Assembly (NCBI GenBank): GCA_032622095.1 | Contig: CP136067.1 | Location: 131,381,990-131,445,989 of the forward strand | Reading direction: 5' to 3' | Origin: Siphonodentalium dalli | Lineage: Eukaryota; Mollusca; Scaphopoda; Gadilida; Siphonodentaliidae | DNA length: 64,000 nucleotides | Part shown: positions 1-64,000 of the stretch, one piece after another | How the letters are laid out: every line of letters starts with the position of its first letter | How positions within the stretch are numbered: position 1 is the first letter of the stretch | Translations under genes and position numbers: made by a program | The notes under the pieces: model-generated | What the model was told of the DNA's origin: nothing | The model's input: only the letters and a program-made list of their open reading frames with translations | The model's database searches: none

Positions 1-74
1 AATGCTCCGAAAGCGCCGAAAGCGACAAAAAGTGCGTCGAAAGCGCCATTAGGAAGTGGCCCTAATAGGATTCC

Positions 75-139
75 ACAATAATGCACTGGCTCATGATATG
101 TAATTCTGCACAGCGCAGCTCCCGCCGTGAAAGGGTTAA
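75..139. mobile_element. Right end of a piggyBac-like element
   Basis: The stretch ends in AAAGGG followed by TTAA at 136-139, so read inward the terminus is CCCTTTCACGGCGGGAG, the piggyBac pattern of CCC/GGG ends next to TTAA. A diverged copy of the last 60 bases, with the same GCGCA-CTCCCGCC core, lies at 7585-7655. The other end is not visible and probably lies left of the window. The family call rests only on the terminal bases and the TTAA. Confidence 0.35.
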
Positions 140-3100
140 TGTAAAACATCAGACAAATCTGACTGGGTATCTTTAACAGCTGTCAGCGTTCCCCACAGCA
201 GCAAAATGAACGCTCTTTATGTGTCCCACATTGGGAAGAAACGGAAGGCATGCGGAGGGTTCAGTGCCGTTTCACATAAGAGCTTTCCAGTCAATGAATT
301 TCGTTCGTCGTATAATATAACTGAGTACGGATTGTAACTGGACACGAGAAGATTTCATAGTTTGATTATAATGGACGGATTTATAAACATCGCATACGTA
401 GTAGATACGTACATCTGAATTAATCTACAAACTCACTGTACTGAGTATTCTAGAAATGTATGAAAAATCAATTATACCAGTAATAAAATACCTCATTGTG
501 CACTGATATATGTATTTAATTTCACTCAACAGACATAACAAACATAATTGAAACACAATTAGTATACAATTTTGAGTACAATAGAACGTTCGCATGCATG
601 CCATTGCAAGTAAAATGAGAGGCAGGCTAAACGAACACATGTTTATAGTAATACCATGGGATTGGATGGGGTGATTATTGGGAAGCAATCACTATATATA
701 TGGCGGTATCAGTTGGTGGGATAAAGGTTGAGTGGGTTTAGGTGTGGGTTTCAGCTATGTATTGGCACATAATCTGGTGTTTGTCTCAAGGGCGGGCAGG
801 CCGGGTTGTGAGCAGTGGTACATAATTGTGAGATATTATATACCGAGGCCCCTTCGGGTCCACGAAAACCTTACCTTGTGTATATGTGGAACAATATACA
901 GACCCTATATCGCACATATATATACGCCGTTAGAGAGCTTAATCGAAATACAGGTGGTTAATTGGCCGCCCTTGCCAGGCTCATTGAATCGAATACAAGC
1001 TAAATATGCTAAATGTGCTCTGCATATATTATATGTATGATCTTTATAATTAGATGAATGTTCTGAACGTTTGTCACCATAGCAACATTTATCAAATGAC
1101 CCATCTTATGAAAAGCGACCATACATCCGTCGCCCATAATCCGAGTCATGATATAGTAAAGAGCGTCATCCATTATGGGATTTTGTGATCGTTTTCAACG
1201 TGTTACTTATGGATTCTTTTGTCGGTTTTCGCGATGCCTCTGACATACGAATAATTGTGATTCAGCTATTTTTCATATATCTCCTAAGTGGAAATTTGCT
1301 TAGGAAATGTGGTCAAATTTGGTAACAAATCGAACCGGGTATCTTTAACGTACTTATATATCGATGACCGGAGTATGTATGTGAGCGTTGTCAACGTGAA
1401 ACGTATGCCCAATCCCTGTTGTATTATTAACATAACAGTAAAATGAATAATGTGAAATAAAGAGCGTTTCGTATTATTATGTTTGCCATTGACATTCTTG
1501 TGGAAGACTCGTTAACAATGACATTTCGGCAAAAACATCACCATTTTTCTTCAAACAAATGTGGAAAAGGAAGTTGATATTAACTACACGAGTGTTTGAT
1601 TAAAAAGTTATAACTCGGCCGCTTGCGAAACTAAACCTGAATTTTTTTTTTTTTTAAATATACTCCAGATACCGTGGTATGGGACAATATATCACTAAAG
1701 TTCTTTAAATATATAACTTACGTGGCCATGATATTGGTACAGGAATAGACATTGCGGCTTCAAGTTGGCAGTATGTTCCCGGCCGCCTGCGCGGAGTACT
1801 AGTGAGTTGTTGCTATAAATAGAAAAACTAATAGTCACGTGTGACTATTCATTAGAGTAGTCGATAAACGCCGCCTGAACTTGACACACTATAACTATAT
1901 ACTCACATAGCCCATGCGCGTTTGTTACACTAAATGATATTCCGTGATTGGCGAACTTTCAATTGGGTTATTCGTTTCATATTCCAATAAAATATACCAT
2001 AACGCAAACCGACGTCACATCTTGTTGACCTCTAGATAACTATCTGTCGAAATAATAATTGGGCGTGTTTTCTAAGTGCGCGGCCATAGCTAATTACTAA
2101 TCCATCGATAATTCGCATGCAGAACATTGGGCTAATTTATAGTGCCGCTTGTTGTAATATATCCAAAGAAAAAAATCGAGCTGAGTATATAGAAATTATC
2201 TAGAAAAAAAACCATATAATTATAAGAAATGAATGTAGTTTGATTGTGTTTAATTGAGGGGTACCTGGTTCTGGCTGCCGGGGAAATTTAGTGCGAACCG
2301 CTTCGCCCTTTACGCATAACGTGCCGAAACGGGGATATATCAATATCCTGCAACAACACACACCCAAACTATATTAAAGATGCACAAACCGAATTAACGC
2401 CCCCAAATTACTATTTATTTGACTTCTGGGGTAAACAATTATTTGATTCGAGTCGAGGAACCCACCCATTAATGCTCAGAGTGATCAGATATCGATTTTT
2501 TATATTTGTTGTTTCTCGAGATGTGCACTTATTTCTGGCCTGAAAAAAAAGTCATCAAATTGGACACAACTGCGGATGAAGATGGATAACTCTAAAATCA
2601 AGTGGTAATACGGCCATATTTCGTTGAACAAGATGTTGATAAATAAGACTTTTTTGGAAATGTTAAACCATAGTGAAAAGTGTTTGGCATTATTTTGTTG
2701 TAATTAATAGATTCTGATAACTAAAGCATATTTTGAAGAAATTTTGTTGTTGTAACTTGATGATATGGGACCGTCTGATCGGATTGGGTACCTTTAATTT
2801 CTTAAAATAAAAAAAATGACCTCGACCTTTACCAATAATTAGACTGATCTCATGGATTGTATGCCACGATTTTGCATATCTATAAATGTTGTCTGTTCTA
2901 ACACTGATATGGGCGAAAAATAGCACCGATTCTCAGTTCACTTGTTCTGGGTTGAGAGAACCTCGAAATGCCATTCCGGTGCAATTTAGATACAAAATGA
3001 TAATATACGACACTTGCCCTTTCCATATTCCATCCGCGAACTTATGTACCTTGTTTTCTATACATAAGTAAATAATTGAATTGAATTGGTAGTTCTTCGT

Positions 3101-3459
3101 GGTTCTTCGATACCAATATGCTTCTTGTCCGACGAGCGAGGGATTTCACGTACAACAAGTTCGTGATTTTTATTGATAAATATTTTCAAAGATTCGTTAA
3201 TCAACGCTAATTCCCCTGTGGGCACTGACACGTCTGGATCGAACAATGATTCTTTTTTTGTAATCCATTCCATGATGTGATTTAATAACTCTCACTTCTT
3301 GACAGCAGGTTTTGTCTGGTTGTAAGTATTAAGACAAATAAAGGCGTTGAAATTTGTACCATAAACGAATTTTGACATGCCTGTCTGACAATTTTATCAA
3401 TAGCCACTGGCCAGACTGGCAGCTATAGGTTATTACTATATATACGTGTTATTCGTTTA
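140..3459. other. AT-rich stretch without a supported gene
   Basis: Only short ORFs occur and none resembles a known domain. The best-looking is on the minus strand at 3058-3273 (71 codons, normal amino-acid mix), but nothing supports its expression. The 12-mer AACGCTCTTTAT, which recurs across the window, is at 209-220 and, reversed, at 1457-1468. Confidence 0.5.
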
Positions 3460-3492
3460 TTGGGGGACTGTACACTAAATACATCCATTTAT

Positions 3493-3982
3493 CAAGTCAG
3501 GCACATCCTGAATTCCACTATTATAGTGGTATATGGCCATTACCGTTTTGTGAATTTGATAAAAGAGGGATAATCCAAAATCATGTTTCACACAAATTAT
3601 TCAAAATCAGTGTCATAATTCTGTATTACATATATATATTTAAGTCCAGGAAAATGATTAGTCATGACGTCACATGACAAGCTTATTGACAACCCTATTA
3701 CCATTCAATTAATTGTAATGTTGTTATGAAGGAGCGACTGAGTCATCCTGTTATTTTCATTTAGAAAGGCATATATTGGTAATATTAATGAAAACAAAGC
3801 TGGCGCAAAAGATTGCACTACAAATTGTAGACTGTTCATTCGCTGCGATATTGTTAAGAGTGATATTTGGCCGTGCACTGGTATGCGCCGTCTTCTATTC
3901 CCGAAGCAAATAAGGGAAACATGAATATGTTATGGTCATATACCACTATAATAGCGGAATTCAGGATGTGCCTGACCTATTT
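3493..3982. mobile_element. MITE family B inserted in family C
   Basis: The termini are inverted repeats of about 45 bp, starting GTCAGGCACATCCTGAATTC and continuing through CTATTATAGTGGTATATG. The sequence on both sides is the interrupted family C, with a short duplicated ATTTAT at the junctions. Diverged relatives occur at 31040-31810, with an isolated terminus near 35745-35770. Confidence 0.6.
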
Positions 3983-4120
3983 ATGGGGCCGTCTCCTATT
4001 ATATTCAGCTATAATATATACAACAAATGAATGAGTTTGAGCCAGGGATGAGTGAAAAATATGCACCCCTTTGCTCTATGAACGATGTAAACAGAATGGC
4101 AATCATAATGAAAATGAGTT

Positions 4121-4500
4121 AAAGTGACGTGAAACACTCCGGTAGGGTGATCAAATAGAAATGGAGAATAATCTTGTTCAAAGTAGTTATTTTTACAAAT
4201 AGTATATCTAAATTTACAACACACACCCTCATTCATATGTATTGGTTAAACGCAGTGACTCTCGGTGGTGAAACCATTTTCGTTAGTTTATTGCCCATAG
4301 ATGAGTCCCGAATCGAGTAGTAAATATTTACAATTGAGCGTAGTTCAGACGATGTTTTATATGGAGTGGTACAGTCGATTTGCTTCAGATTTTCGGCCGT
4401 GTTAGTAGAATGTTGAATTCCTCCAATTAGCATAGTGCCTGAACACTAACTTAGCAGTTCCACGCACCCGAACAAGTACATAACATGTCTTTAATGGCTC
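4121..4500 (-). pseudogene. Coding remnant repeated at 19.3-19.6 kb
   Basis: On the minus strand two reading frames meet here. One, from 4433, contains KQID..PYKTSSELRS.VNIY..IRD...GNK..(K/Q)M(V/I)SP.RV. The other, from 4236, contains GVCCKFRYTI and EQDYSPFL(F/Y)D.PTGVFH(V/I)TL. Both peptides are found again, diverged, at 19318-19598, and the differences are mostly conservative, which suggests an ancestral protein rather than chance ORFs. A CC-x-x-x-Y word followed by an FD..TG..H segment loosely recalls the C-terminal domain of vanin/biotinidase proteins, but that is only an impression. A stop and a frameshift separate the parts here, so this copy is not functional. Confidence 0.4.
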
Positions 4501-4674
4501 GTGCCATAAACTCATTTTCATTATAATTACCATGTTGTACATCGTTCATAGAGCACATGAGTATATTTTGCACTCACCCCTGGCTCAAATTTATTCATTT
4601 GTTGCATATAGTATGTTGAGTATAACAGGAATGGTCCCATAAATGGTTGTATTTAGTGTACAGTCCCCATTTAA

Positions 4675-6228
4675 AGTACATGTAAGGCGGAGACAAATAA
4701 AGCGATTGTTGGGGCTATAATGCTAACGACCTATTGAACTTATTGTCTCACCAGTTCCTATGTGAACTACTCATCAATTGATCATTTAGTACAACAATTG
4801 TTAAAGGGCGCATGTTGATTCGTTGCAAGACCCTCCAAATGGTGAGCACTGATCCCCGCTCTAAGGAAGAACCCTATCGTATATATCGAGTGGGTTCTTC
4901 ATTTTCTTTTTTTTGTCTTCAGGTTGAACACTCATGATTATAATTTATTATACCGATACACCCTAAGAATTATTCAGAACCAACAGGTTCTTCCATATAG
5001 GAAGTGGGTTCTTCACTTTCCGAAGAACCAAGTTCGGTCTTCAGAACCAAATGAAGTGAGAAGAACCAAATCTGATTTACAAAACAATTAGTTATAATTC
5101 TTGGTAATACAACGAGTTATGCGGGTGCTTATCTGAACATAATTTCCCTAGTAAAAACACTCTGGTAAAACATAATATACCAGTCTATTATCTGGATTTA
5201 CCCCGGGATACACCAGGGTCAATTTCACTTACCGGGGTCCACGAAACATGTAAAACCATGGTACACCAAGATATACTTGCAAACCAATAAACACAAGAAT
5301 ACTGTCTGCAGCACCGGGATATTACACAATACACTTCACTTACCGGGGTACATCACCCATCTGATACCAACATATACCTTGTTAAATATAGGTTTTATGG
5401 GGTAAAGGTTAATTGCTGGTGATACACCAATTATGTATGCTGGACCAAGCAGGTATGGCTTATAGTAAAACTCATGGGTAAGGGGAAGTAACCAGGGTTG
5501 ACCACTTGGCTATGTATACATGTAGGGGTATCATAATGCATATTAATAATGGATGCGTTAGTTATTGCATCCGATACTTGATATAACATTTATTTTCGTT
5601 TTGCATACACCAGCACAATGTGAGCCATTATCAATATATCTAAAAATAGATATATGTTCTTCATAAATATTATACTGTTTTTTTCTCAAATTATTCGATT
5701 TAGCCAAAGAACGCGAAAATTACAGTTTAGACAAAAATAACGGTACTTGTTCTGAACAGCATCAGTTTGCCCTACCACCATCACAGCAATTCAGCAGGAC
5801 CACTTAACAAGGGGTGGCTCCTATATCCACAATGGCACATATTGCTGAAATGATTAGAATCACACGAAAGATAACTCTATTTCTGTTTCTGTGATTAATT
5901 GGCTTCATAGCTATCCACACAGACACAGTGCATGCCTGCATACTGGTAGCGTTGATTACTCATTCAGTGATATGTTGATCTTTTCCCTCTTTGCTATTAT
6001 ATTCGTAATATGCTACATATTTGACATAAAATTATGAACGATCTGACCGTGTACGTACATGTATTGGCGGGATGATGACAAGAGTTATGTGACTGTCGTT
6101 GGCAATGGCAACACACGTTACAAGTAACATGACCCTGCCTCGGAAGATATTCTAATATAAGATAATGATACGTCTGACCTCTGTGTAGTACAGACCTCGT
6201 GTGTACCCTTGCATGCAAGTTCACTTAA
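4675..6228. other. No gene; short motif repeats
   Basis: From 4868 to 5072 the word GGTTCTTC and its inverse GAAGAACC recur at least six times, as if from a decayed fold-back repeat. From 5200 to 5350 the phrase CACTTACCGGGGT recurs. No coding region or RNA gene was recognised. Confidence 0.5.
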
Positions 6229-6652
6229 CCCTTTACCCAACAAAACGGCAAAAAACGCCCAAATAAAGCTTCAACAACCTAAAATATCTTCGGTCTGTCT
6301 CAATAACACCATACAAATATGGATATCATTGGAACCGGTTCATTGACTACATTGTGATGGTTACAGTTATGCCCTGTGCCAATGCATTCTCTTGTATATG
6401 CGAGTCGACCATAGGTCGCCTCGCATATATAAGAGAATGCATTGGCCTAAAAAAATCTTTTTTAACACTTTTTACCATTTTTTCTTACATTCTTTAACAA
6501 TTTTATAATTTCTTCTTACATTTTTTAACAATTTTATCATTTTTAATATGTGTTAAGCCAATGCATTCTCTTATATATGCTAGGCGACATATGGTCGACT
6601 CGCATATATAAGAGAATGCATTGGCACAGGGCCGTTCTGTTTGGGTAAAGGG
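6229..6652. mobile_element. piggyBac-like MITE, copy 1
   Basis: The ends are CCCTTTACCCAACA and its inverse, each flanked by TTAA (6225-6228 and 6653-6656). Inside each end sits a roughly 70-bp palindrome (6380-6450 and 6556-6628) built from GCATTCTCTTATATATGCGA and its inverse around a GTCGAC-containing loop. The middle is T-rich (TTTTAACACTTTTTACC-type). There is no transposase, so the element is non-autonomous. Copies 2 and 3 are at 41716-42171 and 49048-49439. Confidence 0.85.
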
Positions 6653-6785
6653 TTAACCAAAGTCCACACTCCGCTTACTCTGTAAGTGTTCTTTCAGAAC
6701 AGAACCATTCAACAAAGTTAACAAAACTATCTAAATAAAGTGGGTAAATTATCTCTCCACGACTGGTGTTTCGTGACATTTTTGA

Positions 6786-6957
6786 AAACCTTGGGTCAAT
6801 GCATTATCTTATATATAATTATGCGAGTCTCACATATTGGGGGCCTCGCATATATAAAATAAAACACTGGTCTAATAATATTTATCTTGACCTTGTATAA
6901 ACCAGTGTATTCTCTTATATATGCGAGTCTCACATAGGGAGCCTCGCATATATAAGG
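6786..6957. repeat. Two diverged copies of the hairpin module
   Basis: Segments 6786-6872 and 6899-6957 are decayed versions of the TTATATATGCGAGTC / CTCGCATATATAA palindrome found inside the neighbouring MITE. The loop differs (CTCACAT...GGGAGC), so this is an older or different subfamily. No terminal repeats are evident. Confidence 0.6.
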
Positions 6958-7133
6958 CAAGAAAGCTATAGTTAGAAATGGTAACGCCCATAAATATCAT
7001 ATTATTATGTATATATAACATATAAAATATACTGGTTTCATGAATGCACCACCTCAGTTTTCAATTATTGGAGATTCGCATATATTCGATTGTTGAACAT
7101 ATTTATTGTGACCCACAACGTATATATACAATA

Positions 7134-7317
7134 CAGTAATGCCCAAAGTAATTGACCACTTAACCACAGCAGAATTATGGGTAATTTTTCAGGATTTAGT
7201 CGGAATCTCGACGAGAGCTTTCCGATGAATGGCAACAAGCCATATTTCCGACTAAATCCTGAAAACTTACCCATAATTCTGCTGTTGTTAAGTGGTCAAT
7301 TACTTTGGACATTACTG
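7134..7317. mobile_element. Tc1/mariner-like MITE
   Basis: The element is a near-complete palindrome of 184 bp. It begins CAGTAATGCCCAAAGTAATT, ends with the inverse, and is flanked by TA on both sides (7132-7133 and 7318-7319). CAGT termini at a TA target fit Tc1/mariner. A half copy is at 19599-19711. Confidence 0.75.
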
Positions 7318-7584
7318 TACACATATTATTATAGACATTGATAGGATCGGAGCACAAGTTGCGGAACTTATCAGAGCCCCTCTCCTCTGGCATTCGGCTG
7401 CTAATAAATGTATTTAGAGAGAGGTTCAAAAATGTATGTTTAAAGTGGCTGCTGCATGCTGTTGCTGTTTGTAGTGGCTATGGTCTCGGGTTAGGGGAGT
7501 AGGATAGCATTTTTTATGAGAATTACGAGAAGCGGTCAGTCGAGGAAATAAATGAATGGACTGTCTCGCAAATGCGCGTATATG

Positions 7585-7655
7585 TACGATAATGCACTGG
7601 CGCAGGACCTTCAATGATGTCACAGCGCATCTCCCGCCATCAAAGAGTTAAGCTA
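7585..7655. repeat. Second copy of the window-start element end
   Basis: The text GCACTGGC...CACAGCGCATCTCCCGCC...GTTAA matches 75-139 with scattered substitutions. The terminal CCCTTT is mutated to CTCTTT, so it is probably an old piggyBac-like end. The opposite end was not found. Confidence 0.35.
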
Positions 7656-8139
7656 AATGACACTACAACTGAATACTTGAAATATATATTACAAATTGAG
7701 CAAATTGAGGCATGGAGAAACGAAGGAAATAAACACACCTCTCAAAAAATCTGTCTCAGGATCGGTTTACACTGTTTAGTGTGTGCCTAATATGCTATAT
7801 CCGGTGGGATGTTCTCGGTCGTTCCATAGATCACGGTAAATTACTATCACAAAACACTGTACTTATTTATACGTAATGCAGTCTGTGTATTACGTCTGTT
7901 TAGCGACCAATTTGGATCGCATGGATGATGAATGTGAGATATTATGTTGTCAAAATTGATGGCTGAAGATTACTAATCGCTTTAAAAGGACAACTATCAT
8001 ATATTATTAACTTTAATCGATAACACGGTTGTTAGTAATGTAGTGTAATGGTTTATTATCCATAACAATATCTGCTACATGATAATTAGATAAATAACAT
8101 GATTAAACTGCACTCAATATAAAGAAAACAACAACGATA

Positions 8140-8515
8140 TAAGCATCACCCATCATCACCGCCAAGACATCGTCTACGGAAATATCACCATCACCATTAC
8201 CACCATCATCATCATCGTCGTCGTTGGTAGGGTCATCTTCATCGGTGTCGTCATCGCCTACGTCATCATAATCAGCATCATCGTTATCATCATAATCATC
8301 ATTATCATCATCATCACCATTATTATCACCGTCATCATCGTCATCATCATCATCATCATTATCATCATCATTGGCATTAGTACTTTATAGGCATATCGTC
8401 ATAATTGTCTACATCATAATTATCATCATCGTTTTCGTCATCACCATCGTCAGCAGCAGCATCGTCATCGTCATTATCATCAGCATCAGTACTCTATATG
8501 CGTATTACCATTACC
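8140..8515. repeat. CAT/CGT-rich trinucleotide microsatellite
   Basis: About 375 bases are dominated by CAT, CAC and CGT triplets (ATCATCATC, CGTCATCATCG), interrupted by single substitutions. The stretch is imperfect and therefore probably old. Confidence 0.9.
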
Positions 8516-10344
8516 ATCACTCTTTGCATTACACTCAGCTGACATGATGGCTGGCAGCTGACTTTTATCCTTATCGCTGCGATGTCCTTCATTGGACTAG
8601 CTGGCTCTGTTATACGATTTTGTCGACAGATTTTGTTTTATAAAACCACAAAACAGACTGATACAAGGTCATGTGTTCGGACTATCATTATTGACATCTA
8701 CATGTCAAGCCAGCGACCGTGCGTGGTGAACACTGAAACATAGATCTTCATGTAGAGTGAGGAATATTTTTGAAACGATATACATATGATGACACTATAG
8801 TGTGTTGACGAATTCTCGAGTTATACATATATACTTCGGCGATGGCACAAGTGCTCTATCGGCAATCCATTAACGCACGTGGCGTTCTGTGTTTATTACA
8901 CACCACCAGTCCTAGAATCAACGTAAAAAACGTAAAATGTTTATTCAAGTACATACAGAGCTTGTTTTGTCATGTGTGATTATGCTTTCATTTTAAAGTT
9001 CCAGTTCATGGTTGAGACGAACGTCATTTAAGTCGTATGGCGTCATACGGATTTGTTAATATGACACAACAGGAACATAGTATTTCCAGTAACAAGCGTG
9101 TAGTAAAGTAAATGTTGAAAACGAAATTCGAAATCCCAAAACCACTTGCCCTATTCGACACCACGCTGTCACTGTGTCGCAATTGATTTGTCTAGCATGG
9201 CCAAAGCAGGGTTCGAGCTGCCACTTGCAAAAACTGCCAGTCAAAAATAGTTCACATTTGGCAAAAAAATATGTTCATTTTGGCAAAAGTGTTGTCAATT
9301 TACGATCTAATTCCCAAAGAAATTGAAAAAATATTGATCAATCAATACCAACATTTTTCGGGAAACTCTTACAATATTATTGTATTGGCGGTGTTTTATC
9401 AGGGTTATGAAAAGTTAACACGTCTATCAAGATGCAATTAATCTGATAGCATAAGTGTCGACGGGTGGAGGGATTACTAGTACTTTGAGGGATTACTAGT
9501 ACTTTAAGTGTTGGTGTTTACACATAGCTAATCTTCGCACCTTTCTGACGAAGAAACACTTCTAAAATATTATTTTTCAGTTACTGGTTTATTGTTTTAT
9601 GATAAACCACAATAGACGGACGAGAATAATTAATAAATAACTGCTTTCCTATCGATGTAAAAAGTCGTCCAAACAGCGATTGTCGAAATACAAGACTCAT
9701 TGTTAAAGAAACTAATTCTATCAGTGTTAGCATTTGGCAATTTTAAAGAGAATTTAGCAAAAATGTTTTAATTTGGCAAATTTAAATATCGGTCCAGTGC
9801 CGACAGTGAGTGTAGGGTGCGAATTGTGCGAATCATCTCTCAGTCTATAAAAGTGTCATCGTTTCTTTCTGTGCTGACACATATTATTTCGATAGGTTTT
9901 CCCGCACAACTGAGCCATCTGTGTCGAGTCTCATTTCTAATAAATGAAAACAAAATCGATGTATTGGTTAAAATTAAAGCCTAGATTTGAAGTAAATTGG
10001 AGTGCTGTACAAAACACACAATGATCACTGACATTAAATCGAGCAAAACTCTAATAATGCAAATTTTATCGATTGGTCTCATGCATTCTCAGACCAATCA
10101 GAATGTTTTCAATTGTATACAATGTTCTCAGATAAATTTAATCGCCACTTGCTCAATCGTTTATCATAATACGTCTGCGTCGACATCGTAACTATCCTTC
10201 GATTTCATACATATTCATATAATCACACACCATATGCATTCACACAATTAGCTTCCGTAAGAATCAGTACAAATCGCGATACGATTACACGAACGTTTCC
10301 GACGTTCATCTGGCAATTACTGAAGTGGCCACTTCATAGATGAG
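8516..10344. other. No gene; minor repeats
   Basis: A tandem duplication of GAGGGATTACTAGTACTTT lies at 9469-9507. The word TTTGGCAAA recurs around 9250-9290 and 9735-9780. None of the ORFs (all under 70 codons) is recognisable. Confidence 0.5.
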
Positions 10345-10928
10345 CACCTACGTCACTTCAAACCGACCGTGTGCGCGTGCTCACTGTGTGGTGTCCACTC
10401 CACAAAAAGCAATGTACCACCGATGTCACTTCAAGCCGACCGTGTGTGCGTGCTCACCGTGTGGTGTCCACTCCACAAAAAGAAATGTACCACCGATGTC
10501 ATTTCAAGTCGACCGTGTGTGCGTGCTCACTGTGTGGTGTCCACTCCACACAAAGCAATGTACCACCGATGTCACTTCAAGCCGACCGTGTGTGCGTGCT
10601 CACCGTGTGGTGTCCACTCCACAAACAGAAATGTACCACCGATGTCATTTCAAGCCGACCGTGTGTGCGTGCTCACTGTGTGGTGTCCACTTCACAAAAA
10701 GAAATGTACCACCGATGTCACTTCAAGCCGACCGCGTGTGCGTGCTCACTGTGTGGTGTCCACTCACAAAAAGCAATGTACCATCGATGTCACTTCAAGC
10801 CGATCGTGTGCGCGTGCTCACTGTGTGGGGTCCACTCCACAAAAAGCAATGTACCACCGATATCACTTCAAGCCGACCATGTGTGCTCACTGTGTGGTGT
10901 CCACTCCACAAAAAGAAATGTACCACCT
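10345..10928. repeat. 73-bp tandem array, about 8 copies
   Basis: The unit runs ...TGTCACTTCAAGCCGACCGTG... through GTGTGGTGTCCACTCCAC and repeats every 73 bases; three successive GCCGAC or GTCGAC words end at 10440, 10513 and 10586. Because 73 is not a multiple of three and the unit lacks stops on the plus strand, all three plus frames stay open for about 200 codons with the same cycling peptide. These ORFs are artefacts of the repeat. Confidence 0.95.
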
Positions 10929-11065
10929 AGTATCGTATCCACGCCCTTGTTGTGTGTTGTTATTTGGTAACTGTGTTATAATTTGAACAATATATGTTAC
11001 TTACAATTGTTGTGGTAGTTTTGAAAAGTTGTTCAAATTATTGATGTTCTATTACAAGAAATGAC

Positions 11066-11175
11066 TTGCAGATCGATTGGGGTCATTTGTTTTGACCGGC
11101 AGAGTAAACAAAATCTGTGTGAATCCATAATTACTCCGCCGGTCAAAATTCAAAGACCCCAATCGATCTGCAGGT
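11066..11175. repeat. Short inverted repeat
   Basis: CTTGCAGATCGATTGGGGTC at about 11069 and its inverse near 11155-11175 enclose a loop with a second pair, TTTTGACCGGC and GCCGGTCAAAA. The total is about 110 bp. It is probably a small fold-back MITE; no TSD was identified. Confidence 0.6.
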
Positions 11176-11457
11176 AAATTTCTTAAATATTAACCCTATC
11201 TTTACAACATACTCATTGACGAATAGTCGTTTTAGGAAAGTTCAGCAGCGTCGTTTGGCGAACTTAATCCTTCTACACTTATACATGTAGACATTTTTCT
11301 TATGTCTGTCGTCTGCTATCGTATTACCTGAACAGCATCCATCTGAATAATAGGCCACACCAATGTATACGTTTATAGTTGAATGGGAGATTCCATTCAG
11401 TATAGAAAGCCCTGTGGTCTGACGCGTGATGTTATCCTCTCGTTCGATACACACCAG

Positions 11458-12830
11458 ATGGGTTATGGCGATGCTGATGAAGACATGTATGCCGCATAAT
11501 GCCTTGCTCAATTCATAGAATTTAGATCGGTTATGGCGATGCTGATGAAGACATGTATGCCACATAATGCCTTGCTCGATTCATAGAATTTAGATCGGTT
11601 ATGGCGATGCTGATGAAGACATGTATGCCACATAATGCCTTGCTCGATTCATAGAATTTAGATCGGTCATGGCGATGCTGATGAGGACATGTATGCCACA
11701 TAATGCCTTGCTCGATTCATAGAATTTATATCGGTTATGGCGATGCTGATGAAGACATGTATGCCGCATAATGCCTTGCTCAATTCATAGAATTTAGATC
11801 GGTTATGGCGATGCTGATGAAGACATGTATGCCACATAATGCCTTGCTCGATTCATAGAATTTAGATCGGTTATGGCGATGCTGATGAAGACATGTATGC
11901 CACATAATGCCTTGCTCGATTCATAGAATTTAGATCGGTCATGGCGATGCTGATGAAGTGATGAAGTCATGTATGCCACATAATGCCTTGCTCGATTCAT
12001 AGAATTTATATCGGTTATGGCGATGCTGATGAAGACATGTATGCCACAAAATGCCTTGCTCGATTCATAGAATTTAGATCGGTCATGGCGATGCTGATGA
12101 AGACATGTATGCCACACAATGCCTTGCTCGATTCATAGAATTTAGATCGGTCATGGCGATGCTGATGAAGACATGTATGCCACATAATGCCTTGCTCGAT
12201 TCATAGAATTTAGATCGGTTATGGCGATGCTGATGAAGACATGTATGCCACATAATGCCTTGCTCGATTCATAGAATTTAGATCGGTCATGGCGATGCTG
12301 ATGAAGACATGTATGCCACATAATGCCTTGCTCGATTCATAGAATTTATATCGGTTATGGCGATGCTGATGAAGACATGTATGTCACATAATGCCTTGCT
12401 CGATTCATAGAATTTAGATCGGTTATGGCGATGCTGATGAAGACATGTATGCCACATAATGCCTTGCTCGATTCATAGAATTTAGATCGGTTATGGCGAT
12501 GCTGATGAAGACATGTATGCCACATAATGCCTTGCTCGATTCATAGAATTTAGATCGGTTATGGCGATGCTGATGAAGACATGTATGCCACATAACGCCT
12601 TGCTCGATTCATAGAATTTAGATCGGTTATGGCGATGCTGATGAGGACATGTATGCCACATAATGCCTTGCTCGATTCACATAATTTAGATCGGTTATGG
12701 CGATGCTGATGAAGACATGTATGCCACATAATGCCTTGCTCGATTCATAGAATTTAGATCGGTTATGGCGATGCCGATGCAGACATGTATGCCACATAAT
12801 GCCTTGCTCAATTCATAGAATTTAGAATCG
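11458..12830. repeat. 68-bp tandem array, about 20 copies
   Basis: The unit contains GGTTATGGCGATGCTGATGA, CATGTATGCCACATAATGCC and CTCGATTCATAGAATTTA. Copies differ by one to three bases; variants such as GGTCATGG, ATTTATAT and a 9-bp duplicated TGATGAAG near 11956 are shared between some units, suggesting higher-order amplification. Minus-strand ORFs across it are repeat artefacts. Confidence 0.95.
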
Positions 12831-12879
12831 TTCGGATCGTTTTTTTTAGTATATAAAACTAGCCTGTGTCTAAAATTTG

Positions 12880-12945
12880 CAGAATGAGGTCCACACGACG
12901 GGATAGCATCACCACATTCACCCTCTGTGAACCTTATTTTGCTTA
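12880..12945. repeat. Half copy of the 27.3-kb palindrome
   Basis: GCAGAATGAGGTCC...GCATCACCACATTCACCCTC...CTTATTTTGC matches one arm of the palindrome at 27283-27527 with several substitutions. It is a solo, degraded arm. Confidence 0.6.
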
Positions 12946-12995
12946 GGCCTATACTCGTGGTGACACCTTCCTGTTTACAAAATATATACTAGCAC

Positions 12996-13322
12996 GTGTT
13001 GTCAGTTGTCTATTCAGCGTATTTAGCGATGGAACAGAACTCTGCCTTCTATCCAGCGTATATAGCGAGGGGACATAACTATCCAGCGTATATAGCAAGG
13101 GGACATAACTCTTCATTCTATACAGCGTATATAGTGAGGGGACATAACTCTTCATTCTATCCAGCGTATATAGCGAGGGGAAATAACTCATCATTCTACC
13201 GAGCGTATATAGCGAGGGGACATAACTCTTCATTCTATCCAGCGTATATAGCGAGGGGACATAACTCTTCATTCTATCCAGCTTATACAGCGAACGAACA
13301 GAACTCTGCCTTGCAGGTTTGA
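12996..13322. repeat. 39-bp minisatellite (7-8 units), open in both strands
   Basis: The unit CCAGCGTATATAGCGAGGGG plus ACATAACTCTTCATTCTAT is 39 bp, exactly 13 codons. On the plus strand it gives a 108-codon ORF with repeats of NSSFYPAYIARGH; on the minus strand a 155-codon ORF (12949-13416) with repeats of LYTLDRMKSYVPS. A repeat length divisible by three keeps frames open by itself. Coding is possible but unsupported. Confidence 0.85.
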
Positions 13323-14082
13323 AAACGCACCGATTGTAGTTTAATTTATTACATGACTCGACCCTTATTCCAATCGTTAAACCCATATTATCATAATATT
13401 GTGCAAATTCATGCATAAACAGGAAATAGTGCCAGGCGTACTGAAACGTATTTTTGTTGCGGAAACGTGATTCCGAATCTGGGGACGAGGAATGAAGAAG
13501 AATCGGTGTCTGTAACTAACATTGATATAGTTTGCAAATTTATTTCATTAAATTAACGCCATGAAATACGTCAAAGAGTCTTATTTATCTAGGGACTATT
13601 TCTTTACGTCGGCAAACAACGCATTGTTACATGAAACGTCATCTCAGGGCTTTATGAAGCCGCTGTTAGTTTCACGTCCCATTTATTGATTTATGTATCT
13701 TTTATGGAGATTTTGATACAAGCAATAAATATAATCTACAACTCGTCAGGCGAGGTCCAGACCTAATTTACTTGACGAGTTTTGTAAATTTCGCTGTAAA
13801 CTGGGGACGAGTTGTAGATCCTTTGTATATGGTGTCAACAACTCGGACCGTGACTGTGTAATATCAGCTGAATGTATATGGACTGTATTCAATTGATTCT
13901 ATTGTTGGGATGATCAGCTTCAACATCCCCTACATATGAAGAATGGATCATTCGAATGTGTACACCTATAAAAGAATGGATCATTCGAATGTGTACACCT
14001 ATAAAAGAATGGAAGAAACAAATTGATAATAAAAATAAGATTTAGATGGACGCTAAAAATTTGTCCAAATCGGACACATAAT
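13323..14082. other. No gene; small repeats
   Basis: A fold-back pair lies at about 13733-13816 (TCTACAACTCGTC and GACGAGTTGTAGA). A 33-bp segment starting GAATGGATCATTCGAATGTG is duplicated in tandem at 13940-14005. No ORF is recognisable. Confidence 0.5.
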
Positions 14083-14446
14083 AATAAAATAATAATAATA
14101 ATAATAATTTATATAGCGCATTCTACAGTAAATTAGGTTCAATGTGCTATACATAAGTATTAATACCCGGTCATAGGTAATTGATTATCCATCCTCGCTT
14201 AGGAGAAAGCAATCCAAGCAGCTAATGGGCACATCAGAATTATCATACTGACAATATGCATCGACTCCCGACCTGGTACTCGGTTAATCGGTGAGTCCCC
14301 CGCTACAATTGTAGTATGAAATTGCTTGTCGAAGGCAACCAACGCAGTGTTCGACGTTTACTGATAGAGAGTGGGATTCGAACGCGCGACGTATCCACAT
14401 CATGACGTTACGAGTCGTGTACGCTAACCACAGGACAACCGCGCCA
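14083..14446 (-). mobile_element. tRNA-headed SINE
   Basis: Read on the minus strand from about 14446, the head is TGGCGCGGTTGTCCTGTGGT followed by a box-B match, GCGTTCGAATCC (14370-14381), the internal RNA polymerase III promoter layout of a tRNA. The body follows for about 280 bases. The 3' end on the minus strand reads GCGCTATATAAATT followed by (ATT)n, a simple-repeat tail at 14083-14110. The length of about 360 bp and this tail fit an invertebrate SINE. The parent tRNA was not identified. Confidence 0.75.
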
Positions 14447-15264
14447 ATATAATATATCGACAGAACACGACGCGCATCTTAATCGAGAGTTTTTTGTCAA
14501 ATGAGTTGCGAACGGCGCCAGGAAATATGTAAATATGCGCCGTCCGCAACAAGTATTTATTCTACACTGCTGCGTCAGATATGTTCAATCAATGACTGTC
14601 ATCTTCATTGATACTATAGCAACTTGTATTGTAAATTTAGACAGACGAGTAACCAGTAATGCTGGTGGGGGGCACCACCGAAGCGGATCGTTGACGTAAT
14701 GTATGTCAACTTTCTTGGCGGTAACGTCAACAAGAGTTGTTCCGGCTTGTATTCCACTAGTGGCATACCATAATATGTATTCACTGGCTGGGATGCCGTT
14801 GAATATATCGCGTCAATTGGTGTGGAATAAATCACGATTGTGCACGTGGGCACGGCCTGGTGTACTGAGCTGGGTACACTATCAGCCAAAATATACCTTT
14901 GGCAAATCATACTTCAGTTGTAAATTGAATAGGCGTAAACTAAAGATAGTTCTCGCATCTCCACTATTTTGATCTCCCCACCGTGACAAAATAAAGCAAT
15001 TAGATAGGTTTAATTCGAGGCTTCAACATTAATTCCGCCTTAATTATTGAAACGAGAACTCGGGTCTACTACGCCCTGTCGCTTCTGTTTATTCAACATT
15101 TTCGTAAAGTGACTAAACATTCCACGGCATGTGGCACAACCCCATCAAAATCCACACGTTGTACGTTATCTTCACATGGAAGGGCGATTCTCTGTATATA
15201 TTTCGGCAGAGATTTAACATGTCTCGTTACCCCACACATTATATCGGTATACGATAAAGCATGG
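14447..15264. other. No gene supported
   Basis: Overlapping ORFs of up to 98 codons occur on both strands near 14614-14972 but resemble nothing known. CGCCGTCCGCAAC near 14540 pairs weakly with GTTGCGAACGGCG near 14505. Confidence 0.4.
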
Positions 15265-15440
15265 CCAACATCACGATCTTTACTCGACACAGCGCTAAAT
15301 AAAAGTGAATCTGATCGTCTCGGTCATATAGATCATTGTTAAGCGCAGACAGAGCAATATGCAGAAATTCCGCTCCAATGTGAACTTTAAATGATAGAGA
15401 TTGATCATGTCTTTGGTCGACTAATGTGGGAACATGTGGA
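15265..15440. repeat. Old dispersed repeat (copy 1), split by the Bcl-2 element
   Basis: The segment with CACGATCTTTACTCGACACAG, CGCAGACAGAGCAATATGCAG and GATCATGTCTTTGGTCG recurs at 18951-19150 and 22340-22760. Its continuation here resumes at 18729, after the 3.3-kb insertion, which confirms the insertion point. Confidence 0.65.
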
Positions 15441-15601
15441 TGATGATAAGCCCCCCGTTTGGGGGTATTTCAGGAACGATAACTCTATCCGAAGTACACG
15501 ACCTATATTCTCTGCAGTACTCCTGTTGGTGTTAGTCTAGACAGTTTGACCTATATTCTCCGCCCACGCATTGCATCATGGTCTATGTGTATACCGGTTG
15601 G

Positions 15602-15765
15602 GCAAAAACTTCAAAAACTTCAAAAATTAAAAAAATTAAAAAAATTTAAAAAATTAAAAAAATTAAAAAAAATTCCAAAACTTCAAAATTTTTCAAAAAC
15701 TTCACAAATTTCACAAATTTCACAAATTTCAAAAAACTTCAAAAATTAAACAAAATTCAGGATTT
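15602..15765. repeat. AAAACTTC-type minisatellite, left arm
   Basis: Imperfect 7-10 bp units (TTCAAAAAC, AAATTAAAA) fill this stretch. The inverse array, more regular (TTTTTGAAG, TTTTTGAAA), is at 18375-18575 in the other arm. ORFs rich in K, S, T and F on either strand are artefacts. Confidence 0.85.
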
Positions 15766-15986
15766 AGTCATAAATGTGACCCGCCATATCAAATCCAGTC
15801 GGAAGTCGGGATTTTTTTATCCTGTGCCAATGCATTCTCTTATATATGCGAGTCGACCAGCCGCCGCCGCCGCCGGTGGCGGCGGCGGCGGCGGCCGTAA
15901 TGCGCATGTCAACGCCGCTGCCGGCGGCGGCAACTACATAATCCTATGGCATGCAAAGAAATTGGCGGCGGCGGCGGCGGCGTTTG

Positions 15987-16032
<46 letters not shown>

Positions 16033-16039
16033 ATTGATA

Positions 16040-16480
16040 TTAATATGTTTGCCAATAATTTACACATCCATGAACCGATCTGAAAACATTATGGTTCATT
16101 GTCAACATTTTTGACGAGTAATTGTCAATATTTAGACATTCCTGGAAGAAATTATCCCAACTGCCTTCCCGTTCGACCCATTGGTCAGTGTATAATGTCA
16201 CGATAGTGTGTGCCCATTGCACAATTTCGCTGACCAATGAGAAGTCGTTGTCTTTGTATGCTTTTAAACACATTTTTCCTGTGAACAGGAATGCAGCCAT
16301 TATTCTCTCCCATGTGTAGGGGCCATCTTCCCGAAATATATTGTCCAACAAGTCACTAAATATATAGGGAAAATGATCCCTATCGTAGCCTATCGTACGG
16401 CTGCGTATGCCGCTCTCACCCCCCTCCCCCTCCGCGCGCGCGCCAATTTCACCAAAGAACAATGTCGGCACATTTAACAT
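16040..16480 (-). CDS. Truncated inverted Bcl-2-like ORF
   Basis: This 146-codon minus-strand ORF is the inverse copy of the last 116 codons of the plus-strand gene at 16606-17184. Only two residues differ over the shared part: G for A in the FRED(A/G)PYTWERI stretch, and F for L in WDN(L/F)FQEC. It keeps BH1 (TWERIMAAFLFTG) and BH2 (WVEREGSWDN). The first 30 residues come from unrelated spacer DNA, rich in G, E, R and A (GCGCGC and CCCCTCC tracts on the plus strand), and replace the BH4- and BH3-like helices. A protein from it would lack the N-terminal half of a Bcl-2 fold. It may be untranslated and matter only as the second arm of a hairpin. The start at 16480 is the only upstream ATG in frame. 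Confidence 0.55.
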   Translation of the reverse strand: MLNVPTLFFGEIGARAEGEGGESGIRSRTIGYDRDHFPYIFSDLLDNIFREDGPYTWERIMAAFLFTGKMCLKAYKDNDFSLVSEIVQWAHTIVTLYTDQWVEREGSWDNFFQECLNIDNYSSKMLTMNHNVFRSVHGCVNYWQTY

Positions 16481-16605
16481 CTAAAATTAGAAATGAAACG
16501 TGTCGGAACACGTTAATATCATGCATTTTGATTGGTTAACTGGCTCAACATAATAAAGGGACTGCTGATATTTTATGTCTGACGTAGAAGGGAAAAAAAA
16601 TAATA
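16481..16605. promoter_or_regulatory. Shared upstream region of two head-to-head ORFs
   Basis: These 125 bases separate the two start codons. They contain GATTGGTTAA (an inverted CCAAT box) near 16530 and TGACGTA, a CRE-like half site, at 16579-16585. No clear TATA box is placed for either side. The call is by position and motif only. Confidence 0.3.
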
Positions 16606-17184
16606 ATGGATACACAGCTCAAGAAATTGAACAGTATGGAAGTTGGCGCAGTTACGAAATATTTGATGAAAAGTTATGTCAGACATATCATTCTGAGAAA
16701 CGGCTTTCATTACCCAGACACTAATAACTTTTATTTATCAGAGTTAGAAATACGTGACTGTACCAGAAGAATACTTCAACAGCTGGAAAATTATAACATG
16801 TGGCTGTTAAATGAGCTGACAGGGAAATTGGACAGTTACGATAGGGATCATTTTCCCTATATATTTAGTGACTTGTTGGACAATATATTTCGGGAAGATG
16901 CCCCCTACACATGGGAGAGAATAATGGCTGCATTCCTGTTCACAGGAAAAATGTGTTTAAAAGCATACAAAGACAACGACTTCTCATTGGTCAGCGAAAT
17001 TGTGCAATGGGCACACACTATCGTGACATTATACACTGACCAATGGGTCGAACGGGAAGGCAGTTGGGATAATTTATTCCAGGAATGTCTAAATATTGAC
17101 AATTACTCGTCAAAAATGTTGACAATGAACCATAATGTTTTCAGATCGGTTCATGGATGTGTAAATTATTGGCAAACATATTAA
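16606..17184 (+). CDS. Bcl-2-family apoptosis regulator, intronless
   Basis: The 192-residue ORF follows the Bcl-2 fold in order. Residues 15-36 (VTKYLMKSYVRHI, then RNGFHYP) resemble the BH4 helix. Residues 51-68 (RDCTRRILQQLENYN) sit where BH3 belongs but lack the usual Gly-Asp pair. Residues 97-119 hold BH1 (NIFRED, then TWERIMAAFLFTGKMC, like the family's NWGRIVAFF.FG). Residues 146-160 hold BH2 (WVEREGSWDNLFQ, like W...GGW..F). Family members act at mitochondrial and ER membranes by binding BH3 helices. The C-terminus (FRSVHGCVNYWQTY) lacks the hydrophobic anchor most members have, so it may be soluble. The usual intron in the BH2 region is absent, which suggests a retrocopy or a gene captured by an element or virus. 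Start: first in-frame ATG, preceded by AAAAAATAATA. Pro- or anti-apoptotic function cannot be decided. Confidence 0.85.
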   Translation: MDTQLKKLNSMEVGAVTKYLMKSYVRHIILRNGFHYPDTNNFYLSELEIRDCTRRILQQLENYNMWLLNELTGKLDSYDRDHFPYIFSDLLDNIFREDAPYTWERIMAAFLFTGKMCLKAYKDNDFSLVSEIVQWAHTIVTLYTDQWVEREGSWDNLFQECLNIDNYSSKMLTMNHNVFRSVHGCVNYWQTY

Positions 17185-17215
17185 TAGCAATTGTGTGTTT
17201 ATATATATAGTAGAA

Positions 17216-17812
17216 GGTGACCCGACTTCGTCCGGGCTTTGACCTTGAATTGTCCATTTTGAAGGTCAAGTGGGGTCACGATTTGACCAGTCCAAAAACA
17301 CTGCCCGGACAAAAGTACCCGACAAACGTGCCCGTCGAAATCCATCCGGTTTTACCCGATTTGACCTTGAATTGATCATTTTGAAGGTCAAGGTCTGGTC
17401 GGGGTCACGATTGGACCCGTCCAAAACAATCAGTGGACAAAAGTAACAAAAGTAATCAAATTTCGTCGAAATCCCATCAAAATTGGCGATTTGACCTTGA
17501 AGTTACCCGATTTCAAGGTCAAGGTCACGTCGCACGGGCAAATGAATATGCTTATGAGACTCGCCATAAGAAAGTACCCCCACATACCAAGTTCCATCGA
17601 AATCCCGTGATATTCGGGCGTTTGACCTTAAAATGACCCGATTTCAAGGTCAAGGTCACGTCGCACGGGCAAATCAATAGGCCTATGTTAACCCCCGGCC
17701 GAAAATACCCCCACGTACCAAGTTTCATCGAAATCGGGTCGGTCGTTTTTGAGTTCATCGATTACACACACAGACACAGACAGATACACACACACACACA
17801 CAGATCTTTCAA
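17216..17812 (+). mobile_element. Retroelement 3' region with AAGGTCA repeats
   Basis: Three or four diverged subunits each contain TTTGACCTTGAA...TTTCAAGGTCAAGGTCACG. The last ends AAGTTTCATCGAAATCGG...GAGTTCATCGATTACACAC followed by a CA/CAGA tail. That layout resembles the 3' end of RTE-like LINEs or their SINEs in marine invertebrates. It interrupts the right arm of the Bcl-2 palindrome, so it came later. Confidence 0.45.
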
Positions 17813-17835
17813 AATATATAATAGATATATAGAGG

Positions 17836-17990
17836 ATATCCACACTTTTTCAGTGGATATGGGTTATATCTCATGAGTGATGGCAAACATTGAATTTCCA
17901 CGAGTGGCTTTAGCCACGAGTGGAAATTCAAATGTTTTGTCATCACGAATGAGATTTAACCCATATCCACTGAAAAAGTGTGGATATTCT
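17836..17990. mobile_element. Palindromic MITE
   Basis: The arms of about 75 bp begin GATATCCACACTTTTTCAGT and meet at GAATTTCCACGAGTGG-CTTTAG-CCACGAGTGGAAATTC. Pairing is nearly perfect. A related but diverged palindrome (GTGGATACCGAAAATTATCTC) is at 60868-60948. It is part of the later insertions in the Bcl-2 element. Confidence 0.75.
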
Positions 17991-18145
17991 GTGTATTATA
18001 TACTTTAGTTACTTGCCTATGGACCCAATGAATGTCAATACATCAGAAATTTCAAGCTGATATCACCCACTAGTGGGATATCACTCTAGAGTGGGATATC
18101 ACTTATATCTCACTGCTAAAACCTTATAATTCATGGGCAAGTATA
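17991..18145. repeat. Small fold-back with TATCAC repeats
   Basis: Short words GATATCAC, TAGTGGGATATCAC and AGAGTGGGATATCAC recur in alternating orientation at 18058-18110. A weak outer pair (TACTTGCC and GGCAAGTA) surrounds them. Confidence 0.45.
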
Positions 18146-18728
18146 TAATAAATATATATATATATATATATATATATCCGCAAACGCCGCCGCCGCCTTC
18201 AAACGCCGCCGCCGCCGCCAATTTCTTTGCATGCCATAGGATTATGTAGTTGCCGCCGCCGCCGGCGGCGGCTGGTCGACTCGCATATATAAGAGAATGC
18301 ATTGGCACCAGTTGGCACAGGATAAAAAAATCCCGACTTCCGACTGGATTTGATATGGCGGGTCACATTTATGACTAAATCCTGAATTTTGTTTAATTTT
18401 TGAATTTTTTTGAAATTTTTGAAATTTTTGAAGTTTTTGAAATTTTTTGAAGTTTTTGAAGTTTTTGAAATTTTTGAAATTTTTGAAGTTTTAGAAATTT
18501 GTGAAATTTTTGAAATTTTTGAAGTTTTTGAAATTTTTGAAATTTTTGAAGTTTTTGAAGTTTTTGAATTTTTTTGGACATGCCCAACCATGATGCAATG
18601 CGTGGGCGGAGAATATAGGTCAAACTGTCTAGACTAACACCAACAGGAGTACTGCAGAGAATATAGGTCGTGTACTTCGGATAGAGTTATCGTTCCTGAA
18701 ATACCCACAAACGGGGGGCTTATCATCA
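18146..18728. repeat. Outer part of the right arm
   Basis: In order: a TA tract (18147-18177), a GCC-rich block, half a hairpin module (18278-18310), the family-2 terminus ending GGGTCACAT near 18367, the TTTTTGAAG minisatellite, and the terminal 150 bases. Each part is the inverse of 15441-16026. A duplicated GTTGGCACAG near 18311 and fewer GCC units are the main differences from the left arm. Confidence 0.8.
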
Positions 18729-18734
18729 TGTGGA

Positions 18735-19317
18735 GTATGCTAATGTATCAGGTCCAGTGATATTTCTGATGGACTGCCGCCAATATAAGACGTCCTTACT
18801 CCTTATTGTGTATGATCAGAGTTGCTATGTGTACTCTCAATGTCTGAGGGAAACAAGGTCGTGTCTAGTAGAACCACATCTGCATGATAGGTTCATGGAC
18901 ATCATAGTAATGCAGTATGACCCACCAGCATCGTAGCAAATTAGCAGGACCACTTAACCAGGGATGTTGTCTGTAGATCATTGTTAAACGGCGCAGACAG
19001 AGCACTATGCGGACATTCCGCTCCAGTATTAGCCTCAGATGATCGAAATTTATCTTGTTTGTGATCGACGCTAATTGGGAAACATGTGGGGTATGTTAAT
19101 GTTTCAGGTCCCATGATATTTATGATGGACAGACGCCACACGAAATCGTTATTATTTATTATCAGAGACAACGGTTGTAATGATGTGTATTCTCAATATA
19201 CTCAATGTCTGAGTAAACAAGGCTGTGGCTATAGTAGTTGAAAATCTGGCAATTTTGATGGACAGAATCCAATAAGATGTCTTTGTAGTTTATTAAGCTG
19301 GAGGCACTTTCTTGTTA
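18735..19317. repeat. Continuation and second copy of the old dispersed repeat
   Basis: 18735-18950 continues the sequence interrupted at 15440. 18951-19150 is another copy (CGCAGACAGAGCACTATGCGG, then CATGATATTTATGATGGACAG). The phrase on ATTTCTGATGGACAG and GCCAA recurs at least five times between 18.7 and 22.8 kb, so this is a partly tandem family. No coding potential was recognised. Confidence 0.55.
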
Positions 19318-19598
19318 AAGTGATGTGAAACACTCCGGTAGGGTCATCATATAGAAATGGAGAATAATCTTGCTCAGATAGATCAATAGTTATTTTTACG
19401 AATATTAATCCAAATTGACATCGTCATTAATTAAGTGCAATGACTCTCGATGGCGAAATCATTTGTGCCTGTTTATTGCCGATAGTTGCGTCCCGAATCC
19501 AGATGTAAATATTTACATTTGAACGTAGTTCAGACGATGTTTTATATGGAGAGGCACGGTCAATTTGCTTGAATTTTTCCTGTTCACCGGAAAGCTCT
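19318..19598 (-). pseudogene. Second copy of the 4.1-4.5 kb coding remnant
   Basis: The minus strand holds KQIDRASPYKTSSELRS, VNIYIWIRDATIGNK and MISPSRVIALN in one frame (19427-19600). In another frame lies SEQDYSPFLYDDPTGVFHIT. It aligns to 4121-4500 with many substitutions but conserved peptide. The 5' side runs directly into a half Tc1-like MITE. It is inactive and the family is unknown. Confidence 0.4.
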
Positions 19599-19711
19599 CC
19601 CCGAGAGCTTTCCGATGAATGGCAACAAGCCATATTTCCGACTAAAACCTGAAAAGTTACCCATAATTCTGCTGTGGTTAAAGGAGTCGATTAATTAGGG
19701 CATTACTGTAC
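19599..19711. mobile_element. Half copy of the Tc1/mariner-like MITE
   Basis: GAGAGCTTTCCGATGAATGG through GCATTACTGTA matches the right half of 7134-7317. The left half is absent or replaced by the coding remnant, probably through deletion. Confidence 0.65.
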
Positions 19712-20397
19712 AAATATACGTATGACAACACCATATACAATAAGCAAAAACAAAATATATGTGTTTCACTTGATTGTGTGCATCTCACAACTGAAATATA
19801 TTAGGCTATACTAAGTTTTTGAAAGTGCTTGAAACTGAATTTATTGTCTGTAGCTTGGCATCTTTATGAATATTCTGGTGGGGCCTGCTGATTTGCTATG
19901 ATGCTGGTGGGTCATGCTACTTTGATATCATGATGGTGGGTTCTGCTGTATTTCAATTGTGTTGGTGGGGCAAAATGATACTGTTGCATAAATGTACAGT
20001 GCATTTATCATTTTCGCAGCCCGTGGCTAACGAAAAGATTTTGGGGAAAAGCCAACATGAAATCTTCACGAACACTTACATTTTAAAATCAAGACTATCA
20101 ATTTAAAGATTCAAGAAACAATTTAAATCAAGGCTGCATTTGTGCTTTCAAAACAACATGAATACCCATTATATTATGGTCGGTATGCAACAACCATGCA
20201 ACAGCGTCATTTTAAAAATAGTTGACAATATATATTTCTGGGAATGTTTTATACACAAACTGGGGTTTCCACCATTCGTTCAGAATAGCCACAGTGGCAC
20301 AGACCGCCAAAATGATATACTTTATAAAAAAAATTATATTACAATTTTCTTAACTGCATAAATTAGCCCCACTATCATAGCATTGCAACAATCCTCA
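19712..20397. other. No gene supported
   Basis: The phrase GGTGGG(T/G)C(C/A)TGCTG occurs three times near 19880-19970. ORF 20140-20361 (73 codons) is unrecognised. Confidence 0.4.
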
Positions 20398-21271
20398 CTA
20401 GCAAACTCCTTGCAGCGCCCTCTACGTTAGCACTGCGATATAGCACTTCCACAAGGAAGGTACTTTGCGGACCGATACATCTATTTTTACATATGGTCGG
20501 AACTATATTTAGTCACCTATATATTATCTTACTTTTGACCACCAAAATTTTGCAATAATGGTAATTATTTCGGTGTTGATAAGAACAGTATAGACTGAGC
20601 CAGACATGGGAAATTTTAATCCTAAAATATAAGGACTAAGAACACGTAAGAAATCCTTACCAAATGTCCTTATGACAATGATATCTCAGCGGAACAATGG
20701 GAGATAACTCTGCCTGGAGTTTGCCTCACTAGTAACAATTAAACTATCGGAACGTTTTCAAATGGACGATCCCATGCAGAATATTTCGGCGCCGAATTGC
20801 ACATCTCTCCTTGTTTGATGCGCTATCGATATGTTGGCTATGTATAGACGATGGACTGAATCCAAATCACGGTCTGCGCTATCCCAGCGTTATGTTGGCT
20901 ATGTATAGAGGATGGACAGCAGCCAAATCACGGTCTGCGCTATCCCAGCGTTATGTTGGCTATGTATAGAGGATGGACAGTAGCCAAATCACGGTCTGCG
21001 CTATCCCAGCGTTATGTTGGCTATGTAAAGAGGATGGACAGCAGCCAAATCACGGTCTGCGGTATCCCAGCGTTATGTTGGCTATGTATAGACGATGGAC
21101 AACAGCCAAATCACGGTCTGCGCTATCCCAGCTATATGTTGGCTATGTATAGAGGATGGACAGCAGCCAAATCACGGTCTGCGCTATCCCAGCGTTATGT
21201 TGGCTATTTATAGACGATGGACTACAGCCAAATCACGGTCTGCGCTATCCCAGCGATATGTTGGCTATCTA
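20398..21271. repeat. Segmental duplication unit 1, with 61-bp array
   Basis: 20398-20720 (from TAGCAAACTCCTTGCAGCGC through GGGAGATAACTCTGCCT) is repeated with about 10-15% difference at 21272-21605. From 20831 to 21271 a 61-bp unit (ATGTTGGCTATGTATAGAGG, AGCCAAATCACGGTCTGCGC) is repeated about seven times. Frames are open through the array only because of the repeat. Confidence 0.85.
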
Positions 21272-22375
21272 TAGCAAACTCCATACAGCGCCCTCTACGA
21301 TATCGCTGCGATATATCACTGCCACAATGAGTGTACTTTGCAGATGATAAATCTATTTTTACATATCGTCACAGAACTGTATTTACTACTATTTACTCAC
21401 CTATTATCTTGTTTTGACCACCAATTTTTATTAAAGTTTGCAATAATGGTAATTCTTTCGGTATTGATAAGAACAATATGAACTGAGCCAGACATAGACA
21501 ATTTTAATCCTAAAACATAAGAACTAAAAACACGTAAGAATTCCTTACCAATTAATGTCATTATGGCAGTGGTATCTCAGCGGAGCGATGGGAGATAACA
21601 CTGCCTATAGGAATCACTGAACTAAATGGTTTCCCATAGGCGACAGTGTTAACGTTTCGGCCATATTCACTGAATTGAAGCCTGCAGGCCATACCAGTGA
21701 TGTTTACCCAGCTAGATTGACACCAGTTGATCACGAAAATGCAAGAAAAATCATAGGTCATGTGTTTACTTTTTAAAATAAATCCCCAAGTCTACGACAG
21801 GGCTATCTCACAGCCAAATTTGATCTGGAAAAACCCAGAACTACAGCAGCCAGTTAAATAAATTTCCCGCTCACAAAAATCCATTCCCCCATTCATTCAC
21901 CAGTTTAAATTATTTAGATATTATGTACAAATCAAATAAACGCGATGTCATCCTTTAATAACGTGTCGCATGTATCAGTTGAAGGTCATTCTTCGGTTAC
22001 CTTCACCTTTAGCATTCCACGGTGTACTCGCTCCCCGACTCTGGAACACATTTAGCTCCCTGATTCCTGGAGTTTGTATCCATAGACGATGGACTACAGC
22101 CAAATCACGGTCTGCGCTATCCCAGCGATATGTTGGCTATCTATAGACGATGGACTACAGCCAAATCACGGTCTGCGCTATCCCAGCGATATGTTGGCTA
22201 TCCATAGACGATGGACTGCAGCCAAATCACGGTCTGCGCTATCCCGGCGATATTTTGGCTATCTATAGACGATGGACTACAGCCAAATCACGGTCTGCGC
22301 TATCCCAGCGATATGTTGGCTATCCATAGACGATGGACTGCAGCCAAATCACGGTCTTTACTCGACACAGCCCAC
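21272..22375. repeat. Segmental duplication unit 2, with 61-bp array
   Basis: The first 330 bases match unit 1. Between 21640 and 22080 is unrelated DNA. At 22084-22360 the 61-bp unit reappears in about five copies and continues smoothly into the dispersed repeat (CACGGTCTTTACTCGACACAG). This shows the 61-bp unit arose by amplification of part of that family. Confidence 0.8.
21991..22080 (+). pseudogene. Possible LINE C-terminal scrap
   Basis: One frame reads AFHGVLAPRLWNTFSSLIP, resembling the APRLWN.LP motif near the C-terminus of many non-LTR polymerases. It is only about 30 codons, with no flanking RT domain. Confidence 0.3.
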
Positions 22376-22930
22376 GTCTCGTTTATGTTGATTAGTGTTA
22401 AACAGCGCAGACAGAGAAATATACAGACATCCCACTCCGATCTTAACCTTAAATGATCGAGATGTATCTTATATCGAACGCCGTTAATCTGGAAACACGC
22501 GCAGGAGGTTATTTTATCGGGTCCCATGATATTTCTATTGGACAGTCGCCAACAGGACGCCCTTACTCCTACGAACGACACACATATGGAAACATTTGGA
22601 TTGGGCTAATACATTTGGTCCCATGATATTTCTAATGGACAGTCGCCAACATGATATCCTTTCTCAATTGAACGACACACATCTGGAAACATCTTGGATG
22701 AAGTTATTTTATTGGGTCCCATGATATTTCTGATGGACAGACGATATACTTAATGTTGTTTATCAGAATCAGAGAAAACGTGCGGTTTGATGTGTATTTT
22801 GAAAGCAATGGCAGCAGAACGATTAGCCTTCGAGATAAGCTATCAGAAGTGAAACAACTCTGATGAAGATCATAACACTAAGTTATTCAGTGACACTCAG
22901 CTCAGTATCTATAATAGAGTATATTTGTAT
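22376..22930. repeat. Third copy of the dispersed repeat
   Basis: GTTAAACAGCGCAGACAGAG at about 22397 and three CCATGATATTTCTGATGGACAG-like phrases (22520-22740) match 18951-19150. There is no ORF of note. Confidence 0.55.
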
Positions 22931-23383
22931 ATGTGACCCGCCATATCAAATCCAGTCGGGATTTGTTTTACCCTGTGCCAGTGCATTCTCTTATATATGC
23001 GAGTCGACCATAGGTCGGCTCGCATATATAAGAGAATGCATTGGCCTAACAATTTTTTATCATTTTTTTTAAATAAATGTTTCTTACAATTTTTAGGACA
23101 TAAAACAAAAATCCATTACCCTGCAGGGAGCCCCACACATATATAGAAGCACATAGAAGAGTGTCGTCTGTTCATGTTTGTCTGGGGCTCTGTATGGGTG
23201 AAATTATAAAATTGTTAAAGAATACAAGAACAAATTATTAAAATTGTAAAAAATTGTTAGGCCAATGCATTCTCTTATATATGCAAGGCGACTTATGGTC
23301 GACTCGCATATATAAGAGAATGCATTTGGCACAGGGTAAACAAAAATCCGACTTACGACTGGATTTGATATGGCGGGTCACAT
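22931..23383. mobile_element. MITE family 2, copy A
   Basis: The termini are ATGTGACCCGCCATATCAAA and its inverse, with inverted repeats of about 50 bp. Inside are two hairpin modules (22975-23045 and 23262-23334) nearly identical to those of the piggyBac-like MITEs, and a central part with CTGCAGGGAGCCCC. Flanks suggest a short AT duplication but no clear TSD. Copy B is 47505-47968. Confidence 0.8.
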
Positions 23384-23394
23384 ATGAGCTGAGA

Positions 23395-23853
23395 GAAGAG
23401 CAAGAGAAAAGTCGTACTGACGTATGGATAGACTTTCCGATGATTCATGAATGTTCTTGGAACACCAACCTCCGATCAAAAACAAAACTTGTGAGCGAAA
23501 AATAGAGTTCAACAAAAAGATATATTCAATTCTTAGGAAAGCGGCGGACTCCAAGCTCACCAAAATGTCCAAATCGGTGTTAAAATCGAAAAAATTCGAT
23601 GTTAAAATAAATCGGCTGGGAAATAAGTGCAAAACATCTACCAAATCGGTGAACGACTATATGGACAAAACCGCGCTCAATATGGCACAATCATTTGAGA
23701 TATACGCTCAACAGACGTCAGACAAATACAATCAGTTGTGCACTTTTGTCAAGGACTCATTAAATCAGGAGGACCCATCTGTGGACCCACTCATTTCGCC
23801 ATCGGTATCAATTAGCGCGACCCATGCACATGTAATCACGACGGAAAGTCAGC
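23395..23853 (+). pseudogene. Upstream coding region of the non-LTR element
   Basis: A basic, Lys- and Ser-rich frame (ILRKAADSKLTKMSKSVLKS, then KSVNDYMDKTALNMAQSF) is open from 23451 to 23918. It sits directly 5' of the polymerase remnant in the same orientation and may be the end of ORF1 or the start of ORF2. No endonuclease or zinc-knuckle motif is visible, so a function is not assigned. Confidence 0.4.
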
Positions 23854-26372
23854 ATGCTGCGAAACAACATGCATGTTCGTCCAAAGCATATGACCAAAGA
23901 GATACACGACACAAATGACCTTGATTCGTATTATCGCAATTGTGTCGACATTTTAATTGATAGCGCAGAAAAGACTATCCCTCCAATGTCCTACCACGCA
24001 CACTTGAAACCATACTGGAATAAACAACTCAGCAGTTTGAGCTCTGATTGCAAGTCAAAATACAAATTGTGGTCGCTTGCTGATCGCCCACGAGTATTTA
24101 CCTCCTCCTCGTATGTTCAGTATACAGACGCTAAAATGATTTTTAGGAAAGCTCATCGCTCTGCGTTCAATGCGTACCTATCCAATCAACAAAACAAACT
24201 TGAGTGCGACGCTGCCTCCAACCAAAGTCCTTCTGGCGGTCTATCAACCGAAACCGTTCGCATGTCTCTCAAATCGGATCGGTTATGGAATTCAATGGGT
24301 CTCTGACACGTGACGCAGATGAAACACTTTCTAGCTGGTCTGAGTACTTCAGAGAATTGTTCAATCCACCACCCCACTCTGAGCCAGAATTTGAGGACCA
24401 CGTTACCAGATAAGTTGTTAGCTGGGTTTCTCTTGCTGAAGATCCCGTGCATCCGAACTGCCCGCAATGTCAACCAGTCGAACTCACCGAAATCGTTCTT
24501 CATGTGAGGAAACTGAAAAAGAACAAAGCGGGTGGAGCAGATGACTTATTGAATGAACATTTGTTGCACGCTCCGACTTGCTTCATAGAATGCATCAAAA
24601 GACTATATGACGGTATATTCCGCATGGGGTGGATTCCACCAACGATGAAAGAAGGAATAGTCATTCCGTTATAAAAAGGACCGCCCAAACCACCGACATC
24701 TCCTGATAGTTACCGTGTTATAACACTTCTATCGGTCCTATACAAACTATTCGAGTCCATTCTGTTGAGCCGTCTTCTTCAAAGTCACCAAATGAAACGA
24801 TTTCCGAATGCACAACAAATGGGTTTTCAGAAAGGTATCAGCTGTTCGATGACGTCATTCATTCTCACGGAATCTATATCATATGCCAAAGACAATAACT
24901 CCAATTTATATGTTGCCTTCCTTGAGTCCAAGAAAGCCTTTGATAAAGTATGGCACACAAATTCATTCAACTCGGATTTTCGCCACACCTTGTCAGTTTG
25001 TTGGAGAACATCCATTCGGATGTGACTAGCAAAGTACTATATGACGGCCGCATGTCTCTAAGTTTCAAAATACTGCAATCTACTCGACAAGGTGACGTTC
25101 TGTTACCTCTCTGCTATCGCGTCTTCACAGACGACATACTTAACGAACTAGCAACTTCTCCATACGGACTAAGAATCTGCAATATCCCATGTGGCGCTCC
25201 TACTACTGCCGACGACATCGCCCTTCTGTCGCTATCGAAATCCGGTCTCGACTCCTTGTTGAACATATGTGTGAAATATAGCAGGCGGTGGCGATTCGAA
25301 TTCTCCTCCACGAAGAGCAAAACTGTTGTATTCAACGAGAATAAAAACTCATATGAGCGCTCGGGAAGGATATGGAGGTTGGGCAATCAAACTATTCAGG
25401 AAGTTACAGAATGTGCCCATCTTGGTTTAATTCAGGACAAGTTTGCGAATCAGGTCAATTCCGCCTCTTCTGTGTCGACAAAAATGAGGAATAACTTTTT
25501 CAATATCATGGGTAACAAACTTATGAAATCCACTACATCCATCACCATGACAAATGTCCTCAAAACTGTTGTTCTACCGAGAGCTCTCTACGGTGTCGAG
25601 GTGGTTCCTTTTGATCAAAGTTCCGCCATCACCATTATGAACAAAGCCGCCAGAACATGTCTCAAATACGCACAATCCCTTCCAAAACGAGCGTCAACTA
25701 GGCTATCGCTAGGTCTTCTTGGATTTCTACCAATTGAATATCAACTGCATATCAAAAAAACTTTGCTTCCTGGGACGTCTTATCCATCTACCGTTCGGCC
25801 ATCAATTACCATTACGACTGTTTCACCTGAAAGCACACCTGTACAGACTATACAATCGCTCCAGTGGTTTTGTACATGAAATGTTCTCCATATTAGCCAA
25901 ATACGATATTTTGAACTATTTGAACGACTACCTGGACATTGGGGTATTCCCGGAACTGTCAACGTGGATAACTCTTGTGAAGGCAGCTGTCAGGGGAACG
26001 TTCATTTCCTCGTGGCAGACCAAAGTTTCGACCGATACATCCTTGCGAATTCTGTGGAAAGTTCACACTAATCCCCTATCAAACTGGGCAGTCTGCAATC
26101 TTCTCCATGGAAACGCTCACATGTTGAAATATCTCAACAGGACTACCTATGCCAACAATTTAGTGTGTCATCTCTGCAGCGAAGTGTTCTCGAACGAAAT
26201 CGACCACGCCATGTTCGTATGCTCTTCTCCAGTCGCACTCATTATTAAAAACTCTTTTTGGGAAGGGATTATCTCTCGTTTCGGCATACCCGAATATTTT
26301 CACCTTGCGTCGTTAGCCAGAGATGACCTGGTAGCAACCCTCCTCGGAAGTTCTCTGGAACCCCTAACATAA
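23854..26372 (+). pseudogene. Non-LTR retrotransposon reverse transcriptase, decayed
   Basis: Coding remnants run through three frames. 23878-24200 is the linker (HLKPYWNKQLSSLSSDCKSK, a pattern seen upstream of RT in CR1/Jockey-type elements). 24204-24940 includes FWRSINRNRS and KKNKAGGADDLLNEHLL (RT region). 24950-25650 has STRQGDVLLPLCYRVFTDDI and TADDIALLS, the catalytic YADD box with Tyr replaced by Thr. 25719-26372 ends with CHLCSEVF..EIDHAMFVC, a zinc-binding-like C-terminal motif. At least three frameshifts (near 24200, 24945 and 25740) and stops at 24411 and 24672 make it inactive. The 5' endonuclease region is missing or unrecognisable. The clade is probably CR1/Jockey-like, but this is not certain. 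Confidence 0.85.
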
Positions 26373-26942
26373 CACATATCTCACTGCCTTAAGGAACTAG
26401 TACTATATTCTGCGAAGTTCCTGTACGTTATCAGCACAATGATAAGGAATGGCATACAGCAACCCGTGTCACGTCCATTGTAATTATCTTCTCAACACCC
26501 ATGCATGTTGTACCGAATAACTTTCATATCTGTTGGACAAATCAGATTTTCCTGCAACAAAAGCTGTAGTGAACATTCAAATGCATATATGCTTCACTCT
26601 CGTGGTTTCCAACACCTCTCCATACTTGTACATAACGGCCCACCACACTGACCAGGGGAGCCCACTTTAATCCAACTGTATTTATATGTCATGTATATCG
26701 ATCTCTCCTATGCTTGGAGGTAATAAAGATATCTCTTCCACCAGCGTCGCCACCAACAACACTGGCAACTCATCGACAGAGCGGCATGGTCTGCACAATT
26801 TTACGATAACTTTATTAAAGTTCAATGTTATACTTACCATGTTATTTGTTTACACCATTGTGCTATTGATTATATATTGTTGTGTTCGTATTACACATGT
26901 AATTAGAACAACAATAAAGAATCTTGAATCTTGCGCAATATG
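26373..26942 (+). mobile_element. 3' untranslated end of the non-LTR element
   Basis: The element ends AATAAAGAATCTTGAATCTTG, a short direct repeat of the kind terminating CR1/L2-type LINEs instead of poly(A). The last 130 bases before it match the minus strand of 37011-37141, a second 5'-truncated copy. Confidence 0.65.
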
Positions 26943-27282
26943 ATATACAACCACCTGCATGAATCTCAGTGAAATGACCGAGAAATGTGTGACACTAAGA
27001 ATCATTCTGTGAAAAGTTAATTAATATTCTCGATCTTGCAAACCCGCTTACCAATATCCTTCGACACGTGACAGTTCATTTGGGAAAGAGCACAGCCCGA
27101 GGCTGACACTCAGAATGTCAAACAACGTGTTCCTTACACAATGGCTTCTTGTCCGACAACCTTTAATCATGGATCATAATTCCGAAATTAAATTAATTTC
27201 GAGTGATGCAAAGGGACTTAAAGGTAGTTCGTCCTATGTCGCTGAAATCCTTAAAACTAATCACTATGTCTTCGTCGACAAG
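26943..27282. other. No feature recognised
   Basis: I see no repeat pair, conserved ORF or RNA gene in this interval. Confidence 0.4.
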
Positions 27283-27527
27283 CCTTGAAATAGGGTGTCT
27301 GTCATTTGCAGAATGAGGTCCCCAGAGAATGAATTTAGTTATGCTACCCCGCATAGCGGGCTAGCATCACCAAATTCACCCTCTGAGGACCTCATTCTGC
27401 TTACACCTCAGCAGAATGAGGTTCCCAGAGGGTGAATTTGGTGATGCTAGCCGCTATGCGGGGTAGCATAACTAAATTCACCCTCTGGGGACCTCATTCT
27501 GCAAATGACAGACACCCTATTTCAAGG
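27283..27527. mobile_element. Near-perfect palindromic MITE
   Basis: The arms begin CCTTGAAATAGGGTGTCTGT and run about 120 bp to the centre. Each arm is itself a smaller fold-back: GCAGAATGAGGTCC pairs with GGACCTCATTCTGC within the arm, around the pair CCCGCATAGCGGG. The arms differ by only a few bases (for example AGAGAATGAAT against AGAGGGTGAAT), so it is recent. A single old arm is at 12880-12945. Confidence 0.8.
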
Positions 27528-28620
27528 TTTGTTCGTCGAGCTGTCAGAATGCTGGCTTAACGAAACAGAACATGGGTTGTATTACTGGTTCCATGAGCGA
27601 CCAGTATCAACAAGTAATAAAACCAGATGGAACAATCACAACGTCAATTTTTTGGTATCTTTTATTATCAATAATAAACATAGTTTAATAGTAAATATGA
27701 CAACACTATATACAAAAGTCACAAGCAAAATATGTGTATCACTTGATTGTGTGCATCTCACAAGTCCACATCTTGATATAGCTTTTAGATTATTTATTCC
27801 CATAAAAAAGCTTAGTGTATTCTTATTTATTTTCACAAAATGGCAGATAATTTGAGACTAGCCCACGCAGAACATTAAGTCAGCCTGATATATGATTTCC
27901 AAACTCTTAGCGACGATAACGTGATCTTTCTAAATAACTGCTTCAGGTGCAATTCGGCTGAACTTTGAAAAGGACGCCCAATTATTCTTCTAACCCTTTT
28001 AGTGATTAGCGACAATTTATAACTTCCTGTTCGTGTTTTACACTCGAGAGATCTCTGCGTTATTTGAGATATAAACCGGGTGACCCAATTGCCAGTTGAC
28101 CAATCGCCAAACAGGATTTAGTGTAACACAAACAGGTTATGCAAATATACACATATATCGTACACACCAGCGTAAGTTGATATGTAAGTTCGTGAGCGCT
28201 ACACAGAAGACCATACAGTGACTCGCTATATCGCTGAGACCATTTCATTTCGACCATTTTACAGACACCCTCATACCTATTCGGCAGGCTATTCGTCATC
28301 AAATTCGAGAGTTGCGCAACCTAAGTGACACCCTGTGACCCCTGAAATTGATGATAAAATTGATGGTTTTATCTTCAGCGCAAACTGTTAACGACGTTCG
28401 GAACGACAAACTAGTGCTTTATTCACACTGGCGTGATATATTTGATCCGCGTTGCGCTCATTCGCGTTAAATTGATTCGGTTATGTCACTCGTCACGCAG
28501 TTATTTCGCCTGATTCTCACCGTATAATACGATACGATAACGATGTGAAATTTGTTGTGCTCATCCTAATTGTCGAGCGTTGTGTTAAAATTGGCTAGCG
28601 CATCTGAGATACGTTAAGTT

Positions 28621-28623
<3 letters not shown>
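27528..28623. other. No gene supported
   Basis: ORF 27505-27855 starts inside the palindrome and is unrecognised. The phrase ATATATGACAACACTATATACAAAAGTCACAAGCAAAATATGTG near 27695 resembles 19725-19790, so part of this is an old repeat. Confidence 0.4.
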
Positions 28624-28671
<48 letters not shown>

Positions 28672-29074
28672 AGAGAGATGGAGAGATAGAGAAAGAGAGA
28701 GAGAGTTGGAGCGAGAGCGAGAGAGAGAGCGAGTGAGATAGAGATAGAGATAGAGAGAGATGGAGAGAGACGGAGAGAGAGATGGAGAGAGATGGGAGGG
28801 AGAGAGAGAGGGAGAGATAGAAGGAGAGATAGGAAGAGAGAGACGGAGAGAGAGAGCGAGATAGATTGAGAGAGGGTGGAGAGAGAGAGAGGGCGAGAGA
28901 CGGAGATAGGGGGATGGAGAGAGAGAGGGGAGAGGGGAGAGAAAGAGAGAGGGAGAGAGAGAAAGATGGAGAGAGAGCGAGAGAGACTGAGAGAGATGGA
29001 GAGAGAGAGAGAGAGAGAGAGGTAGAGAGAGATGGAGAGAGAGAGGGAGAGGGAGAGGGGAGGGAGAGAGAGGC
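28624..29074. repeat. GA-rich microsatellite, 450 bp
   Basis: The plus strand is almost purely purine: GAGAGA runs with GGGA, GATG and GAAA variants. The long L/S/P-rich minus-strand ORFs and R/E-rich plus-strand ORFs are artefacts. Long homopurine tracts of this type can adopt triplex DNA. Confidence 0.95.
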
Positions 29075-30050
29075 GGTGCAAACACAAAACCGGACTATTG
29101 TACACTCTTTGCACAAACTGTCTTCTTTTTTGTTGGGGCATATTTATCAACTACGCTGTGACCAATATATATTTAATCAAAAATTTTAAAGTAAGATTTC
29201 ATTTCATCTTGATTCGCAGATATTGACTATTTTCACCGCTCTCATATTAAGCTAAATTTGTGTGCGACAACCTCATTACGTACCAAAGACCTGTCCATCA
29301 TTCTATGATATATAGGAAATTCATATCTTAGTTGAAGCAGCTGAAATTGTTAAGTGACCTAACATATTCAACGTTCATATAGCTAGGATCGAACTAGACT
29401 AATACGCACTTGGCGATTATATTTCCGACATTTCAAACGAATGGAAATATGACTGTGTGCGGCCGCTAGGTGATATTAAAGCCGCCCATGGCACGGTGTC
29501 CTATGTTCAACATGAAAGTGGCGTATGTGTTCTGTGTTGAAACGCGTAATTATAGAAATGAAAACTGTTTTGTGCAATAAAATGGTCTGTCGCGTGAAGC
29601 TATGAACCGCATTTTACTTCCATAAACATGCCGGCCTGTTTTATTTATATATGTGACACATTCCACGGGTGCCATCACAGAAGGATATAACTTGAGGCCG
29701 CACAGTGAACCTCTCGTTCCACCGCCCGCGCTAGCACTCCTGACGTATATACAATTCCATATACAATTCCATTAACACACGTTTTCGCTTTGTGTGTTTA
29801 TTCGATTACTTATTGCTTTCTACACTAAATGGATGCTCCCACCATGTTAAACTAGTGTACATCGGAATGGTATATTATTAATTTGAAGGGATGTGCAGGT
29901 AATATAAACCGACGACATATAATAAAGTGCAGAATGTGTCCTATTTATTGAGGGAAATGTCTAGTTGTTTGTTGAACCTATTATCTGTACATTTCGATCT
30001 GGATAACTACGCATCAATGAGTGATTAGTATAGAAAGGTTTATTCTAGCA
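29075..30050. other. No gene supported
   Basis: Apart from a tandem ATATACAATTCCAT at 29750-29773, nothing stands out. The ORFs are short. Confidence 0.4.
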
Positions 30051-30056
30051 CTGTTC

Positions 30057-30591
30057 TACGGCAGCGTAGAACCGTCACCTCATCTTTTGTTACTAACTTG
30101 TTTAAACAAGTTAGTAACTTGCTTAAACAAGTTAACTAACTTGTTTAAACAAGTTAGCTAACTTGAGTACACAAGTTAGTAACTTGTTTAAACAAGTTAG
30201 CTAACTTGTTTAAACAAGTTACTACATTGTTTAAACAAGTTAACTAACTTGTTTAGACAAGTTACTAAATTGTTTAAACAAGTTATCTAACTTGTTTAAC
30301 AAGTTAGCTTACTTGTTTAAACAAGTTAGCTAACTTGAATAAACTTGTTTAAACAAGTAAGCTAACTTGTTTAAACAAGTAAGCTAACTTGTTTAAACAA
30401 GTTAGTAACTTGTTTACACAAGTTAGTTAATTTGTTTAAACAAGTTCGTTAACTTGTGTACACAAGTTAGTTAACTTGTTTAAACAAGTTAGTAACTTGT
30501 TAAAACAAGTTAGTAACTTGTTAAAACAAGTTAGTAACTTGTTTAAACAAGTTAGTAACAAAAGAGGAGGTGGCGGTTCTACGCTGCCGTA
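30057..30591. mobile_element. Fold-back element filled with a palindromic satellite
   Basis: The ends TACGGCAGCGTAGAACCG and the inverse are flanked by CTGTTC on both sides (30051-30056 and 30592-30597), a 6-bp TSD. Next come TCTTTTGTTACTAACTTG and its inverse. The interior (about 30100-30560) is around 20 copies of the self-complementary AACTTGTTTAAACAAGTT separated by AGT, AGCT or AGTA spacers. The whole can fold either as one long hairpin or as many small cruciforms. There is no ORF. Confidence 0.85.
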
Positions 30592-30597
30592 CTGTTC

Positions 30598-31039
30598 CAC
30601 TGATTGTGTTATTCACCAGAGCTCAATCAGAAAATGATCGACAAGAAAGAAGCCAACACGCTTCCCTAACTTGGTCTGACAATATCTCGCTTGTGTTGAT
30701 AAGAGAATAAAGAGGTGTATTGCTGAGTCCAAATTACCCTCAATCAAGCTTCAAAACAAAATATTGTCAATGTTTCATTCAACATGGCATCATCACTTAG
30801 ATGCTTATTGCTTACAATTATTTTGATGTTGTTGTGACGTCTTCGCGATGCCTCTGTACTATAGTAACAAAAATAACAACAAACGTTTTATGCCCAACAT
30901 CAGTGAGATGCTGATTGTTTTGATGTTGTGACGTCTTCGTGATGGTTCTGTAACTGTAACAGAGGACGTTGGTTGAAATTATTTTTCATGCCCTATACGC
31001 TGGTAAACTTCAAGCTGTCTAAAGTAATTTATCATTATA
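30598..31039. other. No gene supported
   Basis: The phrase TTGATGTTGTTGTGACGTCTTCGCGATGCCTCTGTA is imperfectly duplicated at 30820-30860 and 30918-30955. No coding signal was found. Confidence 0.4.
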
Positions 31040-31810
31040 CAGGTCTGGCACATTCTGAATTCAACTAATATGAATCGTACGTGAAACGCAGTGGAGCAAC
31101 CACACATGCTGTGCCTCAAATTTGCCTTTTATCGGCGAGATAGCGCTAAGAATAATTTATGTAACATCACGTGTGATCACGACGGAGATGACATGCCAAC
31201 TTCACAAGACGTCGTGGATTGTGCAATCTTGTCTGGATTGTGGCCCAAAAATCCAAAATGACGTCAGAAAAAATTAAGCTAACCAAATAAATTGGTCTAA
31301 TTGAAATGAATAGACCTAAATCACACGTAAATTATTCGTAAGTTGTGAATTAGTTACTTTCATTTTCATCGCCATGCTGCATTCCCAATTCCGCGGTTTT
31401 TTTTGGCAATCTCCACACTGTTGCTAACCGGAAGTCACGTGATAATTTCTCCAAAATCCATACCCGCGATCTAAAAAATCACTGATGGATATAGAACAAA
31501 ATATATGACGTCATTCACCTGCCTAAGGTATAAGCACCCTTGGTGGTTGCTATTATAGTTGAATATGGATATAACCGTTCTGTGAATTCGATTAAATTAC
31601 AAAACAATATTCAAAATCAGTGTCGCTATAATTCGGTACCAGGTTTATTATTATTTATTTTTTGACGAAATTACATGTTTCGATCCATGCAAATGATTAA
31701 ACCACGATGGCACATGATAATGAAGTCAACTAACATTCAAATTGGTGTAAATGTTGTCACCATAGAGCAATTGTGTTATCACGTTAATGCCATTTAGAAA
31801 GGCACAGCTG
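31040..31810. repeat. Diverged relative of MITE family B
   Basis: GGCACATTCTGAATTCAACTA near 31045, TATAGTTGAATATGG near 31555 and the TTCAAAATCAGTGTC ... TTTAGAAAGGCACA stretch at 31610-31805 align with 3493-3780. The termini are decayed and the order is disrupted. A lone terminus is at 35745-35770. Confidence 0.45.
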
Positions 31811-32084
31811 TGCCGTTATTAAATGAAATAATCTAACGAAAAAGGTTGTAAAACGAAATTTATCTGGAGACTCTTTATTTGCTGCAATATGTGTAATTTG
31901 TCTCAGATATTTTCCCCGAATTACCTTTAATGTCATATCGACAACCTCCGAACCTCCGAAAGAGTCTAGTTAGAGCACAGAACTTGCATAACAACCAACA
32001 AAACGGAACATACCCGTACGGAATATGGAATTGTGCAACATGCTCTTTTGTGACAAATGGAACTCTGACCAACAGTACACACTG

Positions 32085-32310
32085 TTAAAACAGAATCGTG
32101 AAAATTCACGGTTATTTGCCGGCAATTTGGGGACCGGTTGGAACGTTAAAAAAATTACAGACAATCTGTGAATTTTTCACGGTCTGTCCGTTCTTGACTT
32201 TACAATTGAACCGTATAATTAAACGGTTATGCCGTTAAAAAATTTACAGCAAAACCGTGAATTTTCACGGTCTGCCCATTTATCAGTTACAGTCACACCG
32301 TAAAATTCTT
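32085..32310. repeat. CCGTGAATTTTCACGG repeats
   Basis: A short palindrome of this type occurs three times (near 32095, 32170 and 32255), with ACAGxxxAACCGT and CCGTTAAAAAATTTACAG around it. It is probably a small decayed MITE with internal repeats. Confidence 0.5.
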
Positions 32311-32814
32311 AGTATTAGTCTGTTCATGTATTGACTTTTGTGGTCATTAATATAGGCCTGATGATTGAAAATTGAAATTTATTCCTTATAATTTCAAAGA
32401 TATTTGAAATTATTGTAAATTCAACTCCGGACAGACACATGTATTATGTGAAATGCATATGCAACTGGGGTGGTTTCATATAACCTTAGTAAAGCTGAAA
32501 GTGGCTTTGTATGTATATCATGAGTTATCTAACCTGAAAATGCATTAACTTATGAGATAACTTTCTGTGCATATTTAGCTTAACTGCAACTATGCTACAT
32601 CCTGCAGTCCAATTTCAACGCTACTATACATGTACCGGTATGTATAGTTTGAGTAAGTATAGAGTGTCAATGGAATCTATTAAATAAAATGCACAGACGG
32701 TTATCGCATATAGGTTAGCGCGTTTCCAGGATAGAAAACTCTTTGAAAAAAACATACAAAGACAACATCTTTCGCTTAATAGTAAAATGTAAATATTATG
32801 TAGACAAATAACAT

Positions 32815-33012
32815 TTAATGAACCTGATAAACTGATGAATCAGTGACACAACAGTCAACATATTCCTCTATCCATGTACTTGATTTCTCCATAACAGTAT
32901 ACATATCCAGAAATTTCCATGTCCGGTTGGTCAGCCAATGTATTGGCAACAGTATTTCTTCCCGAAAATCCAGTTCATTTGAAAGAACATCCGAAATATC
33001 ATTGAACAACTA
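32815..33012 (-). CDS. Possible isolated exon, unknown protein
   Basis: On the minus strand TTTAATTTAG, an acceptor-like site, precedes an open frame reading LFNDISDVLSNELDFREEIL ... WIEEYVDCCVTDSSVYQ. The frame ends at CAG-GT. A second open stretch upstream on the same strand (33154-33357; SSELWTVPVLLVSAGSNKSR) could belong to the same gene. The composition is protein-like, but no family is recognised, the donor (GTTCAT) is weak, and chance is quite possible. Confidence 0.2.
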
Positions 33013-33359
33013 AATTAAACACCACCGTCCTGCAACTGTCAACTTTATATATCAGACAGTGCATCAGTTGCCATCGCATGCTTATGGGAAAGCTTGTTGT
33101 CGTCGCTGAGTCTTATATTCGAATCTTGGAACTGTCTCGTGTATCAGAATATCTCACTTAAATTTCAACAAATCTTGTAACATTATATTCAGTGCATTTC
33201 TGTGCCAGTTCCTATTGAACATTCTCGATTTATTGGAACCAGCTGACACCAGCAAGACCGGAACAGTCCATAATTCACTAGAATATGTTTGAGATGGTAC
33301 TACATGTACATGTAATAGACCATAGTCGTAGATACTAGATTTCATTGAACCAATCAAGA

Positions 33360-35077
33360 AATCGGTTCTTCAGTCACACTCGCGCACAGACACACTAGGC
33401 CTAGTACCGGTACTGTACTTCGGTTATTACACATCAACTTGAGAAGATTGTACCAACCGTATGTTGTGTCCGATGTTTTTTCGCAGATACTCGGTTGATG
33501 CTAACCTGTGCAACCTCAGTGTAGCTCCTGAAAGAAAGAATAATTTAATATATTAGTGACTCATTGAATTGCATCATAATTATTATTGCTATTAGGGTGA
33601 CATCTTACCTGCCTGCACGTTTTTCTAAGATTCTCGACTTTAAAATCATATTATGGTATTGTACCAGAGTACATGTAACTTGATTGTAAGAAAAATACCT
33701 TACCAATTCAATGACAACAGTCTTCCAAAATTATACAACAATGTCGCAGTTGGCCTATTGGAAGTATTGCCGTGTTCGGTCAATCAGTGCACATGCATCA
33801 ATGCGCTTCAAATGAGACATGATAGTACGTAATTGAATTAATGGAAGATGGACTTATAAACATTTGAGAACAATGTAGATGTGGTTATCAGTGGTTATTG
33901 GTTAATATTTGACGTTTGCATCTCAAAATTCACGATAGTTTTCATTTCCGCGTTCTGGGACATCGTGAATACTCAAGTACACGGCGAGATGGATAATATA
34001 TTAAAAATCACGGATGTGGAAGAGGATATATTTAGAATTTAAGACGAATGCATTGTGATCTGCATGTACTAGACAGAAACTCACTTTTAAAACAATTCCT
34101 ATCTCTTTGATCAAATTATGTATACATTGGCATTTTTAACAATAATCACACTAAGCATCTACTTATTATATGGCACAGGCATGGCACCAGTATTTCACCG
34201 ACGCAGGGGCTATAATATCCGTTGAGGGGTGCTATTATACCGTAATGCTATCTGGCTTACCATTGCACATTCCCCCGAGGAGGAGGAGGAGATGACTAAG
34301 CTGTACACCACTTAGTGATACCCCTGTCATTGAACCAGACCGAACTCCCGTACCGTGTACCTCGAACTGTCGAAGTGTTTGAAATATCTTACCCAATATT
34401 ATGTCGAACTGAAAAATATATGCTGTTGTTGTCTAAAAACAACATTTCCCCCACTAATTTCTCAAACAATGAGAACAATTTGAACATATATGTGACAGAA
34501 TATGGTTAAAGAATTATCTTTTGCACTGTTTTCCAAATTTACAACCGTTGGAAACTTTTACCAAATGTTGGGTAGGGTGAGACATTATTGCCAATCAAAT
34601 ATCAAATCATACCGGGAATGGAACAATATATAGCATACTTACCTTCTGTGAAGATCGCCATACAACATGCACACAGGAGAAGTGCTGATCAAATATGTTC
34701 GAGAACAAAACAAAGCAACTTTATGGAAGATCGAAGCGCGAAAATGAGAAACTGGTACCGTATCAACAGGCTGTTTAAAACTATATCTGAATTCTTAACG
34801 ATGCTCATGTGATGGAATTTGAATCTAACAGCGTGCCTGACCGGCACTGCGTGTATAATAGTCTACCGGTACGTAATTGATACCGCAAACAGGATATGCC
34901 AACCTCGATCTCGCCACATAGTCGCGATCCATGTTGATTAGTAGTGACAGCTATATAGCTTTGTCCGTTAAAACACTGCTTGGAGCTGTAAGCTGGGCAT
35001 GAATGGAATCTTTGTGATAACAGGTCGATTTTTACAGCTTGGAGCTGTAATTTGGGGCCCAGTTTACAGCTCGTTGT
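33360..35077. other. No gene supported
   Basis: The word CTTGGAGCTGTAA is duplicated near 34980 and 35038. The ORFs 34315-34509 and 34588-34812 are unrecognised. Nothing else was seen. Confidence 0.4.
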
Positions 35078-35422
35078 ATGAGTGCAGGGAAATCTATCAC
35101 ACCGACTGGGTTATTCTCATGCAGCTCTGAAGGTGTTGTTTATACGCTGACGTGCAGACAGTGTCCCTGGCTTATCTACATCGGAGAGACGGGCCAAACC
35201 CTCAGAGGCCGCATGAATGGACACCGCCATGACATAACATCAGAAAATATATTCGTGCCCGTGTGAGAACATTTTAACTATTCTCACCATTCAGAGGAAG
35301 ACCTCGAGGTCAGAGTTCTCAGAGGAGGATTGAAACGACTGAGAGCAACGAAAACAGTAGAGTTGAAATTAATAACCTAGATGGACACCATCCAGAAAGG
35401 GTTAAGCATGGATTATGGTTTT
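35078..35422 (+). pseudogene. Penelope-like element, GIY-YIG endonuclease remnant
   Basis: The frame reads GVVYTLTCRQCPWLIYIGET followed by GQTLRGRMNGHRHDI, the GIY-YIG nuclease core with a Cys-x2-Cys insertion as in Penelope-like retroelement endonucleases. After a stop at 35264 the same frame continues with HFNYSHHSEEDLEVRVLRGG and, after another stop, MDTIQKGLSMDYGF, matching the C-terminal pattern of those proteins. The reverse transcriptase part is absent, so this is a truncated copy. The catalytic arginine context (LRGRMN) is retained. Confidence 0.75.
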
Positions 35423-35571
35423 CTCTCACATTATACGCTGTACTGCATAATTTCCGGGGAACTCGGCACTCGGGAGCAGCCGCGACGTAGCCTTCCGTCA
35501 CTCTTGTTATGAACATCATCGTGATGGACACTTTCAACGTCAACGACTTTTCACTGTTTGTTCACTTCATA

Positions 35572-35603
35572 CTTGATAAAGGCTACTAGATAGCCGAAAT
35601 CTC
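35572..35603 (+). ncRNA. Degenerate hammerhead-ribozyme-like core
   Basis: Downstream of the Penelope-like fragment is TTGATAA, then a stem GGCTA-CTAGA-TAGCC, then GAAAT. This matches the hammerhead order CUGANGA, stem II, GAAA, with two core changes (first C to U, and G to A in the NGA part), so it is probably inactive. Penelope-like elements are known to carry hammerhead motifs in their terminal repeats, which supports the reading. Confidence 0.45.
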
Positions 35604-36125
35604 GTGTTTTTTAAAAACTCAAATGAGTCTTAAATGGTGTTACGTTATTTTATTCCCATTTTTATCTGACTGATATGCGCGATCCCACCGTTTGCACAAC
35701 ACACAGGGAAATAGTGGATTTAGTACTCTCGAAATAAACTATAATAGTTGAATTCGGGATATGCCTGACCTTTTATAACAACATACAATCCCTCAATTGA
35801 GCACTCAATGCCACTCATTGCCTTCGTGAAGGCGGATCATTATGAGAGAACAAAAACGAACCATTATGTTTGTCCATTAATCTTGACAAAAACTTCAACT
35901 CGCCTTAATACAAGATGAACTATTAAAGACTGAACCCAAATTAGAGGATTGTGTTTAAATAATTTATTAGTTGTCCCTAAAATATCGCGACGTGTGGTAT
36001 CCGGAGTAAGGCCGTACAATGCAGATGTGAGCTTCCTGTAAACTCACCTCACGCTCCTCCTATTCTTTTCGGCACTTTCTCTAATGAGACGAGATGCCTC
36101 ACATATAAGATAGGTCACGCGATCT
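35604..36125. other. No gene; family B terminus
   Basis: ATAATAGTTGAATTCGGGATATGCCTGACC at about 35741-35770 is an isolated family-B end. The rest is unassigned. Confidence 0.4.
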
Positions 36126-36479
36126 CTTAAAGGGGTATTGTAAACTAAGTCCGATCATGTATGGGACCATCTCCTTTTATACTCAACAGAATATATGCAA
36201 CAAATGAATGAATTTTAGTCATGGATAAGTACAAAACACACTCATGTGCTCTATAAACGATGCAAAAAACATAGTAATTATAATGAAAATGAATTTATGA
36301 CTCCAGCCATAAATTCATTTTCATTATAATTACCATTTTGTTCGCATCAATCATAGGGCAAATGAGTGTGTTTTGCACTAATCCATGACTAAAATTCGTT
36401 CATTTGTTGCATATATTCTGTTGAGTATAAAAGGAGATGGTCCCATACATGATCAGATTTAGAGTAGAGTAGCCCTTTA
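36126..36479. mobile_element. Family C fold-back MITE, intact copy
   Basis: The arms of about 165 bp (AAAGGGGTATTGTAAACTAA, then TGTATGGGACCATCTCCTTT) meet at CATAAATTCATTTTCAT. They are nearly perfect complements. This copy shows that 3460-4674 was split by insertions. Confidence 0.8.
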
Positions 36480-36979
36480 AATGTTAGATTTGTTACATAA
36501 ATCAGTTATAATATTTGATGACATCAAGAAGATTAACTGACGACTTCTCGTAACCAATTTTCTGATAATCTATCTGATGCAATCGGAGAATACACTTGCT
36601 TGTAAATGTTAAAATACGTATACCATTCATTTTCACTATATAATTATTATCCAAAGCCCCATCCCCACCCAACCCCACCACACCCGATAACACAACAGAA
36701 CTAAAAAGACAATTATACTGAGATATATACTCGGAACATGTCACAATCATTTATGTTGTTATCTTCGCGTATGCGCATACCTTATATGTTTAATTCCCTT
36801 GTTTCGTGCTCATATATCTTGTCGATGAAGGGAGTAATACAATACATCTATCTATCTATCTGCAATATCTCGCACAAGCGCACGGATGTTCATGCAGTGA
36901 TTATAATAAAAACTATTGACTGCATATCTATTTGGAAATCATCACCAGTTCTACCAACATCATGAACATTGAGGAGATA

Positions 36980-37141
36980 AATAGAAATTATATATATTCT
37001 ATTCAAAATTAAAGATTTTTTATTGTTGTTCTAATTACATGTGTAATATACGAACAAAACAATATATAATCAATAGCACAACAAATAAACAAATAAAATG
37101 GTAAGTATAGCATGATATTTTAATAAAGTTATCGTACAATA
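36980..37141 (-). mobile_element. 5'-truncated LINE 3' end
   Basis: Read on the minus strand this matches 26810-26930: ACGATAACTTTATTAAA, ATACTTACCATTTTATTTG, GATTATATATTGTTTTGTTC, ATTAGAACAACAATAAA. The terminal repeat differs (AATCTTTAATTTTG). It is the same family as the element at 23.9-26.9 kb, inserted in the opposite orientation. Confidence 0.75.
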
Positions 37142-37188
37142 TTTGTTCGGCGTCGCTCTTGTAATGGAGGAAGAGTAAAGGGTAAACT

Positions 37189-37305
37189 GGCACAGCGGGG
37201 ACCCGACTGGATGTGGTATATCATGTCATACAGCGGTGACCCCAATGGATATGGTATAGCATGCCATACAGCGGTGACCCGAATGGATATGGTATAGCAT
37301 GTCAA
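37189..37305. repeat. 38-bp tandem repeat, 3 copies
   Basis: CATACAGCGGTGACCC(G/C)A and ATGGATATGGTATAGCATG are repeated three times; the first copy is the most diverged. Confidence 0.8.
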
Positions 37306-37319
37306 TTGCTGCACGGTCC

Positions 37320-38047
37320 ACTCCCGCGAGGTATAATCTCTACGAGGAGTGAACTATGGAATATTTTGGGCATATCTTAAAAACCCACACAACTTTGTCA
37401 TGTTTACAGCATCGGTTGTGTTTATGATTGAGCAGAAGTTATTTAATTGCATACCGGCCGCAATCAAGATGACTATTTCTGTAGTTTTTCAAACGGCAGG
37501 GCCGGATTCATCATCTCTGGTTTAAACCTCCGAGTTTAAACTTGGTTTAAACCTACATTGGCGGTCCAGCCAAACCGGGTCTAAGGGGGCGTTTTTGTCG
37601 TTCAGTTACCAGCTAATTGGCCAGGTGATTCATATAAAAACAGGCTTTTTCTCAAATCACCAATTAGCCAAAAACAGCGAAAATGACTACTTTAGAAAAA
37701 ATGACGGCACTGTTTTCTCAATAGTGTCATCTTGGCTTCACATTTACGTGTACATGGACACAGTTCCTTTACTTAACTGAACGGATGTGATTGATTTCAT
37801 TATCCCAATGTACAATACTTTGAGGTTAAAGGCACGTGAGGCCTTAGTTGTCGAACATATTCATATTTGTTCCAATCACCGTAAACAGAAAAACATTAAA
37901 ACGCATACAGTTTCGTTCATATATACCATGACCATCGCGAAAACAGCATGTTATCATAAAGATTTACTATATTTTACCTAAGCCAGAGCCTGATTGTGTT
38001 ACAGAAGACAGCACAGTGCTGCTGACTAATCACACACAAATGGCATA
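37320..38047. other. No gene supported
   Basis: GGTTTAAACCTCCGAGTTTAAACTTGGTTTAAACC at 37519-37554 is a cluster of GTTTAAAC palindromes. The ORFs are short. Confidence 0.4.
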
Positions 38048-38300
38048 AACGCTCTTTATTCGTTCCATATCAGGAATTCACCAACAAAGAACGCTCTTTA
38101 TGTTTACCATCATAATATAAATAAACACCAGAAAAGTAACTTTTTATGCTTTTGTTTACATAACAATGGTCAAAGATATGACAATGACACACTGTTCATG
38201 CGATATTTCTTATTTGTATACGGACAAAGTCTGTCTACATTTTGTTGTTCTTTCTGTTTGTGGCGGTTTTTGACGGGTGGAAATATTTTCACAGGATACC
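38048..38300. repeat. Dispersed repeat, inverse of 54545-54790
   Basis: AACGCTCTTTAT occurs twice (38048 and 38090), followed by GTTTACCATCATAATATAAA, AAGTAACTTTTTATGC and CGGACAAAGTCTGTCTAC. The same order appears inverted at 54545-54790. Divergence is about 15-20% by eye. Confidence 0.7.
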
Positions 38301-39012
38301 CACCACCAAGGCCAACCGTACCTTTAATATGCGCGAACAGATGAGAATAGCAAGCTCCATGAATCCCAATTCGAATAGATGAAATCACATACACGTGCCC
38401 CTTATGTAGGATCAATTGTGGGTGTATCAGTTTCACGTTAGTTAACGTAACCACTATAAACTAAATGGTGTCTTGTTCTCGCTACAGTGTTGCATATAAT
38501 GCTATTGTATGTCATATTTTGTCATCCTTATTACAATTCTGAATACTCGTTGTTATGAACTGACGATATTTTTTCTGTTGTGAATCGCCGGATTTGCAGA
38601 CAGTCCCATGGGCACCCTGGTACATTCGTAACACGGACGAATATTATACTTGTTGACAGTGTTGGTCGGTAATTGTGTTTACTATGAGAATAATGAACAG
38701 GTTATATCCTCATCATATAATGCCTCCCCGACATCTGGGAATAACGTCCAGACAACAGCGCCCGTTTATTATAGTAAACACGTGATTATGTGGACTTTAT
38801 TGATTGAAATCATGAGTTGTACTTTTATTGGATTGATATTTTATTTGGACTAGTTTTAGACCGTCGCGGCTGGGTGCTGATAAACTATTGAGTCCTTGGG
38901 CAAGTTTTACATAAAACCGAAATGCCACCTGGATGAGAGATATACATCAATTTTGTGACACAGTCAGTATAACAAACCAGTTATAACGCCTAGATTCTGG
39001 ACCATAAACATC
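38301..39012. other. No gene supported
   Basis: ORF 38650-38853 is open but unrecognised. No repeat structure was seen. Confidence 0.4.
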
Positions 39013-39520
39013 TAGATCATGCCATGAATCTCTATTCTGGCTAACGCCCGTTGAGATCATATTCCACCAGTACAAAACCTGGGAACTTTTTGAAGTTTTG
39101 ACAGGAAACCTTATAAAGTCGACAGAATAACAACACGGGGATATATTTCTTAGTTATTATATGTTCCTTGATAATGTACTTCGCTGTAGGTGAAGGTCCC
39201 AACTAGAAATTGCTAACCTTTCTGTGGCTTTTGTGAGCCGATATCGCAATAAGCATTGTATTAGTTACCCAGGAGAAATTCCATAAGTGTAAGCGACGCA
39301 AAGCCAAATCGCACACAAAGTCACAAAATGTGAAATTTCGATTTGGGACCTTCACCTACAGTGAATTACATTACTAAGGAACAGATAATATATTCCCCGC
39401 GTTGTTTTTGTTTGTTTTATAAGGTTCCCTGTCAAAACTTCAAAAAGTTCCCAGGTTTTGTGCCAGTGGAATATAATCTCTACGTGCGTTAGCCTGAATA
39501 GAGATTCATGGCATGATCTA
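39013..39520. mobile_element. Inverted-repeat element, about 190-bp arms
   Basis: The left arm 39013-39205 (TAGATCATGCCATGAATCTC, then AACTTTTTGAAGTTTTGACA, then GTAGGTGAAGGTCCCAA) is inverted at 39344-39520. The central 140 bases are unpaired. No TSD was determined and there is no transposase. Confidence 0.75.
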
Positions 39521-41518
39521 ATCGAACTTCTCGAATATAGATCATATGAAGTCGGCTGCATATATAACTAGAATGCACTCAGAGAGATGCCAACGTGCGC
39601 AAAAATGTAATAAACAATAATTTAAAAAATAATTTCACTGTATTTTACTTAATTTATTTTATTTAATTAATGTTAGCAAAAAAAAGACAATTACCATTTC
39701 TCATTTCATCACAGATAAAAGGCAAATTACTATATTAATCATTTAAGTAATTAAAACCAATTCCATGTTGCCTAAAGAATGAGACTTTAATATCGATTAC
39801 ATTTTTTTCAGCGGCATATTTTCATTTTCATTTTCCGATAGTCAAAGTTGACCAAAGGAGCAATTATAAGAAATATTTAATACTATTTGTGTAAATATTG
39901 ATAACAGCCAATATGCAATAATAAATATCAATAATTAATCAATAATTAATCAATAACGATCATTTTATGTAATAATAAACTCTTCAAACGGTGTTTGTGT
40001 CAACAACTGCGTTTTGTTTTGTGTTACGTCATTCGTCGTATTTGACCCGGAACTCGGCTGAAGGTTAGGCTATTCAGCCTATTGCGTCGAATTACGAAAT
40101 CGCGTTTTGAATGTCTCTCTTTTCCCGCACGATAAAAAGAGGTCTTCGCACGAACCAAAAATGATAAAACTTCCCAATTATAAGTAAAAATACCCAAATG
40201 AAGGAGTCTATGTTGGTCCCGAAGGAGTCTATAGACTCTTTGATGTAGAGTTCTGATGGAGGAAATGTAGGTCGATCTATTTTTGTCATAACTCTGACGT
40301 ATTTTGACCTGGGAGAAAAAATCGAAATCGAGGCTCACTACGAGCATGCCAGTTTTAAATATAGAAACAGGGAATCCCGAAAAATGGCGATATCGGCGAC
40401 AAACAAATAATCGAAAACAACACATAAAATAAACATAACAAAAACGCGGAACAGTAAAAATGTCAGAACGCCACGAGGTTTTACGTCGTTTTTGGTGACG
40501 TCATGGAGTGAAACGGAGTAGGGTGACACCAACCTACGAATCTGTCTGATCGCCATACTGTTGCGCGAGCGCACGTAATGAAACATACATTGGGTTATGT
40601 AGCTGCACAATATACTAACTGATTATGATACTGAAACAATGTTGATGTTATAACGTATAATATTCTGCGTGTCGAATTTAGAAAATTGCCGAATATTTAT
40701 ACTGAAGACGAAAACGTGACACTTGACAAATGAGCCAGAAGCAGTTTCTTATCCGATTAACCAAATTGCACCTTGACGCGATAATTATAAGTGACGAGTT
40801 ATAACTTAGACAGTATGCAAAGGTGTTATCTTTATATACTGTGAATTATAACAGGTATAGAAACACTTTCCATGTCCGATGGAACGTCACGACCAACTGT
40901 TTCGCGATTTGACCATTGAATATATACTATTCGTCACCATTCATGGGACTGAGCAAATAAATTACACGTTATTCAGTCTTATTCAAAAGTATATTATAAA
41001 ACAGATTGAATGATAAATGTTAAATCAAACATACCGAATAATACATAACTTATGAAAACAATTATGACATCACCGATCGAGGATTAACAGTCTCCCTCCA
41101 TTCTGACGCAAATAACGCACTCTTTCATTGACATCTTAACGTGTATCCCTACATTACCTTCATCTGTAAATACTGTATTTGTTCTGTGTATACCATTTGT
41201 ATTATATTGTATTGCAGGCAGGAAGTCTAACTCTTTTTGTGAATTGTCATTTGTTTGATGAAAAGGGGCGTCATTAAGTTAGAGCCCCAATCCAATGGGG
41301 TATTTGGCTAATAAAATATGTTTAAACTAACTCTTTCGCCAAATCAGTCCACGACAGACCAGCCATGGGCATTTGTGGTACAGATACATGGACACGGGTG
41401 ATACATTTGAAGAAATATTCACAAATTACATGCATGACATGTACACTATGCAAGTTTTAGAATCCTTTGTCAACGAGTCAATAATATCATATATGGAGCA
41501 GTATTCATTGTTCACAAA
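39521..41518. other. AT-rich, no gene supported
   Basis: Minus-strand ORFs at 40024-40610 (133 and 90 codons) have no recognisable motif. CAATAATTAATCAATAATTAAT near 39930 is a small tandem repeat. Confidence 0.4.
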
Positions 41519-42594
41519 TTGTCAACATGGTTCAGAAAAAAACTGTCATGTAAAACACAGTTAATAGAATACCTGTCTCATGTCACTGCCGAACTAGATC
41601 AGGGGGAGCCTGTAGATGCCATTTACTTGGATTTTCAAAAGGCATTTGACAGCGTTCCGCACGAAAGACTGCTTCATAAATTAAAGGCATATGGTATTGA
41701 AAACAATGTTCTTAACCCTTTACCCAACAAACCGGCCAAAAGCGCCCAAATAAAGCTTCAACAGCTTAAAATATTTTCGGTCTGTCTCAATAACACCATA
41801 CAAATATGGATATCATTGGAACCGGTTCATTGACCACATTGTGATGGTTATAGTTATGCCCTGTGCCAATGCATTCTCTTATATATGCGAGTCGACCATA
41901 GGTCGCCTCGCATATATAAGAGAATGCATTGGCCTAAAAAAAAAAAAATTTAACACTTTTTACCATTTTTTCTTACATTCTTTAACAATTTTAGAATTTT
42001 TTCTTACATTTTTTAACAATTTTTATAATATTTTTCTACATTCTTTGACAATTTTATCATTTTTAATATGTGTTAAGCCAATGCATTCTCTCATATATGC
42101 GAGGCGACCTATGGTCGACTCGCATATATAAGATAATGCATTGGCACAGGGCCCTTCTGTTGGGTAAAGGGTTAACTGGATTAAGGAATTCTTAAGTGGG
42201 ATAGTACAAAGGGTTCGTGTAAATTCGGCATATTCTAAATGGAGCCAGGTGACAAGTGGAGTCCTTATCTTGGGGCGATCTTATCGAGGTTTATAAATAC
42301 CTGAATGGAATGTATAACACGGACCCAAGTAATTACTTTGTATTCGCTGACTACACAAGGACCAGAGGATATAAACTCAAATTACAAGGGACAAAATACA
42401 AAAAGGATATCCGGAAATATTTTTTCACAAATCGTGTAATTTCTCATTGGAACAGTTTACCTGATTTCGTAGTCGAAAGTGGGTCATTGGAAGATTTCAA
42501 GAAAGGCATAGACTCATATTGCTATGCCCGTAAATACAGCCATGATTTTGAAGACCAGTGCCATTTAATTTCATTTCTGATGTATGATATTTAA
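41519..42594 (+). pseudogene. CR1/L2-like LINE polymerase, split by a MITE
   Basis: Before the insertion the frame reads DAIYLDFQKAFDSVPHERLL (RT motif with the first catalytic Asp). After it comes NWIKEFLSGIVQRVRVNSAY, then VTSGVL. Next is an internal deletion that removes the YADD region. 42256-42594 encodes the C-terminal part, GDLIEVYKYLNGMY, RTRGYKLKL, RKYFFTNRVISHWNSLPD. The element is inactive: split, internally deleted and 5'-truncated. It differs from the 24-26 kb element at every comparable motif, so it is a different family. Confidence 0.85.
41716..42171. mobile_element. piggyBac-like MITE, copy 2
   Basis: CCCTTTACCCAACA and the inverse, with exact TTAA at 41712-41715 and 42172-42175. 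Removing it and one TTAA restores the LINE reading frame (IENNVL then NWIKEF), confirming the boundaries. Hairpin modules are at 41865-41933 and 42078-42150. Confidence 0.9.
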
Positions 42595-42749
42595 CTGATC
42601 CGGGACAAAGAGCCAGAGGCTCGTTCTGATTATATTTGATATTTGGCAACAAATGGCCACATGTGAGGGAGATGCAACCCCCGAATGGTATTCAGTCGTG
42701 TTATTTTAAAATCGTTGTGTTTCCTATCGCCAAACGTTGTGAACAAATC

Positions 42750-44038
42750 CAACATATCCTCGCGGAAATACGCACATTATGTACTTATAATGTGAACTAG
42801 GTACATAATGTTATTATTTGATTCTGAAATTAGCAGATAATGGACTCTTGTCCGTGATTTCGTTGTATGGCGAGGGGCACAGTGAAAACAACTGTTAAAG
42901 AGCGTTTCCATGAGTTGACTTATTCAGCACATTGTCGACTCAAAGTAAAACGATTCTAAGCATATTATCTACCTAAAATAAGTTCTATTATAAGCAGATA
43001 ATGTGCCGATTTTCCGAAAAACAGGCTGACAAATCAAACTCTAATTAGCCAATCTTTAGTCCCATAATCGATCCTATAATTTCTTTGTCTGAATATGTTT
43101 ACACCATAATGTGATCAAGTTACTTTACTGTATATGAACTACGCAGTTTAGTAATCAAACTCACTCCCCACATATTGACCTTCTCCCCCACTCAACCACA
43201 AGTTATCTATTATTGATCTACCGTATATACTGCCTTCCAGAGTAGCTGACGAACACTTGACTTACATATACATGATGAAAATATCCTTTGCACAAAACCC
43301 TGTTCCTAAATTTAGTTAAAACGAACAATCACACCAACTCAACCAAATGTTATACTACCAAAAATCAACCATAACCCATATAGCAATAAGCTCTGGAAGG
43401 CACTACACACAGCACCATACAATCTTGCATATATATATGTTCAGCTGTCATCTTGTAAAACATTTTGTATGTTTAATTGTTTATATTGGGAGAGGGGCTT
43501 CATAAGTTAAAAAAACGTGTTCCTCGATCCCTTTTGTATTATTATATGCAAATAGAAATTCGTTTCAAGTCAACCTAATGGGAGCTTTAACATGTAACAA
43601 GTGATTTCATGTTCCACTGAAAGGGAGATTTTCAATAAAAAACTGTTGTAATGTCCTACAATAGAACGTCCCATGGTACAGCCTGTTCTCCCGATAACCC
43701 GAACATTATCTGCTTATAACAAAACTTGTTATAGGTATATAATCTGCTTAGAATTGTCTGATTCTGAGTCGACAAGGTGCTGAAAATGAGAGCGTTTTAG
43801 TCACACTTCGACACACAATGAGGCCATTATAGGCAGATTATGCGCAGACAATGACACAAATAAGCCAACTCACGACGGTTCAGGTGTACGCTCTTTAACA
43901 TGTGTTTTCACTATGACCCGCGCCATAAAATAACGGCTATGACTCCATTGCCTGCTTATTTCATAATCAAATGATTACATTATGAACCTAGTTCACATTA
44001 TAGGTCCATTATATGCTTAGTTATGCGAGGATATGTTG
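42750..44038. mobile_element. 1.3-kb element with long inverted arms
   Basis: The ends CAACATATCCTCGC and the inverse begin arms of about 300-350 bp (42750-43040 and 43680-44038), with words such as ATAATGTGAACTAGG, AAGCAGATAATG and TTGTCGACTCA paired across. The centre has its own pair (CTGCCTTCCAGAG and CTCTGGAAGGCA). Arms differ by about 20% by eye, so it is old. No transposase was found. Confidence 0.7.
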
Positions 44039-44487
44039 CAGTAATGTCCCAGCCACTGACCAAAACAGTAGATACACATTATTGTCTATACATTTGTATA
44101 TTGAGATACGTTCCCGTTACCGTGGCCTGGTAATCAACATGATTTGCTACCTCTCAGTCAAGGCAGAATGTTCAGAGAGAAGATACACCATCTTCAAGAG
44201 TTACCTACAATAATCACCCATGTTCAGGTGCTAAACTGATGTGATGCTGTTAGGGCAAACTGGTGCCATTACGAAACAGTGGCCTACATGTTTTCGAAAG
44301 CTGTCATTTTCGCGGTGTTTGACTAATCTGAACGGTTTGAGAACAAAAAAACAGTGTCCATGAAGCATCCAAGAATATATATATTTTTGAAAAAAAAACA
44401 GTTAAATAATAATGGTTGCACTGGTGTTTGCGAAGCGACGTGAATATTCATCTTGGTTATGATCGATTTGGAATAACGATTCCAACC
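44039..44487. other. No gene supported
   Basis: TTTGACTAATCTGAAC near 44320 recurs at 45450, on the other side of the 39-bp array, hinting at a duplicated flank. Nothing else was found. Confidence 0.4.
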
Positions 44488-45307
44488 AGTATTAGAACAT
44501 TTCGTAATGTATGTTTATGAATGTTTAGTATTAGAACATTTCGTAATGTATGTTTATGAATGTTTAGTATTAGAACATTTCGTAATGTATGTTTATGAAT
44601 GTTTAGTATTAGAACATTTCGTAATGTATGTTTATGAATGTTTAGTATTAGAACATTTCGTAATGTATGTTTATGAATGTTTAGTATTAGAACATTTCGT
44701 AATGTATGTTTATGAATGTTTAGTATTAGAACATTTCGTAATGTATGTTTATGAATGTTTAGTATTAGAACATTTCGTAATGTATGTTTATGAATGTTTA
44801 GTATTAGAACATTTCGTAATGTATGTTTATGAATGTTTAGTATTAGAACATTTCGTAATGTATGTTTATGAATGTTTAGTATTAGAACATTTCGTAATGT
44901 ATGTTTATGAATGTTTAGTATTAGAACATTTCGTAATGTATGTTTATGAATGTTTAGTATTAGAACATTTCGTAATGTATGTTTATGAATGTTTAGTATT
45001 AGAACATTTCGTAATGTATGTTTATGAATGTTTAGTATTAGAACATTTCGTAATGTATGTTTATGAATGTTTAGTATTAGAACATTTCGTAATGTATGTT
45101 TATGAATGTTTAGTATTAGAACATTTCGTAATGTATGTTTATGAATGTTTAGTATTAGAACATTTCGTAATGTATGTTTATGAATGTTTAGTATTAGAAC
45201 ATTTCGTAATGTATGTTTATGAATGTTTAGTATTAGAACATTTCGTAATGTATGTTTATGAATGTTTAGTATTAGAACATTTCGTAATGTATGTTTATGA
45301 ATGTTTG
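44488..45307. repeat. 39-bp tandem array, 21 identical copies
   Basis: The unit AGTATTAGAACATTTCGTAA plus TGTATGTTTATGAATGTTT is repeated 21 times with no visible difference between copies. Because 39 is 13 codons, a 282-codon ORF (44507-45355) is open with the cycle MYVYECLVLEHFV. I see no start context, domain or homology supporting a protein. Confidence 0.97.
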
Positions 45308-45477
45308 ATACACCTCATGGCTTACCCGAACACCGCGAAAATGACAACATTATAAAAAGTAATTCCTGCTGAATTTCTATGATGTATGTGTGCACACGCC
45401 GTTAATAAAATATACCGTTATTTTTACTCATGTTGCATTTTCGAGGTATTTGACTAATCTGAACAAATACCCACCAT

Positions 45478-46052
45478 TAGGGCCCTGCGAATCGGGATTT
45501 TCATTTCGAATCGAATCTCGAATCGAATCAGCCAAATTATTCCGAATCGCACCGGATCTAGAATCGAATCATTACATCAGTCGTATCAATAGTGAAGATG
45601 TATATATATATCACTTGACTGAGTGTATCAATTTACTAACTTCGTTATGTGATCGTCGGTATATATTGTAAATATTATTCATAAATTCGTATTTAACCAA
45701 TTAAGTGCGCAATCTTTGTGGCTTATGTTATCATAAGCAATAATGAAGTCAGTAAGCATTCACGTAGCTGAAGTTCGATATGAAATTTTGCTAGATCAGT
45801 TTCATTAGTCGTGCAATGCTTCGGTGGTCTATATAGTATAGCTCAGTCTACACCAGTGTTTGTAATGTGTGGTCTTTCGATGGTATCATAAACTATCTTC
45901 GCGAAAAAGCAATATTTTCCATTGCCGTAATGAGAATACAACTGGTGCCAGTGATTCGATACAATTCGAATCTGGACAGCCGATTTCGAATCGAATCGAA
46001 TCAGATGAAAGATTCGGAATCGCATCAAATCGAATCAATTCGCAGGGCCCTA
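45478..46052. mobile_element. hAT-like non-autonomous element
   Basis: The ends TAGGGCCCTGCGAAT and the inverse are flanked by an exact 8-bp TSD, CCCACCAT (45470-45477 and 46053-46060). Both subterminal regions carry runs of GAATCGAATC in opposite orientation, a possible transposase-binding array. The centre is unrelated AT-rich DNA. An 8-bp TSD and TAGGG/CAGGG ends are characteristic of hAT. Confidence 0.85.
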
Positions 46053-46060
46053 CCCACCAT

Positions 46061-47504
46061 GTGTATAAACATTAAACAATATATATATATATATATATAT
46101 GTATATTGTTAAATAGCTTGGTTGTTGCATACCGACCACAACCAATATGGGGGGATATTTCTATAGTTTGACAGACACCAGATGTTTCACCAAGAAACTG
46201 GCTCAAATCACCAAAAATATTCAAGTTTACAATTATACATATACAACAAGCAATATACCCGACATTATGTTATTCGCAAATATATATGCCATATGACTTG
46301 ACATAATACCAAGTAGTCGTGAATCGTGACAACGCGCACATGTGGATTTACAAGTAGGGACATGTCTGAAGATTTTAGTAGCCAAGTGTTCTGCCCAATC
46401 AAATTCAACCAATCAAAGGCAACTAACTAACTGCGGTCATCTGGATTATGATGGATGAGGTGGCAGACATATTGGCTCCAGTCGCTCAATATTAAAGTAG
46501 TCTGCGCTATTTAGACACGAGATATATATCATGCATGCACAGATGCTAATTTTATATTAATAAAATGTTATATATACGATCTCGGTCTGCAATAATTTGC
46601 GAACCAGCTGTACACGAGTATACACATGTGTGAATTAGTTGAAGTATGACATACCGGGGGTCCAACAATGTAAATAAGTGTATATACTACCATAACCACA
46701 CATATATCATATTCATCACCATTATCATAATCTTCATCATCATGTAACTAATTATTTGTTTGTTAACTTACTAATGCGCTTGTTACGCATGTATGGCTAA
46801 GGCATAATAATACAAAATACATTGAAAGCCAAACACAGCGAAAATGACAACTTCCGAAACAGATATAAACGCTTTTTCTTTCTGAACGACGTCATTTCTG
46901 TCTCACATTTAGCAGAACCCACCAACATCATAGGAAATTAACACAACGGATTAACCAGTGGGTTGTGACGACCACATAATAACTACAGAATAGTCCTGTC
47001 CAATATAAGCTTCTCATTGAGTGGGTTAAATTGAAATCAATGCATAGCTCATCTTAACTTATCTTACCACTCCCAAGAATCGATCCTCTAACGTCCTGTA
47101 TCTTTATATTGAGAACATAATGTCATCTTAAAGGGTAACAAGTGATGTCATGGTGCACTTAACGTACTTCTGAAGATAGATTTCCAATCACAAGTGTCGT
47201 TATGCTGTGCGCAGCCTGTTCTCGTGAAAATAAGCTAATAACGGCAGTATTTTAATGAGCGAAATACTCTCATGTTATTTAACCTCAATATACGCTCTAT
47301 ATGGACGTAAACGAATATTTGTTAAACAGTCGAATGTGGGAATATTTTCATACGATTTACGCCCATATTGGCATCATTTAATCTACCTTTTTTCAATGAC
47401 ACGACTTACTATATTCCTGCTCTTTATAATGAGTTTTCAACGGAATAATTGATATACGCTCACTATGGGCGTATTTCAGAATCAATTCCGCCCAATATGA
47501 ACAT
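46061..47504. repeat. Old repeats, no gene
   Basis: A TA tract is at 46079-46100. The segment 47080-47230 (AACATAATGTCATCTTAAAGG, then AACAAGTGATGTCATG) is a diverged member of a family also seen at 43080-43690, 60150-60260 and 61940-62000. ATACGCTC(T/A)(A/C)TATGG recurs at 47288 and 47456. No coding region was recognised. Confidence 0.45.
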
Positions 47505-47968
47505 ATGTGACCCGCCATATCAAATCCAGTCGGAAGTCGGGATTTGTTTTACCCTGTGCCAATGCATTCTCTTATATATGCGAGTCGACGATATGTCGCC
47601 TCGCATATATAAGAGAATGCATTGGCATAACAATTTTTTATCATTTTTTTTAAATAAATGTTTCTTACAATTTTTAGGACATAAAATAAAAAAAACATCC
47701 ATTACCCTGCAGGGAGCCCCACGCATATATAGAAGCATATAGAAGAGTGTCGTCTGCTCATGTTTGTCGGGGGCTTTGTACGGGTTAAATTATAAAATTG
47801 TTAAAGAATACAAGAACAAATTATTAAAATTGTAAAAAATTGTTAGGCCAATGCATTCTCTTATATATGCGAGGCGACCTATGGTCGACTCGCATATATA
47901 AGAGAATGCATTGGCACAGGGTAAACAAAATCCCGACTTCCGACTGGATTTGATATGGCGGGTCACAT
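47505..47968. mobile_element. MITE family 2, copy B
   Basis: It has the same termini (ATGTGACCCGCCATATCAAA) and layout as 22931-23383, including CTGCAGGGAGCCCC and two hairpin modules (47557-47625 and 47847-47920). The two copies are more than 90% alike by eye. Confidence 0.85.
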
Positions 47969-48320
47969 ATATGAAAATCTGGGTCCAATATGAACTTATT
48001 TGCACGATATGCTTCTCAACATTGACATTTTCTGTCCCGGCTACTGAAAATATAGAGAACAATTATTTTCTCATGACAGAAGCTTCTGTTGAATGTTTCT
48101 ATGATTTAAAATTACTATTTTTCTGCCTCAAAATCAAGACAGAAAATTTACGGAAGTTATACTTCAAGAATTACCTTCAAGACGACATGCCTTTCCTTTT
48201 CATCATATAGCCATGTTAAATGTTTACCATCGAAACGGAGAGTTCGAATGGGACGCCTGTAAATGAATAATACAAACATGTTTGGAGATGAAATGCATTA
48301 TATATTTCAATGTATACATG
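47969..48320. other. No gene supported
   Basis: ORF 47911-48210 (99 codons) begins inside the MITE and is unrecognised. Confidence 0.4.
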
Positions 48321-48482
48321 TTATCGCTGCAGTGAATTGATCTGGGGCGAAGTATCACGCCGAGTTGAAGAGGTCAGATCGCTGGATCAAACGAGCCGCC
48401 GCAGGCGTCGAGTTTGATCCAGCGATCTGACCTCTTCAACGAGACGTGATGCGAAGCCCAGATCAATTCACTGCAGCGATAA
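48321..48482. mobile_element. Palindromic MITE, 162 bp
   Basis: TTATCGCTGCAGTGAATTGA and its inverse form the ends; pairing continues through GAAGAGGTCAGATCGCTGGA to a GCCGCC-containing loop. Arms are about 75 bp and well conserved. A TTA/TAA at the ends may be part of the target site. Confidence 0.75.
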
Positions 48483-49047
48483 CAGGTTTATTATATGACA
48501 TGCATTTTATTTAAAAAGCACAATTTCTCTCATTAATTATGAAATGAAACCAATTGCACACGCTCGCTAGTAAATAAATAAAGAACTGTCCTGCTTTTTC
48601 CGGTCATGCGCAGTATGCGAGATAGAGAAGGGTGGTATGACATCGGATCAAACTGTAGCTGATCCGATGGTCGGGAAATGATCACTTTATTTAGTGGTAT
48701 TGGGGAATGAAAAACGATAGTCATATAATAAACAGAAATATCACACGAACGAGCAGTTGATCCCAAAGGCATACCACAAATATCCTAATCTTGCTAACTG
48801 TTGATAACCTCGAAAAAGACATCCATGTTGAAGAAATTGAGGACATTTGTAAATTCTTGAACCCTTTCTATACTAAAGCATCATCGATGAGTAGTTATCC
48901 CAAACTCCGTGCAGGGTTTACCTCCCTTGATGAATCGGTAAGACCGCTGCTACCGGCGATATTTTACCCATTTCCGCGATATTATGATATATACTAAGAT
49001 ATTATGATATATACTAAGCTAACATAGCAACATTCTGCTCTTATTAA
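48483..49047 (+). other. Short ORF, possible hAT transposase scrap
   Basis: Codons at 48791-48997 give EDICKFLNPFYTKASSMSSY then PKLRAGF, which loosely resembles the L.PF...T..lS...yP stretch of hAT transposases. Only 68 codons are open and no other transposase motif is nearby. A tandem GATATTATGATATATACTAA is at 48977-49018. Confidence 0.25.
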
Positions 49048-49439
49048 CCCTTTACCTAACAAACCGGTCAAAACCGGCCAAATAAAGCTTCAACAGCCTA
49101 AAATATCTTCGGTCTGTCTCAATAACACCATACAAATATGGATATCATTTGAACCGGCTCATTGACCACATTGTGATAGTTACAGTTATGCCCTGTGCCA
49201 ATGCTTTCTCTTATATATGCGAGTCGACCATAGGTCGCCTCGCATATATAAGAGAATGCATTGGCCTAAAAAAAATCTTTTTTTAACACTTTTTACCATT
49301 TTTTCTTACATTCTTTAACAATTTTATAATTTGTAATGTGTTAATTCAATGCATTCTCTTATATATGCGAGGCGACCTATGGTCGACTCGCATATATAAG
49401 AGAATGCATTGGCACAGGGCTCTTCTGTTGGGTAAAGGG
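49048..49439. mobile_element. piggyBac-like MITE, copy 3
   Basis: Ends CCCTTTACC and the inverse, with TTAA at 49044-49047 and 49440-49443. The central T-rich part is shorter than in copies 1 and 2. Hairpin modules are at 49195-49265 and 49349-49420. Confidence 0.85.
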
Positions 49440-50181
49440 TTAAGGACACAAAATATCGGATAAAATTTGTGTAATTTCGTACTTTAAGTTTGGACTGTCC
49501 CACTAGAACCAAAGAAATATATTGCGAAACGGTGTGATTTGGTTCTCCGATTATTTTATCAACACAAATGACTAAACGCATATGGACGACATTGTCACGA
49601 CAACACGCATGACAAGTCAAACACAAGAGTTATAATTTGCTACAATTTTCACGAATAGCTTGCGAAAATTCATTTTGGCTGGAAAACCCAACGCTAAATA
49701 TAGAAACCACAGACTAATACCCAGCCGGTGACAGATTCAGAAAAGATGGATGACTGGTGCGCTTTGGTAGATATTGTAGTTATCTTTGGAGGGAAATGTT
49801 CAGATAATACGTTCAACAAATGATTTATTACCTAAACATTTCCATCAATAAAAAGGGTTCCTTCTGCACTTTTATGTATCTGCCGACTGGTTTTATCACC
49901 TTAACATCCTTCCAAACGAACAATAGACCATTCCGTGAGAGTGGCTAAAATGCAAGCTTGGCAGTTTTTAAGGCAGGTGACTAAAAGACAAGCTTGGCGT
50001 TTTCAAATTTTTAAAAAGCCTGTTAAACGCTGTTTTCGGGTGAATTATGCGGGAATAGCACCAGTTAATTACTTATATGGCCCATTTTCGTAAATTAATC
50101 GACAATAGTGGGGCAGTAATGTCCCCGATTGGTTGGTTAATAGGGGGCGTGGTCACAAAATCAAAACATCGTCTTTTTACG

Positions 50182-50443
50182 GGGAGCGGGTCGATTCGGT
50201 CCAGGGCTCTTTCGGTCTTGGACTTTTCGGTCCAGGGCTCTTTCGGCCGGGCTCGTTCGGCCGGGCTTGTTCGGCCCCTATTCAATTCGGGTAATTAGGT
50301 AGTGTTGGGTGTTAATTGGACGGCATGTTAATTGCCTTTGATTTGGGACCGGTCTTTTGATGACAATGGAGATTTATGTTTGTAATTAACGTTTTATTCG
50401 CAACCATAGTAATGGGTATACACACATAGTATTAACACTGACC
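50182..50443. mobile_element. 262-bp insertion with 9-bp TSD
   Basis: The direct repeat CTTTTTACG (50173-50181 and 50444-50452) flanks this segment, and the opposite arm (56738-56760) has the uninterrupted sequence with one copy. It starts GGGAGCGGGTC and ends TGACC. Inside, GGTCCAGGGCTCTTTCGG and GGCCGGGCTCGTTCGG are tandem. It is probably a small Mutator-like MITE. Confidence 0.7.
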
Positions 50444-50556
50444 CTTTTTACGCAGATTTCTTGTCGGTTTTTTGTCGATTTCTCTTTTTAAACATCAGTT
50501 GGACTAAGTTTTTTATTCGAAACATGTTGAATGGTTATCATTTATCACTCTCATAG

Positions 50557-51405
50557 TCGAGCTTGGCGGTTTTGAACATTATATGCGAAGAATTTTTTAC
50601 TTTTAGATGACCGACCACCGAACCGCCAACCTCGAATAAAAAATCAAAATATTAAGCTGAATTTTCGCCGATTTCTCGTTTCTAAAACACGTTCCATCTA
50701 GTTTTTATGTAAAAACGTGTAAAATGATTTTCATTCTTCACAAATATAATCGGGCTTGGCGGGTTTGAACATTATATACAAAGAATTTTTGACTTTTAGA
50801 TGACCGACCACCGAACCGCCAAGCTCGAATAAAAAATCAAAATATTAAGCTGAATTTTCGCCGATTTCTCGTTTCTAAAACACGTTTCAGCTAGTTTTTA
50901 TGTAAAAATGTGTAAAATGATTATCATTCTTCACAAATATACTCGAGCTTGGCGGTTTTGAACATTATATACGAAGAATTTTTGACTTTTAGGTGACCGA
51001 CCACCGAACCGCCAAGCTCGAATTAAAAATCAAAATATGAAGCTGAATTTCCGTCGATTTCTCGTTTCTAAAACACGTTCCAGCTAGTTTTTATGTAAAA
51101 ACATGTAAAATGATTATCATTCGTCACAAATATACTCGAGCTTGGCGGTTTTGAATATTTTATATTAAGAAATTTTGACATTTGATTACCGACCACCGAA
51201 CCGCCAAGCTCGAATTTTAAATAAAAATATGCAGCTGAATTTCCTGAGATTTCTCGTTTCTAAAACATGTCCCAGCTATTTTTCATGTAAAAATATGTAA
51301 AATGATTATCGTTCTTCACATATATACTCGAGCTTGGCGGTTTTTAACATTGTGTACTTAGAATTTTCGACTTTTATATGACCGCTCACCGAACCGCCAA
51401 GCCAA
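50557..51405. repeat. About 193-bp tandem units in the left arm
   Basis: The phrase GAGCTTGGCGGTTTTGAAC recurs at about 50557, 50750, 50941, 51134 and 51328. Each unit contains the pair CTTGGCGGTT ... AACCGCCAAG about 60 bases apart and a TTTCTCGTTTCTAAAACACG block. Inverse units are at 53180-53645 and 56200-56650. Units could be subterminal transposase-binding sites. Confidence 0.85.
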
Positions 51406-51673
51406 TGCAAAATGATACCCAGACCAAACCGAGGCAAAATGATACCCACCAAATATTGTCAACGTGTACCCATTAATGATCGTCCATGCAACTAATCAAA
51501 CTTGTTCAATTATGTTATATTCTTGTTTCGATGTAGCATTGTGATTTAAATGGCACGTATATATAAGATAAGTTAGTCGTGTGTGGAACGGTCACAGTGA
51601 TAATATACATGAATTCCAGAGGGCAAACTGTAATATAATTTAATTCTCCATCCACATTAAATTATTAGTATTA

Positions 51674-51912
51674 TTATTTGTTTTTTATATAGAACCGAGT
51701 TCTTGTGATAAGAGGGTCCTTCTTTGGAAAGTTGTTAGGCCCTTTGTTAACCCAACGATGCTGATCAGCTTTCCAATCGTCACGCTTAACTGGGTCATAA
51801 TTTTTGTAGATATATAACGTGCCACCGATTGGCTTAATGGGTGGGGTGTTACCAACCTTGACCAGTCGATTTTGGTTTCATGAAAGTATGTCATCGCATC
51901 GTCATAATGACC
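51674..51912 (-). pseudogene. C-terminal remnant of an unknown protein
   Basis: On the minus strand HYDDAMTYFHETKIDWSRL is followed, one base out of frame, by NTPPIKPIGGTLYIYKNYD, PVKRDDWKADQHRWVNKGPN and NFPKKDPLITRTRFYIKNK, then a stop. The mix of aromatic, charged and Gly/Pro residues and a single frameshift indicate a former gene. It occupies the loop of the Mutator-like element, so it may be the end of an element protein. I do not recognise the family. Confidence 0.5.
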
Positions 51913-52892
51913 GTCTCATATAAAGAGCGTTCACTTTACCGTGACTTCATGTATTTTCTCGTTTTGTTTTTTTGTAAAGTAAGCTGAACAATCATTTGAT
52001 ATCGAATAGGACAACGCTTATGTGCCATGAAACTACTAAATCGTAGTGCGATACAACAATTAAATTAGTGACAAATAGAATACATTTATGATTTTATTTG
52101 TTGTCGTGGAATGATGTCGAAGTTAACTATAGTGTTTATATTAGGCTCTTCTAATATCACAATTATTTGCATCACCTAAATGTTTTTTCTTCACAATATA
52201 CTGTAGACAAAATATATTATTTGACTTCCCATGAAAAAACGGACCAATAACCGGAGTACAGTTTAATGCTATATACATATGCAATTTTATGTATTACTCA
52301 CCATTGCCACTATCTTTCTGGAACTGATGTTGTTCGCTCACCAGCGGGAATTTATTGAGCTGTGTCAAAACAAAATCATGAGTTGGGGTGCAGATTCCCA
52401 CGTTGAACCAACGCGTTTAGTTTGATAATTCTGACAGAGGGTATGGATCTATTCTGTAACGGAGTATTCGTGTCGATTATAATTCACTTCATCCTGGTGA
52501 GTAAACTACTCGAATTGCAACTAACCGGTTCTTGGCTAATCAGTGATATATATAAAATAAATGAAACCTAAATTAATGGGGACTGATGAAAGAAAACTCA
52601 AGAAAGCTAAGAAAAATAAACATTATCTCAAGCCTTTCCCATCTGATCGATACTCCTCCCTCACTTATCGGGGAAGTGACATGTCGCCAAAGAGGAAAAG
52701 ACTTCATATAAGCCATCGGGCTTGTTGTCTGGTCCTCATTTCCATACATTATCTCTTCTATTTTGCATATTAATTTTGTATCACCTGTACACGTGCATAT
52801 TATGTTATGTTGGAAATAAAAATATGTTTACACTAAAAAGAAAGAAAAAATGACGTCTCAGGCCCTTTCAAATCCTCCTGGGTCAAATCCCC
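51913..52892. other. Loop of the Mutator-like element
   Basis: A plus-strand ORF at 52561-52773 (KPKLMGTDERKLKKAKKNKH, then RYSSLTYRGSDMSPKRKR) is Lys-rich and unrecognised. No DDE catalytic motif or zinc finger was seen. A C9 run is at 52890. Confidence 0.4.
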
Positions 52893-54544
52893 CCCCCCAA
52901 ACAAATAATAATACTAATAATTTAATGTGGATGGAGAATTAAATTATATTACAGTTTGCCCTCTGGAATTCATGTATATTATCATTGTGACCGTTCCACA
53001 CACGACTAACTTATCTTATATATACGTGCCATTTAAATCACAATGCTACATCGAAACAAGAATATAACATAATTGAACAAGTTTGATTAGTTGCATGGAC
53101 GATCATTAATGGGTACACGTTGACAATATTTGGTGGGTATCATTTTGCCTCGGTTTGGTCTGGGTATCATTTTGCATTGGCTTGGCGGTTCGGTGAGCGG
53201 TCATATAAAAGTCGAAAATTCTAAGTACACAATGTTAAAAACCGCCAAGCTCGAGTATATATGTGAAGAACGATAATCATTTTACATATTTTTACATGAA
53301 AAATAGCTGGGACATGTTTTAGAAACGAGAAATCTCAGGAAATTCAGCTTCATATTTTGATTTAAAATTCGAGCTTGGCGGTTCGTTGGTCGGTCATCAA
53401 ATGTCAAAAATTCTTAATATAAAATATTCAAAACCGCCAAGCTCGAGTATATATGTGACGAATGATAATCATTTTACATGTTTTTACATAAAAACTAGCT
53501 GGAACGTGTTTTAGAAACGAGAAATCGACGGAAATTCAGCTTCATATTTAGATTTTTAATTCGAGCTTGGTGGTTCGGTGGTCGGTCACCTAAAAGTCGA
53601 AAATTCTCAGTATACAATGTTCAAAACCGCCAAGCTCGGCTATGAGAGTGATAAATGATAATCATTAAACGTGTTTTCAGATGCAAACTATGTGTAAATG
53701 GTGTTTAAGAAGAGAAATCGGCCAAAAATCGACAAGAAATAGGGTCCTACTAAACAACGAACACAAACGAACACAAACGAACATAAACGAACACAGGTCC
53801 AAAAAGCGGAGTAGAAGGGTGAAATTTGGTTTGTGGGTGCGCGTGGGTCCATTCTATGTGTATGTGGTGTTATTTCCAACTTTGATGATTTATTTTTTGA
53901 GTTATTAGCATTATTTGAATACAAAACTACTAAACAACGAACACAAACGAACATAAGATTAGCGGCAGTGCAGAGGCTACCATGCAGGTGTTAATTAACT
54001 ACGCTTACTCTGTCTCCTTGTTTTTATTGCAAGATGATTGTCAATTTTATCACTGATGGCAATAAAAACACGGGGAAACATCAGAGGTCGGCGTTTTAAT
54101 GCATAGCTAACAAAACATTTGAGTGAATGTGAGTGAGTCATTGTTGTCAGTCTCTGAGATGACTATATATATTTTCTCAGTCTCGGAGATCACTCTGGTA
54201 AATGCTATTTCTGCTTGCTTTCCCGATACACGCATACACTATGTACCAGGCATCTTAAGGAAAATCTCAATCGTAATTTAAGTAAAACAGACAGTGATCA
54301 AACTGTCAATACGATGGAAAAGTATTCAATAGCGAGAGCGGCTTGGTAACAATAGAAAACAAAATCATTTATGACGAATTACAGACAGACATAATTGACA
54401 AATATATGTGACAACAGACGATACCTTACATTTATGGAAAGACTAAAGACGAAAGTTTTCAATGCTAGAAAACAAAATTCAACAATTCCGAAATGTTGGA
54501 CAAATAACAATTATGAAAGCATTAAAGGTGCGGGAGTCCTTGGC

Positions 54545-54790
54545 AGTGGGTATATGCTGTGAAAATTTTCCAACGGTCAAAAACCGACACAAAAAGGACA
54601 ATGTAGACAGACTGTGTCCGTATACAAATAAGAACTTATTATATATCGCATAAACAGTATGTTATTGTCATATGTTTGACCATTGTGTAAACAAAAGCAT
54701 AAAAAGTAACTTTCCTGGTGTTTGTTTATATTATGATGGTAAACATAAAGAGCGTTCTTTGTTGCTGAATTCCTGATATGTGTCTGCTCA
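54545..54790. repeat. Inverse copy of the 38-kb dispersed repeat
   Basis: AATGTAGACAGACTGTGTCCG, AAGCATAAAAAGTAACTTTC and TGATGGTAAACATAAAGAGC match 38048-38300 in reverse orientation. Confidence 0.7.
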
Positions 54791-54799
54791 AGATGGTAG

Positions 54800-55170
54800 T
54801 TATCAACAAACGGAAATTTCAATTCAGCAGCCCATATTTCGCAACCATACAACAGAATAGGCATTATTAATTTGTCAAACAATTTACATTTAGTACTGAG
54901 AGACAATTCTGTCTGTGAATTCAATGAATTCGTCATGAAATACATAGCCTTTGAAGCTCGCCCGCTCAAGTTTTCACAAGCTCTCTCCATTTTCCCGTCA
55001 AAACTGAAAATGAGACCCAAGTATTTATATTCTTCAACTACTTCTAACGACTCACCATTTATATAAAACTTATTTATGATAGCATGCTGTTTACACGATG
55101 AACGAAACTGTATGCGTTTTAGTGTTTTTCTGTTTACGGTGATTGGAACAAATATGAATATTTTCGACAA
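54800..55170 (-). pseudogene. Non-LTR reverse transcriptase fragment
   Basis: The minus-strand frame reads RKTLKRIQFRSSCKQ, then VVEEYKYLGLIFSFDGKM, then KCKLFDKLIMPILLYGCEIW, the thumb-region pattern after the catalytic box of non-LTR polymerases (YLG..i..dG and L...L..P.L.YG.E.W). Only about 120 codons remain and the frame then runs into the dispersed repeat. It is a truncated relic, distinct from the other two LINE families here. Confidence 0.75.
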
Positions 55171-55189
55171 CTAAGGCCTCCCGTGTCTT

Positions 55190-55880
55190 TAATAATATAA
55201 TTAACAAAAAAATTGACTGAGTTTACAGACAATTTAAATGAAACAGTGACTGACCAACTGCGTGACATTCGAGTGGAGGGGATTTCACATTACCAGGCAT
55301 TGCATCATCTTTGGAAGTGAGACACGAAATTTAAACAAATATATGACGGCCGAACAACGAGACAGACTAATGCGAAGACTTCTTAATTTTGTGAGTGACA
55401 ATTCCAAATTCCAAACTTCAACTGACGACAATTAACTATACCCAAAACTACCGCTCTCGCAAAAAAAAACTGGACAAAAAAAAGGAAAGAGTGAAGGCAT
55501 CAAAAACCAAGACGATCACCAATAAACGACAGAAAGTTAGCATATAGTATGGAAATATACATAGAGGATCTCACATGAGTTTCTATTTTATACGGAATTT
55601 ATCAACCGAGTTCACTAAATTCGATTTGAGTCGAGGTTTACCGAGTGCACTGACTTCAAGGAGAACAAACTCTGCCCATCGTTCCGCCGGGGCCGAGTCA
55701 GTGTAAAATAATATATAAATATTCGATTGTATATAAAACAAACTTTGATTCTAGTACCTGAAGCTCTACTGAAAGAGCAGTGTGATGTCAGGGAAGTTAA
55801 ACGAAGTAATAATAAGACAAACTAACTAAGTCAAAACAACTCAGTGACAAAGAGACAGAGTATAAGCCATAGAGAATGCG
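55190..55880. other. Interior of nested element 1, unidentified coding scraps
   Basis: A plus-strand mini-ORF from about 55344 reads MTAEQRDRLMRRLLNFVSDN. At 55640-55700 the peptide TDFKENKLCP followed by FRRG is visible and recurs in nested element 2 near 57885-57930. The two nested elements thus share coding sequence of unknown identity. Confidence 0.35.
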
Positions 55881-57302
55881 GTAGTTAATTAACACCTTTA
55901 TTAACACCTTTGCTAATCTCATGTTCGTTTGTGTTCGTTGTTTAGTAGCTTTGCATTCAAATAATGCTTATAACTCGAAAAATAAGTCATCAAAGTTGGA
56001 AATAACACCACATACACATATAATGGACCCACACGCACCCACAAACCAAATTTCACCCTTCTATTCTGCTTTTTAGACCTGTGTTCGTTTATGTTCGTTT
56101 GTGTTCGTTTGTGTTCGTTGTTTAGTAGGACCGAAGAAATCGGCGTAAAAAAGCGAGGTTTTCATTCGGTTAACACACCCCCTATTAACAAGCCATCGGT
56201 CATCAAAATGTCCAAAATTCTTAATATAAAATATTAAAAACCGCCAATCTCGAGTATATTTGTGAAGAATGATAATCATTTTACACGTTTTTACATAAAA
56301 ACTAGATGGAACGTGTGTTGAAAACGAGAAATCGGCGAAAATTCAGCTTAATATTTTTATTTTTTATTCGAGCTTGGCGGTTCGGTGGTCGGTCATCTAA
56401 AAGTCAAATATTCTTTGTATATAATGTTCAAAACCGCCAAGCCCGATTATATTTGTGAAGAATGATAATCATTTTACACGTTTTTACATAAAAACTTGAT
56501 TGAACGTGTTTTAGAAACGAGAAATCGGCGAAAATTCAGCTTAATATTTTGATTTTTTATTCGAGCTTGGCGGTTCGGTGGTCGGTCATCTAAAAGTCAA
56601 AAAATCTTCGCATATAATGTTCAAAACCGCCAAGCTCGACTATGAGAGTGATAAATGATAACCATTCAACGTGTTTCGAATAAAAAACTTAGTCCAACTG
56701 ATGTTTAAAAAGAGAAATCGACCAAAAACCGACAAGAAATCTGCGTAAAAAGACGATGTTTTGATTTTGTGACCACGCCCCCTATTACGGTGCGTATAAA
56801 AGCCGAACACAACCGAACATAACCGAACACAAGTCCAAATAATGGGAAATATAACGAATAAAGTTCATAGGCGTGTGTATTCATGTTCACACTATTAATA
56901 TACGAAGTTTGGTGGAGTTCGGGCCAATAATAAGTGTTTTATTCGATATTTTGTAAAACGCGTTCAGTGTTCGGCATAGAAAAGCCGAACACAAGCTTCT
57001 CTCGTGTATTAGTCAATAACGGCTGTCTAGCTAGGTGATAATTAATATCAGATATATGGTCACTAAGCCGAAAGGCTTTAATTGTTGTTGGTGGCGGTCT
57101 CTCACCTATTGTAGTTCAGTGTTTTGACAGTTAGTTGCAATCAGTATTTGATGGCGCCTACTATTATAGAAACAACATGCTTTTGGTGGGCCCCGCCATG
57201 AAAGACAACGTACGATTGTAAAAACAATATTTGAGTGACAAGAAAGTGAGTTCATGGTGCAATATCCGAGAAGTTCTATATAAGAATGTGGTATGATATT
57301 AT

Positions 57303-57569
57303 TTGGCAAATCACAATCTCAGCAGTATTTGGAATTCTGATCACAGGTCTGAAAATTCTACAATGCCTAATTCCAAATTGATTTACCCATGTGGTGTTTG
57401 TTCCCAGGAATGTCACGAGATACGCAGCATCGGCTGCGATATGTGTGACCGATGGTTTCATGTAGAGTGCCAGCAATTGAAAATCAATGACTTTTTACTA
57501 AGTCATCGCTTGGTGACCAATTTAATTTATGCCAGAATCTTCGGCAAATTTCGACTGACGGACGTTTGA
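57303..57569 (+). CDS. PHD-like zinc finger protein of nested element 2
   Basis: The ORF of 88 codons holds residues 29-58, YPCGVCSQECHEIRS and GCDMCDRWFHVECQQL. This is Cys-x2-Cys, Cys-x2-Cys, then His-x2-Cys, the first three zinc ligand pairs of a PHD finger. The final Cys pair is not in frame, so the domain is probably broken or continues out of frame. PHD fingers occur in several invertebrate transposon proteins, including some CR1-type LINEs. Whether this is element-encoded or captured is unknown. The start is the only upstream ATG; expression is not shown. Confidence 0.55.
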   Translation: MANHNLSSIWNSDHRSENSTMPNSKLIYPCGVCSQECHEIRSIGCDMCDRWFHVECQQLKINDFLLSHRLVTNLIYARIFGKFRLTDV

Positions 57570-57997
57570 CGATACCGAAAACCGCGACTATTGCCAAGAA
57601 GCCATGTCAGACTAAAAGAGTAAAGGCATGCAAAACTAGATCAATCAACCCTAGCAAGCGTCAAAAGGTATCTTGGCGCAAAATAATTATTCCTGCATAT
57701 CAGACTTTAAAAAAGATACAATACGAAACGCTCTTTATTCGTATTCAGACAATTCATTTCAATTCAATCGGTATTCGATGCATGTGTTTCTACGATAAGT
57801 TGAACACTGGCTTTATATCGGCTTCCACCATACAGCATGATATATACACAAAAGTTAGGCACGCATCAGAGCCATTTTCATCCACTGACTTCAAGGAGAA
57901 CAAACTCTGCCCAAATCCGTTCCGCCGAGGACAGAATTTGCATATAAGTATATTGTATAGTATATTGTATAGTACTTTGAACATATACTATGATTGA
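57566..57997 (+). pseudogene. Downstream basic ORF, unknown
   Basis: It overlaps the end of the PHD ORF by 4 bases in another frame (ATGA). The first third is very basic (KKPCQTKRVKACKTRSINPS). Later it contains HASEPFSSTDFKENKLCPNP then FRRGQ, which recurs at 55640-55700. It could be the frameshifted rest of the PHD protein. The family is not recognised. Confidence 0.35.
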
Positions 57998-59109
57998 CAT
58001 CAATTCCACCAGAATTCCCTGCACCATCACCAAGAGATGTTATGTCGCCAACAAGAACACTATTATATATAATTTTACAATGTTTACTTATGATTGCAAT
58101 AAACTATTTGTTTTGTGGTTAGTATTATGTTCTCCGAACCATTTCCGCATGAGTATCTTAACTCGACAACCGATTTACTACTTCTTAGAAGTCCGGGGCG
58201 TGCTGATATGTTCGCATTTGTCCAGTATGATCCATCTAAACTACCACATTGTACGAAATGACTTGTAATAATAACGGGGGGGGGGGGGGTAACATTTTAG
58301 TGAGAATGCAGACGAAAATGGACAACAAAACACGTTTTTTCTCGCGAATTAAACCTGCCAAATCCCTTCTGGCAGATATTAATTATCACATATCAGCGGA
58401 TAATCTAATCCATGAGACAGAAGTTTGTGTTTGTGTTCGGCTTTTCTATGCCAAACACAAACGCGTTATACAAAACACCCAACACAACACTCATTATTGA
58501 ACCAAACTCCACCAAACTTCGTATAGTAATAGTATGAACGTGAATACATATGCCTATGAACTTTACAAGGTTGTCTTATATTTAGTAGACTGTATATAGA
58601 GTTATATATCTCAAACGCCAGCTAACGCCACATCTATGCATATATATGTGTTAATTAATTACCGGTGACTGAGTGTCGAACATAAACTTGTGTTCGGCTT
58701 TTCTATGCCGAACACTAAACGCGTTTTACAAAATATCGAATAAACACTTATTATTGGCCAAAACTCCACGAAACTTCGTATAGTAATAGTGTGAACATGA
58801 ATACATATGCCTATGAACTTTATTCGTGAAATTTCCCATTATTTGGACTTGTGTTCGGTTATGTTCGGTTGTGTTCGGCTTTTATGAGCTCCCCCCTATT
58901 AACCAACCAATCGGGGACATTACTGCCACTATTGTCGATTAATTTACGAAAATGGGCCATATAAGTAATTAACTGGTGCTATTCCCGCATAATTCACCCG
59001 AAAACAGCGTTTAAAAGGCTTTTTAAAAATTTGAAAACGCCAAGCTTGTCTTTTAGTCACCTGCCTTAAAAACTGCCAAGCTTGCATTTTAGCCACTCTC
59101 CCATTCCGT

Positions 59110-60867
59110 TGTACATTTGAATTGACTGGGAAAATCCATTTAGTATAGGAAGTGTTAAATGAATAAAAAATGATACTTGTAGTTCTCCCGAGTATGCATC
59201 CACGTATCAAACACTTTCCCTTCATTTTGTATCTGAACATAGCTGAGTTGTGTTTGTTAAAACATATTTTATTTTCGTATAATATTACAAGAGAGATCGG
59301 CACATGTTTTTGACAACTTGCATCCGCACATCGCACACTAACATTTGCAAATACAAGTGGATGACGATCATAACATTTATACAGGTATTTAGTGTATGTG
59401 TGTTATTTGGGGATACGTCGCTGTGGTGTGTTTGTGTTTTGCTGCCAGTCTTATATATCATTCTGCATTTAGATTTTCATTTGAGATACTCAATATCTGT
59501 AGCTCTCGGGAGGGATCGTCCAGGGTTATCTGGAGAGGGGGCCTAATTAAACTGCTTCGTTAATGAAATATACGAATGAACAAAACGGAAAAGGATTTCA
59601 ATGCGTCGATTCGATTCTGATGGTATCCATGTAAACAAAGAGGATATGTCAGTTATTATAAACTGGTGGGTTGCTATCTGTTCGATCAGTTCGCATCTTT
59701 GAACTACTTAAAGATAAATGAAACTTCGACTTCGTATCCAATATGCATTTAGGGGTACCGGAGATAACATTATTGTACATATCTAATTTGATTTCACTAT
59801 ACATAGCTGAAGCGGAACTTTAGTTCATATTGTTGGGGCGCAACAGTGGACTGGGAAAGGGTAACGGGATGGGCTATTTTGGTCCCTAATCGGATGCACA
59901 CACACTGTTGTCGTTTACATTTGTATCCTATTTCAAATTGTTTGTTCCATTCGTTTGTAAGACTTCAAATGGTAAAAGTATAAACTATACACTCTGCCGA
60001 TCCAGTATACGGTTAGGACTCGCTTCGAGCACATCACAACATCAGTCACGTCCTAGTAATAATCCTCACACAGAGTGGGCCAATTGGGAATCAGGAACAG
60101 AATAATGTGTTCTTACTCCGTTCCATAATATATCCTATACCATCTTTATCTCTTCAGATTAACGACATAATGGGGTCCAGAAAAAATGTAACAATCGATC
60201 CATTGTGTACTTAAAACTGCTTTAGGAGATATATTTTCAATCAAAACTGTCGTAATACTGTACAACAGCGATATTTCCATTCCCAGACAATGACAAAACA
60301 TAGAGAAACAGTTTGTAGTGATATGGACGCTCCTTTGGCTGACTGCTCTGTCTCTGACTTGTAATCGCGCCTCAAATTGCCCCCAATCGGAATTATGTAT
60401 ACGATATATATTAGATTTTGTTGTATACCTTTTACAATTGATAAGAAGCCGACCACGTGTGTGCGAAATATACATGACAAATGTCACGTTTTAAGCCATA
60501 TGTTCGTCCTTGCGAATTTATACTTACAGACGAAATCAGAGCAATTAACTATATTTAAATTATCTATGAGATGATAACCATATTTATTATACGCTCAACA
60601 ATATTATAGAAGATATTATCTGTTAATAATCGTCATCCACCGCTAGAAGATATAGAAAATTACACTTTAATTGTAGCTTTGATGTTACGGACGTCTATGA
60701 CGTAACTGAATTTCTCGAATAACTATCATCCAACTGTAAAATGTTATCCATATATAGTACCATTAGTATACTGCTATTATGAAGTATTAGATTTGAATAT
60801 GACCCGGCTATTATGGGTATACGACCATCACGCGGAACATAAAAATAAAATCTAATGTTTCTGAGTG
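59110..60867. other. No gene; one half of an old duplication
   Basis: 60000-60260 (CATCAGTCACGTCCTAGTAA, then CAGAGTGGGCCAATTGGGAA, then CGACATAATGGGGTCC) is a diverged duplicate of 61820-62000. ORF 59304-59546 is unrecognised. Confidence 0.45.
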
Positions 60868-60948
60868 GATACCGAAAATTATCTCATTCGTGACTGCGAC
60901 AAATGTTTATTTTCGCTCGTGAGATAATTTTCGGTATCCACTAAAAAC
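60868..60948. mobile_element. Small palindrome related to 17836-17990
   Basis: GAGTGGATACCGAAAATTAT and the inverse ATAATTTTCGGTATCCACTA surround a 25-base loop. The outer words GTGGATA and ATCTCAT..GTGA match the MITE inside the Bcl-2 element, suggesting one family. Confidence 0.6.
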
Positions 60949-61126
60949 ACTAGATATCCTCTTACTGCGCGCACTAGGCTACCCATTATCACCATATGCC
61001 ACCAACATCTTTAGCCTCATTTTTGGAACATTTTGATACAACCTTTCACAAATGACATAGTATGACATGTCATAACAAATATACTCAACTATGGGGGGGG
61101 GGGGACTTATTATTACCATATACGGG

Positions 61127-61290
61127 TGGTGTTCGTGTCAGTCCAGGGATCCGGTGTGGTGTTCATGTCAGTCTAGGGATCCGGTGTGGTATTCGTGTCA
61201 GTCATGGGAGCCAGTGTGGTGTTCGTGTCAGTCTATGGAGCCGGTGTGTTGTTCGTGTCAGTCCAGGGAGCCGGTGTGGTGTTCGTGTAC
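61127..61290. repeat. 30-bp tandem repeat, 5-6 copies
   Basis: GGTGTGGTGTTCGTGTCAGT plus CCAGGGATCC-like text repeats every 30 bases with substitutions. Plus-strand ORFs over it are repeat artefacts. A G-run of 11 precedes it at 61094. Confidence 0.85.
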
Positions 61291-61299
61291 CCTGTTTAA

Positions 61300-62059
61300 G
61301 TTATCATGTGTGTCACCCCTTGGCCATAATGGCATGACACATATAATAAAAACCAAAATAGAGAAATAAGGTAGTGAGAGAAGCTCCTGTTGGCTTTCTG
61401 CACCAAAGATTTCCCCCATTGGCCCTATCAATTAATCCAGCACTTCAGGGAAGATAGATATATACACCGTCAGTAATTCACACCGTCAAAAATGATGTTA
61501 TCATTTTGAGAAAACTATATTATAAGCCAGTGTATAAACAAGAATACAACTATGGTGAGTATACTTAGAAATTATGTTGCAAATGTTGTTCTTTAAGACT
61601 GTAAGAAAACAGCCAAGTGATATTTGTTTTAGAAACTCTGCTTCATTTTTCGAAATATGTCTAAAGAAAAGAACAATGTCGATCTTTTTAAGACCAAAAG
61701 AAATATAATTTGTGTTAAGGCTACAACAAAAATTCCAACGTCAAGAAATTGTTTTCTTAAGTTTTTCTCATTTTATATTATGAAGAAATATAAGAATTCA
61801 TGCCATGCCCCTATGTGTTTTGGACACAAGTCACGTCCCATAATAACCTTCACGCAGAGCCGGCCAATTTGGAACCAAGAACGAGAGCTCAAACATAATA
61901 ATCTTATCTTCGGATCGATCATCTAACCTCTTTATCTGTACAGATTTACAACATAATGGGATTTGAAAAAGGTAACAAGCTATTTCACATCATGATGCAG
62001 CGTCGAACGGTGGCAGTAATAGACGGTAGTTGTTTGAGAAAATAGCCATGTGCAGTCTA
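61300..62059. other. No gene; second half of an old duplication
   Basis: 61820-62000 matches 60020-60260. ORF 61657-61926 overlaps the duplication and is unrecognised. Confidence 0.4.
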
Positions 62060-62270
62060 TCAATCAATTTGAATTGTCTAAGAATATGTGATAATGCCTG
62101 CTTTCTAACGCACAGAACCGTAATCAGAGAGCCTGTGTTTTATTCTCGGCGCGTTGTTTGTACTAGATGTCGAGTCATTGGTTCTTGTCATTGACTGTTG
62201 CAAGAATACTTTTCATCGTAGTAGGCGTTCGTTTCCATTTCACCTGATAAGGACCACCATACTTGAAGTA
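62060..62270. repeat. Left flanking copy of the 66-bp array
   Basis: GAATTGTCTAAGAATATGTG, GCTTTCTAACGCACAGAACC and GATGTCGAGTCATTGGTTC match 63734-63880 in direct orientation. The array therefore lies between direct repeats. Confidence 0.7.
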
Positions 62271-63715
62271 ACTGTTGGTGCTCACTCCATGGTAGAAGTC
62301 TTAATATGTATCCAGTTGTATCGTTTAGTAATAATATGTTGGTGCTCACTCCATGGTATATAAGTCTTAATGTGTATATATGTGTATCGTTTAGTACTAA
62401 TATGTTGGTGCTCACTCCATGGTATATAAGTCTTAATGTGTATATATGTGTATCGTTTAGTAATAATATGTTGGTGCTCACTCCATAATATATAAGTCGT
62501 AATGTGTATATGTGTGTATCGTTCAGTAATACTATGTTGGTGCTCACTCCATTATATATAAGTCGTAATGTGTATCTGGGTGTATCGTTCAGTAATACTA
62601 TGTTGGTGCTCACTCCATTATATATAAGTCGTAATGTGTATCTGGGTGTATCGTTCAGTAATACTATGTTGGTGCTCACTCCATTATATATAAGTCGTAA
62701 TGTGTATCTGGGTGTATCGTTCAGTAATACTATGTTGGTGCTCACTCCATAATATATAAGTCGTAATGTGTATATGGGTGTATCGTTCAGTAATACTATG
62801 TTGGTGCTCACTCCATAATATATAAGTCGTAATGTGTATCTGGGTGTATCGTTCAGTAATACTATGTTGGTGCTCACTCCATAATATATAAGTCGTAATG
62901 TGTATATGGGTGTATCGTTCAGTAATACTATGTTGGTGCTCACTCCATAATATATAAGTCGTAATGTGTATATGGGTGTATCGTTCAGTAATACTATGTT
63001 GGTGCTCACTCCATAATATATAAGTCGTAATGTGTATATGGGTGTATCGTTCAGTAATACTATGTTGGTGCTCACTCCATAATATATAAGTCGTAATGTG
63101 TATATGGGTGTATCGTTCAGTAATACTATGTTGGTGCTCACTCCATAATATATAAGTCGTAATGTGTATATGGGTGTATCGTTCAGTAATACTATGTTGG
63201 TGCTCACTCCATGGTATATAAGTCGTAATGTGTATATGGGTGTATCGTTCAGTAATACTATGTTGGTGCTCACTCCATAATATATAAGTCGTAATGTGTA
63301 TATGGGTGTATCGTTCAGTAATACTATGTTGGTGCTCACTCCATAATATATAAGTCGTAATGTGTATGTGGGTGTATCGTTCAGTAATACTATGTTGGTG
63401 CTCACTCCATGGTATATAAGTCGTAATGTGTATCTGGGTGTATCGTTCAGTAATACTATGTTGGTGCTCACTCCATAATATATAAGTCGTAATGTGTATA
63501 TGGGTGTATCGTTCAGTAATACTATGTTGGTGCTCACTCCATGGTATATAAGTCGTAATGTGTATCTGGGTGTATCGTTCAGTAATACTATGTTGGTGCT
63601 CACTCCATAATATATAAGTCGTAATGTGTATCTGGGTGTATCGTTCAGTAATACTATGTTGGTGCTCACTCAATGGTATAAGTCTTAACGTGTATCTAGG
63701 TGTATCGTTTAGTAA
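62271..63715. repeat. 66-bp tandem array, about 22 copies
   Basis: The unit contains GTTGGTGCTCACTCCATAAT, ATATAAGTCGTAATGTGTAT and GGGTGTATCGTTCAGTAATA. Edge units differ most (GTCTTAATG, TAATAATATG); internal ones are nearly identical, with two alternating variants (CTGGG/ATGGG and CCATGG/CCATAA). 66 is 22 codons, so two minus-strand frames are open for 493 and 394 codons with cycles containing GVSTNIVLLNDTPIYTLRLI and HSITERYTHIHITTYILWSE. Both are likely artefacts. Confidence 0.95.
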
Positions 63716-63724
63716 TAATGATTC

Positions 63725-64000
63725 TTCGTTCATGATTTTGAATTGTCTGATAATGTGTGATAAGGTGTGCTTTCTAACACAGAGAACCGTAATCGAAAAG
63801 CCTACATGTATGTTAGATGTCGAGCCGTTTGGCTCTTGTCCATTAATGTTACAAAAAAATCGTTGCATTGCACGATTGGATCAGCGAAGAATTCCCCTTT
63901 CAACAAATTAAATTCCCTAGCCACATAACTCGTTTTATTCGTAGAATTTGAGTTGGGATCCCGTCGTCATTCAAGTAAACAACAACTGATGCCATTCAGC
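63725..64000. repeat. Right flanking copy of the 66-bp array
   Basis: 63734-63880 matches 62071-62250. The rest, to the window end, is unassigned. Confidence 0.6.

Follow-up and report, generated by a model that had tools for sequence, protein, structure and literature searches.

The locus considered here raises the question of how a complete gene of the Bcl-2 family came to lie between long inverted repeats inside a dispersed repeat, and whether it travels as the cargo of a mobile element. The original prediction, made on a 64,000-nucleotide window of the Siphonodentalium dalli genome (the whole stretch of DNA analysed), held that a 3.3-kb segment at 15441-18728 with matching ends is such an element. 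That segment is bounded by inverted ends and by two copies of TGTGGA, at 15435-15440 on the left and 18729-18734 on the right, which are taken as the target site duplication. The outer terminal inverted repeats (TIRs), 15441-15582 on the plus strand and its partner 18587-18728 on the minus strand, are identical at 141 of 142 positions, which rules out a chance origin of the inverted ends. Both the ends and the 6-bp flank that had been predicted are thus present. The weight for the inverted ends lies in this length of match and not in the terminal 12-mer TGATGATAAGCC. Exact copies of the 12-mer are found at 15441-15452 (plus strand) and 18717-18728 (minus strand) and nowhere else in the window (n = 2); with up to two mismatches it has 7 matches in the window against 6.41 expected by chance, and it is therefore weakly informative when taken alone. 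Inverted similarity extends over 644 aligned columns at 78% (15440-16027 against 18141-18729). With the boundaries fixed, a 6-bp flank match has a chance probability of approximately 3e-4. The match can be extended to 8 bp (CATGTGGA) given unequal ends, and a duplication of 6 bp with perfect ends is the preferred reading. Other inverted pairs of at least 60 bp and at least 85% identity occur in the window and are not rare there, so that inverted arms on their own would be unremarkable.

The insertion itself can be read from paralogous empty sites. When the flanks were rejoined with a single TGTGGA and aligned to the rest of the window, the alignment ran unbroken across the junction into two uninterrupted copies of the host repeat, at 18974-19222 (plus strand) and 22379-22570, the blastn pieces covering 165 bp at 80% identity and 195 bp at 73%. 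The segment 15441-18728 is thus an insertion into a dispersed repeat, as had been proposed.

Inside the segment, the predicted open reading frame (ORF) of 192 codons stands intact and without an intron at 16606-17184 on the plus strand. A profile search, which the original prediction had named as a means of checking it, returned the Bcl-2 family: residues 54-154 match PF00452 with an E-value of 6.6e-14 and 52.7 bits, the curated cut-off being 31.4. It is this match that settles homology and rules out a chance ORF; length by itself is only fair evidence for a gene, when the element was shuffled 300 times with dinucleotide composition preserved, the longest ORF had 179 codons (mean 95) and none attained 192. 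Among the best 60 of 123 matches in the PDB, Bcl-xL chains appear at 5e-8 and weaker, mostly over residues 86-158, together with Bax over residues 47-158 and the Bcl-2-like 4 chain 6wgz over residues 18-157. Both motifs claimed for the protein, BH1 and BH2, are recognisable in the alignment to Bcl-xL (residues 71-141). BH2, WVEREGSWDNLF, is close to WIQENGGWDTF, whereas BH1 is changed, reading TWER for the NWGR of Bcl-xL, with E104 in place of the glycine at a key site. The protein thus resembles Bcl-xL (5fmk) and Bax (4s0p) in aligning up to BH2 and in keeping the W and R of BH1 and the WD of BH2. It departs from cellular multidomain Bcl-2 proteins in its TWER, in the lack of a clear BH3 core, and in the lack of a hydrophobic C-terminal tail (best 19-residue hydropathy 0.01 among windows starting after residue 150). 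A C-terminal membrane anchor is common, though not universal, in the family. Residues 1-85 alone gave five PDB matches, the best with an E-value of 0.38 and none to a Bcl-2 protein. The AlphaFold model that had also been suggested, built with AlphaFold2 from a two-row alignment, is helical and too poor for fold comparison (mean pLDDT 42.7). Family membership is accordingly solid over residues 54-154 and weaker before that, and whether the protein would promote or block cell death cannot be told from its sequence.

Signals for expression are sparse. Upstream of the ORF, ATTGG at 16531 and ATAATAAA at 16550 may form a CCAAT/TATA-type promoter, a weak candidate. The element contains ATTGG at nine places, and the plus strand has neither AATAAA nor ATTAAA between the stop codon and 18147 (approximately 960 bp). 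Expression of the gene is doubtful, given how frequent such promoter motifs are here and given that no poly(A) signal lies within that distance.

The picture of a gene lying simply between two inverted ends is incomplete: the fold-back element with a gene inside stands as regards the target site duplication and the intact ORF, but the 3' half of the gene is itself copied in the arms. The original prediction had missed this inverted partial copy, as it had the repeats by which the right arm is interrupted. The copy, at 16015-16387 on the minus strand, covers the gene's 3' part with its 3' flank and is identical to 16837-17209 at 369 of 373 positions; of the four differences, two are coding, and each of these alters an amino acid. 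It forms a truncated Bcl-2-like ORF of 146 codons (16040-16480, minus strand) that lacks the N-terminal part and still matches PF00452 (4.1e-13). At the inner junction of the copy (16379-16397, minus strand), the 9-bp TACGATAGG occurs twice, at 16379-16387 and 16389-16397, 10 bp apart, and this duplication may be filler from end joining.

Each gene copy passes into a TA tract, and the mirror, which starts at the terminal base, continues along the TIR and the TA tract and takes in the gene's 3' part. The whole element therefore reads as a single fold-back, with arms at 15440-16387 and 16837-18729 and a loop at 16388-16836 (plus strand) that holds the 5' flank and N-terminal part of the gene. 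The left arm, of 948 bp, consists of the TIR, the TA tract and the 3' half of the gene. Inward of the outer repeat it contains, all on the plus strand, a stretch (15583-15759) made up mostly of an A-rich 9-bp tandem tract (15603-15759), a segment including sequence from the outer portion of a MITE family (15760-15861), and a GC-rich CCG/GGC segment with the (TA)n tract at the inner end of the TIR (15862-16026). The right arm mirrors the left and is split by approximately 930 bp of repeats, its inner TIR at 18141-18586 (minus strand) comprising the TA tract followed by the GC-rich, MITE-like and 9-bp tandem parts. In the left arm nothing separates the TA tract from CCGCAAACGCC of the TIR, whereas in the right arm the repeats at 17210-18140 interrupt the tract before the same CCGCAAACGCC is reached. 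When the arms were compared piece by piece, base divergence was approximately 1% outside the simple-repeat parts, with 1 mismatch in 142 positions in the outer TIR, none in 113 and one 10-bp indel in the middle part, and 4 in 373 in the gene part. The simple-repeat parts diverge more: the GC-rich part has 2 mismatches in 77 aligned positions and large indels, and the 9-bp tandem tract has 14 in 148 and indels. An account in which the TIR and the gene mirror are two unrelated inverted repeats was rejected as the simplest one, since one TA tract joins the two and the outer TIR, middle and gene parts have diverged to a similar degree. Fold-back elements have very long inverted arms that contain repeats, and the present arms agree with this, 9-bp tandem tracts being found in both.

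Other repeats contribute to these arms. The repeats in the right-arm TA tract (17210-18140, plus strand) have no counterpart in the left arm. They are units of approximately 131 bp that bear TGACCTTGA motifs and have an (AC)n tail, along with two palindromic stretches, one of them 170 bp long (17827-17996); repeats with TGACCTTGA/AAGGTCA occur in mollusc genomes. A MITE family that is flanked by TA and has the TIR TGTGACCCGCCATATC... matches, with its outer part, the arm stretch 15761-15859; copies of this family lie elsewhere in the window at approximately 22932-23382 and 47506-47967, and the arm stretch has a sub-palindrome in common with shorter copies at 6373-6630, 41860-42150 and 49192-49418. 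As an arm segment matches this MITE family, the arms are composite.

Taken together, these data favour, with somewhat better than even confidence, a model in which the segment is a copy of a non-autonomous fold-back (long-TIR) DNA transposon with one intact, intronless Bcl-2-like gene, its arms rebuilt by copying of the right arm. This model proposes that an ancestral and probably larger element bore the gene beside its right end. Upon breakage or excision, repair may have copied the right arm to the left side by way of the shared TIR, possibly running on into the 3' part of the gene until end joining closed the gap and left the 9-bp duplication. The outcome would be a hairpin with 948-bp arms, in which any transposase gene on the left side would have been lost. 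Insertions of MITE-like and tandem repeats would later have split the right arm. The direction of copying, from right to left, is proposed because the whole gene stands on the right. The element would be moved by a transposase supplied in trans, transcription of the gene may start from a short 5' stretch of its own, and the product may act as a Bcl-2-like, perhaps death-blocking, protein. Gene entry and arm conversion could also have followed the landing of the element, since only a single copy is present in the 64-kb window.

An alternate scenario builds on that last point, and proposes that an empty fold-back landed first, that a Bcl-2 retrocopy or duplicated segment then fell into it, and that arm conversion subsequently mirrored the 3' part. 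Such an order of events seems rather unlikely, although it draws some strength from the right arm, which as a pile-up of other repeats would have offered a ready target, and from the ORF, which has no intron. Intronless apoptosis genes of the IAP type, reported in molluscs and attributed to retroposition (PMC8917759), provide a parallel. However, no 9-mer is common to 16388-16605 and 17185-17300, and the latter stretch has no run of six A, so that no simple sign of retrocopy insertion is seen in those stretches. Moreover, the gene mirror and the TIR have diverged to a similar degree, which also speaks against a later arrival of the gene.

A third possibility derives the segment from a much larger DNA element. 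Polinton/Maverick elements have a 6-bp target duplication, TIRs of several hundred base pairs and 5'-AG termini, and adintoviruses encode Bcl-2 homologues. A deletion derivative of a Polinton- or adintovirus-like element, of which only the ends and an accessory Bcl-2 homologue were left, would fit the 6-bp duplication (8 bp with unequal ends) and the long TIRs found here. However, the ends start with TGATGATAAGCC and not with AG. In addition, a Pfam scan of the 40 non-Bcl-2 stop-to-stop ORFs of at least 45 codons that overlap the element gave no match to a polymerase, integrase or capsid protein, nor to a transposase. The three weak matches in that scan all fall below their curated cut-offs; those to PF21940 (0.086) and PF08156 (0.01) sit in the repetitive 9-bp-tract part, and that to PF18832 (0.038) is in an ORF extending beyond the right end of the element. 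Relatives were likewise lacking in viral contigs, where searches for the Bcl-2 protein gave 4 and 35 pattern matches with none confirmed and the TIR 21-mer had no match. Prokaryote genome contigs yielded 31 pattern matches to the protein, again none confirmed, and a 28-mer of the MITE was absent from prokaryote genome contigs and viral contigs alike; neither collection is one in which a eukaryotic element would be likely to turn up. Rfam gave no match across the window. With both ends and genes against it, membership of the Polintons was considered and not adopted, and derivation from one is judged improbable. That the gene is an ordinary host Bcl-2 paralogue, without mobility and flanked by inverted repeats by chance, is least credible of all: the ORF is intact and Bcl-2-like and the window holds other long inverted pairs, but the target site duplication and the uninterrupted paralogues of the empty site identify the 3.3 kb as an insertion into a dispersed repeat, or as sequence that grew within such an insert.

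The favoured model, a non-autonomous fold-back transposon with a Bcl-2-like gene, has points in common with several known elements. Pack-MULEs, which belong to the Pack-type gene-capturing DNA transposons, are non-autonomous and hold a captured gene between TIRs, the captured genes being mostly fragments. The present element resembles them in being non-autonomous with a gene between TIRs; the ORF here, in contrast, is complete, and part of it is present twice, in palindromic arrangement. Membership of the Mutator group was also considered and not adopted on account of the length of the duplication, as the 8-10 bp of the Mutator type is reached here, at 8 bp (CATGTGGA), only with unequal ends. 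Tetris, a fold-back element of Drosophila virilis, is described in PMC4079207 as having very long TIRs that contain tandem repeats, end sequences shared with a MITE and no transposase, its target duplications being of 8-9 bp (9-10 in rearranged copies) and its complete copies lacking conserved ORFs. The element reported here shares the very long TIRs, the internal tandem repeats, the lack of a transposase, a target site duplication and MITE-shared sequence, and differs in its duplication of 6 bp (8 bp with unequal ends) and in its Bcl-2-like gene, which is intact and recurs in part in the arms. The giant LTR retroelements of planarians termed Burro are reported to contain a BCL2-like motif within the polyprotein (PMC6431247, which also names Pack-MULEs). 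They share with the present element a BCL2-like motif in a transposable element, though Burro is an LTR retroelement with a motif in a polyprotein, whereas here a DNA-type element has a free-standing gene. The original prediction had known of no described class of short fold-back transposons that carries a Bcl-2 gene, and within the open-access library searched this holds: no description of a DNA or fold-back transposon with a Bcl-2 gene was listed there. The element is unusual, but as a statement on transposable elements at large the claim needs qualification, Burro being a precedent for a mobile element with a BCL2-like motif.

It may further be speculated that a family of fold-back DNA transposons spreads complete Bcl-2-like genes as a death-blocking accessory function, and that the inverted 3' copy gives rise to double-stranded RNA against the same gene, which would constitute a built-in brake; this extension of the model is regarded as unlikely. 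Should other copies be found to carry the gene, the element would represent a DNA transposon that distributes cell-death regulators, and thereby a route for the expansion of apoptosis genes, and it might afford protection to the cells in which it moves. Such copies would also make it a clear case of fold-back formation, in which an arm runs from the TIR into the gene and ends in a duplication at the junction. The arm extending from the TIR into the gene, together with the junction duplication, makes a template-switch model directly testable.

The arms of the fold-back element that carries the Bcl-2-like gene also contain the outer part of a MITE family of approximately 460 bp (TIR TGTGACCCGCCATATCAAATCCAGTCGG), copies of which lie in the window at 22932-23382 and 47506-47967, flanked on both sides by TA and built as nested palindromes. 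Separately, a second and larger fold-back, nested and of approximately 9.2 kb, occupies 49937-59100, comprising three inverted pairs (49937-50168/58872-59100 at 96%, 50444-51000/56196-56752 at 95% and 50852-51683/52899-53730 at 95%) as well as tandem units of approximately 193 bp in its interior. Retroelement remnants are represented by a fragmented non-LTR element at 24675-26372, in which RVT_1 matches occur together with a zf-RVT match that stays under its cut-off, and by an additional RT fragment at 41438-41833, whose match likewise falls below cut-off. Two tandem arrays are also present. The 39-bp array at 44488-45306 (21 copies, 100%) has one open frame per strand, and is either very recent or maintained in its homogeneity; the 66-bp array at 62273-63717 (22 copies, 96%) is enclosed by a minus-strand stop-to-stop frame of 493 codons. 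Within the Bcl-2-carrying element, the inverted gene copy places sense and antisense Bcl-2 sequence 449 bp apart (16015-17209). This arrangement is a natural hairpin and may be a source of small RNAs directed against the Bcl-2-like gene.
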